From positions 186,001-250,000 of the forward strand of contig NZ_JAVIXR010000001.1 in assembly GCF_031157525.1 (NCBI RefSeq): a stretch of 64,000 nt of DNA, written 5' to 3'. The first letter of the stretch is position 1. The number at the start of each line of letters is the position of its first letter. Under the pieces are notes generated by a model. That model had not been told where the DNA came from. It made no database searches and was given only the letters and a program-made list of their open reading frames with translations. Positions 1-64,000 of this stretch are shown in pieces. The DNA comes from Marinobacter sediminicola (lineage in GTDB: Bacteria > Pseudomonadota > Gammaproteobacteria > Pseudomonadales > Oleiphilaceae). The translations under genes were made by a program, and so were the position numbers.

Positions 1-229
1 TACAGTTGAAGAGCGCGTTAAGAAGATCGTTTGTGAACAGCTGGGCGTTAAAGAGTCCGAAGTTCAGAACTCATCTTCTTTTGTAGAGGATCTTGGCGCT
101 GACTCACTGGACACCGTTGAGCTGGTGATGGCACTGGAAGAGGAATTTGAAACTGAAATTCCTGATGAAGAAGCCGAGAAGCTGGCCAGTGTTCAGGACG
201 CGATCGACTACATCGTCGCGCATACCTGA
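1..229 (+). CDS. acpP: Acyl carrier protein (5' end outside window)
   Basis: Small acidic carrier that holds growing fatty-acyl chains on a phosphopantetheine arm in type II fatty-acid synthesis, in the cytoplasm. The reading frame begins at base 2 and is almost complete: only the start codon and about one more residue lie upstream, judging from the usual ACP N-terminus. The 4'-phosphopantetheine attachment motif GADSLDTVE is intact, followed by the helix II stretch [18 protein letters not shown] typical of AcpP. It is followed by its own terminator and then fabF, the standard gammaproteobacterial order. Confidence 0.97.
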
Positions 230-256
230 TACTCTGCATTGTAGTTAGCCAGGCGA

Positions 257-295
257 AAAGCCGTCCTTGTCATTCAGTGAGGGACGGCTTTTTTA
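257..295 (+). terminator. Rho-independent terminator after acpP
   Basis: Stem AAAGCCGTCC (257-266) pairs with GGACGGCTTT (282-291), followed by a T-run. It lies between acpP and fabF and probably lowers read-through so that acpP is made at higher level than the downstream genes. Confidence 0.85.
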
Positions 296-368
296 TTGCC
301 TAAAAATGACCCGAAATGCGGGTTCATTCAGCAACACTGACGCATGAAATGACCAGGTGAGCGCAGTT

Positions 369-1616
369 ATGAGTAAACGACGGGTTGTTATCACGGGCAT
401 GGGGATGTTGTCTCCACTGGGAAACGATGTAGCGACGTCCTGGGAGGCTGTTCTTGCCGGGCGAAGCGGGATCGGCATGATCGACCGTTTTGATACGTCC
501 GGGTATGGCACCCGCATTGGTGGTGCAATCAAAAACCTGGATCTGGAGTCCTATCTCTCGACAAAAGAAGCCAGAAAACTGGACGCGTTTATTCACTACG
601 GCCTGATTGCCGCTCAGCAAGCTGTCGATGACAGCGGGCTTGCAGAATATGCAGCGCTGGATAAGGATCGAGTTGGTATTGCTATCGGCTCAGGTATTGG
701 CGGGCTTGAGTATATCGAAAAGAGCGTGCTGACAATGGAAAAGTCTGGCCCGCGCAAAGTGTCGCCGTTCTTTGTTCCCGCATCGGTGATCAACATGATC
801 TCCGGTAATGCCGCCATTCGCTTCGGGTACCGAGGCCCGAACATTGCCATAGTGACCGCCTGCACTACCGGTACTCATAACATTGGATACGCTGCCCGCA
901 CCATTGCTTACGGCGATGCCGATGTCATGCTTGCAGGTGGTTCTGAAATGGCAACAACGCGTACAGGCGTTGCGGCCTTCTCGTCCGCCCGCGCACTTTC
1001 AACCCGTAATGACGAGCCGGAAAAAGCCAGTCGCCCATGGGATCGGGATCGCGACGGTTTTGTACTGAGTGACGGTGCCGGGGTTCTTGTGATGGAAGAG
1101 TTGGAGCACGCCAAAAAGCGTGGTGCGACCATTTACGGCGAGCTGGTGGGTTTTGGTATGAGTGATGATGCTCACCATATTACCGCGCCGCCGGAAGATG
1201 GCGAGGGCGCTGCCCGCTCGATGGACAATGCGCTGAGAGACGCAGGCCTGAAACCGGAAGATGTTGATTACATCAACGCCCATGGCACTTCAACGCAGGT
1301 CGGCGATGTGGCAGAGATTGCAGCCGCCAAGCGGGTATTTGGTGCACACGCAGGCCGACTGGCAATGAGCAGCACCAAGTCCATGACAGGGCACTTGCTC
1401 GGCGCAGCCGGTGCGGTTGAAGCTATATTTTCCTTGCTTGCTATACGTGATGGCGTACTGCCGCCCACGATCAATCTGGATAATCCCGATGAAGGTTGCG
1501 ATCTGGATTTGGTGCCTAATACCTGCCGAAAATCTGATGTTCGCGTGGCTTTATCCAACTCGTTTGGCTTTGGTGGAACCAACGGCACCTTGATTATGCG
1601 CCGCTACGAAGGCTAA
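369..1616 (+). CDS. fabF: 3-oxoacyl-[ACP] synthase II (KAS II)
   Basis: Condenses malonyl-ACP with acyl-ACP to elongate fatty acids; it works in the cytoplasm with AcpP, encoded just upstream. The Cys-His-His triad is visible: Cys165 in [10 protein letters not shown], His305 in [12 protein letters not shown] and His342 in [12 protein letters not shown]. The C-terminal GFGGTNG signature is present. An in-frame GTG exists at 357, but AGGTGA at 355-360 gives proper Shine-Dalgarno spacing only for the ATG at 369, and the N-terminus [10 protein letters not shown] is the family norm. The product is 415 aa, a usual FabF length. pabC follows after six bases, so the two are probably co-transcribed. 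Confidence 0.97.
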
Positions 1617-1622
1617 GGGGCC

Positions 1623-2453
1623 ATGTTCAACCTGTACTGGGCGGATGAAAGAGGACTCCCCGCGGGTGACCGGGGTGCGTCATACGGTGATGGCCTTTTC
1701 GAGACCGTAAGAATGCATGGTGATCGGGGAGTGCTTTTATCTCGCCACTTGGATCGCATGGTTCGTGATGCGGGCAGGCTGGGGATTCCCATTGCGCTTA
1801 CGGATCTTCGCAAAGCCTGCACAGCAGCTATCGATCGCTATCTGGAACGTTTCGGCAAAGCCGACGCAGAGGGTGGCTGGGTGCTCAAGCTGATGCTTAC
1901 CCGAGGCGAAGGTGGCCGTGGCTACCAGCCAAGTGTTGGAGCCCGGCCAAACCTGATGGTGTCCGCTGGCCCCATGCCTGTATTACCGGCAAGCTCAGGT
2001 GTTATCGCTGACTTTTCCCGAGTACCGCTCACCGTTAACCCTCTGCTTGCTGGCATCAAATCCCTGAACCGACTCGAACAGGTTATGGCAGCCAGAGAAA
2101 TTAACGGGGAGCTGTATGAGGTCATCATGGCTGACAGTGCCGGTAGTCTGGTTGAAGGGACTCGCACCAATTTGCTTCTCAAAGCGCCTGATGGCTGGGT
2201 AACGCCTCCATTAAAAAGCCTTGCTGTTGCCGGTATCATGCGACAGTGGGTGCTGGAACGGCTGCGTGCGCGGGGAGAGTCCGTCTTCGAGCGCTCGGTG
2301 AGCATCGCAGATAGTATGGGATCCCACTGTCAGGGCCTTTTCCTCCTGAATAGCGTTGTAGGAGTGGTTCCTGTGCGGCGGCTTGCCGGCCAGGATTTGC
2401 CTGTAGATGACGGAGTTGCGACAATCTTCAATCCTCTCGAAATGCTGGAATAA
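1623..2453 (+). CDS. pabC: Aminodeoxychorismate lyase
   Basis: PLP enzyme of fold type IV that turns 4-amino-4-deoxychorismate into p-aminobenzoate and pyruvate for folate synthesis. Lys146 in GIKSLNRLEQ is the expected PLP Schiff-base lysine, and the segments SYGDGLFET and LVEGTRTNLL match the family (substrate and phosphate binding). The length of 276 aa is normal. It lies between fabF and mltG as in pseudomonads. A D-amino-acid or branched-chain aminotransferase is the main alternative from fold alone; position and the GIKSLNRLEQ motif favour PabC. Confidence 0.93.
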   Translation: MFNLYWADERGLPAGDRGASYGDGLFETVRMHGDRGVLLSRHLDRMVRDAGRLGIPIALTDLRKACTAAIDRYLERFGKADAEGGWVLKLMLTRGEGGRGYQPSVGARPNLMVSAGPMPVLPASSGVIADFSRVPLTVNPLLAGIKSLNRLEQVMAAREINGELYEVIMADSAGSLVEGTRTNLLLKAPDGWVTPPLKSLAVAGIMRQWVLERLRARGESVFERSVSIADSMGSHCQGLFLLNSVVGVVPVRRLAGQDLPVDDGVATIFNPLEMLE

Positions 2454-2458
2454 TTCTT

Positions 2459-4141
<1,683 letters not shown>

Positions 4142-4143
<2 letters not shown>

Positions 4144-4162
4144 TTGAGTCACATTCTCAATT
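4142..4162 (+). repeat. Inverted repeat between tmk and the araC-type gene
   Basis: AATTGAG (4142-4148) and CTCAATT (4156-4162) form a 7-bp stem with a 7-base loop, partly overlapping the tmk stop codon. It is AT-rich and has no T-run, so it may be an operator for the regulator gene that starts 20 bases later, or a weak terminator. Confidence 0.4.
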
Positions 4163-4181
4163 ATAGGTTCCGGTCGCGTCT

Positions 4182-4961
4182 ATGTTGGATGCCCGTCTAC
4201 TCAAATTGCCCATAGCCGCTCACCAGCACCGCCATGAGCATCACCAGATCGTTATAGGTGTTCAGGGCGAGGCAGATTTGAGCGTTGACGGGACCGGATC
4301 TCATCTGGACACCTGGAAGGCCTGCCTCGTGCCCACAGAGGCCAGGCACGACTATTGCGGTGATCATCAGAATCACGTGATGGTCATCAATCTTGATCCA
4401 TCAACGCCTGCTATTTCTACACCAAATCATGCTGACTATGAGCGCATGGTTCGTGTGTTTGAAAAGCCCCGTACCATTCAAATGGACAGACGGTTGCAGG
4501 GCCTGGTCCAGTTTGCGGCCGGCGAATTCGATCGGTCACCCGGAAATCAGGCAATGCAGGGTCATCTTGCGGCCAGTATTCTCTATTGTATGGCTGACAG
4601 AGTGGTTGATCAGAGAGTTCGGACGTCTCACCGCCACAGCCTGAACCCGGATGCCATGAACCGTTATATTCGGGCAAATCTGCATAAAAAAATCAGGGTG
4701 CAGGATCTCGCCAGTGAGGCTTGCTTGAGCGTAAGCCGTTTTCATGAGGTATTTCGTGAGGTGGTAGGAACTACACCGCACCAGTTTTTGTTGGAGGCTC
4801 GGCTGGATCAGGCCATGAAACTTTTAATTTCGACGCCGCTTTCTGTCTCGGAAATCAGTTATCGGGTTGGCTTCTCATCTCAGAGTGCGTTGACCAATGC
4901 ACTGCGCAAACACAAAGGAACTACCCCTACAAAACTGCAAGTTCGTGATAACGTTGCCTGA
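4182..4961 (+). CDS. AraC/XylS-family transcriptional regulator (PruR-like candidate)
   Basis: Cytoplasmic regulator of 259 aa. The N-terminal half looks like a cupin-type sensing domain, with the His-rich stretch AAHQHRHEHHQI near residue 15. The C-terminal part (about 155-255) carries the two helix-turn-helix motifs of the AraC family: VQDLASEACLSVSRFHEVFR, and VSEISYRVGFSSQSALTNAL followed by the family tail KHKGTTPTKL. It is the only gene between tmk and putP and is co-oriented with putP. Control of proline uptake, as with PruR of Pseudomonas, is a reasonable inference from adjacency, but no effector can be read from the sequence. Confidence 0.88.
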   Translation: MLDARLLKLPIAAHQHRHEHHQIVIGVQGEADLSVDGTGSHLDTWKACLVPTEARHDYCGDHQNHVMVINLDPSTPAISTPNHADYERMVRVFEKPRTIQMDRRLQGLVQFAAGEFDRSPGNQAMQGHLAASILYCMADRVVDQRVRTSHRHSLNPDAMNRYIRANLHKKIRVQDLASEACLSVSRFHEVFREVVGTTPHQFLLEARLDQAMKLLISTPLSVSEISYRVGFSSQSALTNALRKHKGTTPTKLQVRDNVA

Positions 4962-5264
4962 TTTTATCTGAAGTTGCGTCATTCCCGTAGAATTCGACAA
5001 AATTACCGTAGGATTTTGTAAGCGGATAATACGTAGTAATACTAGGCTGGTTGCGTCAAATCTCATGCTGAGAATCTGTTGCTTGGTTCGGTCGCAAAAT
5101 GGCAATACTTAACTATAGTTAAGCCTGAGTGTGCGATACGTTGTTTCGCTCAGATTCGTAAGGCATACCCGTAAACAAGAAGAACGACACAGTTAGCTGG
5201 CGCTCTCGCCAAGGCTGTGCATAGCGAGCGGATATAATCCGACTCATTAAACCGGAGGAGTTCC
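4962..5264 (+). other. Intergenic control region upstream of putP
   Basis: 303 bases without a gene. It is AT-rich in its first half and contains the perfect palindrome CTTAACTATAGTTAAG (5108-5123). Around 5020-5045 there are several TAATAC/TAGTAATAC stretches that could serve as -10 elements. A strong ribosome site, CCGGAGGAG, lies just before the putP start. I see no credible small ORF or structured RNA. This is most likely where the adjacent AraC-type regulator acts. Confidence 0.55.
5108..5123. promoter_or_regulatory. Perfect 16-bp palindrome upstream of putP
   Basis: CTTAACTATAGTTAAG is a perfect dyad centred about 150 bases before the putP start. A related but imperfect dyad, AACTA-TCTT-TAGTT (6863-6876), lies before the TRAP receptor gene. 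Perfect dyads are more typical of dimeric repressors than of AraC proteins, so the binder may be another factor. Confidence 0.5.
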
Positions 5265-6758
5265 ATGGCTATTGGTGTTTGGATTAGTCTATTTGCTTAT
5301 TTTGCGGTGATGATTGGCATCGGCCTTTTTGCGATGCGCACATCTACCTCTTCATCCGAAGATTACATGCTTGGCGGTAGGGGTCTGAGCCCCAAAGTAG
5401 CCGCTTTGTCTGCTGGCGCTTCCGATATGAGTGGCTGGTTGCTTCTGGGTCTTCCGGGGGCGATGTATGTGTCAGGCCTTGCTTCAGCGTGGATCGGCGT
5501 TGGTTTGTTTGTAGGTGCGTTTTTTAACTGGGTTCTTGTTGCTCCCAGGCTGCGATCACAAACAGTTCATTACGGTAACGCCCTGACTATTCCAGCTTTT
5601 CTAGCCAACCGTTTCCCCACTCAGGCGTTGCCACTACGAACTGTGGCGGCGATCGTTATCGTTGTGTTCTTCTCGGTTTATACAGCCTCTGGCCTGGTAG
5701 CCGGGGGCAAGCTCTTTGAAAGTGCATTTGCCGGAATATTCAACTTCGGCGGTATGGGTGATTACGGCGTGGGCATCGTCATAACGCTGGGTGTTGTACT
5801 TGCCTACACCGTGGTTGGCGGATTCCTGGCTGTGAGCATGACCGACTTTGTTCAGGGCTGCATCATGATGATTGCTCTGGTTCTCATGCCGGCCGTTGTG
5901 CTATTTGGCGAAGGCGGTGGCGGCTTTGCCCAGGCGACCGCTACGCTGAATGAGGTTGATCCCACCCTGCTATCCTGGACAGAGGGGCTTACCTTTGTTG
6001 GATGGCTCTCTGCAGTGACTTGGGGCTTGGGCTACTTTGGCCAGCCGCACATCATCGTTCGCTTCATGGCAATCCGTTCAGTGAAAGAAGTACCGACTGC
6101 CCGTAATATCGGCATGTCCTGGATGGCGATTTCCTTGATTGGTGCGATTGGTCTCGGTATTTTCGGTCGCGCCTATGCAGTGCGTAATGGCATGCAAATT
6201 GACGATCCCGAAACGATTTTTATCATTCTCGCAGACTTGCTGTTCCACCCGCTAATTACAGGCTTCCTGTATGCAGCCTTGCTGGCGGCGGTAATGAGCA
6301 CCATCTCCAGCCAGCTGCTGGTAGCATCTTCTTCACTGACTGAAGACTTTTACCGCTTGTTCCTGCGCAAAGAAGCAGGTGACCGCGAGTGTGTAAACGT
6401 TGGTCGTGTGTGCGTAGTGCTTGTTGGTCTGGTCGCAGCGGTTATCGCATCTGACCCAACCTCCAACGTGCTGAGCCTGGTTGGTAACGCCTGGGCAGGC
6501 TTCGGTTCGGCATTTGGGCCTCTGATCATTCTCGCACTCATGTGGCCGCGCACGAATGGTGCTGGCGCACTGGCGGGTATGATCGCAGGTGCCGGTACGG
6601 CAATGATCTGGGTATCCTTGGGCTGGAATGGTGAGTTCATGGGAGGCCCCGGTGTTTATGAAATCATGCCGGGCTTTGCAGCCTCTTTCATTGCAATCAT
6701 AGTGGTTAGTCTTATCACTTCCGATGCCAATGAATATCAGGCAGAGCAGTACAGCTAA
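5265..6758 (+). CDS. putP: Sodium/proline symporter
   Basis: Inner-membrane Na+-coupled proline uptake protein of the SSS family. The 497 aa and the succession of hydrophobic segments fit the 13-helix PutP fold. The conserved early motif SEDYMLGGRGLSPKVAALSA, then ASDMSGWLLLGLPGA, and the internal GYFGQPHIIVRFMAIRS and STISSQLLVASSSL stretches are all PutP-type. Its start has a clear GGAGGAG ribosome site. It ends in its own terminator, so it is monocistronic or paired with the AraC-type gene. No putA (proline oxidase) lies in the window. Confidence 0.94.
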   Translation: MAIGVWISLFAYFAVMIGIGLFAMRTSTSSSEDYMLGGRGLSPKVAALSAGASDMSGWLLLGLPGAMYVSGLASAWIGVGLFVGAFFNWVLVAPRLRSQTVHYGNALTIPAFLANRFPTQALPLRTVAAIVIVVFFSVYTASGLVAGGKLFESAFAGIFNFGGMGDYGVGIVITLGVVLAYTVVGGFLAVSMTDFVQGCIMMIALVLMPAVVLFGEGGGGFAQATATLNEVDPTLLSWTEGLTFVGWLSAVTWGLGYFGQPHIIVRFMAIRSVKEVPTARNIGMSWMAISLIGAIGLGIFGRAYAVRNGMQIDDPETIFIILADLLFHPLITGFLYAALLAAVMSTISSQLLVASSSLTEDFYRLFLRKEAGDRECVNVGRVCVVLVGLVAAVIASDPTSNVLSLVGNAWAGFGSAFGPLIILALMWPRTNGAGALAGMIAGAGTAMIWVSLGWNGEFMGGPGVYEIMPGFAASFIAIIVVSLITSDANEYQAEQYS

Positions 6759-6792
6759 CCGCGAGTGCGGTGATGCGTTATAAGTTAGTAAG

Positions 6793-6820
6793 AAAGGGCT
6801 CCTGCGGGGGCCCTTTTTTA
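6793..6820 (+). terminator. Rho-independent terminator after putP
   Basis: AAAGGGC (6793-6799) pairs with GCCCTTT (6810-6816), extended by a TCC/GGG inner stem, and is followed by TTT. It separates putP from the TRAP transporter operon. Confidence 0.85.
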
Positions 6821-6862
6821 TGGCCTGTTTAGCTGTATGGACTGGTAGATCCAGTGGAGTGC

Positions 6863-6876
6863 AACTATCTTTAGTT
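6863..6876. promoter_or_regulatory. Inverted repeat upstream of the TRAP operon
   Basis: AACTA (6863-6867) and TAGTT (6872-6876) flank TCTT, about 50 bases before the receptor start; a second short dyad, ACTGG-TAGAT-CCAGT, lies at 6841-6855. These are candidate operators for the transporter operon. No regulator gene is adjacent except the AraC-type gene before putP. Confidence 0.35.
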
Positions 6877-6926
6877 AGTTACACTTCTATGATTGGGCAA
6901 AAACAATGATAAAAAGGGAGCTATCC

Positions 6927-7934
6927 ATGAGTAAGCGCAGGGTTTTTAAATACGCCGCGGGGCTGCTGACAGCTGCCGCAGTCTCTCTTTCCAGCGGTGT
7001 ACAGGCGGAGGGCAATTACGTGATGGGTACCGCCACAACGGGCGGTACCTATTATCCGGTGGGCGTTGCTATTTCAACGCTGATCAAAGTTAAGCTGGAG
7101 CCTTCGACCAACATATCGGTTTCAGCCATCAGTTCAGCAGGCTCTGCTGAGAACCTGAAGCTTATGGACGAAAATCAGATCCAGTTCGGCATTCTTCAGG
7201 GGCTATATGGAGCTTACGCCTGGAACGGCACAGGGCCGGTTAACAAGCCGTATAAAAATTTGCGCTCGGTATCAATGCTTTGGCAGAACGTGGAGCACTT
7301 CGTAGTAACCAAGGGCATCGCCAAAACCGGCACAATTGACGATATGAAAAATCTGTATGGGGAAAGCTTCTCCATTGGTGCCAGAAACTCAGGAACCGAG
7401 GGTTCCGGTCGCTTTATTTTGGGCAAGGTTGGCATTGATCTGGAAAAGGTAAACCTAGCATATCAAGGCTATGGACCCAGTGCGGATGCTCTGCAGAATG
7501 GTAATATTGATGGCATGAATATTCCGGCGGGTGTGCCAGCGGCGGCAGTAACAAGAGCCTATGCCAATATGGGTGACAAGATTACCACCCTTAACTTTAC
7601 GCCAGATCAGGTTGCCAAGGTCAACAGTGATTTTGAGCTGTGGACGCCTTATACCATCCCGGCAGGAACCTACCCCAAGCAGGCCGAGGATATTAATACC
7701 ATTGCGCAGCCCAATATCCTGGCAGTTCGAGATGATGTCTCGGAGAGCGATGTCTATGAAATCACGAAAACCATCTACGAGAACCTTCCGTTCTTGAACA
7801 ACATACATCAGGCAACGAAAGCGATGGCGCTGGAGAAAGCCATAGCAGGTCTGCCAATGCCGCTCCATCCCGGGGCTGCCCGTTTCTATCAAGAGCAGGG
7901 CTTGACCATTCCTGAACGCCTGCTGGCGAAGTAA
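6927..7934 (+). CDS. TAXI-family TRAP transporter solute receptor
   Basis: Periplasmic substrate-binding component of a TRAP transporter. It has a Sec signal peptide ending near VQA, then the TAXI-type opening GTATTGGTYYPVG. The later stretches GARNSGTEGSGRFILGKVGI and AYQGYGPSADALQNGNIDG fit the family. An ATG at 6906 is also in frame, but AAGGGAG at 6912-6918 is well spaced only for 6927, which gives a signal peptide starting MSKRRVFKYA. The stop overlaps the start of the permease gene by one base (TAATG). TAXI receptors often bind organic acids or glutamate; the substrate cannot be told from sequence. Confidence 0.92.
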   Translation: MSKRRVFKYAAGLLTAAAVSLSSGVQAEGNYVMGTATTGGTYYPVGVAISTLIKVKLEPSTNISVSAISSAGSAENLKLMDENQIQFGILQGLYGAYAWNGTGPVNKPYKNLRSVSMLWQNVEHFVVTKGIAKTGTIDDMKNLYGESFSIGARNSGTEGSGRFILGKVGIDLEKVNLAYQGYGPSADALQNGNIDGMNIPAGVPAAAVTRAYANMGDKITTLNFTPDQVAKVNSDFELWTPYTIPAGTYPKQAEDINTIAQPNILAVRDDVSESDVYEITKTIYENLPFLNNIHQATKAMALEKAIAGLPMPLHPGAARFYQEQGLTIPERLLAK

Positions 7935-10111
7935 TGGTGACAGCTAAAGCAGAAGGCGAGCCCGTAATTGCGGTTCGGGATGAAAGTGCCAGCGAGGCGA
8001 GCGAGCGAGTAGATCACTGGTTGTTAGGGCCAGTGATCTTCTGGCTCGCGATCGCTACTGCGCTGGTTCATCTGTATTTCAACACTTTTTCGACGCTCTC
8101 TGAGCTGTGGAGCTCAGCTCTGCACTTTGGTCTTTTCGGGCTGATCTGTACGCTAACCACCCCCATGTTCAAGGCTCAAACGGTTGGTGGGCAGAGGCTA
8201 GCGCTTGGTGTAGATGTGATGCTCGGGCTTGCTGCACTTGCCTGTGCTTTTTATCTGATTTTCTTTGAGGATGCTCTGTATCAGCGCGGGTTCAATTTCT
8301 CTACCGGGGACTGGGTTTTCTCCATCGCATCCGTGGCGTTGGTACTGGAATTGGCACGTCGCACAGTAGGCTGGTTTATTCCCGTGCTGTGTATTGTGGC
8401 TCTGACCTATGTGGCTTGGTGGGGCCAATACGTTGACGGCATCTTTAATTTCCCCGGGCTTTCCTGGGAGACAGTTCTGTATCGCTCATATATCGGTGGT
8501 CAGGGAATGCTGGGTTCCATCGCACGTATTTCATGGACCTACGTATTCATGTTCATTCTGTTCGGTGCCTTTCTCGTGAAATCCGGAGCCGGGGACTTTA
8601 TCATCGAACTGGCGCGCTGTGCCGCAGGGCGTTTCGTGGGCGGTCCCGGATTTGTGGCGGTGTTTGCCTCCGGCCTAATGGGGTCGGTCTCGGGATCCAG
8701 CGTAGCCAATACGGTTTCTACCGGTGTTATTACCATCCCCTTGATGCGAAAAGCGGGCTTTCCCGCACGCTTTGCTGCCGGCGTTGAAGCCGCCGCTTCA
8801 ACCGGGGGGCAATTGATGCCTCCAGTGATGGGTGCGGGTGCTTTTATCATGGCTTCCTACACTCAAGTTTCCTACCTCACCATCATTGGTGTAGCAGCAC
8901 TCCCAGCGCTTCTCTATTTCATCTCGGTGGCCATGTTTGTGCGCATCGAGGCCAAACGCAGCCATGCTGACAAGCTGGAAGATGAAGCTGCGCCCTCGCT
9001 AAAGGACGTGCTGAAGGGCGGTTGGCACTTTTTGCTGCCACTGGTCGTTCTTGTAGCCGCGCTTATTTACGGGTTTACGCCAACCTACGCTGCGGGGATA
9101 GCCATTGTGTCTGTTATTGCTGCGTCATGGCTATCGAAGAACCCAATGGGGGTAAGAGATATACTCGACGCTCTGGCGATGGGGACGCGAAACATTACGA
9201 CCACAGCGATCCTGCTGATTACCGTCGGGCTTATTGTGATGGTGGTGTCTACCACGGGCATAGGTAATACGTTTTCGCTGATGATTACCGATTGGGCCGG
9301 GGGAAGCCTGCTGATCACCATTTTTCTGGTGGCGCTGGCCTCGCTGATTTTGGGAATGGGGCTGCCCGTAACGGCGGCGTATATTGTTCTTGCGACACTT
9401 TCAGCACCTGCGATTTACAACCTGATCGCGCAAAGCCAGTTGTTGGAGTTGATGGTAAATGGCAATCTTCCCGAGCAGGCCAAAGCCATCTTCATGCTCG
9501 CAGCACCGGATAAACTGTCGTTATTGGATGGCCCCATGGATGCCACTACCGCGCAACAGATGCTCGCATTGGTGCCGGATACCTTCAGTAGCCAACTCCT
9601 TGAGCAGGCGTTATCGCCGGAATCACTTTCCATGCTGCTGGTGGCTGCGCATATGGTCATCTTCTGGCTTTCCCAGGATTCCAACGTGACACCTCCGGTT
9701 TGCCTTACAGCTTTTGCTGCTGCAGCTATTGCCGGAACCCCACAGATGCGCACCGGGTTTACTGCCTGGAAACTGGCGAAAGGGCTTTATATAGTGCCGC
9801 TTCTGTTTGCCTACTCGCCACTGATTACCGGCGATTTTACTGAAATGATCCAGGTGTTCTGTTTTGCGTTATTCGGTATCTACGCCATCATCGCGGGTCT
9901 CGAAGGTTACTTGGAGCACAAGCTTAACCTGCTGGTTCGAGCGTTGATGTTTCCCCTTGGCGCCTTGATGCTTTGGCCCCATGGGCAGCTACTGATTGAT
10001 GGGGCAGGGCTAATTATATTTATTGCTGTTCTGGTGTGGAGCAGTCGTTGTGGCAAACGTCTCAGTGGAGCTCGCTCGGGGAATAACGCAGGAAGCGCGA
10101 ACGCTGCATGA
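7934..10111 (+). CDS. TRAP transporter fused permease (4TM-12TM)
   Basis: Inner-membrane component, 725 aa, in which the small (DctQ-like) and large (DctM-like) TRAP subunits form one chain, as is usual for TAXI-type systems. The N-terminal third has about five hydrophobic segments. The large-subunit signatures GLMGSVSGSSVANTVSTGVI, STGGQLMPPVMGAGAFIM and ILGMGLPVTAAYIVLAT are present, as is DSNVTPPVCLTAFAAAAIAG. It begins inside the receptor stop codon and overlaps the following TauE-type gene by four bases, so all three should be translated from one mRNA. Confidence 0.93.
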   Translation: MVTAKAEGEPVIAVRDESASEASERVDHWLLGPVIFWLAIATALVHLYFNTFSTLSELWSSALHFGLFGLICTLTTPMFKAQTVGGQRLALGVDVMLGLAALACAFYLIFFEDALYQRGFNFSTGDWVFSIASVALVLELARRTVGWFIPVLCIVALTYVAWWGQYVDGIFNFPGLSWETVLYRSYIGGQGMLGSIARISWTYVFMFILFGAFLVKSGAGDFIIELARCAAGRFVGGPGFVAVFASGLMGSVSGSSVANTVSTGVITIPLMRKAGFPARFAAGVEAAASTGGQLMPPVMGAGAFIMASYTQVSYLTIIGVAALPALLYFISVAMFVRIEAKRSHADKLEDEAAPSLKDVLKGGWHFLLPLVVLVAALIYGFTPTYAAGIAIVSVIAASWLSKNPMGVRDILDALAMGTRNITTTAILLITVGLIVMVVSTTGIGNTFSLMITDWAGGSLLITIFLVALASLILGMGLPVTAAYIVLATLSAPAIYNLIAQSQLLELMVNGNLPEQAKAIFMLAAPDKLSLLDGPMDATTAQQMLALVPDTFSSQLLEQALSPESLSMLLVAAHMVIFWLSQDSNVTPPVCLTAFAAAAIAGTPQMRTGFTAWKLAKGLYIVPLLFAYSPLITGDFTEMIQVFCFALFGIYAIIAGLEGYLEHKLNLLVRALMFPLGALMLWPHGQLLIDGAGLIIFIAVLVWSSRCGKRLSGARSGNNAGSANAA

Positions 10112-10854
10112 GCATTACAGACGTTATAGCATTGCTGGCGCTAGGCGGCATTGCCGGATTCATCAATGTACTTTCAGCAGGTGGGTCAATGCTTACGCTG
10201 CCACTGTTGATGTTTCTTGGGCTTCCGCCTCAGGTTGCAAACGGTACCAACCGAGTTGCAATTATTCTGCAAAGCACCACCGCTGTGGCAGGCTTCCGGC
10301 GCCTGGGCCACGGTAATCTCCGTGTTAGCTTGCACCTTGCAGTGCCAGCAGTTCTTGGCTCGTTACTGGGAGCCTGGGTAGCGACATGGGTGCCAGACGC
10401 TGTATTCGAATGGGTGCTGATTCTTGCCATGATTTTCGCTTCGGCATTCATGCTGTTGCCTCAGCCCCACCTGGAAACCAGTCCGCTGACTGTAAACAGG
10501 CTTGGCCCGGTGATTTATATCGCCATGTTTCTGATTGGCGTGTATGGCGGCTTTATTCAGGTGGGCGTGGGCGCTCTGTTTATAGTGGTTTTGTATCGAT
10601 TGCTGCGCATTGATCTACGCCAGGTCAATGTTTTCAAGGTGTCTATTATTCTGCTTTACACGGTTCCTGCATTGTTGATTTTCGCCCTTAATGGGCAAGT
10701 ACGCTGGGGGATGGGATTGGTTCTGGCGCTTGGCAATATTACCGGAGCATTTGTCGCCGTTAAGGTAAACCTGAGCAATGAAGGCGCTAAATGGGTGAAG
10801 TGGATAACCCTTGTGATGGCAGCCGCGATTCTTATTCGGTTGATTGTTTACTGA
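10108..10854 (+). CDS. TauE/SafE-family membrane exporter (DUF81)
   Basis: 248-aa polytopic inner-membrane protein with the two-fold repeated TauE/SafE pattern: an N-terminal GGIAGFINVLSAGGSMLTLP and a mid-protein GVYGGFIQVGVGALFIVVL. Members export sulfite, sulfoacetate or other small organic anions. Its ATG overlaps the stop of the TRAP permease (ATGA). This tight coupling suggests it handles a by-product of whatever the TRAP system imports; that is inference. The following oxidoreductase gene begins 28 bases after the stop. Confidence 0.88.
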   Translation: MSITDVIALLALGGIAGFINVLSAGGSMLTLPLLMFLGLPPQVANGTNRVAIILQSTTAVAGFRRLGHGNLRVSLHLAVPAVLGSLLGAWVATWVPDAVFEWVLILAMIFASAFMLLPQPHLETSPLTVNRLGPVIYIAMFLIGVYGGFIQVGVGALFIVVLYRLLRIDLRQVNVFKVSIILLYTVPALLIFALNGQVRWGMGLVLALGNITGAFVAVKVNLSNEGAKWVKWITLVMAAAILIRLIVY

Positions 10855-10882
10855 CCACATCCTGACAGTAGGAGATATGGCA

Positions 10883-11875
10883 ATGAAGGCGATGGTTATC
10901 GAGGAGTTTGGCGGCCCTGAGGTGTTTGTCGAGCGGGAAGTGAAGACGCTTGAGCCGTCGACTGGGCAGGTTCGAATCAAAGTGGTGGCTTCCAGTGTTA
11001 ATCCTATTGAAACCAAAATACGCTCAGGGGTTGTAAAAGCTGGACCTGAGATGCCGGCAATCCTGAACGGTGATGTGTCTGGTGTTATAGACAAGATTGG
11101 CCCGGGAGTGTCCTTTTTTGCTGTGGGTGATGAGGTTTTTGGGTGCGCAGGTGGAACTAAGGGCTGGCCTGGCGCACTCGCAGACTTCATGGTGGCCGAT
11201 GCCCGGTTACTCGCAAAGCGCACGCCAGCTATGAAATTGCCTCTGGCTGAGTGTGCTGCAGTACCGCTAGTATTTTTGACTGCTTGGACAGCCCTTGTTG
11301 AACGAGCGCAAATCCAGGCTGGCGAGCATGTGCTGATTCATGCTGGCACGGGTGGGGTGGGGCATGTTGCCATTCAGATCGCCAAGCACTTTGGGGCGCG
11401 AGTGGCTACAACTGTATCTACCCCAGAAAAAGCTGCGTTGGCAAAGAAGCTGGGTGCTGACGACATTATTCTTTATCGTGAAGAGTCTGTAGAGGGTTAC
11501 AAGCAGCGGTTGACTCAGGGGCGGGGTTTCAGCCTGGTCTTCGATACTGTGGGTAAAGAGAACGTGGATCGGGCAATCGAGGCAACTGCTATTTCGGGGC
11601 GTCTCTGTTCCATTAATACTCGCTCCACCCATGATCTGAGCCTGATGCATGCCAAAGGCCTGACGCTACATGTGATTTTTCGTTCTATTCCCTTGCTGCA
11701 TGGAATTGGAATGGATGATCAGCCGCGCCTTGTTTCCGCCATGAGCGATATGCTGGAACAGGGAGCGCTACAGCCGTTGCTCGACAAGGAGCGGTACTCG
11801 TTTACCAATGTGGGTGATGCCCATCGTCGTCTTGAATCCGGGCTCGCCATAGGCAAGATACTCCTGCTGCGATAA
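10883..11875 (+). CDS. NAD(P)H quinone oxidoreductase-like MDR protein
   Basis: Zinc-free medium-chain dehydrogenase/reductase of 330 aa. It has the N-terminal catalytic half (MKAMVIEEFGGPEVF, SSVNPIETKIRSG) and a Rossmann half with AGTGGVGHVAIQIAKHFGA near residue 150. The zinc-binding Cys/His set of alcohol dehydrogenases is absent, which fits quinone reductases or enoyl reductases. AGGAG at 10870-10874 has correct spacing for the ATG at 10883, although an ATG at 10877 is also in frame. The true substrate is unknown. It ends at a bidirectional terminator shared with acnB. Confidence 0.85.
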   Translation: MKAMVIEEFGGPEVFVEREVKTLEPSTGQVRIKVVASSVNPIETKIRSGVVKAGPEMPAILNGDVSGVIDKIGPGVSFFAVGDEVFGCAGGTKGWPGALADFMVADARLLAKRTPAMKLPLAECAAVPLVFLTAWTALVERAQIQAGEHVLIHAGTGGVGHVAIQIAKHFGARVATTVSTPEKAALAKKLGADDIILYREESVEGYKQRLTQGRGFSLVFDTVGKENVDRAIEATAISGRLCSINTRSTHDLSLMHAKGLTLHVIFRSIPLLHGIGMDDQPRLVSAMSDMLEQGALQPLLDKERYSFTNVGDAHRRLESGLAIGKILLLR

Positions 11876-11903
11876 CCCGCGTTGCTTTTCAGCATCCACA
11901 AAT

Positions 11904-11931
11904 AAAACGCCAACCCGAAGGTTGGCGTTTT
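11904..11931. terminator. Bidirectional terminator between the oxidoreductase and acnB
   Basis: AAAACGCCAACC (11904-11915), CGAA loop, GGTTGGCGTTTT (11920-11931): a 12-bp perfect stem with A-run and T-run on either side. It can stop both converging transcripts. Confidence 0.9.
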
Positions 11932-11959
11932 CGTAGATCTAAACCTTGAAGCTTAATGC

Positions 11960-14554
11960 TTAGGCGACAGTCGCTTCAGCAGCCTTCTTGGTGTAGTTCT
12001 CCATCTGATCGAAGTTCAGATACTTGTAGATCTCAGCAGACATGCTGTCCAGATCCTTGGCGTATTCCATGTACTCCTCAGGAGAGGGGAGTTTGCCCAG
12101 GATAGCGCCCACAGCAGCCAGTTCCGCAGAGGTCAGGTACACGTTGGCACCATCACCCAGACGGTTCGGGAAGTTACGGGTGGAGGTAGACAGAACGGTA
12201 GACTTGGGAGCTACACGCGCCTGGTTACCCATGCACAGGGAGCAGCCCGGCATCTCGGTGCGAACACCGGCGGTGCCGTAGATGTTGAAGTAACCTTCTT
12301 CCATCAACTGCGCCTGGTCCATCTTGGTAGGTGGAGACATCCACAGACGGGTGTTCAGGCCGCCTTTGTGTTGCTCAAGCAATTTACCAGCGGCACGGAA
12401 GTGGCCGATGTTGGTCATGCAAGAACCGATGAACACTTCGTCTACCTTATCGCCAGCCACTTCAGACAGGAACCTGGCATCGTCAGGATCGTTCGGGCAG
12501 CAAACGATTGGCTCTTTGATGTCAGCCAGATCGATTTCAACTACGTGTGAGTACTCAGCATCTTTGTCAGCACGCATCAGCTTGGGATCAGCCAGCCATG
12601 CTTCCATCTGCTGGGCACGACGCTCCAGAGTACGGGCATCGCCGTAACCTTCAGCAATCATCCAGCGCAGCATGGTGATGTTAGAGCGCAGGTACTCGGC
12701 AACAGACTCTTCAGACAGGTTGATAGTACAACCAGCAGCAGAGCGTTCAGCAGAAGCGTCGGACAGTTCGAAGGCTTGCTCTACCGTCAGGTGCTCAAGA
12801 CCTTCGATTTCCAGGATACGACCAGAGAATTCGTTGATCTTGCCTTTCTTCTCAACAGTGAGCATGCCTTGCTTGATGCCGTACAGCGGAATAGCGTGTA
12901 CCAGATCGCGCAGGGTGATACCTGGCTGCATTTCGCCTTTGAAGCGAACCAGAACAGACTCAGGCATATCCAGTGGCATAACACCGGTAGCCGCAGCAAA
13001 CGCAACCAGACCAGAACCGGCCGGGAAGGAGATGCCCATCGGGAAACGGGTGTGAGAGTCACCACCGGTACCCACAGTGTCAGGCAGCAGCATGCGGTTC
13101 AGCCAGGAGTGGATGATACCGTCGCCTGGGCGCAGGGATACACCACCGCGGTTGCGGATAAAGTCCGGCATCGTGTGCTGCATTTCAACGTCAACCGGCT
13201 TTGGGTAAGCCGCAGTGTGACAGAAAGACTGCATAACCAGATCAGCCTGGAAGCCCAGGCAAGCCAGATCCTTCAGTTCGTCACGGGTCATAGGACCAGT
13301 GGTGTCCTGAGAGCCTACAGTGGTCATGTGAGGCTCGCAGTAGGTGCCTGGGCGAACGCCTTGGCCTTCTTCCAGTCCACAAGCCTTACCAACCATCTTC
13401 TGACCCAGGGTGAAGCCCTTGGTGCCAGCAGCGGGATCGTTTGGCAGACGGAACAGATCAGTGGCGCCCAGACCCAGAGCTGTGCGCGCCTTGGCTGTCA
13501 AACCACGGCCAATGATCAGAGGGATACGGCCGCCAGCCTGAACTTCGTCCAGAATAACATCAGACTTGAAACCGAATTCGGAAATGGTCTCGCCAGCCTC
13601 GTTCAGAATCTTGCCTTCGTATGGGCGGATTTCGATTACGTCGCCCATGTTCATGTTGTCTACGGGGGCTTCGAATACCAACGCGCCAGCATCTTCCATG
13701 GTGTTGAAGAAGATGGGGGCAACCTTGTTACCGATACACACACCGCCGGCACGCTTGTTTGGTACGCCCGGGATGTCGTCACCGAAGAACCAAAGCACAG
13801 AGTTGGTGGCAGACTTACGTGAGGAGCCAGTACCAACCACGTCGCCAACAAAAGCAACAGGGAAGCCTTTGGCTTTGATTTCATCAATCTGGCTCATTGG
13901 GCCAGTTACGCCGGGCTCTTCCGGCTTCAGGCCGTCGCGTTCCATTTTATAGGCAGCGCGGGCGTGCAGCGGGATGTCCGGGCGGGACCATGCATCCGGA
14001 GCCGGGGACAGGTCGTCGGTGTTGGTTTCACCGGTAACCTTGAACACCACCATCTTGGTGCTTTCGGCAACCTTGTTTTTCTTGGTGAACCACTCGGCAT
14101 TGGCCCAGGATTCAACAACAGACTTGGCAATAGCGTTGCCAGCGTCCATTTTGTCTTTCACGTCGTTGAACGCGTCGAACATCAGCAGGGTATGCTTCAG
14201 TTGCTCGCCAGCCAGTTCGGCCAGTTCGCTGTCGTCGAGCAGGTCTACCAGAGTTTCAATGTTGTAGCCGCCTTGCATCATTCCCAGCAGTTGAACAGCT
14301 TTAGGCTTGTCCAGCAAAGGAGAGGTAGCTTCGTTTTTAACAATGGCGGTCAGGAACGCTGCTTTCACGTAAGCGGCTTCATCTACACCCGGTGGAATAC
14401 GGTTTTCCAGCAGGTCAACCAGAGTGTTTTCTTCGCCAGCAGGCGGGTTTTTCAACAACTCAACCAGCGCTGCAGTTTGTTCTGCGTTCAGCGGCTTGGG
14501 AGGAATATTCAGAGCCGCACGTTCTGCAACGTGTTCACGGTAGGCTTCTAACAC
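11960..14554 (-). CDS. acnB: Bifunctional aconitate hydratase 2 / 2-methylisocitrate dehydratase
   Basis: [4Fe-4S] aconitase of the TCA cycle; AcnB proteins can also act on 2-methylisocitrate. The N-terminal HEAT-like domain characteristic of AcnB is present (YREHVAERAA, NPPAGEEN, PPGVDEAAYVKAAFL). Cluster-ligand cysteines lie in FIGSCMTNIGH and MPGCSLCMGNQARV. A longer in-frame ATG starts at 14569, but a GTG at 14554 is preceded by GAGGG at 8-base spacing. It gives VLEAYREHVAE, aligned with the known AcnB start, and 864 aa, close to the usual 865. It is divergent from miaE. Confidence 0.95.
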   Translation of the reverse strand: MLEAYREHVAERAALNIPPKPLNAEQTAALVELLKNPPAGEENTLVDLLENRIPPGVDEAAYVKAAFLTAIVKNEATSPLLDKPKAVQLLGMMQGGYNIETLVDLLDDSELAELAGEQLKHTLLMFDAFNDVKDKMDAGNAIAKSVVESWANAEWFTKKNKVAESTKMVVFKVTGETNTDDLSPAPDAWSRPDIPLHARAAYKMERDGLKPEEPGVTGPMSQIDEIKAKGFPVAFVGDVVGTGSSRKSATNSVLWFFGDDIPGVPNKRAGGVCIGNKVAPIFFNTMEDAGALVFEAPVDNMNMGDVIEIRPYEGKILNEAGETISEFGFKSDVILDEVQAGGRIPLIIGRGLTAKARTALGLGATDLFRLPNDPAAGTKGFTLGQKMVGKACGLEEGQGVRPGTYCEPHMTTVGSQDTTGPMTRDELKDLACLGFQADLVMQSFCHTAAYPKPVDVEMQHTMPDFIRNRGGVSLRPGDGIIHSWLNRMLLPDTVGTGGDSHTRFPMGISFPAGSGLVAFAAATGVMPLDMPESVLVRFKGEMQPGITLRDLVHAIPLYGIKQGMLTVEKKGKINEFSGRILEIEGLEHLTVEQAFELSDASAERSAAGCTINLSEESVAEYLRSNITMLRWMIAEGYGDARTLERRAQQMEAWLADPKLMRADKDAEYSHVVEIDLADIKEPIVCCPNDPDDARFLSEVAGDKVDEVFIGSCMTNIGHFRAAGKLLEQHKGGLNTRLWMSPPTKMDQAQLMEEGYFNIYGTAGVRTEMPGCSLCMGNQARVAPKSTVLSTSTRNFPNRLGDGANVYLTSAELAAVGAILGKLPSPEEYMEYAKDLDSMSAEIYKYLNFDQMENYTKKAAEATVA

Positions 14555-14648
14555 GATTTGAACCCTCATCAGTTGGTATGTCCCGCGCCTTTAGCACACG
14601 CCTGGCGGGAGTTTTATGGCGGATGGACTTTAAGTTGGCGCTGTATTC

Positions 14649-14714
14649 TATAGGAAAGCACCTATAAAGTTAAGCTGGCCAGAGGTCGGAGAACACGGAT
14701 AGCTGCGCTATAAT
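14649..14714 (+). promoter_or_regulatory. acnB-miaE divergent promoter region
   Basis: TATAAT at 14709-14714 is a good -10 for miaE (start 14748), though no strong -35 is visible 17 bases upstream. A short dyad TATAGG-AAAGCA-CCTATA (14649-14666) lies in the middle and also provides TATAGAAT on the other strand, a possible -10 for acnB. Confidence 0.4.
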
Positions 14715-14747
14715 CGCCCATCCTTTGAATTGACGCTGTTGATTACC

Positions 14748-15374
14748 ATGACCCAGAAAACTGATTCTATAACCAAAGCCTTGCAAGATATTCACGATTT
14801 TCTGCCTTGTGCTACGCCCAAGCAGTGGATTGATAACGCTTTAGCCAATCAGGACCTGATGTTGATCGATCACGCACATTGCGAGAAAAAAGCTGCATCG
14901 ACGGCACTGAGCTTGATGTACCGCTATGTTGATAACAGCGACTTGCTCAACAAAATGTCGCGGCTGGCCAGGGAAGAATTGCGTCATTTCGAACAGGTTT
15001 TGGCCATTATTGATAAGCGCGGGATCCCATACTGCCATCTTACCCCTGCGCGCTATGCTGCCGGCTTGCGTAAAGAAGTGCGCACCGACGATCCGGGGCG
15101 ACTGGTAGATGTAATGCTTGTGGGTGCCATCATCGAAGCCCGCTCATGCGAGCGCTTTGCGGCATTGGTTCCGTTTCTTGATGATGAGCTTGCGGATTTC
15201 TATGGCAGCCTGCTCAAGTCAGAAGCGCGACACTATCGAGATTACCTGGCGCTGGCCGTGCAGGCCAATAAGGGGCCTGTTGATGAGCGGCTTGCGGATT
15301 TCATCGCCATTGAAAAACAACTCATTCTGGAACCGGATACTGATTTCCGATTCCATAGTGGCCCTGTAGCCTGA
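14748..15374 (+). CDS. miaE: tRNA-(ms2io6A)-hydroxylase
   Basis: Carboxylate-bridged diiron monooxygenase that hydroxylates the isopentenyl group of ms2i6A at position 37 of tRNAs reading UNN codons. The four-helix ferritin-like pattern with two EXXH-type iron sites is visible: REELRHFEQV and SEARHYRDY, plus the extra Glu in EARSCERF. The ATG at 14748 is chosen over an in-frame TTG at 14730; it gives MTQKTDSI and 208 aa. The gene stands alone, divergent from acnB and convergent with the LysR-type gene, only three bases apart. Confidence 0.93.
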   Translation: MTQKTDSITKALQDIHDFLPCATPKQWIDNALANQDLMLIDHAHCEKKAASTALSLMYRYVDNSDLLNKMSRLAREELRHFEQVLAIIDKRGIPYCHLTPARYAAGLRKEVRTDDPGRLVDVMLVGAIIEARSCERFAALVPFLDDELADFYGSLLKSEARHYRDYLALAVQANKGPVDERLADFIAIEKQLILEPDTDFRFHSGPVA

Positions 15375-15377
15375 GCC

Positions 15378-16262
15378 TCAGGTTAGGGCTCGGCACAGCT
15401 TGATCCAGGCATCAATACCCGCACTGCGGTACTTCTGCTTGTGCAGGATAAAGTAGAACTGTCGTTCAAAACTACGGTGTTGAGGCGCTTTCAGAGCTAC
15501 CAGGCTGCCGCGCTTGATGGCATCTTCCAGAACCACTTCCGACAGGCACCCTATACCCAGGTCGGCCTCCACCGCGCGTTTGATCGCTTCTGTGTGCTCC
15601 AGCTCCAACAGTACGTTCATGTCGGGTAGTAGGCCATGCATGCCGCGTTCGAAGCTTTGTCTGGTTCCGGAGCCTTGCTCTCTCATAATCCAGGTGGCGC
15701 CTCGTAGATCCTCGTCTGTCAGAGTTTCTTTCTTGGCGAGTGGGTGGGTTGGTGAGCAGAACACAACCAATTGGTCTCCGCGCCATGGCAAAACTTCAAG
15801 CTCGGAAGATTGCAGCTCGCCTTCGATAAGCCCTATATCCAGCTCGAAATCCTTGACTCTCCGCACGATGGTGCTGGTGTTGGCTACTTCCAGCGCTACC
15901 CGGGGCCGGGTAGGGGTATTCATGTATTGGGCCATAACGCCAACGGCCAGATAGTTACCTATAGTTAAGGTGGCTCCGACTTTAAGGGCGCCTATTTCAG
16001 AGTTTTTGCTGAAGGCTTGTTCCAGCTCTGTTGCCTGGGCGAGGACAGCTTCCACCTTGGGTCGGTAGAGACGCCCAAGTTCATTCAGTTGCAGGCGTTT
16101 GCCAACACGGTCGAACAGCTGGATGTCGAACTGGTTTTCCAGTTCTTTAAGCGCACTGCTGGCGGCAGATTGCGACATTGCCAGCGATTCCGCTGCCCGG
16201 GTAATGTTCTGAAAGTGTGCGGCAGCCAGGAAGACTTCAAGTTGCCTGAAACTGTATTTCAT
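15378..16262 (-). CDS. finR: LysR-family regulator, FinR-like
   Basis: Transcription factor of 294 aa. The N-terminal winged HTH (YSFRQLEVFLAAAHFQNITR, then AMSQSAASSALKELE) is followed by a LysR substrate-binding domain (residues about 90-290). It is divergent from fpr, the arrangement of FinR in Pseudomonas, which activates fpr under superoxide or sulfite stress. Upstream in-frame codons exist to 16313, but MKYSFRQLEVF at 16262 is the canonical start. The intergenic DNA carries nested inverted repeats suited to LysR binding. The FinR name rests on this context, so treat it as probable. Confidence 0.85.
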   Translation of the reverse strand: MKYSFRQLEVFLAAAHFQNITRAAESLAMSQSAASSALKELENQFDIQLFDRVGKRLQLNELGRLYRPKVEAVLAQATELEQAFSKNSEIGALKVGATLTIGNYLAVGVMAQYMNTPTRPRVALEVANTSTIVRRVKDFELDIGLIEGELQSSELEVLPWRGDQLVVFCSPTHPLAKKETLTDEDLRGATWIMREQGSGTRQSFERGMHGLLPDMNVLLELEHTEAIKRAVEADLGIGCLSEVVLEDAIKRGSLVALKAPQHRSFERQFYFILHKQKYRSAGIDAWIKLCRALT

Positions 16263-16276
16263 ACAAAACGCTCTAA

Positions 16277-16322
16277 ATCGATGAAACCGAATAGGGTTAT
16301 GGGAATATCCCATTTCATCGAT
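16277..16322. promoter_or_regulatory. Nested inverted repeats in the finR-fpr intergenic region
   Basis: ATCGATGAAA (16277-16286) and TTTCATCGAT (16313-16322) form a perfect 10-bp inverted repeat, 26 bases apart. Inside lies ATGGGA-ATA-TCCCAT (16299-16313). The block is about 15 bases upstream of the regulator's start and 85 upstream of fpr. It is a good candidate LysR operator controlling both genes. Confidence 0.6.
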
Positions 16323-16405
16323 AGGTTAATGGTGGGTTAGACTTTAGGCAATTCATATTTTCAATATTCTCCGCCGATAATGAATCGAACGGGTGAGGGG
16401 CTTCA

Positions 16406-17176
16406 ATGAGTAACTTGATAAAAGAAACGGTAACCAGCGTTCATCACTGGAACGATACTTTGTTTAGCTTCAAGACCAGCCGCGACCCCGGGTTTCGGTT
16501 CAAGAATGGTCACTTTGTGATGATTGGTCTGGAGTCTGAAGGCAAGCCTTTAATGCGCGCCTACAGCATTGCCAGTGCAAACTACGAAGAAGAGTTGGAA
16601 TTTTTCTCAATCAAGGTCCAGGACGGCCCGTTGACATCCCGCCTGCAGAAAATTCAGGTGGGTGATGAGATTCTGGTCAGTCGTAAGCCCACTGGAACCT
16701 TGGTTCTGGATAACCTTCTGCCGGGTAAAAATCTCTGGTTGATCAGCACGGGTACCGGGCTGGCGCCATTCATGAGCATCATAAAAGATCCTGAGATTTA
16801 TGAGGCGTTTGATAAGGTCATCTTGACCCATGGTGTGAGATATATTTCAGAGCTTGCCTATCAGCAAGAAATTGAAGAGTTGCCAGAAAACGAGTTCTTC
16901 GGCGAGATGGTGAAAGGGAAGCTTGAGTACTACCCGACGGTTACCCGGGAGCCGTTCCGCAATGAAGGCAGACTGACACGAGCCATGCAGAGCGGCAAGA
17001 TCACCGGTGATTTTGGTTTGCCTGATCTGAACCTTGAAGATGATCGATTCATGATCTGCGGTAGCCCAAGCATGCTTAAAGACACATGCTCCATCCTTGA
17101 TGAAATGGGCTTCAAGGAAGCTCGGGGTGGCGATTTGGGTCACTACGTGATTGAAAGGGCGTTTGTGGAGAAGTAG
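16406..17176 (+). CDS. fpr: Ferredoxin/flavodoxin-NADP+ reductase
   Basis: FAD flavoprotein of 256 aa that passes electrons between NADPH and ferredoxin or flavodoxin. The FAD-binding motif RAYSIAS, the pyrophosphate/NADP stretch STGTGLAPFMSI and the C-terminal CGSPSMLKDTC are present. It ends VIERAFVEK, the extended tail of the bacterial subclass that includes Pseudomonas Fpr. GAGGGG precedes the ATG. A role in oxidative-stress defence and Fe-S repair is likely from the divergent FinR-like regulator. Confidence 0.95.
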   Translation: MSNLIKETVTSVHHWNDTLFSFKTSRDPGFRFKNGHFVMIGLESEGKPLMRAYSIASANYEEELEFFSIKVQDGPLTSRLQKIQVGDEILVSRKPTGTLVLDNLLPGKNLWLISTGTGLAPFMSIIKDPEIYEAFDKVILTHGVRYISELAYQQEIEELPENEFFGEMVKGKLEYYPTVTREPFRNEGRLTRAMQSGKITGDFGLPDLNLEDDRFMICGSPSMLKDTCSILDEMGFKEARGGDLGHYVIERAFVEK

Positions 17177-17202
17177 GGCCGCGCTCGTTAAGCTCAGTGT
17201 GC

Positions 17203-17235
17203 AAGCAGGACGGAAGCGAAATTTCCGTCCTGCTT
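17203..17235. terminator. Hairpin between fpr and the aldehyde dehydrogenase operon
   Basis: AAGCAGGACGGAA (17203-17215) pairs perfectly with TTCCGTCCTGCTT (17223-17235), a 13-bp stem between converging genes. The T-tract is short, so termination strength is uncertain, but position and stability favour a shared terminator. Confidence 0.7.
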
Positions 17236-17287
17236 GATTTCAAGAAAAACGTGCCTACACGCAGAGGCACATATTTGGATCGTTTAA

Positions 17288-18709
17288 CTAGATCGCGAAG
17301 CCACCCAGTTTGGTTTCCAGATATTCTTCAATACCTTCCTGAGCACCTTCCCGACCAAGCCCGCTATTTTTCATGCCGCCGAATGGGGCCGCTGCACTGG
17401 TTGGGTTGATGTCGTTAATGCCAATAATGCCGAAATCCAGAGCTTCAAATGCGCGCATCGCTGTCGTCATGTTGTTGCTGTAGATGTAAGCCGCTAGCCC
17501 AAACTCGGTGTCGTTGGCCATGGCAATCACATCGTCGTCGGAGCGATAGGTGATAACAGGAGCGACCGGGCCAAAGGTTTCTTCCCGGTAGATTTTCATT
17601 GCCGGCGTTACGCCGGAGAGCACGGTTGGAGCGTAGAAATAGCCGTTTGAAAGGCCGTTTTCTGCTAAACGTTGCCCACCGGTTTCCAACGTAGCGCCTT
17701 GAGCAATTGCATCTTGAACCTGCGCATCGACCTTCTGAATGGCCTGCTCATTGATCAACGGGCCGATACCAACGCCTTCGGACATACCATTACCGGCTAC
17801 CAGGCGAGTGGCCCGACTGGTTAGTTCCGCAATAAACGGCTTCAGGTGGTCTTCGTGTACAAATATCCGGTTAGGGCTAATGCAAGCCTGACCGGTGTTA
17901 AGAAACTTAACCAGAGACAGGCCTTTCGCTGCGTGTACTGGATCGGCATCGGGGAACACAATGGCGGGTGCATGTCCGCCAAGCTCCATAGACACTCGCT
18001 TCATGTTGGCTGCCGCCAGCGCGTTCAACTTTTTGCCAACGGGAGTGGAGCCGGTGAACGTCAGTTTTCGGACTCTTGGATCAGTACAAAAAGCATCGCC
18101 TACCCGCTCTGGATCCCGCACTGTGAGCATATTGATAACTCCTGCGGGAAAGCCTGCTTCTGCGAAGATCTCGATCATGGCCTTAGCGCACAAGGGCGTG
18201 CTTTCAGCGGGTTTCAGTATTACCGTGCAGCCGGCAGCTAATGCAGGTGCCAGCTTGCGCGTAATCATGGAAATCGGGTAGTTCCAGGGCGTTATTGCGC
18301 CGACCACACCCACGGGCGATTTCTGGACAATAAAGCGCTGATTTTCACGGGCGGAAGGAATGCTCTGCCCGTATACACGCTTGGCTTCTTCAGCGAACCA
18401 CAGCAGGAAATCTGCGCCGTACTGTACTTCGTTGAGTGATGCTTTCAGGGGTTTTCCCTGTTCGCGGGTCATCAATTCAGCCAGCTCACGCTTTTGCCGA
18501 ATCATCAGCTCCCAGGCCCGGTAAAGCAGTTGGGAACGGTAATGAGCCGTGGTTTTCTTCCATTCTTTAAAGGCACAGTCTGCGGCCGCGATGGCGGCCT
18601 CAATGTCTTGGTCTGTGCAGTTGGGCACTTGCCCGATGATCTCGCCCGTTGCCGGGTTGGTGACCGAGAGCTCAGAACGCCCGGTTAACCATTCACCGTT
18701 TATGTACAT
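17288..18709 (-). CDS. NAD(P)-dependent aldehyde dehydrogenase, succinate-semialdehyde type
   Basis: Aldehyde dehydrogenase of 473 aa with the catalytic Cys in NTGQACISPNR, the general-base Glu in MELGGHAP and the cofactor motif FTGSTPVGKK. PWNYPISM and EETFGPVAP are also standard. It resembles GabD-type succinate-semialdehyde dehydrogenases. It is the last gene of a minus-strand operon with malonyl-CoA decarboxylase, a PhaB-type reductase and an acyl-CoA dehydrogenase, 23 bases after the latter. No gabT is nearby, so another semialdehyde, such as malonate semialdehyde, is possible; that is inference. Confidence 0.88.
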   Translation of the reverse strand: MYINGEWLTGRSELSVTNPATGEIIGQVPNCTDQDIEAAIAAADCAFKEWKKTTAHYRSQLLYRAWELMIRQKRELAELMTREQGKPLKASLNEVQYGADFLLWFAEEAKRVYGQSIPSARENQRFIVQKSPVGVVGAITPWNYPISMITRKLAPALAAGCTVILKPAESTPLCAKAMIEIFAEAGFPAGVINMLTVRDPERVGDAFCTDPRVRKLTFTGSTPVGKKLNALAAANMKRVSMELGGHAPAIVFPDADPVHAAKGLSLVKFLNTGQACISPNRIFVHEDHLKPFIAELTSRATRLVAGNGMSEGVGIGPLINEQAIQKVDAQVQDAIAQGATLETGGQRLAENGLSNGYFYAPTVLSGVTPAMKIYREETFGPVAPVITYRSDDDVIAMANDTEFGLAAYIYSNNMTTAMRAFEALDFGIIGINDINPTSAAAPFGGMKNSGLGREGAQEGIEEYLETKLGGFAI

Positions 18710-18732
18710 GAGGCTTTACCTTCTGACTGGCA

Positions 18733-20511
18733 TTAAAATTCAATCTCTGGAAGCGCCATTATGGCATCGTCACCAGATCGTATCGCGCTCAGATGTGATG
18801 AACAACGCGGTAAGATGTGGTCAATAAAAAAGCTGGTTGTCGTCAGCTTGTTGGCTGCAAATGTGCTCTGGTCAGTCAGATCATTTGCCGCAGCGATAGC
18901 TGCTTTTAGCATCAACCAGCCTGCCGTTACTGTGGAGCTCAACATAAGGTAGTCGAATGCAACGGCACCGGTGAATTGGTCGTCATTACCCCGCTCAAGA
19001 ACCACGCGCGTCGCATCCTCAAGGAAGGCGACTGCCTGGTCAAATTTTGCTTGGCGCTCTGCGGTTAACACACAATTGCTTTGCAGTGAACCAGTGAATG
19101 GGCGCATGTCTTCAATCAGTTCAGCCATTGCCTGACCCTGATCGCGAACGGTTTTCCGACCAATCAGGTCCAGTGCCTGAATGCCATTAGTACCTTCATA
19201 AATCGGCAGAATGCGGGCGTCACGATAGTGCTGTGCAGCGCCCGTCTCTTCGATAAATCCCATGCCGCCATAGCATTGGATGCCCAAAGAGGTAACTTCC
19301 TGGGCGATTTCTGTGCACCAGCCCTTCACCAGAGGTGTGAGCAGGTCTACTCGGCGCTTATAACGAGCCCTGATGTCGTCTGGCAGGTTCTCCGCATTGG
19401 CGTAATCGACGGCCACGCAGCCGGTGTAGGCGAGACCGCGCGCAGCTTCGGTCAATGTTTTCATGATCATCAGCATTCGGCGTACGTCCGGGTGCTTGAT
19501 GATAGGTGACACGCCTTGTTCGCCGGGAGCCGTGCCTTGAGTGCGCTCCAAGGTATAATCCCGGGCCTGCTGATATGCGCGCTCGGAAATGGACACGCCT
19601 TGCAAACCAACGGTCAGGCGGGCGTTATTCATCATTGTGAACATGCAGGCCAAACCACGATTTTCCTCGCCCACCAGATAGCCAATGGCACCCTCATTGT
19701 CGCCATAACTCATGACGCAGGTTGGGCTGGCGTGGATGCCGAGCTTATGTTCCAGCGAGACCGCCTGGCAGTCGTTTCGCTCCCCGGGCTCACCGGAAGC
19801 ATCCGGGAGATATTTGGGTACGGCAAACAGTGAGATGCCCTTTACCCCCGGAGGGGCATCAGGCAAGCGAGCGAGCACAAGGTGGATAATATTCTCCGCC
19901 ATGTCGTGCTCACCCCAGGTGATGAAAATCTTTTGACCCTTTATCCGGTATACATCGCCATCCGGACGGGCTTGAGTGCGAATGCCTGATAGGTCTGAAC
20001 CAGACTGCGGTTCGGTAAGATTCATGGTTCCGGTCCATTGTCCGGAAATCATTTTCGGCAGTAACAGCTGTTTAAGCTGATCGCTGCCCTTCTCGGAAAG
20101 CGCTTCAACCGCTCCTTGAGACAACAGCGGACAGAGCCCCCAGGCCATGTTCGCGGCATGCCACATTTCCTGAACAGGAATGGCCAGTGAGAAAGGCAGG
20201 CCTTGGCCACCAAACTCCGGGTCAAACTGCAGGCTAGCCCAGCCACTTTCCGCATACTGCTGGTATGCGTCTCGGAAGCCGGCAGGCGTGACCACATTGA
20301 GGTCAGGATCCAGACGTACACCGGTTTGGTCTCCGATGACGTTGGTTGGTGCGATGACGGAACTTGCAAAGCGAGCGGCTTCTTCAAGAATGGCGGCGAC
20401 GACATCCTCGGATGCGTCTTCATAACCGCACGCTTTGGCCATTTCTGAAAACCCTGCGACCTGCTGCAGGGTGAACATCATCTCACGGGTGGGTGCTCTG
20501 AACGCTGTCAT
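18733..20511 (-). CDS. Acyl-CoA dehydrogenase, DmdC-like long form
   Basis: FAD enzyme that introduces a 2,3-trans double bond into acyl-CoA. The 592 aa length and the C-terminal extension after the dehydrogenase core place it in the long subgroup, which includes DmdC (3-methylmercaptopropionyl-CoA dehydrogenase). Signatures are MNLTEPQSGSDLSGIRT, KIFITWGEHDM, QCYGGMGFIEETG and the catalytic Glu439 in PIYEGTNGIQALDL. Its start has AGGGAG. It sits 11 bases after phaB in the same operon. This subgroup is broad and many members act on ordinary acyl-CoAs, so the sulfur substrate is only a possibility. Confidence 0.9.
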   Translation of the reverse strand: MTAFRAPTREMMFTLQQVAGFSEMAKACGYEDASEDVVAAILEEAARFASSVIAPTNVIGDQTGVRLDPDLNVVTPAGFRDAYQQYAESGWASLQFDPEFGGQGLPFSLAIPVQEMWHAANMAWGLCPLLSQGAVEALSEKGSDQLKQLLLPKMISGQWTGTMNLTEPQSGSDLSGIRTQARPDGDVYRIKGQKIFITWGEHDMAENIIHLVLARLPDAPPGVKGISLFAVPKYLPDASGEPGERNDCQAVSLEHKLGIHASPTCVMSYGDNEGAIGYLVGEENRGLACMFTMMNNARLTVGLQGVSISERAYQQARDYTLERTQGTAPGEQGVSPIIKHPDVRRMLMIMKTLTEAARGLAYTGCVAVDYANAENLPDDIRARYKRRVDLLTPLVKGWCTEIAQEVTSLGIQCYGGMGFIEETGAAQHYRDARILPIYEGTNGIQALDLIGRKTVRDQGQAMAELIEDMRPFTGSLQSNCVLTAERQAKFDQAVAFLEDATRVVLERGNDDQFTGAVAFDYLMLSSTVTAGWLMLKAAIAAANDLTDQSTFAANKLTTTSFFIDHILPRCSSHLSAIRSGDDAIMALPEIEF

Positions 20512-20522
20512 GGTTTACTCCC

Positions 20523-21272
20523 TTAGCTCATGTACTGGCCGCCGTTGACCGACATATTGGTGCCGGTCACGAAGCTTGCTTCGTCCGCTGTGAGATAGAC
20601 GACGGCTCTGGCAATGTCTTCAGGCTTGCCAAGGTGGCCAACAGGGATGCCCGCAACAATGTTGTTCAGCACTTTTTCAGGTACCTGGCGCACCATGGGG
20701 GTGTCGATGTAGCCAGGGGATACCGAGTTTGCAGTTACGCCTTTGCGAGCGCCTTCCTGAGCAATGGATTTGGTGAATCCATAAATGCCTGCTTTGGTGG
20801 CGGCATAGTTGCTTTGGCCAAACTGGCCTTTCTCGCCGTTGAGCGACGAAATGTTAACGATGCGGCCAAAACCACGCTCGCACATGTTTTCGAACACTTG
20901 CTGGCACATGTTGAACATGGAAGTCAGGTTCACATTGATAACCTGATTCCACTGTTCTGGCTGCATTCTCTTCAGCGGTGCGTCGTTGGTGATACCGGCG
21001 TTGTTGACCAGAATGTCGATGGGCCCCAGATCCTGCTCTACAGCGGCAGTAAATGCTTTACAGGCTTCAAAGTCGGTTACGTCGAGCGGGTAGATAGCCA
21101 CGTCAACACCCTCTTCACGAAGGCTGGCCTGCCAGTCTTTTGCTTGTGCTGTGAACTCTTCACCGGGTAGGTGAGTGCCCACCACTTTCCGGCCCTGAGC
21201 GGCCAGTGCCTTACACATGGCGGTACCCAGGCCACCGGCTGCTCCGGTAATAACTGCGATACGATTAGTCAT
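20523..21272 (-). CDS. phaB: Acetoacetyl-CoA reductase-type SDR
   Basis: NADPH-dependent short-chain dehydrogenase of 249 aa that interconverts acetoacetyl-CoA and (R)-3-hydroxybutyryl-CoA. The cofactor motif TGAAGGLGTAMC, NNAGITND, the catalytic Ser in NISSLNGEKGQFGQ and the YAATKAG Tyr-Lys pair are present. NGEKGQFGQSNY is characteristic of PhaB. AAGGAG lies before the start. No PHA synthase is in the window. Here it is between malonyl-CoA decarboxylase and the acyl-CoA dehydrogenase, so it may serve oxidation of 3-hydroxyacyl-CoA rather than polymer synthesis. Confidence 0.9.
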   Translation of the reverse strand: MTNRIAVITGAAGGLGTAMCKALAAQGRKVVGTHLPGEEFTAQAKDWQASLREEGVDVAIYPLDVTDFEACKAFTAAVEQDLGPIDILVNNAGITNDAPLKRMQPEQWNQVINVNLTSMFNMCQQVFENMCERGFGRIVNISSLNGEKGQFGQSNYAATKAGIYGFTKSIAQEGARKGVTANSVSPGYIDTPMVRQVPEKVLNNIVAGIPVGHLGKPEDIARAVVYLTADEASFVTGTNMSVNGGQYMS

Positions 21273-21299
21273 GGTGTTCTCCTTACGTTTCAGGGTGGT

Positions 21300-22667
21300 T
21301 TATTTCAAAAGTTTCTTGATATTGGATGACAGGGAAATGGTTCCCTCTGAGGTGTACTGGTTACTGCGATGTACGATTTTTGGAAGCTCGTACAGATAGT
21401 TCACCATCAACCCGGCTGATTGCTTTAGGCCTTTGTCCGATGTGTCTGCCATCCAGTTGAGCCGCGCGAGTTGCGCACCATTGCTCAAATGGAAGTTTGC
21501 GACCGGATCGTTTGCACGGGATGTGCCGGGCTTGGTTGAGCTTAGATAGGTCGCAGCAAGTTTCATGATGGCTTCTTGCTGGGTGCCAGTGGCATCCCCC
21601 TGACTAGCGAGCACGGGATCACGTGGCGGCGGTGTGTTGAGCCATTGTTCCCCCCCAGGTAACTGCATGAGCTGGTCGGCTGACGTGCTGTCCAACCAGC
21701 GGCGGAAGCCGGGGATGGGTGACAGGGTGGCAAACTGCTTAAGCTGAGGGAACTCCACTTGCAGCTTGCTGACCACTTGTTTGATCAGGAAATTACCGAA
21801 GCTGATGCCCGCTAAGCCTTGTTGGGCGTTAGAAATCGAGTAGAAAATGGCGGTATCGGCTTTATCAATGTCCTCTGTTGGCGCGTGCTCGTCCAGAAGT
21901 CTTTGAACATTGTCGGCAAGGCCATTCACCAAAGCCACCTCCACAAAAATCAGTGGTTCGTCTGGCATGTTCGGGTGGATAAAAGCGAAGCAGCGGCGGT
22001 CGAAGTCCAGTCGGTTCTTGAGGTCGCTCCAACTCTTGATGGCGTGCACTGCTTCATAGGCGATCAACTTTTCGAGCATGGCACCACTGGAGTTCCAGCT
22101 GATCTCTTCCAACTGCAACAAACCGATGTCGAACCACGTGGCGAGCAGGTCACGAAGATCCGTTTCCAATGGCTTCAGCTGTGGATAATCTTTGCGCAGG
22201 CGAAGCAGTTCCTCTCGCATATCCACCAGGAATTTCACCCCGGAAGGTACGCCGTTGAACTGCTTCAGCAGTGCCGTTCGGCTGGGTATCAAAGCCTTGC
22301 GTAAGGACTGGGCGGCTTCTGTTTTCTCGTTGTGCTTGGCGTTGTGCCATTGATCGATAGCGCTCTCGACGGACGCCTCGTTAACGCCGTAATGCTCTGC
22401 AAGCAATCCCAGGAAGCGTGTCCTTCCGGTCGTAGTCAGCTTCAGATAGGCGCGGCCCAACAAGGCTGCCCGCTTGCGAGCTTCTACCTGACCGCCATTC
22501 TCAGAGAGGCAATCGTCTATCCACTCCTTAACGATTGCGATGTCAGATTCCGGGAGGTCTTCCGCAACGCTCAGGATGTCTGAGCCACGACGGCCTACGG
22601 ATTCCAGTCCACCTGAAACCAGCTTCTTGAAGGCCCTTTCAAAAATGCTTACGGGTTGCCTCTGCAT
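21300..22667 (-). CDS. Malonyl-CoA decarboxylase
   Basis: Converts malonyl-CoA to acetyl-CoA and CO2. The 455-aa protein has the all-helical N-terminal domain and the GNAT-like catalytic domain with the family motifs SISNAQQGLAGISFGNFLI and FATLSPIPGFRRWLD; the latter region carries the expected catalytic serine. The start at 22667 (MQRQPVSIF) has GGGAG at 8-base spacing; a longer frame reaches 22817 but is poor and overlaps the promoter region. It is the first gene of the operon and is divergent from the MaoC gene, with a palindrome between them. Confidence 0.93.
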   Translation of the reverse strand: MQRQPVSIFERAFKKLVSGGLESVGRRGSDILSVAEDLPESDIAIVKEWIDDCLSENGGQVEARKRAALLGRAYLKLTTTGRTRFLGLLAEHYGVNEASVESAIDQWHNAKHNEKTEAAQSLRKALIPSRTALLKQFNGVPSGVKFLVDMREELLRLRKDYPQLKPLETDLRDLLATWFDIGLLQLEEISWNSSGAMLEKLIAYEAVHAIKSWSDLKNRLDFDRRCFAFIHPNMPDEPLIFVEVALVNGLADNVQRLLDEHAPTEDIDKADTAIFYSISNAQQGLAGISFGNFLIKQVVSKLQVEFPQLKQFATLSPIPGFRRWLDSTSADQLMQLPGGEQWLNTPPPRDPVLASQGDATGTQQEAIMKLAATYLSSTKPGTSRANDPVANFHLSNGAQLARLNWMADTSDKGLKQSAGLMVNYLYELPKIVHRSNQYTSEGTISLSSNIKKLLK

Positions 22668-22740
22668 GACTGCGACTCCCTTGGTGCAAAGCGGGGTTGT
22701 TTGGATTGATGAGAGAAGGCTACCAGAGCATTTTGAAAAA

Positions 22741-22760
22741 ACCAAGTAAAAGTACTTGGT
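22741..22760. promoter_or_regulatory. Palindromic operator, site 1
   Basis: ACCAAGTA (22741-22748), AAAG, TACTTGGT (22753-22760): a perfect 8-bp inverted repeat with a 4-base spacer, between the divergent malonyl-CoA decarboxylase and MaoC genes. TATAAA (22769-22774) lies 8 bases after it and is a likely MaoC -10, so the dyad covers the -35 position. It is nearly identical to the dyad at 26703-26722. Confidence 0.7.
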
Positions 22761-22816
22761 TTGATGGATATAAACCAGTAGTGTAGTCAGTGAATGGATC
22801 AACATGAGGAAGCACA

Positions 22817-23248
22817 ATGCAAGAATTACACGGGTACTATCTTGAAGATCTGGAAATTGGAATGGAGGCGTTCTACGCCAAGACTATTACTGAAGCAGAT
22901 GTGGTTTTGTTCGCGGGCATCAGTGGTGACGACAATCCGGTACATATTAATGCGGAGTACGCGAAGACTACGCCGTTTAAAGAGCGGATTGTTCATGGCA
23001 TGTTCAGTGCAGCGCTGATTTCAGCTGTATTGGGTACGCGTATGCCAGGCCCTGGGGCGATCTATATAGATCAGCAGATTAGATTTAAAGCACCGGTTCA
23101 CATTGGCGATACGGTGGTTGCGTCTGCAAAAGTTATCGAGATTAACGAAGAGCGTCGCCGAGTAAAGTTGGAAACCATCTGCAAGGTGGGTGATAAGGTT
23201 GTTGCGGAAGGTGTCGCCACCAACATGGTTGATCGCCGCCCTGCGTAA
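22817..23248 (+). CDS. MaoC/PhaJ-type (R)-specific enoyl-CoA hydratase
   Basis: Hot-dog hydratase of 143 aa. The hydratase-2 motif is clear: DDNPVHIN with the catalytic Asp and His, in the frame FAGISGDDNPVHINAEYA, followed by RIVHGMFSAALIS. Such enzymes hydrate trans-2-enoyl-CoA to (R)-3-hydroxyacyl-CoA. The ATG has AGGAA upstream. It is divergent from the malonyl-CoA decarboxylase operon, whose acyl-CoA dehydrogenase and PhaB-type enzyme act on the preceding and following intermediates. It is followed 14 bases later by an isochorismatase-family gene. Confidence 0.92.
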   Translation: MQELHGYYLEDLEIGMEAFYAKTITEADVVLFAGISGDDNPVHINAEYAKTTPFKERIVHGMFSAALISAVLGTRMPGPGAIYIDQQIRFKAPVHIGDTVVASAKVIEINEERRRVKLETICKVGDKVVAEGVATNMVDRRPA

Positions 23249-23262
23249 GTCTGGAGACTATT

Positions 23263-23808
23263 ATGTTAATGGATATAGAGAAGTCCATCGTTGCGGTTAT
23301 TGATGTTCAGGCCCGACTATTGGGTGGAGTGCATGAAGCCGATAAACTGGTGAATAACTGCAGTTGGTTGGTTCGTCTGGCAAAGCTGATGGATGTGCCA
23401 GTAGTCGGATCGGAGCAATACCCGGATGGGCTGGGGCCCACGGAGGAAGGTTTGCGTGAATTGGTGGGCCCGGCCAATATATACGGCAAAGCTCACTTTT
23501 CCTGCATTGACGACCCCGGGTTCGAAAAGGCATTCCAGGCGCATGATCGAAAACAGGTTGTCCTGTGCGGCATGGAGTCTCAAGCCTGCGTGATGCAGTC
23601 GGCGATCAGGCTGCTGGAGAAGGGGTTGGACGTATTTGTGGTGGCTGATGCTATTTCAGCGCGTAACTCATACGACACCGAAGTAGCACTGCGTCGGATG
23701 GAGCAGGCCGGTGCCAGAATTGTCACAAAAGAAATGGTCGGGTTCGAGTGGATACGACGTTCTGATGCGGCTCAATTCAAGGCTTTCAGCAAAGAGTTCC
23801 TGCGCTAG
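23263..23808 (+). CDS. Isochorismatase-family cysteine hydrolase
   Basis: 181-aa hydrolase of the isochorismatase/nicotinamidase fold. The catalytic triad can be traced: Asp in AVIDVQARLL, Lys in YGKAHFSC and Cys in CGMESQACVMQSAIRLL. The form most resembles YcaC-like proteins, whose substrate is unknown. GGAG gives good spacing to the ATG at 23263; a second ATG follows two codons later. It is probably co-transcribed with the MaoC gene. Confidence 0.88.
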   Translation: MLMDIEKSIVAVIDVQARLLGGVHEADKLVNNCSWLVRLAKLMDVPVVGSEQYPDGLGPTEEGLRELVGPANIYGKAHFSCIDDPGFEKAFQAHDRKQVVLCGMESQACVMQSAIRLLEKGLDVFVVADAISARNSYDTEVALRRMEQAGARIVTKEMVGFEWIRRSDAAQFKAFSKEFLR

Positions 23809-23815
23809 TAAGTCA

Positions 23816-23848
23816 CGGGGTCCTGATGCCTTGTGGCTAAGGGCCCCG
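23816..23848 (+). terminator. Stem-loop between the isochorismatase gene and the sensor kinase
   Basis: CGGGGTCCT (23816-23824) pairs with AGGGCCCCG (23840-23848) with one G-T wobble, and GCC-TTGT-GGC forms an inner stem. There is no T-run. It may be a Rho-dependent or leaky end of the MaoC operon, or a leader hairpin for the kinase mRNA. Confidence 0.45.
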
Positions 23849-23904
23849 GAGACCGTCAGAATAGGGTCCGACCAGGCAACCCGAGTTCAGAGAACCCGTT
23901 TCCC

Positions 23905-25425
23905 ATGAAAAATCGCACCCCGGAAGAGGGGCTTACCGCCCTGACCGACGACGCTGAGCGCAACCGCTTGCTGGCGGAAATGGCTGAGCAGTCTACCGAT
24001 ATGATTTCCCGGCACACACCGAAGGATTGGCTGTTTATCTATGCGTCTCCGGCGGTTACGCATTTGCTGGGCTATACGGTCGAAGAAATTGTTGGTATCT
24101 CGGCTTACGATCTCTACCATCCAGACGATGTTGAAGACTTCCGGTTGCGGGCACCCACGGTGAGTTATGACCGGGGTTTGTACACCCATACTTATCGCTT
24201 TCGCTGTAAAGATGGACACTACATCTGGTTGGAAAGTACCAGCCGGACCATTCGAGACCCGGAGACCAATGATATCCGGGAAATCCTTGTGGTGTCTCGG
24301 GATGCAACCCATCGAATCATGGCAGATAAAGCAAGCCGGCGTTTGGCGCGGGTGCTGGAGAGCACTCAGGACCTGGTTATATTTGCCAATCTGGATTTTA
24401 CCGTTTCGCACCTGAACGAAGCCGCCCGGAAAGCTCTTGAAATGGAGTGCATGGAATACAGCTCGTTCCCGCTCTCGAGGCTTGTGACTGAGAAAGGCCT
24501 GGCCACCTTGATGGAAGAAGGCTTTCCGGCAGCAAAGGAAACAGGGAGTTGGCGTGGAGAGCTAACGATGCAAAACCTGAACGCATCTCGCATACCGGTC
24601 CTGCTCGAGCTCTTGGCTCACCGCTCCTTGCATGGGGATATTGAGTATTTCTCACTGGTCGCTCACGATCTCACCGAGAAAAAAGCAGCCGAAGACCAAC
24701 TCAAGCAGTATCAGGCCGAAATTGATCATGCCAGCCGGCTGGTCACTATGGGTGAACTGGCATCGAGCCTGGCCCATGAGTTGAACCAGCCACTCTCCGC
24801 TATGGTGAATTATCTCCGGGGCATTGAACGGCGTTTTGCGGACAAGCCCACTCTCGCGTGGAGCGATGTGGAACTGCCGATTACTCGAAGCATCCGGACG
24901 GCGTTGAGAGCAGGTGAGATCATCCATCGGATGATGGATTTCACGAGAAGGCAGGAGCCAGTCGTTACTCGCCTCAATTTACGGGATTTGATCGGGGAGA
25001 TGATCAACTTCTGCGAGAGTACGGCGGAAAGGCACAATGTGTCCGTAGTTTTTGAGCCCGACTTGAATTTGCCAGACGTTAAAGGTGATCGGGTGCAGTT
25101 GGAACAGGTAGTGTTGAACCTGATCGTGAATGCTGTGGAGGCGAGTGGTTCTGCTGATCGTGACGACGCTGCCATTGTGCGAGTCAGAGTTGTACCTCAT
25201 GAGAGTGGGCAATTAAGAGTAGAAGTTGAGGATCAGGGGCGGGGGATTTCCGAGGTAGATATGTCTCGTCTTTTTGATCGCTTTTTCTCAACCAAGGAAA
25301 CTGGGCTAGGAATGGGGCTGGCCATAAGCCGTTCATTGGTAGAGAATCTTGGTGGCGAGCTTTGGGCAGAAAACCTCCCTACGGGCGGCGCACGTTTTTC
25401 ATTTACTCTCAATATTACTGACTGA
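23905..25425 (+). CDS. PAS-domain sensor histidine kinase (FixL-type)
   Basis: 506-aa kinase without membrane segments, so probably cytoplasmic. Two PAS domains occupy roughly residues 20-140 and 145-260; the first contains ISAYDLYHPDDVEDF and a PAC-like HYIWLESTSRTIRD. The HisKA domain carries the phospho-acceptor His291 in SLAHELNQPLSAM. The ATPase domain has LNLIVNAVEAS, VEDQGRGI and GLGMGLAISRSLVE. An upstream in-frame GTG at 23833 lies within a strong hairpin, so the ATG at 23905 is preferred. The haem ligand of FixL cannot be confirmed by eye. It is paired with the response regulator six bases downstream. Confidence 0.9.
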   Translation: MKNRTPEEGLTALTDDAERNRLLAEMAEQSTDMISRHTPKDWLFIYASPAVTHLLGYTVEEIVGISAYDLYHPDDVEDFRLRAPTVSYDRGLYTHTYRFRCKDGHYIWLESTSRTIRDPETNDIREILVVSRDATHRIMADKASRRLARVLESTQDLVIFANLDFTVSHLNEAARKALEMECMEYSSFPLSRLVTEKGLATLMEEGFPAAKETGSWRGELTMQNLNASRIPVLLELLAHRSLHGDIEYFSLVAHDLTEKKAAEDQLKQYQAEIDHASRLVTMGELASSLAHELNQPLSAMVNYLRGIERRFADKPTLAWSDVELPITRSIRTALRAGEIIHRMMDFTRRQEPVVTRLNLRDLIGEMINFCESTAERHNVSVVFEPDLNLPDVKGDRVQLEQVVLNLIVNAVEASGSADRDDAAIVRVRVVPHESGQLRVEVEDQGRGISEVDMSRLFDRFFSTKETGLGMGLAISRSLVENLGGELWAENLPTGGARFSFTLNITD

Positions 25426-25431
25426 TAATTC

Positions 25432-26070
25432 ATGACCTCTAAAAACGACGCACAAACAGTTTTCGTTATTGATGACGACACGGACGTGAGAGATTCATTG
25501 AAGTGGTTGCTTGAGTCTGTAGGTCTCAATGTTCAAACCTACGAGAATGCGATGGCGTTCTTTGAAGCTTTCGATACCGGCGCGAGTGGCTGTATCGTGA
25601 TGGATGTGCGAATGCCAGGATTGAGCGGCATTAACGCTCAGAAAAAGCTGCCGGAATACAATATTGAGCTGCCGGTGATCATGATTTCGGCCCACGGTAA
25701 TGTCGATATGGCGGTGACGGCCCTGACTCAGGGTGCCATTACATTTATCGAAAAGCCATTTGATGACCAAACCCTGATCGATCATGTGCATAACGCATTG
25801 GAAAGAGATCGGAGCCGGTCTGTTCATCGTCGCTCACAGTCTCGTATACGGGACTGTTATGAACGATTGACCCGGAGAGAGCGCCAAGTACTGGAGTTGA
25901 TCGTTAAGGGGTTGTCTAACCAGGAGGCAGCAGACGAACTCGGTATTAACAGGAAAACAGTTGAAGGCCACCGGGCCAATATGACCGCAAAGATGAAAGT
26001 AGATTCGTTTGCGGAACTGGTACAGGTAGCCATCGCGCTAGGATTGGTACAGGGTATTACAAGCTTGTAA
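25432..26070 (+). CDS. FixJ-family response regulator
   Basis: 212-aa regulator with an N-terminal receiver (VFVIDDDTDVRDSL, phospho-acceptor Asp58 in CIVMDVRMPG, and the conserved Lys in FIEKPFDD) and a C-terminal LuxR-type HTH (LTRRERQVLELIVKGLSNQE, then INRKTVEGHRANM). FixJ-family members such as StyR and TodT bind 6-N4-6 palindromes to activate catabolic operons. Matching palindromes occur about 2.7 kb upstream, 0.6 kb downstream and, weakly, 3.1 kb downstream of this gene. It ends 18 bases from the convergent thioesterase gene. Confidence 0.93.
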   Translation: MTSKNDAQTVFVIDDDTDVRDSLKWLLESVGLNVQTYENAMAFFEAFDTGASGCIVMDVRMPGLSGINAQKKLPEYNIELPVIMISAHGNVDMAVTALTQGAITFIEKPFDDQTLIDHVHNALERDRSRSVHRRSQSRIRDCYERLTRRERQVLELIVKGLSNQEAADELGINRKTVEGHRANMTAKMKVDSFAELVQVAIALGLVQGITSL

Positions 26071-26088
26071 ATCCAACTGCACAACGGG

Positions 26089-26514
26089 TCAAAGCCGAGC
26101 GAGGTTTTCTCTTGCAGCGTCCGGTAACCTGATCGGTCTTTGGGTGTTATCGTCAACGCAAACAATCACCGTTTCAGCGGTCGCGCAACACACCCCATCT
26201 TGAAAGATGCCCTGATATAGCTGTATCGAGCTGTTGCCAACATGCGTGACGGCCGTTCCAATATCTACGGTTCCTGGCCAGTGAATTTCAGCGCTCAGTT
26301 GCAAATTCAGATTGACGATTACGAAGGAGGTACCAGGTGAAGTGAGTGGTGCTTCCGAATCGTAGATCAGCTCAACTCGCCCCGTTTCAATAAACGTTGA
26401 AAATACCGCATTGTTCACATGTCCCTGTCGATCCGTGTCTGCATAGCGCAGTTTGTCGTAGGTGCGATGCGGAAACTGTTCCAGAGTCCAATCTTTAGTC
26501 GCGTCAGCTGCCAT
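26089..26514 (-). CDS. Acyl-CoA thioesterase (4HBT hot-dog)
   Basis: 141-aa cytoplasmic hot-dog protein of the 4-hydroxybenzoyl-CoA thioesterase/YbgC type. The conserved opening YADTDRQGHVNNAVFSTFIE contains the Asp and Asn-rich loop that forms the active site. GGGGGA precedes the start. It is divergent from the molybdoenzyme gene and shares its control region. The acyl-CoA substrate is unknown. Confidence 0.87.
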   Translation of the reverse strand: MAADATKDWTLEQFPHRTYDKLRYADTDRQGHVNNAVFSTFIETGRVELIYDSEAPLTSPGTSFVIVNLNLQLSAEIHWPGTVDIGTAVTHVGNSSIQLYQGIFQDGVCCATAETVIVCVDDNTQRPIRLPDAARENLARL

Positions 26515-26656
26515 TTTCGGTTCCCCCTTTCGTCTGGGCTAAAGGAGTCGGAGCATTGCGCACGGCAGTATGTATGTCAAATTGTCCGTCCCTTCCTGGC
26601 GCGTAAGCCAGCTTTAGCATGGGTGCGTCATGCCGCTCCCCGTCGTTCTTAAGTGC

Positions 26657-26678
26657 ATACCCATACAGGCATGGGTAT
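26657..26678. promoter_or_regulatory. Inverted repeat ATACCCAT / ATGGGTAT
   Basis: ATACCCAT (26657-26664) and ATGGGTAT (26671-26678) are separated by ACAGGC, between the thioesterase and the molybdoenzyme genes. The half-site resembles the TACYNMT heptamer bound by NarL-type regulators, though NarL sites are usually spaced by two bases. It could also form a hairpin in the thioesterase leader. Confidence 0.45.
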
Positions 26679-26702
26679 TTACGCTTAATTAAATTTGCAC
26701 AA

Positions 26703-26722
26703 ACCGAGTACAAATACTTGCT
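26703..26722. promoter_or_regulatory. Palindromic operator, site 2
   Basis: ACCGAGTA (26703-26710), CAAA, TACTTGCT (26715-26722). It differs from site 1 at one base in each half outside the spacer. TATGCT (26730-26735) seven bases later is a plausible -10 for the molybdoenzyme gene, so the dyad again occupies the -35 position. It lies in the divergent region shared with the thioesterase. Confidence 0.7.
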
Positions 26723-26772
26723 TTTGGTCTATGCTGTCTTTTCCTAATAACAAAATGAAGAGGGCTCAACCC

Positions 26773-29115
26773 ATGCCATTTGAGCACGCGAAAAAAGGGA
26801 CGCTTACCAGTAGTCATTGGGGAACCTATCGAGTTCATGCAGATAACGGAAGTATTACCGCTTTAGAAGGGTTCGAGCGGGATGAAGATCCATCGCCCAT
26901 CGGACAAGGTATTGTTGATGTGCTGGACGGGCCCATGCGTATTAAAATGCCAATGATTCGGCGTGGATGGCTGGAAAACGGGCCGGGAAATGCAGGGGGC
27001 GCTCGGGGAGCCGATGAGTTTGTCGAGGTATCCTGGCCTAGAGCAATCAAGTTGGTGGTGGAAGAACTAAATCGTGTGCGCGATCGCTATGGTAACCAGG
27101 CCATCTATGGTGGGTCCTACGGCTGGTCCAGTGCAGGCCGTTTTCATCATGCCCAGAGCCAGCTAAAGAGATTTCTCAACTCGGTTGGTGGGTACACCTA
27201 CTCACTGAATACATACAGCTATGCAGCGGCTGAAGTCACTTTGCCTCACGTGCTCGGGGACTTCTATTCCATGGTCAATGGCGCAACCAGTTGGGACGTT
27301 ATCAAGGAGCACACAAGCCTGTTCGTGGCATTTGGTGGGGCGCCTGCCAAGAATGGCCAGGTGACCAATGGAGGTGTTGGTCGTCATGTGCAGAAGCAGG
27401 GCATGCTGGATGCAGCTTCTAACGGAGTAAAGGTGGTGAATGTTAGCCCCTTGCGTTCAGATGTTCTTGATGAAATGAACGCAGACTGGGTCGCTCTTTA
27501 TCCGGGCAGCGATGTGGCACTTCTCCTGGGTATTGCCCACACCCTCCATACTGAAAATCTGGCAGATACTGAATTCTTATCGACCTATACCGTGGGCTAC
27601 GAACGCTTTCAGCAGTATTTTATGGGCGAGACCGATGGTGTCGTTAAAGACTGCTCTTGGGCCGCGATCAAGACGGGAATCCCAGCTTCTCGCATCCGGG
27701 ATTTGGCGCGAGATATGGCTCGCCAGCGCACAATGATCTCTGTGAGCTGGTCTCTTACCCGACAGGACAACGGTGAGCAACCCTATTGGGCCGCAATCGC
27801 AGTTGCTTCCATGTTGGGGCAGCTTGGGCTGCCTGGCGGTGGTATTGGTTTTGGGTATAGCGCCATGAATGCTATCGGTGCTAATTATCAAGGCATTCCC
27901 GGCGCCTCTCTTCCCCAAGGTAAAAACCCGATAAAGAGCTTTATTCCTGTCGCTAGAGTTACGGACCTGCTTCTCCATCCCGGTAAGCGCTTTGAATACA
28001 ACGGCGTAGTTGGAACCTATCCGGAAATTCGGTTGGTTTACTGGGCGGGTGGCAACCCTTTTCATCACCATCAGGATCTTGTGCGCATGAGAAGGGCATG
28101 GCAGAAGCCCGAAACGATTATTGTCCATGAATGGTGCTGGAACGCTCAGGCTAAACACGCAGATATAGTGCTGCCGGCAGCGACCTTTTTAGAGCGTAAT
28201 GACATCGCTTCATCCAGCCGGGATCCTTTCCTTGTGTACATGCAAAAAGCTGCTGAGCCTGTAGGTCAAAGCCTGACAGACTATGAAATATTCAGCGCGC
28301 TGGCAGAAGAGTTAGGCGCGCGAGAAGCTTTCACAGAAGGCCGCGATGAAGAGCAATGGTTGCAGGTCATTTATGACGAAACCCGGCAAAAAGCGGGTGG
28401 CAGTGGTATTGATTTACCAACTTTTGAAGCGTTCAAGGCAAAGGGGTGGTTCGAGAACTCGATGCCGAAAGAACCACAGGTTTTAATGAAAGCCTTCCGC
28501 GAGAACCCTGCGGCGAATCCACTTGGAACGCCAAGTGGGAAAATAGAGATATTCTCTGAAACTGTCGCTGGCTTCGGTTATGAAGAATGCCCAGGCTTTC
28601 CATTTTGGAGTGAGCCCAAAGAGTGGTTAGGGCAGGAATCCCCCGAATACCCCTTGCACCTGATTTCCAATCAGCCGAAAAACAAACTGCACTCTCAATT
28701 GGATCACGGTTCTTATAGCCGGAAGTCGAAGATAAATGGCCGAGAGCCAGTGGTTATTCACCCGGTTGATGCAAAGGCCAGAAACATTGTAGACGGCAGT
28801 TTGGTTCGCCTTTTCAACGGGCGCGGTGCCTGTTTGTGCTCTGCCGTCGTGAGCGACGAAGTGCGCCCCAGAGTTTTGCAGCTGAGCACGGGGGCATGGT
28901 TTGACCCGCCACAACCGGGAGATTCAGCGATATCTTGCCGGCATGGTAACCCGAATGTTCTTACCCGGGATCAAGGAACATCGCGCCTGGCCCAAGGGCC
29001 GAGTGCATTGTCATGCCTCGTGGAAATTGAATTGTTTGAGGGTGAAGCTTCGGCTATGCCGATGGGCGCCTTTTCGCCTCCCGCAATCCGTAGCGAGCCT
29101 GTTCCGGGTTCATAA
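26773..29115 (+). CDS. Molybdopterin (bis-MGD) oxidoreductase, BisC/TorA/DMSO-reductase family
   Basis: 780-aa molybdoenzyme. TSSHWGTYRVHAD opens the protein as in BisC, without the N-terminal Fe-S cysteines of other members. Ser115 in YGGSYGWSSAGRFHHA is the expected Mo ligand of the S/N-oxide reductase class. Further family signatures are SWSLTRQDNGEQPYWA, GGGIGFGYSAMN, VHEWCWNAQAKHADIVLPAA and LSTGAWFDP. No Tat signal is seen, so it should be cytoplasmic like biotin sulfoxide reductase (about the same length). GAGGG gives the ATG at 26773; a frame open further upstream would run through the operator. The substrate is unknown. A permease follows about 200 bases on. Confidence 0.9.
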   Translation: MPFEHAKKGTLTSSHWGTYRVHADNGSITALEGFERDEDPSPIGQGIVDVLDGPMRIKMPMIRRGWLENGPGNAGGARGADEFVEVSWPRAIKLVVEELNRVRDRYGNQAIYGGSYGWSSAGRFHHAQSQLKRFLNSVGGYTYSLNTYSYAAAEVTLPHVLGDFYSMVNGATSWDVIKEHTSLFVAFGGAPAKNGQVTNGGVGRHVQKQGMLDAASNGVKVVNVSPLRSDVLDEMNADWVALYPGSDVALLLGIAHTLHTENLADTEFLSTYTVGYERFQQYFMGETDGVVKDCSWAAIKTGIPASRIRDLARDMARQRTMISVSWSLTRQDNGEQPYWAAIAVASMLGQLGLPGGGIGFGYSAMNAIGANYQGIPGASLPQGKNPIKSFIPVARVTDLLLHPGKRFEYNGVVGTYPEIRLVYWAGGNPFHHHQDLVRMRRAWQKPETIIVHEWCWNAQAKHADIVLPAATFLERNDIASSSRDPFLVYMQKAAEPVGQSLTDYEIFSALAEELGAREAFTEGRDEEQWLQVIYDETRQKAGGSGIDLPTFEAFKAKGWFENSMPKEPQVLMKAFRENPAANPLGTPSGKIEIFSETVAGFGYEECPGFPFWSEPKEWLGQESPEYPLHLISNQPKNKLHSQLDHGSYSRKSKINGREPVVIHPVDAKARNIVDGSLVRLFNGRGACLCSAVVSDEVRPRVLQLSTGAWFDPPQPGDSAISCRHGNPNVLTRDQGTSRLAQGPSALSCLVEIELFEGEASAMPMGAFSPPAIRSEPVPGS

Positions 29116-29211
29116 ACCTCCAGTTTTTAAACTGTGTAACACCTGGTCAGTGACAAGAAATGTACTCGTGCTATTGAGCAGCACCCGGAGATAAATACAC
29201 TCGCCCACTTT

Positions 29212-29231
29212 ATCGAGTAAAAACCCTTGAT
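29212..29231. promoter_or_regulatory. Degenerate palindromic operator, site 3
   Basis: ATCGAGTA (29212-29219), AAAA, CCCTTGAT (29224-29231), upstream of the permease gene. The left half matches site 2 at seven of eight positions and the right half at five of eight. TATTAA (29240-29245) lies eight bases later, the same geometry as sites 1 and 2. A flanking repeat CCCACTT / AAGTGGG (29204-29210, 29233-29239) encloses it. Confidence 0.4.
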
Positions 29232-29317
29232 CAAGTGGGTATTAATGACTAGTATTTGGGTGGGAATAGTCTCTTCCCTATGCAATTCGAAACTCAGTTG
29301 GATGGAGAACAACAACA

Positions 29318-30715
29318 ATGTCCCTAAAAAAGAGATCAACTGGCGGTGAGCAGCCGTCAGCCTTGGGCGCACTGAACCTTCGTGTGCCCTTTGTGCATTA
29401 CAAAATTGAGATTCCGGATATTCTGCAAGGTGCGATCTTGTGTGTCGTTCCGCTGAGTATTACCGCACTGATGACATCTGTTCTGGGGATTCCGTTTGAA
29501 ATTGCCGTTGCTTTTGTCCTCCTCAACAACATTCTCTATCTGGTACACACGCATTTCGGTGATCCCACGGTTGCCGGTTGGATTACAGCCGGGATTCCGC
29601 TGTATGTAGCCTTCTTGTCGAGCTACCCAGAGGGGGACGCCAGAATACTGGCGTTAATTGCCTTACAGTTAACCGTCTCAGCTATATTTCTTGGTCTGGG
29701 GGTGTTCAAGGGGGCTGATGCGCTGGTGCGGAAAATGCCTGCGTCACTGAAATCAGGCATTTTAATCGGTGCGGGTATTTCGGCCATCATGGGCGAGTTT
29801 GGCGCGGATGGCCGTGTCTGGACAATGCCGATTACCATCTTGACGGGCGCTGTTTTGGGCTTTTTTATGTTGTTCTCAGAGACAGCAAGCCCACTTCGTG
29901 CCCGATACGGCTTCTTTCGCTTTGTCGCCCAATACGGCATAGCTGTGCCTTTTCTGATTGCTTATGTTTTGGGCCTTATTATCGGTGAGGTGGATGCGCC
30001 TGTTATTGAGTGGGGTTTTACCACCATTCCTTTGGGCACTATCTTGCGAGACTACAGCGTGTTCGGGCTGGGCATGCCGCCACTGCAATACTTTATTGAT
30101 GCGATTCCTCTTGCGCTGGCGGCTTATATTATTGCCTTTGGCGACATATTGGTTATGGATTCTTTGTTCAAGAATGCTGATGCTGTTCGCAAGGACGAAA
30201 AATTGGTTTTCAGCCCGCGCCGGAACAGCATCATCGTGGGTATTCGCAATTTGGTGCACGGAATCTTTGCACCCTTTATCAGCCTATCTGGCCCAGCGTG
30301 GACCGGTGGTCAAGCGTTGGTGATTAATCGCTACATGAATAACCCACGTTCGGTGATGGACAGCTATTGGGGTGGTGCGACCAGCCTGTACTGGGGCATG
30401 ACCATTGCCGTTGTGTTGGTTCCTGTTGTGACGTTATTCAAGCCTGGTCTCAATATCGGCATGGCGCTTACGTTACTGATCCAGGGGTATCTGTGTGGGT
30501 ATCTCGCCATCGAAATGCTTGATCGTCAGACCAATCTTGAGCGTGGCATCGCGGTTATTGTCGGTTCCGTACTTGCCGTGCAGGGAGCCGCCTGGGGGTT
30601 GGGTGTCGGGCTTGTACTCTGGTTCTTCCTGGAGAAGAACTGGTTTGCGGATGCATACGTTGCAAAGCATCACGATGACGAAATGGCAGACGATACCGCA
30701 ACCGAACAACGTTAG
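29318..30715 (+). CDS. Solute carrier family 23-like (NCS2-type) permease
   Basis: 465-aa polytopic inner-membrane protein with roughly twelve hydrophobic segments. The region AFGDILVMDSLF followed by a Pro/Gly-rich SLSGPAWTGGQALVINRYM resembles the substrate helices of nucleobase/ascorbate (NCS2) or SulP transporters, but the match is distant. GGAGA lies before the ATG. It is between the molybdoenzyme and an acyl-CoA ligase-like gene on the same strand, with 202 bases upstream holding its own likely promoter. The substrate cannot be inferred; a purine, an organic anion or a sulfur compound are all open. Confidence 0.7.
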   Translation: MSLKKRSTGGEQPSALGALNLRVPFVHYKIEIPDILQGAILCVVPLSITALMTSVLGIPFEIAVAFVLLNNILYLVHTHFGDPTVAGWITAGIPLYVAFLSSYPEGDARILALIALQLTVSAIFLGLGVFKGADALVRKMPASLKSGILIGAGISAIMGEFGADGRVWTMPITILTGAVLGFFMLFSETASPLRARYGFFRFVAQYGIAVPFLIAYVLGLIIGEVDAPVIEWGFTTIPLGTILRDYSVFGLGMPPLQYFIDAIPLALAAYIIAFGDILVMDSLFKNADAVRKDEKLVFSPRRNSIIVGIRNLVHGIFAPFISLSGPAWTGGQALVINRYMNNPRSVMDSYWGGATSLYWGMTIAVVLVPVVTLFKPGLNIGMALTLLIQGYLCGYLAIEMLDRQTNLERGIAVIVGSVLAVQGAAWGLGVGLVLWFFLEKNWFADAYVAKHHDDEMADDTATEQR

Positions 30716-30763
30716 TTGATTGCGGCAAAGCACGTTTGAACGAACAACTAAGGGTTTAAAGTA

Positions 30764-32389
30764 ATGGATAATATGTTTGAGCTCGGGCTCGATAAAACAG
30801 ACGCTAGCTACACGCCCCTCACGCCGATTTCTTTTATACAGAGAACGGCCCTGGCGCACCCAACCCGCACCGCGGTTATCCACGGCAGCGTCCGTCGGAC
30901 ATGGGCCGAAACCTACCAACGCTGCTTAAAGTTGGCATCTGCCCTGCGAAAACTGGGCGTTCGGAAAGGGGACACAGTAGCGGCACTCCTGCCAAATATC
31001 CCCGAAATGCTGGAACTGCATTTTGCGGTGCCAATGATTGGAGCTGTTCTGAACGCCCAGAACACCCGGCTTGATTCCAAAACCATGACCTTCATGCTCA
31101 ACCATGGGCGTGCAAAAGTGTTCTTTACCGACATGGAGTACAGTGATCGGTCCCGTGATGCTCTTGTCGGTTGTGATGCCAAGCCGATTGTTATTGATGT
31201 TGATGATCCTAATTTCGCTGGTGGCGAACTGATCGGCAAGATGACCTACGAAGATTTGCTGGCGACGGGTGATGACGATTTCGCGTGGGATATGCCTGAC
31301 GACGAGTGGCAGGCAATTGCCCTGAACTACACGTCAGGCACTACCGGGAATCCAAAAGGTGTGGTTTACCATCATCGTGGCGCGCACCTGAACGCTTTGA
31401 GCAATATCATTGGCTTTGGGTTGCCATCAGGTGCGGTTTATCTCTGGACGCTGCCGATGTTTCATTGCAACGGTTGGTGTTATCCATGGGCGGTAACCGC
31501 TGTAGCAGGCACTCATGTGTGCCTGCGATCTCCACAACCGAAGCCAATATACGATGCCATCGCCGAGCACGGGGTAACTCATCTTTGCGCGGCACCGGTT
31601 GTGTTGAATATGCTTATCAACGCCCCTGAAGAATATAAAAAGCCGTTCAGCCAGCATGTAACCGCAGCTACCGGTGGTGCTGCACCTCCAGCCGCAACGA
31701 TTGCAGCTATGGAATCCATGGGGGTGAAAGTAGTACACCTGTATGGCTTGACAGAAACCTATGGCCCCAGCTTGATCTGTGAGTTCCAGGATGAGTGGCA
31801 TTCTCTGGATGGCAAGGGCAAAGCGGCGAAAATGGCTCGGCAGGGGATATTGTCATTGTCCATGGCAGACATGATGGTGGCAGATCCCGTGACTCTCCAG
31901 CCAGTAGAAAAGAACGGCACGGCGATTGGTGAGCTGTTTGTTCGGGGTAACTCCGTTATGAAGGGGTATCTGAACAACCCGGAGGAAACTACCAAATCCT
32001 TCGGCGGAGGCTGGTTCCATACTGGAGATTTGGGGGTATGGCACACCGACGGTTACGTGGAAATTAAAGACCGCTCCAAAGATATTATCATTTCGGGTGG
32101 AGAGAATATTTCGACCCTTGAGGTGGAAAGTACGCTCTACGATCATCCTGCGGTACTGGAAGCAGCGGTTGTTGCAGCACCCGACAACCACTGGGGTGAA
32201 ATACCCTGTGCGTTTATCACCTTGAAATCCGGCAACGATCACCTCACGGCAGCGGACATTGAAACCTATTGCCGGGCAAATCTAGCAGGCTTCAAAGTAC
32301 CCAAGAAAATTGTATTTATGGATGACTTGCCAAAGACATCGACGGGGAAATTGCAGAAGCACGTGCTGAGGAGTCAGCTTACCGGTTAA
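30764..32389 (+). CDS. AMP-dependent acyl-CoA ligase (AlkK/DmdB-like)
   Basis: 541-aa member of the ANL superfamily that activates a carboxylate with ATP and CoA. The ATP loop LNYTSGTTGNPKGVVYHH, GLTETYGPS, the hinge FHTGDLGVWHTDGYVEIKDR and the C-terminal lysine in KTSTGKLQKHVLR are intact. The overall form fits medium-chain fatty-acid ligases of the AlkK type, which are close to DmdB (methylmercaptopropionate-CoA ligase). It starts 48 bases after the permease and ends at a strong terminator. Substrate assignment needs context; ligases of this group are promiscuous. Confidence 0.9.
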   Translation: MDNMFELGLDKTDASYTPLTPISFIQRTALAHPTRTAVIHGSVRRTWAETYQRCLKLASALRKLGVRKGDTVAALLPNIPEMLELHFAVPMIGAVLNAQNTRLDSKTMTFMLNHGRAKVFFTDMEYSDRSRDALVGCDAKPIVIDVDDPNFAGGELIGKMTYEDLLATGDDDFAWDMPDDEWQAIALNYTSGTTGNPKGVVYHHRGAHLNALSNIIGFGLPSGAVYLWTLPMFHCNGWCYPWAVTAVAGTHVCLRSPQPKPIYDAIAEHGVTHLCAAPVVLNMLINAPEEYKKPFSQHVTAATGGAAPPAATIAAMESMGVKVVHLYGLTETYGPSLICEFQDEWHSLDGKGKAAKMARQGILSLSMADMMVADPVTLQPVEKNGTAIGELFVRGNSVMKGYLNNPEETTKSFGGGWFHTGDLGVWHTDGYVEIKDRSKDIIISGGENISTLEVESTLYDHPAVLEAAVVAAPDNHWGEIPCAFITLKSGNDHLTAADIETYCRANLAGFKVPKKIVFMDDLPKTSTGKLQKHVLRSQLTG

Positions 32390-32422
32390 GAATGAGCGTG
32401 TATTAATTTGACGATGACATTT

Positions 32423-32446
32423 CCCCGGCCCATGCCGGGGTTTTTT
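32423..32446 (+). terminator. Rho-independent terminator after the acyl-CoA ligase
   Basis: CCCCGGC (32423-32429), CCAT loop, GCCGGGG (32434-32440), then six T. It closes the permease-ligase unit. Confidence 0.92.
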
Positions 32447-32593
32447 GTAAGTGCGCTCAGGAAAAGTAGATTGGCATTCTGATTGCTGAGGAGGCTGCAG
32501 CTGGCATATTTCGTCGATTGGTGCTCACGCTGTTTTATTCAAAACAATCTCTTCATACTGCTGGTCGGTTTTCGTTGGTGAGAGGGGAATGTC

Positions 32594-33496
32594 GTGTCTA
32601 GGGCGTTTGGATTGGTGTGTTTAGTGACTGTTGTGATGTTGTCAGGTTGTAATTCCGAACAAAAATCGGAAAGCGTCGATGGTGCAACGGATGGTTTGGA
32701 TAAAGAGATTGGCTTGGCTACGGAGAATCCTTTCGGTGAAATCTCGCTCGCGCTCAAGCCCGCACAACTCGACTGGATTGGCCAGAAAATATTTCAGAAC
32801 GAGTGTGCCGGCCAGTTTCAGTGTCTTGTCCATTGGAACGACGGAGAGGCTTTTCCCTCTCTGGGTATTGGCCACTTTATCTGGTATCCGGAAGGTGTTA
32901 ACGAGCGATTTGTGGAGAGTTTTCCGGCGCTTGTCGAATACATGAAACAGCGCCAACTCAACATTCCCTCATGGTTGAGGGAGCTTGAGCCCTTTAATGC
33001 GCCCTGGGCAGATAAGGCTTCTTTTGACGCTGTCGAAAATTCCGTCAATGTTGCCGAACTACGGGAATTCCTGGCGGGCACTCAGGGCATTCAGGCGGAG
33101 TTTATTGTTCGGCGAGCCAAAACCTCATTTGCCAAGATCGTCGAGTCTGTGCCTGAAGACCAGAAAACCCGATTGAAAGCTGATTTGGAAGTTCTGAGCT
33201 CCACCCCGGGTGGAATTTATGCCTTGATAGATTATGTCAACTTCAAGGGCGAGGGCCTTTCAGGCGCGGAGCGATATGACGGAAAGGGTTGGGGGCTTCA
33301 ACAGGTACTTCTGGCTATGGAGCCTAACCCTGACATCGCAACATTAGCTCGGTTCCGGGCGGCGGCAGCAAAAGTTCTCACCAGAAGAGCTGAAAACGCA
33401 GTGAATCCGATTGAAAAAAACCGCTGGCTAAAAGGTTGGTTAAGGCGTCTCGAAACCTACAGGCAGCCAGACGGCGAAATCAGCTCCGCAGAATAA
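32594..33496 (+). CDS. Lipoprotein of unknown function, possibly lysozyme-like
   Basis: 300-aa protein starting at GTG, six bases after GAGGGG. The signal peptide ends in the lipobox LSGC, so the mature protein should be lipid-anchored. The stretch QNECAGQFQCLVHWNDGEAF, then LGIGHFIWYPEG, has an early Glu and a GIGH turn reminiscent of lysozyme-like folds. A later LIDYVNFKGEGL and GWGLQQVLLAM are conserved-looking. I do not recognise a named family with certainty. It stands alone between the ligase terminator and the amino-acid transporter. A murein-degrading role is a guess. Confidence 0.7.
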   Translation: MSRAFGLVCLVTVVMLSGCNSEQKSESVDGATDGLDKEIGLATENPFGEISLALKPAQLDWIGQKIFQNECAGQFQCLVHWNDGEAFPSLGIGHFIWYPEGVNERFVESFPALVEYMKQRQLNIPSWLRELEPFNAPWADKASFDAVENSVNVAELREFLAGTQGIQAEFIVRRAKTSFAKIVESVPEDQKTRLKADLEVLSSTPGGIYALIDYVNFKGEGLSGAERYDGKGWGLQQVLLAMEPNPDIATLARFRAAAAKVLTRRAENAVNPIEKNRWLKGWLRRLETYRQPDGEISSAE

Positions 33497-33654
33497 GTTG
33501 ATAAAAATTCGTTGTTTTCCTGAACTTTGTCTATCTTGTAATGACATGTAACTGTGCTGCTTTCTCTGTGTTGTGTCGATGTATGCGACGCACTTAATTT
33601 TGGCGTGGATTCATGGTCTCAGGCAAGTAACCAATAAACGTTCGGAGAATAACA

Positions 33655-34680
33655 ATGAAAAGAATGATACTGGTAGCGCTTGGCATGACGTTTGTTGCGG
33701 GTGCACTCTCGACGACAGGTGTTCTCGCGGCAACAACCCTGGAAAGCGTGAAGGCGAAAGGCCACCTGCAGTGTGGTGTGACCAGCGGGCTTCCTGGATT
33801 CTCCCAGCCAGATGAAAAAGGCAACTGGACGGGCATCGATGTGGACACCTGTCGGGCAGTAGCTGCAGCAGTTTTCGGAGATGCCAAGGCCGTAGAATTT
33901 ACGCCGTTGACCGCTAAGGAGCGATTTACTGCGCTGCAGTCGGGCGAGATTGACATGCTGTCCCGAAACACCACATGGACGCTTACCCGGGATGTGTCAC
34001 TGGGGCTTAACTTTGCTGGCGTGAACTACTACGACGGGCAGGGTTTCCTGATTAACAAGGACATTGGCGTAGACGATGCAGAGCAGCTTGACGGCGCCAC
34101 CGTGTGCATTCAGTCAGGCACAACGTCCGAGTTGAACCTCGCTGATTATTTCAGGGCTAAAGGCATGAAGTTCAAGCCGATCGTGTTTGATACATCCGAG
34201 CAGACCGTCCAGGGTTTTGCTGCAGGCCGGTGCGATGTACTGACGTCTGACCGTTCCCAGCTCGCGGCTTTGCGCTCCAAGCTGGCCGATCCCAACACCG
34301 CAAAGATACTGCCCAATACGATTTCAAAGGAGCCTCTTGGCCCTGTGGTTCGTCAAGGTGACGATCAGTGGTTCAACATCGTCAAATGGGTGTTGTTTGC
34401 CCAGATCAACGCTGAGGAACTGGGCATTACCATGGATAACGTGGGCGAGATGTTGAAGTCGGATAACCCGAACGTCCAGCGCTTGTTGGGAACCGATGGT
34501 GACATGGGCGCTAAACTGGGGCTACCGGATGACTTTGGTCATGCCATTGTTAAACAGGTTGGAAACTACGGCGAAATGTACGATCGCAACGTAGGGCCTG
34601 ATACAGCCCTTGGTCTTGAGCGAGGAATCAACGCTCTCTGGACTAATGGCGGTATCCTCTACGCGCCGCCAGTGCGCTGA
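33655..34680 (+). CDS. aapJ: General L-amino acid ABC transporter, periplasmic binding protein
   Basis: 341-aa periplasmic solute-binding protein (family 3). The signal peptide ends near VLA. The mature part begins TTLESVKAKGHLQCGVTSGLPGF, and the segments GIDVDTCRAVAAAVFGDA, FTALQSGEIDMLSRNTTWT and GATVCIQSGTTSELNLADYF are typical of AapJ. GGAG precedes the ATG. It leads a four-gene operon with two permeases and an ATPase. A long inverted repeat lies directly after it. Confidence 0.94.
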   Translation: MKRMILVALGMTFVAGALSTTGVLAATTLESVKAKGHLQCGVTSGLPGFSQPDEKGNWTGIDVDTCRAVAAAVFGDAKAVEFTPLTAKERFTALQSGEIDMLSRNTTWTLTRDVSLGLNFAGVNYYDGQGFLINKDIGVDDAEQLDGATVCIQSGTTSELNLADYFRAKGMKFKPIVFDTSEQTVQGFAAGRCDVLTSDRSQLAALRSKLADPNTAKILPNTISKEPLGPVVRQGDDQWFNIVKWVLFAQINAEELGITMDNVGEMLKSDNPNVQRLLGTDGDMGAKLGLPDDFGHAIVKQVGNYGEMYDRNVGPDTALGLERGINALWTNGGILYAPPVR

Positions 34681-34683
34681 TAT

Positions 34684-34759
34684 CTGAAAAGCTATGCCGG
34701 GGTCTTCGTGGGGCCTCGGTGTTTACTCTGGCGCAGTTTAATGCAGGGAAGCTTTTCAG
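34684..34759 (+). repeat. Long-range inverted repeat between aapJ and aapQ
   Basis: CTGAAAAGCT (34684-34693) is perfectly repeated inverted as AGCTTTTCAG (34750-34759), with GC-rich sequence between. The right arm ends inside the AGGA ribosome site of aapQ (start 34768). In the mRNA this could protect the aapJ 3' end and dampen aapQ translation, giving excess binding protein. Confidence 0.55.
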
Positions 34760-34767
34760 GATAATGC

Positions 34768-35955
34768 ATGAAAAAACAATCTATTGATTCCATATCCGCC
34801 AGGCCCAAACCCTGGTACGACCCGCGCATTCGAGCACTGTTTTTTCAGGTTGTTACGTTGGGCGTCGTGTTTTGGGCCGGCTGGGTTCTGATTGACAATA
34901 CTCTCTCGAATATGCAAAGCCGTGGCATCAGCACCGGTTTCGGATTCCTTGATGAGACTGCCGGCTTCGGCATCATCATGCACCTGGTGCCCTTTGATGC
35001 AACCATGTCATATGGGCGCACATTCTGGGTGGGTTTGACCAATACCCTTCTGGTGTCAGCCATGGGTGTCGTTGCTGCGACCATCATTGGGTTCCTGGTT
35101 GGTGTTGCACGCCTGTCGAGTAACTGGCTGGTGGCTAAAATCGCGCTGGTCTATATCGAAGTCATTCGCAATATCCCGCTGTTGCTCCAGATATTTTTTT
35201 GGTACTTCGCAGTGCTCGCCAGCCTTCCAGCGCCACGACAGAGTGTGGAGGTTGGCGGTGCATTTTTCTTGAATAATCGGGGTCTGTATTTGCCCGGGCC
35301 GGTAACTCAGGACGGCTTCGGGCTGGTTTGGGGAGCACTTCTGGTAGCCATTGCGGCGGTTTTTGGCTTGCGGAGCTGGACCAAAAAACGTCAGAAGGCG
35401 AGTGGCCAGCTCTTTCCGACAGTCAAGGTAAGCATCGCGATTCTGGTTCTTTTACCACTTATCGCGTTTTTTTTGGCGGGCCAACCTCTGGAATGGGATT
35501 TACCTGCATTGAAAGGGTTCAATTTTGGCGGAGGGATTTCGCTAATCCCCGAGTTGGCCGCTCTTTGGGTTGCGCTCTCGCTTTATACGGCGAGCTTTAT
35601 TGCGGAAATTGTACGCTCGGGCATTCTGGCGGTCAGCAAGGGCCAAACAGAAGCATCCAAAGCCCTTGGTTTACCAAATGGCCTGACTCTGAGGCTGATT
35701 ATTATCCCCCAGGCGATGCGCGTAATTATTCCGCCGCTCACCAGCCAGTATCTGAACCTCGTCAAAAACTCTTCACTGGCGACAGCCATCGGTTACCCGG
35801 ATCTGGTTTCTGTATTTATGGGCACCACCCTGAATCAAACAGGCCAGGCGGTAGAAGTTGTTGCCATAACGATGGGCGTATACCTCACGATCAGTCTGCT
35901 GATTTCACTGCTCATGAATCTCTATAACCGGGCTGTCGAGATCAAGGAGCGATGA
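34768..35955 (+). CDS. aapQ: General L-amino acid ABC transporter permease
   Basis: 395-aa inner-membrane permease of the polar amino-acid family. It has an N-terminal extension with extra helices as in AapQ. The motifs YIEVIRNIPLLLQIFFWYFA and, in the C-terminal third, ASKALGLPNGLTLRLIIIPQ (the EAA loop that contacts the ATPase) are clear. AGGA lies seven bases before the ATG. Its TGA overlaps the beginning of aapM. Confidence 0.94.
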   Translation: MKKQSIDSISARPKPWYDPRIRALFFQVVTLGVVFWAGWVLIDNTLSNMQSRGISTGFGFLDETAGFGIIMHLVPFDATMSYGRTFWVGLTNTLLVSAMGVVAATIIGFLVGVARLSSNWLVAKIALVYIEVIRNIPLLLQIFFWYFAVLASLPAPRQSVEVGGAFFLNNRGLYLPGPVTQDGFGLVWGALLVAIAAVFGLRSWTKKRQKASGQLFPTVKVSIAILVLLPLIAFFLAGQPLEWDLPALKGFNFGGGISLIPELAALWVALSLYTASFIAEIVRSGILAVSKGQTEASKALGLPNGLTLRLIIIPQAMRVIIPPLTSQYLNLVKNSSLATAIGYPDLVSVFMGTTLNQTGQAVEVVAITMGVYLTISLLISLLMNLYNRAVEIKER

Positions 35956-37040
35956 TGACCGAATCGACGATTAAACCACCCAAAAAGAACCTCGGGCCGG
36001 TCAAGTGGATGCGTACGCACCTGTTTTCCAGCTGGTACAACAGCTTGCTGACACTGGTAGTTGGCTACCTGCTGCTCACCAGTGTCGGGCCTCTGGTGAG
36101 TTGGGTGTTTCTGGACGCTACCTTTGAGGGCTCTGGCCCGGGTGACTGCCTGGGCGAGGGCGCTTGCTGGCTGTTTGTAAGTCAGCGTCTGAATTTCTTT
36201 ATTTATGGCTTCTACCCCGACGAGCTTCAATGGCGGGTGGATATCATGTTCGGACTGTTGGCTCTGGCGTTCGTGCCTCAGTTTATCGAGGGGTTCCCCG
36301 CCCGTAAATGGCTCGGGATCTTCGGTATGAGCGGCCTGCCGATAATCGGCTATGTGTTGATCCCTGGAGGAATTCTGGGGCTGGAAGAAGTGGAAAGCTC
36401 AAAGTGGGGCGGCCTTATGCTCACACTCATCCTGGCTTATATCGGGATTCTGGCGTCTCTGCCTATCGGAATTTTGCTCGCCATTGGGCGTCGATCCGAC
36501 ATGCCTATTATTCGCGGCCTCTGCGTGGTGTTTATCGAGGTCTGGCGGGCCGTGCCGCTGATTACGGTGTTGTTCATGGCCTCAGTGATGCTGCCTTTGT
36601 TTCTTCCGGAGGGTGTAAGCTTTGAGAAGCTTGTGCGTGCATTGATCGGCATTACGTTGTGGCAGTCGGCCTACATGGCAGAGGTTATAAGGGGCGGACT
36701 TCAGGCTATCCCCCGAGGGCAGTATGAGGCGGCTAATGCTCTTGGTCTTGGCTATTGGCGAAAGATGGGATTGGTTATTCTGCCCCAGGCACTAAAGCTG
36801 GTTATTCCCGGCATCGTGAATACTTTTATATCACTGTTCAAGGACACCACTCTGGTGCTGATTATTGGCCTGTTCGATATTCTCGGCGCGGTTCAGTCAA
36901 CGATAGCAGACCCTGCTTGGCAAAACGTTGCGATAGAGGGCTATGTCTTCGTGGCCTTCTGTTTCTGGGTGTTCTGTTTCGGGATTTCCCGCTACAGCCA
37001 GAACCTCGAACGCAAACTCGATACCGGCCACAAAACCTGA
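35955..37040 (+). CDS. aapM: General L-amino acid ABC transporter permease
   Basis: Second permease, about 361 aa. [20 protein letters not shown] and the EAA loop [20 protein letters not shown] are present, with several membrane segments before them. Two adjacent ATG codons (35952, 35955) follow AAGGAG at 35944-35949; the second has the better spacing. It is translationally coupled to aapQ. Together AapQ and AapM form the membrane channel. Confidence 0.93.
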
Positions 37041-37050
37041 TGGTAAAACT

Positions 37051-37830
37051 ATGATGCAACACTCCGAATCTGTAGAAACTCAAGCTGAAAACAAGCCGGG
37101 CATTATCCGTGTGGAAAGTATGCACAAGTGGTATGGCGACTTTCACGTGCTTAAAGATCTTAACCTGGCGGTTGATCAGGGCGAACGCATTGTAATCTGT
37201 GGCCCGTCAGGCTCAGGCAAATCCACGTTTATTCGGTGCATCAATCGCCTTGAAGAGCATCAGCAGGGCAAGATCATCGTAGATGACGTTGAGCTTACCG
37301 ACGATGTCCGTCACATAGACAGTGTGCGCAGGGAAGTGGGTATGGTGTTTCAGCACTTTAATCTGTTTCCTCACCTCACAGTGCTGGAAAACTGCTGTCT
37401 GTCGCCTATATGGGTGCGCAAGTTGCCTCGTCGGGAAGCCGAAGCAGCTGCCATGGAGTACCTTGAGCGGGTAAAAATTCCGGATCAGGCTGCCAAGTAT
37501 CCCGGACAGCTATCAGGTGGCCAGCAACAACGTGTGGCCATTGCCAGGGCTTTGTGTATGAAACCCAAAATCATGTTGTTTGATGAGCCCACGTCGGCAC
37601 TTGATCCGGAAATGATCAAAGAAGTGCTCGACGTTATGATCGAGCTGGCCGGCAGCGGCATGACCATGATCTGTGTGACCCATGAAATGGGCTTTGCCAA
37701 AACCGTTGCAGACCGAGTGATTTTCATGGATGAAGGTGAGATTGTCGAAGAGGCGCCGCCCACAGAATTTTTCAGCAACCCCAGAGAACCTCGCACCCAG
37801 AAGTTTCTGCAGCAAATTCTGCAACATTAA
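37051..37830 (+). CDS. aapP: General L-amino acid ABC transporter ATP-binding protein
   Basis: 259-aa ABC ATPase. Walker [14 protein letters not shown], the Q-loop [11 protein letters not shown], the signature [15 protein letters not shown], Walker [16 protein letters not shown] and the switch His in [10 protein letters not shown] are all intact. The ATG at 37051 is chosen because the longer frame overlaps the end of aapM and gives a non-family N-terminus. Its TAA overlaps the stop codon of the convergent channel gene. Confidence 0.95.
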
Positions 37831-40538
37831 GGAACAGGCCCTCTGTCAGAGTCGCTTTTACTCGGCTCAGGCAGAGTGCGAACATGGATATCCCGTTGCG
37901 GGAAAGGAATTTCAATGCCAGCTTCGGTGAGCGCGCTCGTAATGGAGGCGTGGATTTCGTGGGACAGGGGCATCATGTCCTGCAGGTCTTTGATGTATAC
38001 CCATAGCTCGAAATCAATACTGCTATCCCCCAGCGCTACACAGAATACCTCCGGAGCGGGGTCACTGACTACTCGTTCATTGTTGCCAGCAACGCCGATC
38101 AAAATCTCTTGGGTCTTATTGACATCCGACCCGTAGGCGACTCCCACACGTAGGGTAACCCGTGTAATTGAATCTGAGAGGGTCCAGTTGGTCAGGTCCT
38201 GGGTCACGAAGGTTTTGTTTGGGATAACCTGTTCTTTTCTGTCCCAGTCGACCAGTGTTGTGGCTCGAATACGTATGCGGGCAACCGTGCCGGTAATGCC
38301 ATCTATTGTGACCATGTCACCCACCCGGATAGGGCGTTCAAACAGAAGAATGATGCCCGAGACAAAGTTAGCGACGATTTCCTGAAGTCCGAACCCGAGG
38401 CCGACACCCAGGGCGGCAATAAGCCATTGCAGTTTCGACCATTGAACTCCTATTACCGCGAAGCAGGTTATCACGCCAGCGAACACCAACAGATAGGCTG
38501 TGAGAGTTTTGATCGCATAGCCTGTGCCTGCCTCCAGGTTCAGCCGGCTCAGAATGGTTACTTCAAGGGTGCCCGGGAGGTCGCGGGCTGCCAATATGGT
38601 TCCTGCTCCAATTAAAGCAGCCAGCAGCACGTCCGCAAGAGTTATTGGGAGCGGATCCCCACCTTGCAAGTCGGTAGAAATGGTCCACAGCGTGATGTTG
38701 TCGAACAGTTTGAGTGCAGGGAAAACGTCGGCCCAAAGCATCGTCAAGCCGGTAATGGCCAGTGCGGCTATTACGATGCCCAGCAGTGATGTGCTCTGAT
38801 GACTGATGTCCTTTAGGTTCATTGCTGGCATATCCAACGAAGGCAGAATGTTCTCTTCGGACGTGTCGTCGGCTTCCCGGTTTTCAGCTGCTTTTTGCTC
38901 CGCCGCTCGCTGTTCGCGCAGAATGTCGAGGGTGAGGCGGCGTTCACGCACAGAAAGAGCCCTCAATCCCAGATAGTAGAGCAATGAAGTGAAAGCCAGC
39001 CAGCAAATGGAGATGAACAAGTTGCGTTCAAGTTGAAGGGCCGTGTAGTGATAGCCAAACAGCGACGCAAGGGCCAGAACAAGGGGAGTGATAACGGCGA
39101 TAATGTGCAGGAACACCAGGAGGCCATGTTGGGATTTGTACGCCCTCACAGCATTCATGATGCGTTGCGCAAATACCGCCAGTGCGATGGATACCAAGGT
39201 AAACAGCAGGCGGCCGAGGCTGTCGTCAAACTGTGCGCCTTCAGGGGTTGAAGTTGTGGATGTAGTTATGATGGTTACCGGCAATACGAATGCCATCAGC
39301 AGGGGGATTTCCCGGCGGATAACCAGCAGGGAACTGGGGTTCCAGTGGAAGTGGTTTTCACCAAGGCCATGCTTGCGTGCTACGTTACGGATAAACGCCA
39401 GCAAAAACATGATGAAACCCGCGGCTGTCAGCCCTTTCGAAAGGGCAGAGAAAAACTCGTTGCCTTCCATCAGCAGCAGGGCGGCCAATGAAAATACAAG
39501 CACGCCGGGCAATGCCAGCAGGAAGCTGTTAATCAGTGCCTTTATGGTAAACGCCATGCGATCATGGCCAACATTACCGATGTAGCGGCTGTTTTCGATC
39601 AGATCACCCGCGATGGCTTTCCGTGTTATAAGCAGAGCCAGAAACAGAAGGGCTACAAGGGTTATGCGAGTGCCACGTTCTTTCCACGACAGGGCGATGG
39701 CGTCACTGAGGGCACCGAAGTGCAGTTGGGAGACAAACCATTTTGCAGACTGGTACAGCCCGCCGGCGGTTTCAGTACTCACAACCGCGGCGCTTGGCAG
39801 CCAGAACAGGCGCTGTTGTAGAAGCTTCTGATATTCCTGAACCTGGTCCTGAAGGGCCGTAACTGTGCTGTAGTATTCATTGAGCACATCAATATGTTCG
39901 GTAACGGCTTTGTGCAGTTCGCGTAGCAACTCGGAGCGGCGGGTTTGCAGTTGCCCGCGGGCATCGTCACCAGGCTCCGCAATGGCTTCAAATTCTTCGA
40001 GCCTCAGTTGCTCTTCTCTTGCGGACGCAAGCTTATTCTCTATGCCTTCTATTAAATCGCTGGCAATACTCTGTCTTTGTAAGCGTTCAAGTCTCTGCTT
40101 TAACAAGTTGGCATAGTTTGCAGTTAGGTTGAGGCCCGCCTTCTCCAGTCTCAGCTCAAAACTCTTATACTCATCCTGCAAGCGGGTCAGAATGGATTCG
40201 GCGTAGGTTAGCCGCTCCTGGCTGTCTCTCACTGCTGTCTGACGCTGCGTTAGTGAGGATTGCAGCGTGCGCACCTGCTCCAGAATGTCTGAGTTGACCA
40301 CCTCTGGTAGCTTGATATCGGGAGGGGAATCCGTGTCAGCTTCCAGTTCTGGTTGAACGGCCGGTCGCGATTCCTCTGGCTGTTCAGCGCTTTCTTTGCT
40401 TTGCCGGGTGGCTGTGTCTGATGGCCTGGTTGTATCACCGGAGTTTTCGGCCCAGGCAGGAAATGCCAGAGAACAGAGAAGAATAAAGCCGGCCATGTAT
40501 GTTGCCAGAACTGCATAATGGGTCGGACGTTGCTTCAT
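37827..40538 (-). CDS. Mechanosensitive channel, MscS/MscK type with large periplasmic domain
   Basis: 903-aa channel. The signal peptide ends near AWA, followed by an acidic Ser/Thr-rich linker. Residues of about 75-260 form a Glu/Gln/Leu-rich coiled-coil periplasmic region. Many membrane helices and the MscS pore follow: [20 protein letters not shown], then the beta domain [20 protein letters not shown] and [18 protein letters not shown]. It is shorter than E. coli MscK or MscM (about 1,100 aa). AAGGAG fits the ATG at 40538 better than one at 40556. It follows ppiB-lpxH on the minus strand. Confidence 0.92.
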
Positions 40539-40603
40539 ATTCTGCACTCCTTGCACGGACGGCTCTAGGTAGTGATCCCCTGCATCATGCAGCAGTGGGC
40601 GTC

Positions 40604-41338
40604 TCAGGAGTTTGGTAACGGCATCTTTTTCAGCTCTGGCTCTTGTTCAGACTGCGCAACCAGCCACCAGACATGCTTGTCCCAGTCGCCCAGAACGATT
40701 CGCTTTGCGGATTCCCCGTCTACTTCCAGAGAGTGTACAGCAGGTCTGTGGGTGTGCCCGTGAATGAGTAGAGGCACATCATGGGCTTCCATAACTCGCT
40801 GCACCTCTTCCGGGGTTACGTCCATGATATCTTCAGTTTTGCCCTGGTTCGATGCCATGCTCATTTCCCGCAGTTGCCTTGCCATTTGCTGGCGATCCTC
40901 AAGAGGGCGGGACAGAATCATCTTTTGCATTTGCGGATTACGCATTTTGGCGCGAAATTTCTGGTATTCCACATCAGTGGTGCAAAGGCTGTCACCATGC
41001 ATCAGCAGAGTAGGGGTGCCATAGAGATCGATGAGTGTGGGGTCATCCAGCAGAGTGGCGCCGGCACGTGCGCAGAAATCCTCGCCTAGCAGAAAATCCC
41101 GGTTGCCGTGCATCAGGAAAATGCGGGTGCCGCTGTCGCTCAGGGTGCGCAGTGCGGCTGCAGCCTGGTCTTGGAGAGGGGTGCGCTCATCATCACCAAT
41201 CCAGGCCTCAAAGAAATCACCAAGTATGAACAGCTGCTCTGCACCGGGCGCTTCTTCTTCGAGAAAGCGAAGAAACGCCCCGATAATATCGGGGCGTGAC
41301 TCTTCCATGTGCAGGTCGGAAATAAACAGCGTGGTCAC
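40604..41338 (-). CDS. lpxH: UDP-2,3-diacylglucosamine diphosphatase
   Basis: Metallophosphatase of lipid A synthesis that releases UMP to form lipid X. The metal-binding motifs are FISDLHMEE, ILGDFFEAWIGDDE, MHGNRDFLLG and LLIHGHTHRPAVH. The length of 244 aa is normal. It starts at GTG with GGAGG seven bases before, overlapping the ppiB stop as GTGA. The ppiB-lpxH order is common in gammaproteobacteria. Confidence 0.95.
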   Translation of the reverse strand: MTTLFISDLHMEESRPDIIGAFLRFLEEEAPGAEQLFILGDFFEAWIGDDERTPLQDQAAAALRTLSDSGTRIFLMHGNRDFLLGEDFCARAGATLLDDPTLIDLYGTPTLLMHGDSLCTTDVEYQKFRAKMRNPQMQKMILSRPLEDRQQMARQLREMSMASNQGKTEDIMDVTPEEVQRVMEAHDVPLLIHGHTHRPAVHSLEVDGESAKRIVLGDWDKHVWWLVAQSEQEPELKKMPLPNS

Positions 41339-41844
41339 GCTGTGCCTCCGTCCTCGATAACAGTGGCCTTTTCAATGACCACGTCCTCGTAGGGTACGTC
41401 TTGATGGCCGGAATCCATGGTGGTGCGGACGGCGCGGATTGCGTTAACTGTCTCCATACCTTCTACAACCTTGCCAAAAACACAGTAACCCCAGCCTTCG
41501 GCATTTTTTGCTGTGTGGTCCAGAAACCCATTGTTTTCCACGTTGATGAAAAACTGGGCTGAAGCCGAATGTGGGTCCATAGTACGGGCCATGGCGACGG
41601 TGCCCTGCATATTGCTCAAGCCGTTGTCCGCTTCGTTTTTGATGGGGTCGCGGGTCTTGCGTGCCACCATGCCAGGCTCGAAACCGCCACCCTGAACCAT
41701 AAAGTTACTGATAACCCTATGGAAAATCAGGCCGTCGTAGAAGCCATCGCGAACATACTGTTCAAAATTCTTTGCGGTTTCTGGGGCTTTTTCGTAATCC
41801 AGTTCGAGCTTGATATCGCCGTGATTGGTTGTCAGCAGAATCAT
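41335..41844 (-). CDS. ppiB: Cytoplasmic peptidyl-prolyl cis-trans isomerase B
   Basis: Cyclophilin of 169 aa without a signal peptide. The active-site stretches GLIFHRVISNFMVQGGGFEP, MARTMDPHSASAQFFIN and GWGYCVFGKVVEGM are intact. A longer frame reaches 41961, but it runs into the glnS promoter; the start MILLTTNHGDI at 41844 has AGGA and matches the family. It is divergent from glnS and overlaps lpxH by four bases. Confidence 0.95.
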   Translation of the reverse strand: MILLTTNHGDIKLELDYEKAPETAKNFEQYVRDGFYDGLIFHRVISNFMVQGGGFEPGMVARKTRDPIKNEADNGLSNMQGTVAMARTMDPHSASAQFFINVENNGFLDHTAKNAEGWGYCVFGKVVEGMETVNAIRAVRTTMDSGHQDVPYEDVVIEKATVIEDGGTA

Positions 41845-41937
41845 CAGGGTTTCCTGTTCATTGAGTTGGAATCGCTTAAAGCCGGTATTGTACGCAAGAG
41901 TTTCCGGTGATGCATGAGTCCGCTCTGGATTTATGAG

Positions 41938-41943
41938 TATAAT
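41938..41943 (+). promoter_or_regulatory. Candidate -10 element for glnS
   Basis: TATAAT, 37 bases before the glnS ATG, in the divergent ppiB-glnS region. The -35 is poor, so strength is uncertain. Confidence 0.4.
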
Positions 41944-41980
41944 AGACGGTTTACGACCCACTTCTTTTAATAGAGATTGT

Positions 41981-43651
41981 ATGAGCGCCGAGCCGAAGAA
42001 AGCCCATAACTTTATTCAGAACCTGATTGAAGACGCCGTTGCCAAAGGCGAGCATACCGGCCAGGTTGTGACCCGTTTTCCGCCTGAGCCTAATGGTTAC
42101 CTGCACGTGGGCCATGCGAAATCTATCTGCCTTAACTTTGGTATCGCCAATACGTTTTCCGGTGTGTGTAACCTACGGTTTGACGACACTAATCCGGAAA
42201 AGGAGAGCCAGGAGTACATCGATGCCATCAAGGCAGACGTTGAATGGCTGGGTTACACCTGGGATGGGGAAGTACGTTATGCCTCTGACTATTTCGATTC
42301 TCTCTACTATTTTGCAGAGGAACTAATCGAGAAAGGCAAGGCGTATGTCTGTGCGTTAACTGCAGATGAAATGGTGGAGTACCGGGGCACCTTGACTGAA
42401 CCGGGCAGAAACAGCCCTTATCGCGACCGCCCTGCAGATGAAAGCCTGACGCTATTCCGTGATATGCGGGATGGTAAGTTCAAAAACGGTGAACTGGTGT
42501 TAAGGGCGAAGATTGATATGACGTCCCCTAACATCAATATGCGAGACCCTATACTTTATCGCATTCGTTTTGCTGAGCATCATCAGACGGGCAATAAATG
42601 GTGCATCTACCCGATGTACGACTTCACTCATCCGATCTCAGATGCCATGGAGGGGATTACTCACTCTCTGTGCACGCTCGAATTTGAAGATCACCGCCCC
42701 CTCTACGATTGGGTGCTTGATAACATTACTGCGCCTTGTCAGCCGCGACAGATAGAGTTTGCTCGTCTGAACCTGAACTACACCATCACCAGCAAGCGTA
42801 AACTCAAGCGCCTGGTGGATGAACATTTGGTCGAAGGCTGGAATGACCCTCGCATGCCGACTATTTCGGGTATGCGCCGTCGCGGCTATACGCCGGAATC
42901 GCTCCGTGCGTTCTGCGACATGATTGGTGTTAACAAGGCTGGCGGAACGGTGGATATGGGGATGCTGGAATTCGCTATCCGCGAGGACCTCAACACTCGC
43001 TCACCTCGTGCCATGTGCGTGATGCGCCCATTGAAAGTGACGCTGACCAACTATCCGGCTGACAAGATCGAAACTCTCTCCCTGCCTGTGCATCCTCAGA
43101 ACCCGGATATGGGGCAGCGTGATGTTACCTGGAGCCAGACTCTGTTTATCGACAGGGATGACTTCGTGGAAGAGGCACCACGCAAGTGGAAGCGATTGGC
43201 ACCCGAGCAGGCGGTTCGTTTACGCGGCGGCTATGTGATGACGTGCAAGGAAGTTGTGCGCGATGCCAGTGGCGAAATTGTGGAGCTGCGCTGTGAATAC
43301 GATCCGGCCACACTGGGTGTTAACCCCGAGGGTTACAAGCCTAACGGCGTGATCCACTGGGTGTCTGCCAGCAACAGTGTGGAGTGCGATATTAACTTGT
43401 ACGACCGATTGTTCAACCACGAATCTCCGGACAGTGACAAGGAAGGAGACTTCCTGGATCACGTTAACCCGCAATCGCTTGTGGTGTTGAAGGGTGCACG
43501 GGTAGAGCAAAGCTTGGCAACGCCGCTTACAGACTTGCCGTACCAGTTTGAGCGCGAAGGTTATTTCTTCTGTGATCAGGAGTTGACGGCCAAAGCCGGG
43601 AAGCCGGTATTCAATCGCACTGTTACCTTGCGGGATTCGTGGGGTAAATAA
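41981..43651 (+). CDS. glnS: Glutaminyl-tRNA synthetase
   Basis: Class I synthetase charging tRNA-Gln. [15 protein letters not shown] contains the HIGH motif near residue 35, [10 protein letters not shown] follows, and [11 protein letters not shown] holds the KMSKS-like loop. The ATG at 41981 ([11 protein letters not shown]) gives 556 aa, close to the 554 of E. coli; an upstream start at 41933 would overlap the -10 element. cysS follows 35 bases later, a common neighbour. Confidence 0.96.
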
Positions 43652-43686
43652 AGAGTAAATAAGGGTAAGCATTCGGGAGACCAGCT

Positions 43687-45075
43687 TTGATTAGGATTTA
43701 TAATACGCTCACCCAGCAAAAAGAAGTCTTTACGCCTATCGAGCCGGGAAAGGTTCGCATGTACGTGTGTGGTATGACGGTTTATGACTACTGCCACCTG
43801 GGTCACGCGCGGGTGCTGGTGGCTTTTGACGTAGTAACGCGCTACATGCGCAATCGCGGCTACGATGTGACCTATGTGCGCAATATCACTGATATTGACG
43901 ACAAGATTCTTCGCAGAGCCGAGGAAAACGGCGAACCGTTTACCGAGCTGACCGAGCGTATGATCACGGCGATGCGCGAGGATGAGGCAAGGCTTGGTGT
44001 GCTGTCACCCAGCGCAGAGCCTCGTGCCACGGATTACATTGCTGAAATCATAGCCATGATCAATACGCTGATCGAATCTGACCATGCGTATGCCGCGGAC
44101 AACGGCGATGTCTATTTTTCTGTAGAGTCATTTAAGGATTACGGAAAACTCAGCAAGAAAAAACTCGAAGATCTGCTGGCGGGTGCGCGCATAGACGTAC
44201 AGGAAGCCAAGCGAAGCCCAGCGGATTTTGCGCTTTGGAAAGCTGCCGATGAAGGTGAGGTCAGCTGGCCTTCACCTTGGGGTAATGGTCGACCGGGTTG
44301 GCATATTGAATGTTCTGCCATGTCAACAAAATGCCTGGGCGATACCTTTGACATTCATGGAGGCGGACCGGATTTGCTGTTCCCTCACCATGAAAATGAA
44401 ATTGCCCAGTCCGAGTGCGCTACCGGGCATGCCTTCGTGAATACCTGGATGCATGCGGGCGCTATCCGTGTGAACAAGGAAAAGATGTCCAAATCCCTGG
44501 GCAACTTTTTCACCATACGGGAAATACTCGAAACCTACCCGCCTGAAGTGGTCCGCTTCTTCCTGGTTTCCAGCCACTACCGCAGCCAGGTCGATTATTC
44601 GGAAGATAATCTGGCTGAGGCGGGGCGTTCTCTGGCCAGGCTATACCATGCACTGCGTGGCATAGAGCCAATGAATTCAAACGACGTGCCTGAAACTGAG
44701 CATGATCGTCGTTTTGTTGAGTTAATGAACGATGACTTTAACTGCCCGGGCGCTATCTCGGTTTTACACGCGCTTGCCAATGACATAAATCAACACCGCC
44801 GGGAAGGCCGTGAAGATGACGCAAGGCAAGCGGCAACTGTGATGATCAGGCTTGGTGATGTTCTCGGAATCTTGCAGCAAAACCCCGATGCTTTTTTTCA
44901 GGCTGATTCCGGTGGAGAGCTGACGGCAGAAGACATTGAAGCGAAAATTCAGGCCCGCGCTGATGCCCGTAAAGCCAGAGATTTTGCGGGTGCCGACCGC
45001 ATTCGTGACGAGTTGGTAGAGCAGGGCGTTATTCTGGACGATTCCCGTGAGGGAACAAGTTGGCGGCGCAGTTAA
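43687..45075 (+). CDS. cysS: Cysteinyl-tRNA synthetase
   Basis: Class I synthetase of 462 aa. The zinc Cys and HIGH-like motif lie in MYVCGMTVYDYCHLGHAR, further zinc ligands are in GWHIECSAMS and FPHHENEIAQSE, and KMSKSLGNF is the KMSKS loop. It starts at TTG: GGGAG lies six bases upstream, MIRIYNTLT matches the family N-terminus, and no ATG fits. Confidence 0.96.
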   Translation: MIRIYNTLTQQKEVFTPIEPGKVRMYVCGMTVYDYCHLGHARVLVAFDVVTRYMRNRGYDVTYVRNITDIDDKILRRAEENGEPFTELTERMITAMREDEARLGVLSPSAEPRATDYIAEIIAMINTLIESDHAYAADNGDVYFSVESFKDYGKLSKKKLEDLLAGARIDVQEAKRSPADFALWKAADEGEVSWPSPWGNGRPGWHIECSAMSTKCLGDTFDIHGGGPDLLFPHHENEIAQSECATGHAFVNTWMHAGAIRVNKEKMSKSLGNFFTIREILETYPPEVVRFFLVSSHYRSQVDYSEDNLAEAGRSLARLYHALRGIEPMNSNDVPETEHDRRFVELMNDDFNCPGAISVLHALANDINQHRREGREDDARQAATVMIRLGDVLGILQQNPDAFFQADSGGELTAEDIEAKIQARADARKARDFAGADRIRDELVEQGVILDDSREGTSWRRS

Positions 45076-45108
45076 CGCTGATACCAAGGTCGCGTTGTAC
45101 TCAGGGAA

Positions 45109-45137
45109 ATGACCTTATAAGGAACTTCCCGTATAAT
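45109..45137 (+). promoter_or_regulatory. Candidate sigma70 promoter of glcB
   Basis: ATGACC (45109-45114), 17-base spacer, TATAAT (45132-45137). The predicted start is about 65-70 bases before the glcB ATG. The -35 matches four of six consensus bases. Confidence 0.5.
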
Positions 45138-45211
45138 GCGGCCTTCGATTTTTCGAGCCCGGCTGCTGAATGGCGGTTGGGACAGGGCTAACCCACTGAG
45201 GCTTATTAACG

Positions 45212-47392
45212 ATGACAAATCGCGTACAACTCGGCGGCATTCAGGTCGCAAAGAACTTGTATGACTTCGTAACTAACGAAGCAATTCCAGGCACTGGGCT
45301 GGATGCAGATAAATTCTGGGCGGAATTCGACAAGATCGTAAATGATCTGGCGCCGAGAAATCGTGAGCTGCTGGCTAAGCGCGGTGCTATCCAGGAAAAA
45401 ATGAACAGCTGGAACAGCGACCATAAGGGCCAGACGCTCGATATGGCCGCTTATAAAGCCTTCCTAAAGGAAATTGGTTATCTGGTAGAAGAGCCTGCTG
45501 ACTTCCGTATCTCTACGGCGAACGTTGACCCTGAAGTGGCAACCATGGCTGGCCCTCAGCTAGTTGTGCCAATCATGAATGCTCGCTTTGCGCTGAACGC
45601 TGCAAACGCACGTTGGGGCAGCCTCTACGACGCGCTCTACGGAACCGATGCTATTTCCGAAGAGGGTGGTGCTGAAAAAGGCCGTGGTTACAACCCGGTT
45701 CGTGGTGCCAGGGTTATCGAGTTTGCACGTAACCTGCTGGATAACTCTGCGCCTTTGGCGGCAGGCAGCCATAAAGATGCGGTCTTGTATCAGGTTTCTG
45801 GCGGCAAGCTGGCTGTTAAATTGCAAAATGGCGATGTGACCGGGCTGAAAGATGAATCCGGTTTCGTGGGTTACACCGGTGCCGCCGATGCGCCTACGGG
45901 CATTCTGCTGGTCAAGAACGGCATGCACTTTGAGATCCAGATCGATGCCACTCACCCCATTGGCAAAGACGACGGCGCTCACGTAAAAGATGTACTGATG
46001 GAGTCTGCACTGACCACCATCATGGACTGCGAAGACTCTGTTGCTGCTGTAGACGCCGATGATAAGACTCTGGCCTATAGCAACTGGCTCGGCCTGATGA
46101 AGGGTGATCTGGAAGAAACCTTCGAGAAGGGCGGCGAGCGCCTGACCCGTAAAATGAACGCAGATCGTGAATACACTGCAGCTGACGGTAGTCAGATCAA
46201 ATTGAAAGGCCGTAGCCTGATGTTTGTTCGTAACGTTGGCCACCTGATGACCAACCCGGCTATTCTGCTGAAAGACGGCAGTGAAGTGCCTGAGGGGTTG
46301 ATGGACGGTATTCTTACTTCCCTGATCGCCATTCACGATTTGAAGGGCGACGGTAAGTTCCAGAACACCGCAACTGGCTCGGTGTACATTGTTAAGCCAA
46401 AGATGCACGGCCCTGAAGAAGTAGCGTTTACCAACGAATTCTTTGGTCGTGTCGAAGATGCTCTGGGCCTGCCGCGCTTCACTCTGAAAGTCGGCATCAT
46501 GGACGAAGAGCGTCGCACCACAGTGAACCTCAAAGCGTGTATCCACGCCGCCAAAGAGCGTGCAGTGTTCATTAACACAGGCTTCCTGGACCGCACCGGT
46601 GATGAAATGCACACTTCTATGGAGCTTGGTCCGTTCATTCGTAAGGGTGAAATGAAGCAGGCAGCATGGATTGGCGCCTACGAGCAGTGGAACGTAGATG
46701 TAGGTCTGGAAACAGGCTTCCGTGGTGTTGCACAGATTGGTAAAGGTATGTGGGCAATGCCAGACCTGATGGCGGCTATGCTTGAGCAAAAGATTGGTCA
46801 TCCGAAATCTGGCGCCAACACTGCTTGGGTGCCTTCGCCAACGGCAGCGACCCTGCACGCGACCCACTACCACCAGGTATCAGTTGCTGATATCCAGAAA
46901 GAGCTGGAAAGCCGTGCCCGTGCCAGCCTGGACGATATCCTGACTGTGCCGGTGATGGACGATCCTTCCAAGCTTACAGCGGAAGATATTCAGCAGGAAT
47001 TGGACAATAACGCCCAGGGTATTCTGGGTTATGTTGTTCGCTGGATCGATAGTGGTGTTGGCTGTTCCAAGGTTCCTGATATCAACGATATTGGTCTGAT
47101 GGAAGATCGCGCGACTCTGCGTATTTCATCCCAGCATCTGGCCAACTGGCTGTACCACGGCATTTGCACCGACGCGCAGGTTGAAGAAACCATGAAGCGC
47201 ATGGCGCAGGTTGTGGACAAGCAGAATGCCAATGACCCAAGCTACCGTCCTATGGCGCCAAACTTTGCGGATAGCATTGCGTTCAATGCGGCCATGGACT
47301 TGGTTCTCAAGGGCCGCGAGCAACCGAGTGGTTACACTGAGCCGCTGTTGCATGCGTATCGCTTGAAGGCGAAGCAGGCGCTCGGCCAGTAA
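45212..47392 (+). CDS. glcB: Malate synthase G
   Basis: Condenses glyoxylate and acetyl-CoA to malate. The 726-aa length is that of the G isoform. Characteristic regions are [71 protein letters not shown] and [16 protein letters not shown]. It is followed by a terminator and has its own promoter. No isocitrate lyase gene is in the window. Confidence 0.97.
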
Positions 47393-47405
47393 GTTCGGCT
47401 GAGAC

Positions 47406-47433
47406 AAAAAAACCCGCTTCGGCGGGTTTTTTT
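47406..47433. terminator. Bidirectional terminator between glcB and folD
   Basis: A7-CCCGC (47406-47417), TTCG tetraloop, GCGGG-T7 (47422-47433). It serves both converging genes. Confidence 0.93.
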
Positions 47434-47476
47434 GTGCGTGCTTTGGTGCTCTTTAAAGATCGGGGGTGCCGCGGGA

Positions 47477-48334
47477 CTAGTCGGTGTGCAGTTCGTTCGC
47501 TGCGTACAGGGTGTTTTGCAGTAGCGTGGCAATGGTCATGGGGCCAACGCCACCAGGTACCGGGGTGATATAGGCTGCCCGGGCGGAAGCTGTTTCAAAG
47601 TCCACGTCGCCCTGCAGCTTCCCGTTTTCCATACGATTGATGCCGACATCGATCACGGTTGCGCCAGGTTTTACCCATTCGCCTTTGATCAGCCCGGGCT
47701 TTCCTACGGCAGCGATGAGAATGTCTGCATCACGAACGTATTTTTCCAGATCCGGTGTGAAACGGTGACACACAGTAGTGGTGGCGCCTTTGAGTAGCAG
47801 TTCCATGGTCATGGGGCGACCGACAATGTTAGATGCGCCCACAATCACTGCGTGCTGCCCTTTGTAGGGGGTGTTGATGCTATCCAGTAGGGTGATCACG
47901 CCAGCGGGCGTGCATGGCCTCAGGGCAGGCTTACGCTGCACCAGGCGGCCTATGTTGTAGGGGTGAAAGCCATCAACATCTTTATCTGGTCGGATTTTCA
48001 GCAATATCGGGTCGGCATCCAGGTGGCTGGGCAGTGGAAGTTGTACAAGGATCCCGTCAACCAGCGGATTTTCATTCAGTTCATCAACCAGGGCCTCCAG
48101 GGCATGCTGCGTGGTATCTGAGGGCAGGTCGTAGGAGAGAGACAGGATGCCGGCAGCGTCGCAGGCTTTACGCTTGTTGCCCACATACACTTCGGAAGCC
48201 GGATCGTTGCCCACCAGAACCACGGCAAGGCCGGGTGCGCGCAGTCCATTTTGTATGCGGGTCTCTACGCCGGAAGCGACTTGGTGTCTGACTGCGGCAG
48301 CAATTTCTTTTCCATTGATTAGTTTGGCGCTCAT
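47477..48334 (-). CDS. folD: Methylenetetrahydrofolate dehydrogenase / cyclohydrolase
   Basis: Bifunctional enzyme of one-carbon metabolism, 285 aa. The substrate region [19 protein letters not shown] contains the catalytic Lys. [16 protein letters not shown], the cofactor motif [17 protein letters not shown] and the C-terminal [16 protein letters not shown] are all present. It is divergent from the tRNA cluster. Confidence 0.96.
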
Positions 48335-48490
48335 GATTCGTCTTGTCGGTTGGCATTGGTAATTAAAAGGGGCATTATTGTCGCACGCCTGTCGCCTAAC
48401 TCCAATCAGTGGAGCATGGGGAGTTGTCGCAGCCCCGGTGCAGGTTGAGCGTCAAAATTACTGATTTAAGAGAGAATTTGATTTTCTTTG

Positions 48491-48526
48491 TTGACGAAGC
48501 GAAATTGCGACGGTAATATGCGCGCC
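48491..48526 (+). promoter_or_regulatory. Strong sigma70 promoter of the tRNA cluster
   Basis: TTGACG (48491-48496), exactly 17 bases, TAATAT (48514-48519), followed by the GC-rich discriminator GCGCGCC. Such discriminators are typical of stable-RNA promoters under stringent (ppGpp) control. tRNA-Pro begins 33 bases after the discriminator. Confidence 0.75.
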
Positions 48527-48559
48527 AACTTTGCTGAAGCAAGAGTTGATCAGTTTGAA

Positions 48560-48636
48560 CGGGGTATAGCGCAGTCTGGTAGCGCGCCTGCTTTGGGAGC
48601 AGGATGTCGGGAGTTCGAATCTCTCTACCCCGACCA
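48560..48636 (+). tRNA. tRNA-Pro (anticodon TGG)
   Basis: 77 bases with encoded CCA. The acceptor stem is CGGGGTA/TACCCCG and the anticodon stem-loop is CCTGC-TTTGGGA-GCAGG. It is first of four tRNA genes in the order Pro, Arg, His, Leu, a set also found together (in another order) in E. coli. Confidence 0.96.
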
Positions 48637-48669
48637 CTTTTCTACATGTTCAGCTAGGCCAACGGTCAA

Positions 48670-48746
48670 GCGCCCGTAGCTCAGCTGGATAGAGCATCGG
48701 CCTTCTAAGCCGAGGGTCGCAGGTTCGAGTCCTGCCGGGCGCGCCA
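48670..48746 (+). tRNA. tRNA-Arg (anticodon TCT)
   Basis: 77 bases with encoded CCA. The acceptor stem is GCGCCCG/CGGGCGC and the anticodon stem-loop is TCGGC-CTTCTAA-GCCGA. It reads AGA/AGG codons. Confidence 0.96.
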
Positions 48747-48879
48747 TTAAAGCCGTCGGCTTGATCGAAACCGAACTGCAGGCAAAGTTAACAGGTTTAG
48801 GATTAAAGATTATCTGCAAGGGAGTTTGGCTGCAGTTAATCCAGGTTATCGAAGATACCGAAAGGTATGTCCCGATGTG

Positions 48880-48955
48880 GTGGACGTAGCTCAGTTGGTA
48901 GAGCTCAGGATTGTGACTCCTGCGGTCGAGGGTTCGATCCCCTTCGTCCACCCCA
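48880..48955 (+). tRNA. tRNA-His (anticodon GTG)
   Basis: 76 bases with encoded CCA. The acceptor stem is GTGGACG/CGTCCAC and the anticodon stem-loop is CAGGA-TTGTGAC-TCCTG. The base before it (48879) is G and the discriminator is C, the extra G-1:C73 pair that marks histidine tRNAs. Confidence 0.96.
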
Positions 48956-49063
48956 CTTTTCAAAGCAATGAAATCCGCATGTGTTGAATGTGTCAGCGCT
49001 GTAACATCTGTTAAGTGTCAGCGATTAAGTGATACAGCAACGCGGTACAGGTTTTTAGAATTC

Positions 49064-49148
49064 CGGGTTGTGGCGAAATTGGTAGACGCGCCAGATTTAG
49101 GTTCTGGTTCCGAGAGGAGTGGGAGTTCGATTCTCCCCAACCCGACCA
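49064..49148 (+). tRNA. tRNA-Leu (anticodon TAG)
   Basis: 85 bases with encoded CCA and the long variable arm of a class II tRNA. The acceptor stem is CGGGTTG/CAACCCG and the anticodon stem-loop is CCAGA-TTTAGGT-TCTGG. Last of the cluster, followed by a terminator. Confidence 0.96.
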
Positions 49149-49153
49149 CCTTG

Positions 49154-49190
49154 AAAAGGCTCTTAGAGATGATCTAAGAGCCTTTTTTTA
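49154..49190 (+). terminator. Terminator of the tRNA operon
   Basis: AAAAGGCTCTTAGA (49154-49167) pairs with TCTAAGAGCCTTTT (49172-49185), a 14-bp perfect stem, then a T-run. Confidence 0.95.
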
Positions 49191-49416
49191 TTGCTCTTGC
49201 CCCCTTTATTTTGCAGTTTTCGTCCCAAACTCCTGCCTACAAGTGCCGCTGGCGTCACGATCCCGGAAACTACATTTGGGAGATGATTCTCTCGTCAGGG
49301 TAAACCGTGATAAACTATCGGCTTTTAATTTTGGGTCATTTCCGGGGAAACGCTTCGGAATGGTCTTTTAGTTTTAATTTCATTCACATACCGAACCTGA
49401 ATTTTGAGGATCTTCC

Positions 49417-50721
49417 ATGCAAGTGTCTGTAGAAACGACCTCCAACATCGAGCGTCGCATGACGATTGGTGTGCCCGCCCAGGAAATTGAACAGGCGGTT
49501 CAGAAACGCCTGCAGGAAACTGCTCGCACTGTGCGCCTGAACGGTTTCCGTCCTGGCAAGGTGCCCATGAGCGTGGTCAAGCGTCGTTTCGGTGACAGCG
49601 TGCGCCAGGAAATAGTCGGCGAAATCATGCGCGACAACTACATTAAGGCCTTGCAGGAGCAGGATATCAATCCAGCGGGCTGGCCCAAGCTTGAGCCCAA
49701 GACCATGGAAGCGGGCAAGGACCTCGAGTTTGTTGCCATTTTTGAAGTGTTGCCAGAGATAGAGTTGGGCGACCTGAGCAAAGTCTCTATTGAGAAAATG
49801 ACCTCTGAAATCACCGACAAAGATATCGACACCATGATCGATAACCTGCGTCGTCAGCAGGCCACCATGAAGTCTGTTAAGCGTAAGTCCAAGAACAAGG
49901 ACGTGCTGACCATCGACTTTAAGGGCTTTATTGATGGTGAGGAGTTTGAAGGTGGAGCTGCAGAAGGCCATAAGCTGACTCTGGGCTCGGATCAGATGAT
50001 TCCTGGCTTCGAAAAAGCCATCGTTGGCGGAAAGGCCGGTGAGGAGCTGGAAATCGAAGTGACGTTCCCTGAGGACTATCACAACGAAGAGCTCAAAGGT
50101 AAGCCTGCGAAGTTTGAAATCAAGATTCATGAGGTTGAAGAGCCTCAGTTGCCTGAGCTGAATGCCGAGTTCTTTACCAAGTTTGGTATCGAGGCGGAAG
50201 ACGAAGCGGCGTTCCGTGAAGAAGTTAAAAAGAACATGGAGCGCGAGCTGAAGCAGGCTGTATCCAACAAGGTCAAGAATGACGTTGTAGACGGCCTTCT
50301 CGAATCAACCGAGTTTGATATCCCGGCTGCATTGGCAGATCAGGAAATCGATCGTCTACGTCAGGAAGCGGTCCAGCGTTTTGGCGGACAGGTTGATTTT
50401 CAGCAGCTGCCCAAGGAGATTTTCCAGGAGCAGGCTGAACGTCGCGTGAAGACCGGACTGCTGTTCCAGGAAGTTGTAAAGGCAAACGACCTGAAAGTAG
50501 ATGCCGCCAAGGTTGATGAAAAGATCCAGGAAATCGCGTCAACGTATGAACAACCAGATGAAGTCATTGCGCACTTCACCGGTAACCCGGAGCAGAAGAG
50601 CCAGATCGAATCTTCCGTTCTGGAAGACCAGGTTGTTGACTACGTTCTCTCTCAGGCTAATGTCAAAGAGAAGAAGGTCAAGTACGAAGAAGCCATTCAG
50701 GCAGGGCAACCCCAGCGCTGA
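49417..50721 (+). CDS. tig: Trigger factor
   Basis: Ribosome-bound chaperone and prolyl isomerase, 434 aa. The ribosome-binding signature GFRPGKVPMSVVKRRFG lies near residue 46, and the FKBP domain (about 150-245) has VLTIDFKGFIDGEEFEGG and GSDQMIPGFEKAIVGGKAGE. The helical C-terminal domain follows. GAGGA precedes the ATG. It begins the conserved tig-clpP-clpX-lon block and has its own terminator. Confidence 0.97.
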   Translation: MQVSVETTSNIERRMTIGVPAQEIEQAVQKRLQETARTVRLNGFRPGKVPMSVVKRRFGDSVRQEIVGEIMRDNYIKALQEQDINPAGWPKLEPKTMEAGKDLEFVAIFEVLPEIELGDLSKVSIEKMTSEITDKDIDTMIDNLRRQQATMKSVKRKSKNKDVLTIDFKGFIDGEEFEGGAAEGHKLTLGSDQMIPGFEKAIVGGKAGEELEIEVTFPEDYHNEELKGKPAKFEIKIHEVEEPQLPELNAEFFTKFGIEAEDEAAFREEVKKNMERELKQAVSNKVKNDVVDGLLESTEFDIPAALADQEIDRLRQEAVQRFGGQVDFQQLPKEIFQEQAERRVKTGLLFQEVVKANDLKVDAAKVDEKIQEIASTYEQPDEVIAHFTGNPEQKSQIESSVLEDQVVDYVLSQANVKEKKVKYEEAIQAGQPQR

Positions 50722-50785
50722 TATTGGCGGCGTGACAGTACCTGAGCCTGAATACGTTTGGCTCCGGTGCTGGCCGAAAGAAATT

Positions 50786-50810
50786 AACAGCCGGCATGTC
50801 CGGCTGTTTT
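50786..50810 (+). terminator. Terminator after tig
   Basis: AACAGCCGG (50786-50794), CATGT loop, CCGGCTGTT (50800-50808), then TT. It separates tig from clpP. Confidence 0.8.
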
Positions 50811-50909
50811 CATCTAGGCTTGAGGCTGGCAAAGTAACAGGTGCAAAAAAGCTGAGGATGCCGTGGTTTTATGCCACGCCCAATTATCCATAAGGAGTTC
50901 AGGCGAATC

Positions 50910-51545
50910 ATGATGCAGAAACCAATCGATGGTCTCGCAATGGATACCAGGTCTGCCCTGGTGCCGATGGTTATCGAGCAGACCGCCCGTGGGGAGCGCT
51001 CGTTTGATATATACTCTCGTCTGCTCAAGGAGCGGGTGATCTTCATGGTTGGGCAGGTGGAAGACCACATGGCTAACCTGATCGTAGCGCAACTTCTGTT
51101 CCTGGAATCTGAAAACCCGGACAAAGACATCCATCTGTACATCAATAGCCCAGGTGGCTCTGTGACAGCGGGCATGTCGATTTACGATACCATGCAGTTT
51201 ATCAAGCCTGATGTTTCAACGTTGTGTGTGGGCCAGGCTGCGAGCATGGGTGCTTTCCTTCTGGCGGGGGGCGCTGCTGGTAAGCGTGCATGTCTGCCTA
51301 ACTCCCGGGTTATGATTCATCAGCCTTTGGGTGGTTATCAGGGCCAGGCAACAGATATCGAAATACATACTCGCGAAATTCTGAAAATCCGGCATACGCT
51401 GAATTCGATACTGGCTCATCACACAGGCCAGGATCTGGAAACCCTCGCCCGGGACACGGATCGTGACAACTTTATGGATCCGACACAGGCTAAAGAGTAC
51501 GGGTTGATCGACTCGATACTTGATAAGCGCGTGCCGAATAAATAA
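50910..51545 (+). CDS. clpP: ATP-dependent Clp protease proteolytic subunit
   Basis: Serine peptidase of 211 aa forming the double-ring chamber fed by ClpX (and ClpA). The catalytic Ser112 lies in [11 protein letters not shown] and His137 in [10 protein letters not shown]; the Asp is further on in the DRDNFMD region. The doublet ATG at 50910/50913 is the likely start; a frame from 50871 would place the AAGGAG element inside the gene. A short N-terminal propeptide is expected. clpX follows 81 bases later. Confidence 0.96.
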
Positions 51546-51626
51546 TACTGGCAGTAATTGCATCACCTTGGCCGGCGTCTCATCATTTATCTAATGCGCC
51601 GGCAAAACGAGATCAGAGGTATTTCA

Positions 51627-52910
51627 ATGGCAGATGAAAGAAACGGCAGAGGCGACGATAACGGCAAGTTGCTCTACTGCTCGTTTTGTGGAAAGAGCCA
51701 GCATGAAGTCCGTAAGCTCATTGCAGGGCCTTCGGTGTTCATCTGCGACGAGTGCGTCGACCTGTGCAACGATATTATCCGCGAAGAAATTCAGGAGAAC
51801 GCACAGGAGGAGCCGAGTGATCGCCTCCCGACGCCGGCTGAAATCCGCAACACGCTTGATGAATATGTCATTGGCCAGGACCGAGCCAAGGTTGTACTCG
51901 CGGTAGCGGTTTATAACCACTACAAGCGCCTTCGGTATGGTGAAGGCAAGGGCGATGTAGAGCTTGGTAAAAGTAACATTCTGCTGATTGGCCCGACGGG
52001 TAGCGGTAAAACGTTGTTGGCGGAAACTCTGGCGCGCATGCTCAATGTTCCCTTTACCATTGCCGATGCCACAACGCTTACTGAAGCTGGCTACGTGGGT
52101 GAGGACGTTGAGAATATCATCCAGAAGCTGCTTCAGAAGTGCGATTACGATGTGGATAAGGCCCAGCGCGGTATTGTCTATATCGATGAAATCGACAAGA
52201 TTTCACGCAAGTCAGATAACCCCTCCATCACCCGGGACGTTTCAGGTGAAGGTGTTCAGCAGGCCTTGTTGAAGTTGATAGAGGGCACTGTTGCCTCTGT
52301 GCCGCCCCAGGGTGGTCGCAAGCATCCGCAGCAGGAGTTCCTGCAGGTTGATACAGGCAATATGCTGTTCATCTGCGGTGGCGCGTTTGCCGGGCTGGAC
52401 AAGGTCATCCGTGACCGCACCGAAAAGAGCAGTATCGGCTTTTCGGCAGCAGTTGCCAGCCGGGATGAGAGCAAAAACACCGGTGATGTGATCAAGAACG
52501 TTGAGACGGAAGATCTCGTCAAATACGGTTTGATTCCCGAGTTTGTTGGGCGTTTGCCAGTCATAGCTACCTTGACTGAGCTGGATGAAGAAGCGCTCGT
52601 GCAGATTCTTACAGAGCCGAAAAACTCGCTGACCAAGCAGTATCAGAAGCTGTTTGACATGGAAGGCGTAGAGCTGGATTTTCGGGATGACGCACTGCGC
52701 GCAGTTGCAAGTAAGGCTCTGGAGCGTAAAACAGGCGCCCGGGGACTTCGTTCCATTATGGAAGCCACGTTGCTCGACACCATGTATCTGATTCCTTCGG
52801 AGCACGATATCTCCAAGGTTGTTATTGATGAAAGCGTAATCAAGGGTGATTCAGAGCCTTTCAAGATATACGCGAACAATGATCATGCTAAAGCAGTGCC
52901 TGATGATTGA
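51627..52910 (+). CDS. clpX: Clp protease ATP-binding subunit ClpX
   Basis: AAA+ unfoldase of 427 aa. The N-terminal zinc-binding domain has CSFCGKS and CDECVDLC. Walker A GPTGSGKT is at residues 122-129, Walker B is [10 protein letters not shown], and the pore and sensor motifs ([17 protein letters not shown]) are intact. GAGG gives the ATG at 51627; the frame is open 23 codons further upstream without family similarity. It ends in a terminator. Confidence 0.97.
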
Positions 52911-52955
52911 TCAGTTCTGTATAGCCGGGTTGATTAAATAACCTGAAGAAATCAG

Positions 52956-52983
52956 AAAAAGGGGCGGAAACGCCCCTTTTTTA
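52956..52983 (+). terminator. Terminator after clpX
   Basis: AAAAAGGGGCG (52956-52966), GAAA tetraloop, CGCCCCTTTTT (52971-52981). Confidence 0.92.
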
Positions 52984-53029
52984 ATGGTTTGTATCAACAG
53001 GACGGTGTGCTGTGCTGTTTGGTAAAAAG

Positions 53030-53056
53030 ATTGCAATTTCAGAGGTCGCCCCAATG
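53030..53056 (+). promoter_or_regulatory. Candidate sigma32 heat-shock promoter of lon
   Basis: ATTGCAA (53030-53036) and CCCCAATG (53049-53056) are separated by 12 bases, resembling CTTGAAA / CCCCATNT. The lon ATG lies 41 bases further on. lon is heat-shock controlled in related bacteria, which supports the reading. Confidence 0.45.
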
Positions 53057-53097
53057 AAGGGTGGTATGCTGAATGAAACACAGTCAGAGGATTCCTT

Positions 53098-55515
53098 ATG
53101 ACCCGGATACCCCAAGATATCGTGCAAGAATACCCGCTTCTCCCTCTTCGGGACGTAGTGGTGTTTCCGCACATGGTGGTCCCCCTGTTTGTGGGCCGCG
53201 AGAAATCCATCCAGGCGCTAGAAGCCGCAATGGAAGGGAGCAAGGAAATCCTCCTGGTGGCCCAGCGGGATGCTTCCACCGATGAGCCTGGCCCCGATGA
53301 CGTCTTTGAGATGGGCACCTTGGCGACGGTACTGCAAATGCTGCGCCTTCCAGATGGCACCGTGAAGGTATTGGTTGAGGGCAATGCCCGGGCCGCGATC
53401 AGTAACGTATCAGAAGCCGAATATCTGTCCGGTGGTGCCACTCTGCTTGACGAAGAGGGCCTTCCTGAGCGCGAAGAAGACGTGCTTATGAAGACCCTTA
53501 CAGAAGAGTTTGAAAAGTACGTAAAGCTGTCCAGAAAAGTGCCTTCTGAAGTCTCCAGCGCCTTGACGGGTATTGAAGAGCTGGAACGCCTTGCTGACAC
53601 CATGGCTGCCCATCTGGAAATGCGAATCCCGGAAAAGCAGGAACTGCTCGAAGCACTCGATATCCGTCTCCGTGTGGAGCTTCTGCTTGGAAAACTTGAT
53701 GGCGAGATCGACCTTATTGAGGTTGAAAAGCGCATCCGTGGCCGCGTTAAAAAGCAAATGGAGCGCAGTCAGCGCGAGTATTACCTCAATGAGCAGATGA
53801 AGGCTATCCAGAAAGAAATGGGTAACCTCGGAGAGGGTAATAACGATTTTGAAGAGCTTGAGCAGAAGCTTGAAGAGGCAGCGCTGCCAGAAGAGGCTCG
53901 TAAAAAGACAGAGTCGGAACTGAATAAGTTGAAAATGATGTCGCCCATGTCTGCCGAGGCTACGGTTGTCCGTGGTTATATCGACTGGATGCTGGCAGTG
54001 CCCTGGAAAAAGCGCAGCCGAGTGCGTCACGACATTGAAAAAGCACGGGAAATTCTTGATCAGGATCACTATGGCCTTGATGAGGTCAAGAAGCGCATTC
54101 TTGAATACCTTGCAGTGCAGAGCCGTGTGAAAAAAGTAAAGGGGCCTGTGCTGTGTTTAGTGGGCCCTCCTGGTGTGGGTAAGACCTCCCTCGGGCAATC
54201 CATTGCCAGGGCAACCAACCGCAAATACACGCGCATGGCGCTTGGCGGTGTGCGGGATGAGGCCGAGATTCGTGGCCACCGCAAAACCTATATTGGGGCC
54301 CTGCCAGGCAAGTTGCTGCAAAAATTGGCTAAAGTCGGTGTTAAAAACCCGCTGTTCTTGTTCGATGAGATCGACAAAATGGGCATGGATCACCGCGGTG
54401 ACCCGGCCTCTGCCCTGCTGGAAGTTCTGGACCCTGAGCAGAACCACACGTTCAACGATCACTACCTGGAAGTGGACTACGACCTTTCCGATGTCATGTT
54501 TGTGTGCACCTCAAACTCCATGAACATTCCCTCTGCGTTGCTGGATCGCATGGAAGTTATCCGGATCCCGGGCTACACCGAAGATGAGAAGGTCAATATT
54601 GCACTGCGCTACCTGTTGCCAAAGCAGATCAAAGCCAACGGTTTGCGCAAGGATGAGCTCACACTGCGTGAAGATACCTTGCGAGATATAGTTCGCTATT
54701 ACACGCGGGAAGCCGGTGTCCGTGGGCTTGAGCGGGAAATCGCCAAGATTTGCCGCAAGGTTGTTCGTGAGCATGTGGAAGCCAACGACAAAGCTGTTAT
54801 CACGATCGAGCCTGGCATGCTTGAGAACTATTCCGGTGTACGGAAGTTCAATTACGGGCTGGCGGAAGAAACCAATCAGATCGGGCAGGTGACTGGCCTT
54901 GCATGGACCCAGGTGGGTGGTGAGCTACTCACACTTGAGTGCGCTCTTACGCCAGGTAAGGGCAGGGTTGTTAAAACCGGGTCACTTGGGGATGTGATGC
55001 AGGAATCTATCCAGACGGCGCTTACGGTTGTCAGAAGTCGTGCAGCGGGTCTTGGTATTGCAGACGATTTTCATGAAAAACACGATTTGCATGTGCACGT
55101 ACCGGAAGGTGCAACGCCTAAAGATGGACCTAGCGCCGGTATTGGGATGTGCACAGCGCTGGTTTCTGCCTTAACGAAAATTCCGGTCCGTGCAGACGTC
55201 GCAATGACCGGTGAGATTACTCTTCGTGGTCGGGTTTTGCCTATTGGCGGCCTGAAGGAAAAGTTACTTGCAGCGCATCGCGGCGGCATCAAGACTATTG
55301 TGATTCCTGATGAAAACGTTAGAGATCTCAAGGAGATACCAGACAATATAAAAGAATCTCTGGAGATAATTCCGGTTAAATGGATTGATGAAGTGTTGGA
55401 CATTGCGCTGGCTTATGCGCCCGAGCCGCATACCGCCGGTTCATCGTCTGAAAAGGGTTCTGGTAAGCCCCGTGATGACGAAAGTGACAGTGCAGAGCGC
55501 ATAAATACACATTAA
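53098..55515 (+). CDS. lon: ATP-dependent protease Lon
   Basis: 805-aa cytoplasmic AAA+ serine protease. The N-terminal substrate domain begins [20 protein letters not shown]. Walker [11 protein letters not shown] starts at about residue 355 and Walker B is [11 protein letters not shown]. The protease domain has the Ser679-Lys722 dyad (Ser in [11 protein letters not shown], Lys in [14 protein letters not shown]), the same numbering as E. coli Lon. AGAGGA precedes the ATG. Confidence 0.98.
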
Positions 55516-55530
55516 ACCCGAGATGAGTTG

Positions 55531-55560
55531 TTGACACGCCGGAGAACCCATTGGTATAAC
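55531..55560 (+). promoter_or_regulatory. Sigma70 promoter of hupB
   Basis: TTGACA (55531-55536), 18-base spacer, TATAAC (55555-55560). The predicted transcript begins near 55567, leaving a leader of about 185 bases before the hupB GTG. Confidence 0.6.
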
Positions 55561-55588
55561 TGTTTCGCCGTGAAGCAGCCAATACCAA
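55551..55588 (+). repeat. Imperfect stem-loop in the lon-hupB intergenic region
   Basis: TTGGTAT (55551-55557) and ATACCAA (55582-55588) pair, and inside them CTGTTTC pairs with GAAGCAG (one wobble) around a short loop. It overlaps the hupB -10 element and follows lon by 35 bases. No T-run is present. It may mark the 3' end of lon mRNA. Confidence 0.5.
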
Positions 55589-55753
55589 GGGCTCCCGCGC
55601 AGTGTGTACCTATTCCAAACACCGGTTGAATGCCGAAAGGAATAAGAAAACCGAAGAATGGAATTCTCCGACCGCTTGTGCGATAGTCGAGAACGTCCAA
55701 GAAAAAACAATCCAACCGAGAACATCTTCAACCTGAAAGCGAAGGGGTTTAGT

Positions 55754-56026
55754 GTGAACAAGTCCGAACTTATTGATGCAATTGCAGAATCAGCAGATAT
55801 TTCCAAAGCCGCCGCTGGCCGTGCTCTGGATGCAATGACCAATTCCATTACCGGTGCTCTGAAAAGCGGCGACCAGGTAACTCTGATCGGTTTTGGTACA
55901 TTCTCTGTTAAAGACCGTGCAGCACGCACTGGTCGAAACCCGCAAACGGGTGCCGAGATCAAGATCGCGGCTTCCAAAGTGCCTGGGTTTAAAGCAGGTA
56001 AGGCCCTGAAAGACGCCGTTAAGTAA
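55754..56026 (+). CDS. hupB: DNA-binding protein HU-beta
   Basis: Nucleoid protein of 90 aa. It begins [20 protein letters not shown] and has the DNA-binding arm [14 protein letters not shown]. The GTG at 55754 is the start: AAGGGG lies six bases before, and length and N-terminus match HU-beta exactly, while the open frame back to 55658 does not. The position after lon is conserved. Confidence 0.96.
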
Positions 56027-56076
56027 CGGTTCTTTCTCCGGTGGCGCCTGTCAAAGGGAGCCACCAAGAAGAATTG

Positions 56077-56106
56077 AAGGCGCATTCCAACAGGGTGCGC
56101 CTTTTT
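56077..56106 (+). terminator. Terminator after hupB
   Basis: AAGGCGCA (56077-56084) pairs with TGCGCCTT (56096-56103), then T. A second hairpin GTGGC/GCCAC lies just upstream (56041-56064). Confidence 0.8.
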
Positions 56107-56142
56107 ACGTTGAGATTATCGGCATAGGGATTCGGGATAAAT

Positions 56143-57996
56143 ATGCTTCAAGATATGCGGGAAAATTCCCAAGGAACGATTGCCAAGATCATTATCGGTC
56201 TGTTGGTCGTGTCTCTCTCCGTCTGGGGGATGGATGCCATTGTTGGCGGCTTCTCCGGCGAGCCGGAAGTTGCGACAGTTAACGGTGAGGACATAACGGA
56301 GCGGGACTTCCTGCGGGTGGTTCAGATGGAAAGCCAGCGTCGCCTGGCCGCTATGGAGCGTCCTGACCCTGCCTTGCTGAATGAAGATCAGATTCGTAAA
56401 GACGTGCTTGATTCGCTGATTCAGGAACAGGTTCTTATCCAGGATGCCGACGCTCAGGGTCTTGCGCTCAGCGATGCTGACATTGATGCCTTGATTACCC
56501 AAATGCCCCAGTTTCAGGTAGAAGGGCAATTCAACCGTGATCGTTTTGTGGCTTCTGTGCGCAATCTGGGCATGGGTGTTGGCGAGTTCCGTGAAGCCAT
56601 GCGCAAGCAGTATGTGGTCAACCAGATTCGTGCGGGTATTATGCAAAGTGGCTTGGTCGCCAACGAGAATGCCGCGCAACTGTTGCGGATTCAGAACCAG
56701 ACCCGGAGTTTCCGTATTCTTCAGATTCCTGCAACTGCCGTTTCTGGTGATATCGAGATTACAGATGCAGACATCGAATCCTTCTATGAGGGCAACAGTG
56801 CCGCATTCCAGCAGCCGGAACAGGTGGATGCTGCATATATAACCTTGTCCCTAGGCTCCATGGCCGAAAAGGTTGAGATTAGCCAGAAAGAGCTGGAGGC
56901 GTACTACGAGCAGAGGTCCGGCGACCTGGCCCGTGAGGAGCGTCGTGCCTCCCATATTCTGATTGAGGATGGTGCTGATGCCGAGCAGACTCTCGCATCG
57001 ATCAAAGAGCGCCTGAGCGCTGGTGAGCGCTTTGAGGAGCTGGCGAAAGAATTCTCTGTAGACACCGTTTCTGCGAAAGAAGGTGGTGATCTGGGCTATG
57101 CGGGCCGCGGCGTTTATGATGAAGCCTTCGAAGAAGCCTTGTTTTCCCTTGAAAAAGGCGCTGTATCCGATCCAGTGAAAACCACTTTTGGTGTGCATTT
57201 GATCCGCCTGGATGATGTTCGTCGGTCAGAAGTTCCATCATTGGCAGAGTTGGAGCAGCAGCTTCGCAGCGAACTTGCCCTTGAGCGTGCGCAGGAAAAA
57301 TATGCAGAGGTGCGTGCAGAACTGGCGGATTCAGCCTATGCGGCAGATGATCTTGCCGGCCCTGCGAAGGAGCTGGGGTTAGAGATTCGTGAGGCTACTG
57401 GAGTCACCAAAAATGGTGGGCAGGCGCCGTTTGACCATGCAGGGCTCGTTCGCCAGTTGTTCTCGGAGGATGTTCTTGAGGGTGGCTATAACACTGAGCT
57501 GATCGATGTGGGTGACAATGTTTCCGTTGTAGCCCGCGTGAGGGAGCATCGTGAAGCTCAGAAGCTCGCTCTGGACGACGTACGAGACGATATACGCCGA
57601 ACGCTTGAGGCTCGCCAAACGCGGAAGCTTTTGAATGAGCGTGCAGATTCCATCATTGCCGGACTTGAGGAAGGCAAGGCGCTCGATGCGTTTGATGCTG
57701 GCGATTGGCAGCAGTTCGAGGAGCAGGCACGTAATGCTGTGGGTGTCGATCCACAGGTTGTACAGGCCGCGTTTTCCTTGGCCCGGCCTGCTGAGGATGC
57801 GCCAAGTTACGGCTCTGCAACGACTCAGGGCGGCGTTGTTGTGGTCGCGCTGGATGCGGTCCATGAAGGTAGCTCAGATGACAACAGTGCTGATCTGGAT
57901 CAGCTGCGTACGTTCCTGGCTTCACTGGAAGGCCAGCGTGAATACGCCGCTTACCAGCAGTTCCTGAGGAGCACCGCTGAAGTATCCCGGCCGTAG
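56143..57996 (+). CDS. ppiD: SurA N-terminal/parvulin-type periplasmic chaperone PpiD
   Basis: 617-aa inner-membrane-anchored folding factor. One membrane segment lies at about residues 13-33 (IAKIIIGLLVVSLSVWGM). A SurA_N-like domain follows, and a parvulin domain lies around residues 265-360 (RRASHILIEDG, FEELAKEFSVDTVSAKEGGD, VKTTFGVHLIRLDD). The C-terminal domain is helical. It is placed after hupB as in E. coli and ends in a terminator. Confidence 0.95.
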   Translation: MLQDMRENSQGTIAKIIIGLLVVSLSVWGMDAIVGGFSGEPEVATVNGEDITERDFLRVVQMESQRRLAAMERPDPALLNEDQIRKDVLDSLIQEQVLIQDADAQGLALSDADIDALITQMPQFQVEGQFNRDRFVASVRNLGMGVGEFREAMRKQYVVNQIRAGIMQSGLVANENAAQLLRIQNQTRSFRILQIPATAVSGDIEITDADIESFYEGNSAAFQQPEQVDAAYITLSLGSMAEKVEISQKELEAYYEQRSGDLAREERRASHILIEDGADAEQTLASIKERLSAGERFEELAKEFSVDTVSAKEGGDLGYAGRGVYDEAFEEALFSLEKGAVSDPVKTTFGVHLIRLDDVRRSEVPSLAELEQQLRSELALERAQEKYAEVRAELADSAYAADDLAGPAKELGLEIREATGVTKNGGQAPFDHAGLVRQLFSEDVLEGGYNTELIDVGDNVSVVARVREHREAQKLALDDVRDDIRRTLEARQTRKLLNERADSIIAGLEEGKALDAFDAGDWQQFEEQARNAVGVDPQVVQAAFSLARPAEDAPSYGSATTQGGVVVVALDAVHEGSSDDNSADLDQLRTFLASLEGQREYAAYQQFLRSTAEVSRP

Positions 57997-58016
57997 GTAG
58001 AGGTAAGCACACTAAG

Positions 58017-58046
58017 AAACCCGGGCAAGGAATTGTCCGGGTTTTT
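58017..58046 (+). terminator. Terminator after ppiD
   Basis: AAACCCGG (58017-58024) pairs with CCGGGTTT (58037-58044), extended inward by a wobble-containing stem and followed by T. Confidence 0.9.
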
Positions 58047-58072
58047 TGTTGCCTGAATTTTGGTAGAGGCGC

Positions 58073-58951
58073 TTAGTCCGGGGTTGACGGAAGTCGCGTT
58101 GGCATAAGGCTGTCTTTGATTTTCTTTAGATGGCCGAGGAAGTCTGCGCCGCGTTTTAGCGTTACGCCGGTGGCGAGGATATCGATAACCGTAAGGTGAA
58201 TGATTCTGGATGACATGGGCATATACACCTCAATGTCTTCCGGAGCAGTGATTTCCAGCGTGGTGGTGCAAACCTCCGCCAGGGGAGAGTTGGGTGTTGT
58301 AATGCCAATAACGGCAGCGCCGTTGTCTCGGGCGATGCGAGCAATATCCACGGTTTCTTTGGTACGCCCGGTGTAGGAAATCATAACGATAACATCCCCG
58401 ACACTGGCGCCGGCAGCGACCATTCGTTGCATCAGTGCATCGTCATAAGACATCACCGGGATATTAAATCGGAAAAACTTGTGCTGCGCGTCCAGCGCCA
58501 CGGACGCGGAACCCCCCATGCCGAAAAAGTTGATCTGCTTAGCCTGGATCAGATAATCGATCGCCGTTGCCAGTGCGCGGGGGTCCAGCGCCTGCCGGGC
58601 CTTTTCCAGATTGGCCATGGTGCTCAGCATGATTTTGTCGGCAAACTCTGCAACGGTGTCATCAGGCTCAATGTTCTGGCCTATATAAGGGGTTCCTGTG
58701 GCAATGCTTTGTGCGAGCCGTATTTTGAAGTCTGGGAAGCCTGTTGCAGAGAAGCCCCGGCAAAACCGGTTAACGGTGGGCTCGCTTACGTTGGAGGCCC
58801 GAGCTAAAGCTGCAATGCTGTAGCGTGTTGCTGCACTGGGGTCGCGCAGGATTGCTTCTGCCACTTTGCGCTCTGATTTATTCAGAGTATCAAGTCTGGA
58901 CTGTATGTCCTCCAGAAGGTTGTCGTCACGATGCGCATGGTTTGCGGCCAT
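58073..58951 (-). CDS. hexR: RpiR-family regulator HexR
   Basis: 292-aa regulator of hexose catabolism. The N-terminal HTH has KSERKVAEAILRDPSAATRY and ASNVSEPTVNRFCRGFSATG. The SIS sugar-phosphate domain (about 120-270) has GMGGSASVALDAQHKFFR and VMISYTGRTKETVDIAR. HexR senses 2-keto-3-deoxy-6-phosphogluconate in pseudomonads. The ATG at 58951 has GGGAG at good spacing; another in-frame ATG is at 58984. It is divergent from zwf, its usual target. Confidence 0.94.
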   Translation of the reverse strand: MAANHAHRDDNLLEDIQSRLDTLNKSERKVAEAILRDPSAATRYSIAALARASNVSEPTVNRFCRGFSATGFPDFKIRLAQSIATGTPYIGQNIEPDDTVAEFADKIMLSTMANLEKARQALDPRALATAIDYLIQAKQINFFGMGGSASVALDAQHKFFRFNIPVMSYDDALMQRMVAAGASVGDVIVMISYTGRTKETVDIARIARDNGAAVIGITTPNSPLAEVCTTTLEITAPEDIEVYMPMSSRIIHLTVIDILATGVTLKRGADFLGHLKKIKDSLMPTRLPSTPD

Positions 58952-59091
58952 CAAAGCTGCTCCCTGAATTTCGGATGAAATCATTTTGAATACTGGGTGA
59001 TTATACCGGGATTTTAGCGTATTTGGGGTAGTAAACGTATCATCAGCCTGATGGAGCCCTTGGATTAATCCGGAGTTGGTGCCATTATTTA

Positions 59092-59106
59092 GATAAAACT
59101 ACTACA
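59092..59106. promoter_or_regulatory. Weak candidate HexR site upstream of zwf
   Basis: GATAAAACTACTACA read on the minus strand is a partial match to the gammaproteobacterial HexR motif TGTARTWWWAWTACA (about 11 of 15). A palindrome GGATTAATCC (59062-59071) lies nearby. Both are in the hexR-zwf divergent region. Confidence 0.25.
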
Positions 59107-59162
59107 TTTAGAAACGTGCAAGATGCATTGTTAACGCCTGACCCACCGGAGAAAAGTGCTTA

Positions 59163-60638
59163 ATGGCCCACAGAATGACGACCCGATGCGACATAATGCT
59201 GTTTGGAGCTCTGGGTGATTTGGCTCAGCGGAAGTTGTTCCCAGCGTTTTACCAGCTTGAAAGAGCCGGGCTCCTGGCCGATGGCAGCAGAATACTGGCG
59301 ATTGCCCGCAGGGAGCTTGATACGGCAGCGGTTCGTAAGCAGTTGATGGAGAGGCTTGAGAAGCACGTGAAGCCCGACGAGTTTGAGCCCGCGGTAGCCG
59401 AAGCTTTTCTGCAGAGGGTTGAATACCAGATATTGGATTTTCATGATGAGAAGGGATTCGGTGTGCTTAACAGCTGGCGCACCGAATATGAGAATCAACT
59501 CATCGTATACTTGGCGAGCCCTCCCTCCATGTACGGCGTCATTGCCCGAAATCTCAGTTCTGCCAGTTGCTGTACCGAAAACACCCGCGTGGTGGTTGAG
59601 AAGCCGATTGGCCATGATCTTGACTCCTCCCGCGTGATCAACGATGAACTTGGTGAGGTGTATAGCGAGAGCCAGCTATTCCGGATTGATCACTATTTGG
59701 GAAAGGAAACCGTCCAGAACCTGATTGCCTTGCGTTTTGCCAATAACCTGTTTGCTTCCCAATGGGACCAGAATCATATCTCCCACGTTGAGATTACGGT
59801 TGCTGAGAGTGTTGGAATTGAGGGACGGTGGGGCTACTTTGACAAGGCAGGGCAAATTCGCGACATGATCCAGAATCACATGTTGCAGCTGTTGTGTCTG
59901 ATCGCCATGGACCCACCTTCGGACTTGTCTGCCGACAGTATCCGTGATGAAAAAGTAAAAGTGCTCAAGGCGCTTCGCTCTATCACGCCGGACATGATGG
60001 ATACCTGCGTGGTGCGGGGGCAATACGCAGCCGGCGCCAGCACCGGAACTCCGGTTCCGGGTTATCTGGAGGAGGAAGGTGCGAATAAGAGGAGTGAGAC
60101 AGAAACCTTTGTTGCACTGAAGGTGGAAATCGACAATTGGCGCTGGTCGGGCGTGCCGTTCTATATACGTACCGGGAAGCGTCTACCGGAAAAGCTGTCA
60201 CAAATTATTATTCATTTCAAACCAGCCCCCCATTATATTTTTGATCCGGACCAAAAACATCTGGCAAACAATAAGCTGATTATCCGGCTGCAGCCGGATG
60301 AAGGAATGTCGCTTAAAATACTCACCAAGGATCAAGGCTTGCACAAAGGCATGCGCCTTCGACAGGGGCCGCTGGAATTGACGTTTTCGGAAACCTTTGA
60401 AGCAGAGCGCATTCCCGATGCATATGAGCGTCTTCTTTGGGAGGTCATGAAAGGCAACCAGTACCTGTTTGTTCGGCGGGATGAAGTAGAGCATGCTTGG
60501 CGCTGGGTTGATCAGATTATTCAAAACTGGAGTGATGGTGGTGACCCGCCGAAGCGATACGCTTCGGGAACCTGGGGACCAGTGGCCTCCATCGCAATGA
60601 TCACGCGGGATGGAAGGAGTTGGTATGAAGATGCCTGA
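59163..60638 (+). CDS. zwf: Glucose-6-phosphate 1-dehydrogenase
   Basis: NADP-dependent first enzyme of the Entner-Doudoroff/pentose phosphate route, 491 aa. The cofactor region is [20 protein letters not shown], the active site RIDHYLGKE contains the catalytic His, and [18 protein letters not shown] follows. GGAG lies ten bases before the ATG. It overlaps pgl by 14 bases. Confidence 0.97.
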
Positions 60639-61344
60639 GCTGGATTTTCCCCAAGGTATAGAGGCGCGTTTTGGAGAGACGCCTCAACTGGTTGCACATC
60701 AACTCGCTGGCACAGTTGCTGAGTTCCTGCGAATGCGTCTTGAAAGTGCCCCGCGTGCCAGCTTGGCGGTTTCTGGCGGCTCCACTCCCTTGCCATTTTT
60801 TCAGGCCTTGTCGCACAAGGCGCTGGATTGGGGCAGGGTGGATATAATACTGGTAGATGAGCGCTGGGTTGAGGAGGCCGATGACGCCAGCAACACTCGG
60901 CTGGTCAAAGCAAACCTGTTGCAGAATAACGCAGCAGCTGCCAGGTTTTTTTCTCTGAAGCAGAAGGGTGAAACACCAGAAGACGGCTTGGCCGCGGCTA
61001 ATGCCGAGCTTGTTACGCTGACGCGCCCGTTGGATGTTCTGATTCTTGGAATGGGTAATGACGGCCATACCGCATCCCTGTTCCCGGATGCCCCGGAGTT
61101 GGCCCATGCCATGAACCTGGAAATCCGGGAAACCTTAGCTGCAATGACGCCGCCATCTCAGGCGCACCCGCGCATTACGCTTACCTATGCCTTTATGCAT
61201 AGAGCCCGCTTTATCGCACTGCATCTCAAGGGCGAGGATAAGTTGGCTACTCTTAAGAAAGCCCTAAGTGAGCCCGGCGGTATATTTACAATGCCGGTTC
61301 GGGGATTCCTGAAACCGGGCCTCCAGATCTTCTGGAGCCCCTGA
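60625..61344 (+). CDS. pgl: 6-phosphogluconolactonase
   Basis: Hydrolyses 6-phosphogluconolactone; 239 aa of the NagB-like fold ([39 protein letters not shown]). AAGGAG lies five bases before the ATG at 60625, inside the end of zwf; ATGs at 60610 and 60631 are alternatives. eda follows after 39 bases. Confidence 0.95.
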
Positions 61345-61383
61345 GCCCTCTTTGGCTCATCTTAAGCCCGTGTGGAGAGAATC

Positions 61384-62034
61384 ATGAGTTATGTGTCCGA
61401 ATTTCACCGCGACCGCATCAGATCTGTTTTGGCGGCGTCTCAGCTTATGCCTGTTATCACCATCAAGCATCCTGATGATGCGGTACCGCTTTGCCAGGCG
61501 CTTTTTGAGGGTGGTATCCGGGTGATGGAAATAACTTTGCGCACGGAGCATGGGATTGGGGCGATAAAGCAAGTGCGGGAAGCCCTGCCAGAGGCTTGGG
61601 TTGGCGCTGGCACCGTCACCTGTGTTGATCAGTACCGGCAAGCGGAAACAGCAGGCGCTCAGTTCATCGTTACCCCTGGCGTTACAAAAGCGCTTCTGGA
61701 TTTTGCTTTAACCTCTGAAGCACCTCTTTTGCCGGGCATTTCTACGGCTTCCGAGTTGCTGCTTGGGTACGGTTTGGGCTACCGGGAGTTCAAGTTTTTT
61801 CCCGCAGAAGTGGCGGGTGGGCCTCCTGCCTTGAAGGCTTTTGAAGGCCCGTTCCCCGATGCGGTTTTCTGCCCAACGGGCGGTGTTCGCCGGGAAACGG
61901 CCAGGGATTACCTGGCTTTGGGCAATGTGCTTACGGTGGGCGGCAGCTGGTTAACCCCGGACGACGTTGTATCAGAGCGAGACTGGCCCAGGATTACCGA
62001 GATCGCAGAGGCCAGTCTGGCTGCTCTTAGCTGA
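61384..62034 (+). CDS. eda: 2-keto-3-deoxy-6-phosphogluconate aldolase
   Basis: Splits KDPG to pyruvate and glyceraldehyde 3-phosphate. It is a 216-aa TIM barrel with the Schiff-base Lys in [13 protein letters not shown], and [10 protein letters not shown] and GAGTVTC upstream. GGAGAG precedes the ATG. It overlaps the convergent pyk gene by eight bases. The dehydratase edd, needed to complete the pathway, is not in the window. Confidence 0.95.
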
Positions 62035-63475
62035 TATCGGCGCCAACCCGCACAATCTTCATGGTGTTGGTTCCACCTTGGGCGTTCACATAGTCGCCCT
62101 TGGTGATGACAACCAGATCACCCTCATTGACTACGCCCAGGGTAACCAGCTCAGACACAGCCTGTGCATTCGTGCGCTCGTTCGGGATTTTCGCAGAATC
62201 AAACGGAACGGTTTGCACTCCCCGGTACATAGCCACCCGATGCTGCGTTGAATGATGCCGTGAATAGGCAAAAATCGGCAGGCTGGACTTTATACGAGAC
62301 ATTAAGCGCGGAGTTGCGCCCGTTTCTGTCATGCAAATAATGGCAGTAACGCCGTTCAAGTGGTTTGCTGCATACATGGCCGATAAGGCAATGGCCTCGT
62401 CAACAAACTCCATGCTTTCGTGAATCCGATGATTCGATTGGTGCATTGTCGGGTGTTTTTCTGCACCTATACAGATGCGCACCATTGCTTCTACAGCCTC
62501 TACCGGGTAGTCACCTACTGCTGTTTCGGCAGATAGCATAACCGCGTCTGTGTAATCCATAACAGCGTTCGCTACATCAGACACTTCCGCGCGAGTCGGC
62601 ATGGGGCTGGTGATCATGGATTCCATCATCTGAGTTGCTGTTATAACTGCGCGGTCAAGAACCCGGGCTCGGGCAATGATGAGCTTCTGAACGCCCACAA
62701 GTTCCGCATCACCTATCTCAACCGCAAGATCGCCTCTGGCGACCATAACCACATCAGAGGCCTCAATAACTGCATCCAGAGCTGCAACATCATGGGCCAG
62801 TTCAGCGCGTTCGATTTTGGCAACGAGCCCGGCATTAGAGCCTGCCTCTTTAAGGAGCTTGCGAGCGGTGTGCATGTCTTCTGCCGTTCGTACGAATGAC
62901 ACTGCCACGTAGTCTGCACCAAGGCGCGCTGCGGTCACTATGTCTTGTTTGTCTTTCTCGGTCAGCGCATCGGCAGACAACCCGCCACCACGCTTGTTAA
63001 GGCCCTTGTTGTTGGAGAGCGGGCCGCCAATCAGTACTGTCGAGGTTATGCAGTGGTCTTCTACAGATTGCACTTCCATTTCGATGCGGCCGTCGTCGAG
63101 AACAAGAATATCGCCCGGCTTTACATCGTTAATAAGTTGCTCATAGTCGATACCAACACGCTCTTCGGTGCCGGCCTCTTTGTCCATCGAGGCATCCAGA
63201 ACAAACGTTTGACCTGCCTTCAGAATGACTTTGTTTTCTGTGAATCGGGCAATGCGGAGCTTTGGGCCTTGCAGGTCTGCTAGCAGGGCTACAAACCGGC
63301 CCTGTGATGCGGCTGCGTCCCGCACTCGACGGGCTCGCTCCATGTGCTCATCTGCGCTGCCATGGGAAAAGTTGAGCCGGGTAACATCGACTCCGGCACG
63401 GATGATGGCAGCCAGGGATTCCGGAGAGTCGGTGGCGGGGCCTAAGGTGGCGACAATCTTGGTACGCCTGAGCAT
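62027..63475 (-). CDS. pyk: Pyruvate kinase
   Basis: Makes pyruvate and ATP from phosphoenolpyruvate. 482 aa, PykA-like in length. [27 protein letters not shown], the substrate region [20 protein letters not shown] and ATQMMESMI are conserved. AAGGGA lies eight bases before the ATG at 63475, which is preferred over 63514. It lies 66 bases after gap on the minus strand and may share its transcript. Confidence 0.96.
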
Positions 63476-63541
63476 ATATAGTGTCCCTTGGTTGTTCGGG
63501 TTAATGTTGTACAAGTGACTCTGGCTCCGGAGTGGCCGCCT

Positions 63542-64000
63542 TTATCGGCTGGCCTCCATCAGTGCGAGAGCGTTGTCCAGCATCCGGTTTGAGAATCCCC
63601 ACTCATTATCGTACCAAGCCATGACTTTTACATGACAGCCAAGCACGCGAGTGTGGTTAGCGTCGAAAATGCTGGATAGAGCATTATGGTTGAAATCGAT
63701 GCTGACCAGTTTCTCGATGTTGTAGCCTAGTACTGGATTGGAATCAGCAGCGGCTTTTACCGCAGCATTTACTTCTACAATGGAGGTTTCCCGGCTTGCG
63801 ATAAACCCGAAATCGACCAGCGACACGTTGATTGTTGGTACTCGCACTGCCAGGCCGTCAAGCTTTCCATCCAACTCGGGAATGATTTTCCCGATGGCTG
63901 CTGCGGCGCCGGTTTTGGTCGGGATCATCGACTGGGTTGCGGAGCGGGCGCGGTAGAGATCAGTATGGTACACATCGCTTAAATTCTGATCGTTCGTATA
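63542..64000 (-). CDS. gap: Glyceraldehyde-3-phosphate dehydrogenase (5' part outside window)
   Basis: C-terminal 152 residues of GAPDH; the frame runs off the right edge without a start. [55 protein letters not shown] and the C-terminal [13 protein letters not shown] are diagnostic. The catalytic Cys and the NAD domain lie outside. The DLYRARSA insertion is of the kind seen in larger bacterial GAPDHs. Confidence 0.95.

Follow-up and report, generated by a model that had tools for sequence, protein, structure and literature searches.

A predicted FixJ-type operator shared by divergent acyl-CoA operons in Marinobacter sediminicola and relatives

As read from the genome sequences, a kinase and a FixJ-type response regulator (RR) adjoin the same mirror-image site ahead of the same acyl-CoA genes in Marinobacter and relatives. 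In Marinobacter sediminicola, we predict this dyad to be the operator of the centrally encoded RR, which would activate both divergent operons beside it, a permease-acyl-CoA synthetase (ACS) operon and, here, also a molybdoenzyme gene; we put the probability of this reading at roughly 0.8. By their geometry, three sites would serve four predicted promoters, two of which have one dyad in common, near -40. The initial annotation had counted three promoters and overlooked the minus-strand promoter at the first site.

Results

The features of the locus are collected in Table 1, with positions counted in the window, that is, the whole stretch of 64,000 nucleotides that was analysed. The ATG at 22667 was our choice for the start of the malonyl-CoA decarboxylase (MCD) gene, and the gene order MCD-SDR-ACAD-ALDH was conserved across most relatives among the named loci compared. 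The genes for the kinase, the RR, MCD and MaoC were present in all 34 named RR loci. A domain search found two PAS regions in the sensor kinase. The nearest relatives of the ALDH were succinate-semialdehyde dehydrogenases, and those of the ACAD were large acyl-CoA dehydrogenases of about 590-600 aa.

Table 1. Genes, dyads and predicted promoter elements of the locus
Feature	Positions	Strand	Remark
LysR gene	15378-16313		domain search
MCD-SDR-ACAD-ALDH operon	17288..22667	-	Pfam/NCBIfam; intergenic gaps 11-27 bases
Aldehyde dehydrogenase (ALDH)	17288-18709	-	Pfam/NCBIfam
Acyl-CoA dehydrogenase (ACAD)	18733-20511	-	Pfam/NCBIfam
Acetoacetyl-CoA-reductase-like SDR	20523-21272	-	Pfam/NCBIfam
Malonyl-CoA decarboxylase (MCD)	21300-22667	-	Pfam/NCBIfam
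Extended -10 TGGTAGCCT of MCD operon	22717..22725	-	18 bases outside dyad
Shared dyad ACCAAGTA-N4-TACTTGGT, predicted RR operator	22741..22760	.	centre near -40 of both divergent promoters
-10 TAGTGT of MaoC-ICH-HK-RR operon	22779..22784	+	18 bases outside dyad
MaoC-like hydratase	22817-23248	+	Pfam; in 34/34 named loci
Isochorismatase-like hydrolase (ICH)	23263-23808	+	Pfam; in 33/34 named loci
PAS-domain sensor histidine kinase	23833..25425	+	PAS, HisKA, HATPase_c
FixJ-type response regulator (RR), candidate binder	25432..26070	+	Response_reg + GerE
Dyad ACCGAGTA-N4-TACTTGCT	26703..26722	+	upstream of molybdoenzyme gene, 7 bases ahead of its -10
-10 TATGCT of molybdoenzyme gene	26730..26735	+	7 bases beyond dyad
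BisC/DMSO-reductase-family molybdoenzyme, 780 aa	26773..29115	+	TIGR00509 match below cut-off
Third site ATCGAGTA-N4-CCCTTGAT	29212..29231	+	upstream of permease
-10 TAGTAT of permease-ACS operon	29250..29255	+	18 bases beyond dyad
PurT-like permease	29318-30715	+	match to PurT 7tak
Acyl-CoA synthetase (ACS)	30764-32389	+	AMP-binding; NF006020 above cut-off

Both dyads named in the initial annotation, ACCAAGTAAAAGTACTTGGT (22741-22760) and ACCGAGTACAAATACTTGCT (26703-26722), were found, and they differ by one base in each half. When up to 3 mismatches were allowed, the window held 6 strand-matches, whereas 100 shuffles gave 0.79 on average and never more than 5; four of the six were the dyads at 22741 and 26703, and the others, at 41219 and 55872, had 3 mismatches each. 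The dyads are commoner in the window than expected by chance, and in the whole 3.88-Mb genome ASYRAGTANNNNTACTYRST occurred at 0 mismatches only at the 22741 and 26703 places. Relaxed to 2 mismatches, the bare dyad was not enriched in this genome (5+2 matches vs 1+6 for the reversed control) and gave matches in 56 of 58 relatives, where counts for the reversed control were equal or higher, so at 2 mismatches it is unusable alone. The composite dyad-N18-TANNNT, searched with up to 2 mismatches, matched only three times in the genome, each time without a mismatch, and the reversed control had no match. These were the 22741 dyad in both directions and the site at 29212-29231, which departs from the perfect palindrome at 5 of 16 positions. 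This site had been described as a degenerate copy and is real, since the right half-site followed by N18 and TANNNT was found in 27 of 28 permease upstream regions.

On the MCD side (minus strand), TGNTANNNT stood at the 18-base offset in all 38 distinct regions, and on the MaoC side (plus strand) TANNNT stood there in 37 of 38; at other offsets TANNNT was scattered only, in at most 5 of 38 regions. The dyad-to-TANNNT spacings in the window were 18, 18, 18 and 7 bases. Since TANNNT sits at N18, two of the proposed -10 hexamers, TATAAA (22769) and TATTAA (29240), were ruled out, and the third, TATGCT (26730-26735), was retained. The same RR could act on the dyads as a repressor, with the -35 regions blocked until a signal frees them. 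At the MCD, MaoC and permease promoters the dyad overlaps the -35 region, and at that of the molybdoenzyme its distance to the -10 is shorter still; repression by FixJ-family proteins has been described for StyR at STY1/STY3 (PMC2442086) and for FixJ of R. palustris at nif promoters (PMC13327599). However, the -35-like and TANNNT boxes are in our reading poor, as those of activator-dependent promoters would be, and the dyad centre near -40 corresponds to STY2, at about -40, from which StyR activates (PMC2442086). Repression by the RR is thus unlikely, and activation is preferred.

An RR ortholog was present in 23 of 124 genomes of the genus. A scan of these genomes, as had been suggested, found the strict dyad in 22 RR genomes and in none of the 101 others, with 0 matches for the reversed control; the Fisher value of 1.7e-23 for this comparison ignores phylogeny and was not relied on. 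In the 23rd genome the dyad was one mismatch from the strict form. In 22 of the 23 RR genomes the composite, with up to 1 mismatch, matched at all three sites (MCD, MaoC and permease), and in the 23rd at the MCD and MaoC sites; among the RR-less genomes 7 of 101 had one 1-mismatch match each, fewer than the 17 matches in 15 of 101 obtained with the reversed composite. Across the order, the mirror element was found in 15 of 390 genomes, including 12 of 12 with the RR, and the reversed control in 2. All 12 elements in RR genomes lay between MCD and MaoC, and the three extra ones, in RR-less genomes, had 0 of 15 locus genes within 1.5 kb. Nine of these 12 RR loci were already known when the mirror pattern was devised; those of G299, G372 and G294 were not.

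With up to 4 mismatches, the dyad stood ahead of MaoC in all 34 named RR loci. Nine RR-less genomes with a MaoC relative of 72-78% had no dyad at that MaoC, and these relatives may be paralogs because they are only 72-78% identical and lack a neighbouring MCD. The Marinobacterium permease at L123 was without a site, three Alloalcanivorax/Alcanivorax permease sites had the right half only, and the core was not found at three Motiliproteus loci where a 41-45% RR lies beside ACAD/ACS relatives. By co-occurrence the RR is not fully separable from the block, because RR, kinase, MCD and MaoC are inherited together. The idea of a local regulon with a shared operator was supported, as the strict form tracks the RR in the genus and the mirror form does so in the order. 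The bare dyad at 2 mismatches is not specific.

The RR scored 97.5 bits against PF00072 and 67.7 bits against PF00196, both above cut-off, which places it in the NarL/FixJ family, and 211.8 bits against NF006900 (FixJ equivalog), below the cut-off of 255 for FixJ proper. Its best structural relatives were FixJ (5xso) and, closest of the solved structures, 1yio, which we take to be StyR (the entry text reads 'response regulatory protein'). The recognition-helix stretch RKTVEGHR was kept or nearly so in 34 orthologs and altered in 7 aligned paralogs. The layout of the sites had been likened to that of StyR and TodT boxes. This box is ATAAACN4GTTTAT, and the DNA contacts of StyR are K175, V176 and H179 (PMC5874301); the three sites differ from the box and the aligned RR residues are E, G and A, and the StyR/TodT box was rejected. 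The predicted operator instead looks FixJ-box-like: its core, AAGTA-N4-TACTT and often AAGTA-N4-CCCTT, resembles the S. meliloti FixJ box, TAAGTAATTTCCCTTA, given in PMC4999443. AAGTA-N4-CCCTT was seen at part of the permease sites and at MaoC sites of Marinobacterium and of the Oceanospirillum type, and in the window the main site had AAGTA-N4-TACTT and the permease site GAGTA-N4-CCCTT.

These comparisons support the FixJ-type RR as the best candidate binder of the dyads. It is quite improbable that a different DNA-binding protein, encoded elsewhere, uses them and that the RR is a mere neighbour: the genome has a LysR gene (Table 1) and many further regulators, but this LysR gene had a strong match in just 7 of 34 named RR loci (L103-L108 and L112; flanks examined) whereas the kinase-RR pair was found in 34 of 34, the dyad core resembles the FixJ box of PMC4999443, and strict and mirror elements are missing from the RR-less genomes of the genus and order, save for control-level matches. 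A reading with no operator, in which AACCAA...TTGGTT would be no more than the two -35 boxes of opposed, constitutively active promoters, fits the 17 bases from TTGGTT to TANNNT on both strands of the window but is very improbable. The inner bases at the MCD/MaoC site vary only from AAGTA to AAGGG (and complements), and apart from this they are conserved almost as strictly as the outer bases; at the molybdoenzyme gene the same dyad stands 7 bases ahead of TATGCT, where it is out of -35 register; and the element co-occurs with the regulator.

At the molybdoenzyme promoter the 18-base spacing does not hold, the gap from dyad to TATGCT being 11 bp shorter, and GGTCTATGCTG was found in 10 of 12 molybdoenzyme upstream regions. 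The enzyme is an accessory member, with a near-full-length copy in 11 of 34 named loci, and scored 928.5 bits against TIGR00509 (BisC S/N-oxide reductase subfamily), below the cut-off of 1017.55; the interval scored, 26695-29115, adds 26 codons ahead of the start that we chose. The 26703 dyad had been proposed to control a thioesterase and this BisC-like enzyme. The -10 of the molybdoenzyme stands, but the thioesterase is unsupported as a target: at L112 no thioesterase match was found, yet the site before the molybdoenzyme was retained, and on the thioesterase side in the window there was no TANNNT 18 bases out (GCGTAA). In favour of thioesterase control, G034 and G107 have a composite with 1 mismatch (TTATTT) on the thioesterase side.

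A paralogous locus of the same genome (C41) encodes an RR (42%) and a kinase (34%) in divergent orientation to an ACS (57%) and a permease (39%); no dyad was found there at up to 4 mismatches, and the palindromes in the searched stretch were of a different kind. Near a 33% RR paralog, C36 (L254:7045-7064) holds an intergenic dyad-like sequence with 3 mismatches and TAGTAT 7 bases on, which may be a chance occurrence, a cross-target or a site type common to other FixJ-family members.

Discussion

In the mechanism that we propose, a signal would act through the PAS kinase to yield phosphorylated RR, a dimer of which would bind the dyad about 40 bp before the start site (a position judged from the -10) and aid RNA polymerase at promoters with a poor -35 (TTGGTT or TTGATC/TTGATT) and -10 (TANNNT). 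One copy of the dyad would serve, mirror-symmetrically, the opposed MCD-SDR-ACAD-ALDH and MaoC-ICH-kinase-regulator promoters, and other copies would act ahead of the permease-ACS operon and, in this genome, also the DMSO-reductase-family gene. The circuit would be autoregulated because the RR's own operon is among the targets, and two polymerases should exclude each other because the divergent promoters use one 20-bp dyad as -35 region. A single dimer might offer an activating face to either side, one polymerase at a time, with enzyme supply tied to regulator supply. Tentatively, and at slightly less than even odds, TANNNT-N18-dyad-N18-TANNNT may be an alternating bidirectional promoter, a FixJ box made into a symmetric switch for an unrecognised oxidation route for a small marine organic acid through malonyl-CoA.

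Like FixLJ of rhizobia, the system has a PAS kinase and a FixJ-type regulator, and the core AAGTA-N4-CCCTT seen at some of its sites also stands in the box given in PMC4999443. In contrast to the rhizobial system, the dyad has longer, more perfect outer arms (ACC...GGT), the targets are acyl-CoA genes and not fixK/nifA, and the RR is no FixJ equivalog. StySR and TodST are also FixJ-type regulators of local catabolic genes, with StyR activating from STY2 at about -40 (PMC2442086), but differ in their box and in the residues at the StyR contact positions. A further parallel is the pair of divergent promoters served by one CRP site (El-Robh and Busby 2002, as cited in PMC3105977), in that one activator site lies between opposed promoters; that was a model-system study of a global regulator, whereas here a local two-component regulator has exact mirror spacing in 37 of 38 regions. 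No published account of the locus was found among the matches listed in full-text literature, where subscription journals were sparsely covered.

With low confidence, the enzymes resemble those of a CoA-linked pathway in which a small organic acid is oxidised as far as malonyl-CoA and acetyl-CoA. ACS, ACAD, MaoC, SDR, ALDH and MCD would lead from the acid through acyl-CoA, enoyl-CoA, 3-hydroxyacyl-CoA, 3-oxoacyl-CoA and malonyl-CoA to acetyl-CoA, and, to judge from the family names, the acid would be a three-carbon compound such as propionate, acrylate, 3-hydroxypropionate or a methylthio analogue.

The regulon that we propose has three sites and four promoters and belongs to a FixJ-type two-component system that occurs in several marine genera (34 named loci). 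Its operator and promoter geometry can be read, and the mirror spacing raises the question of whether one activator dimer serves two opposed polymerases in a mutually exclusive manner. The regulon also predicts the genes of one pathway (ACS, ACAD, MaoC, SDR, ALDH, MCD and the permease), which aids the search for its substrate.

Operator copies and gene layout of the locus

The initial annotation had proposed that a palindromic site (ACCRAGTA-N4-TACTTGST type, here the dyad) is the operator of three promoters around a FixJ-type response regulator gene (RR). The two better copies, at the malonyl-CoA decarboxylase (MCD)/MaoC-like hydratase (MaoC) and molybdoenzyme promoters, lie where it had placed them and differ by one base per half. 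The relaxed palindrome ASYRAGTANNNNTACTYRST matched exactly only at these two sites in the whole 3.88-Mb genome. The third copy, at the permease (ATCGAGTA-AAAA-CCCTTGAT) and called degenerate, is a weak palindrome with 5/16 mismatches but matches dyad-N18-TANNNT exactly. With up to two mismatches allowed, this pattern gave only three matches genome-wide, all exact: the MCD/MaoC dyad read in the minus and plus directions, and the permease copy. The reversed control gave no match in the genome at the same threshold.

Features of the locus in the window and at related loci
Sequence	Coordinates	Strand	Feature
Window		minus	ALDH-ACAD-SDR-MCD operon (aldehyde dehydrogenase, acyl-CoA dehydrogenase, short-chain reductase-like gene, MCD)
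Window	22741-22760		Dyad, MCD/MaoC
Window		plus	MaoC, isochorismatase-like hydrolase (ICH), PAS kinase, RR (25432-26070)
Window		minus	4HBT thioesterase
Window	26703-26722		Dyad, molybdoenzyme
Window			DMSO-reductase-family gene (molybdoenzyme)
Window	29212-29231		Dyad, permease
Window			Permease with acyl-CoA synthetase (ACS)
Window	32594-33496		300-aa ORF after ACS gene
L111	10923-11911		Molybdoenzyme remnant
L070 (G004)	9064-10230		Kinase gene
L254 (C36:353000-372000)	7045-7064		Dyad-like site
L254	6164-6994	minus	ORF flanking dyad-like site
L254	7226-8188	plus	ORF flanking dyad-like site
L252 (C41:66000-85999)	10178-15557		RR and kinase paralogs, ACS, permease

The 300-aa ORF had no match in Pfam or NCBIfam; it also adjoins the locus in several relatives.

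A mirror-symmetric promoter pair

Upstream regions of MaoC were collected from the window's locus, genus loci and 34 RR loci of Marinobacter and other marine genera (L103-L136, the named loci), requiring MaoC above 78% identity and at least 300 upstream bases and removing regions with identical last 120 bases, which left 38 distinct regions. On the MaoC side, 37/38 had a TANNNT starting at exactly 18 bases out from the dyad, the exception, L135, having TGCAAT there; on the MCD side, all 38 had it, invariably in the extended form TGNTANNNT. TANNNT-type boxes occurred at 15 of 2374 positions at other offsets. The regions are kin, so these counts are not independent; among the five with less than 55% spacer identity, the 18-base TANNNT was present in 4/5 and 5/5, respectively. 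One dyad is thus the centre of a mirror-symmetric promoter pair, and it would lie at about -40 from both starts if these fall 7 bases after the -10.

The same spacing was found in 27/28 distinct permease regions, 26 of these 27 having TAGTAT. Three Alloalcanivorax/Alcanivorax permease promoters kept the right half of the dyad alone. In several relatives (L220, L223, L225 and others), the permease operator is preceded, 22 bp upstream, by a weaker additional site, a spacing of two helical turns. The -10s at MCD/MaoC and the permease therefore lie 18 bases from the dyad, and not 7-8 as first proposed. At the molybdoenzyme promoter, TATGCT follows the dyad after 7 bases, a spacing shorter by 11 bases (one helical turn). 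GGTCTATGCTG occurred in 10/12 molybdoenzyme upstream regions, and in 5/12 another dyad copy (up to four mismatches) precedes the position of the proximal one by about 33 bases.

The molybdoenzyme gene is an accessory member of the locus, near full length in 11/34 named loci and undetected in 22, among which L117 ends 203 bases past the RR match. Locus L111 (Marinobacter sp. S0848L) keeps a remnant covering only residues 1-61 and 192-468, as L067/L008 do likewise. The proximal dyad was not found at the L111 remnant, where the distal copy TCCGAGTAAAAATAATTGGT is still there, and gene and site thus seem to decay jointly.

The dyad tracks with the regulator

Related genomes were scanned for the motif, as proposed in the initial annotation. 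RR (E <= 1e-70) was found in 23 of the 124 genus genomes retrieved, and RRs of 96-100% identity occur in Marinobacter genomes. The strict dyad ACCAAGTANNNNTACTTGGT was present in 22 of these carriers and in 0/101 others, and its reversed control gave zero matches in the 124 genomes; the 23rd carrier, G004, has the variant ACCAATTAAAAATACTTGGT. The kinase gene of G004 was matched as two overlapping pieces, which suggests a divergent or interrupted gene there. The permease (at least 80% identity) was found in the same 23 genomes.

The bare dyad with two mismatches and without the -10 was found in 56/58 relatives and was no commoner than its reversed control, which counts against specificity. The composite of dyad and -10 (at most one mismatch) was found in 30/124 genomes, namely all 23 carriers and 7/101 non-carriers. 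Twenty-two carriers had the MCD, MaoC and permease sites, and G004 the MCD and MaoC sites only; G034 and G107 each had one extra one-mismatch match on the other strand at the molybdoenzyme dyad. The seven non-carriers had one one-mismatch match each, six of nearly identical sequence, which recurs as an extra match in carrier G094. As the reversed control gave 19 matches in 17/124 genomes, these seven are at background level.

Nine RR-less genomes retain a MaoC relative (72-78% identity), with no dyad (up to four mismatches) at MaoC within the 15-20 kb around each; one, L245, has a stray match 4 kb from MaoC. In three RR-less genomes (G102, G124 and G026; loci L246, L249 and L250), divergent SDR and MaoC genes lie near an FeS-labelled oxidoreductase and ORF300, which flank the window's locus; this is possibly the state before or after the regulated locus was gained.

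Beyond the genus, searching genome_contigs with the RR gave 80 loci, of which the 34 named loci had 62-100% RR identity and the next best at most 47%. In all 34, MCD, MaoC, kinase and RR occur together and a dyad (up to four mismatches) lies 76-162 bases upstream of MaoC. Specificity was then tested order-wide with the bare mirror ANNNTA-N20-CAAG-N8-CTTG-N20-TANNNT in 390 genomes of 142 genera. It was found in 15 genomes (reversed control, 2/390), including all 12 with RR (E <= 1e-66), where it always lay between MCD and MaoC. Nine of these 12 loci (four Marinobacter and five named loci) were already known when the pattern was designed; the other three, G299, G372 and G294, were not. In the three mirror-positive genomes without RR, none of 15 locus genes lay within 1.5 kb of the element.

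Three Motiliproteus loci (L139, L141, L144) have a 41-45% RR beside ACAD and ACS relatives, with no MaoC/MCD match and no dyad core; they are possibly a sister system with a different operator. On other contigs of the window's genome, the dyad-like site of L254 (ACAAAGTTAATATACTTGTT, three mismatches) has TAGTAT 7 bases on, the spacing seen at the molybdoenzyme gene, and next to it, at about 8.3-10 kb of L254, come a kinase gene and a paralog of the RR (33%). In L252, a 42% RR and a 34% kinase diverge from ACS (57%) and permease (39%) genes, with no matching dyad; permease relatives at about 40% are common across the genus.

Candidate binder and proposed mechanism

Structurally, the RR is closest to 1yio, which we take to be StyR, and to FixJ 5xso. 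The likeness to StyR and TodT boxes suggested at first did not hold: PMC5874301 gives that box as ATAAACN4GTTTAT and the StyR contacts as K175, V176 and H179, which align to E, G and A in the RR. In contrast, the core AAGTA-N4-CCCTT of the S. meliloti FixJ box, quoted as TAAGTAATTTCCCTTA in PMC4999443, also occurs here, as CAAGTAAAAACCCTTG in Marinobacterium and on the opposite strand (CAAGGGTTTNTACTTG and similar) in Oceanospirillum-type genomes. Among the 38 MaoC sites, the right half reads CCCTT in four and the left half AAGGG in eight; the remaining 26 show the TA form on both sides. In the main window site, each half has AAGTA. This shared core is the strongest reason to name the FixJ-type protein as the candidate binder, and we infer that it binds the dyad; by the same logic, other FixJ-family proteins could use similar sites, and the intergenic dyad-like site of L254 near the 33% RR paralog may be one of these.

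In the proposed mechanism, the PAS kinase would phosphorylate the RR, which, bound to the dyad as a dimer, would recruit polymerase. StyR recruits polymerase from STY2 at about -40, according to PMC2442086. The main rival is that the RR acts by repression instead of activation. Under activation, positive feedback would be expected, since the RR's own operon is among the targets, and the divergent operons should fire alternately, because the shared 20-bp -35 region would hold one polymerase at a time. There is a precedent in CRP, one site of which can serve two divergent promoters (El-Robh and Busby, as cited in PMC3105977).

The initial observation holds, on firmer grounds than before. Judged from sequence, the interpretation as a local regulon with a FixJ-type regulator is correct in outline, although its promoter detail and the StyR/TodT comparison were wrong. 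Within the literature searched, the locus is an undescribed member of the FixJ-type local regulons, and its mirror-symmetric operator is unusually exact.
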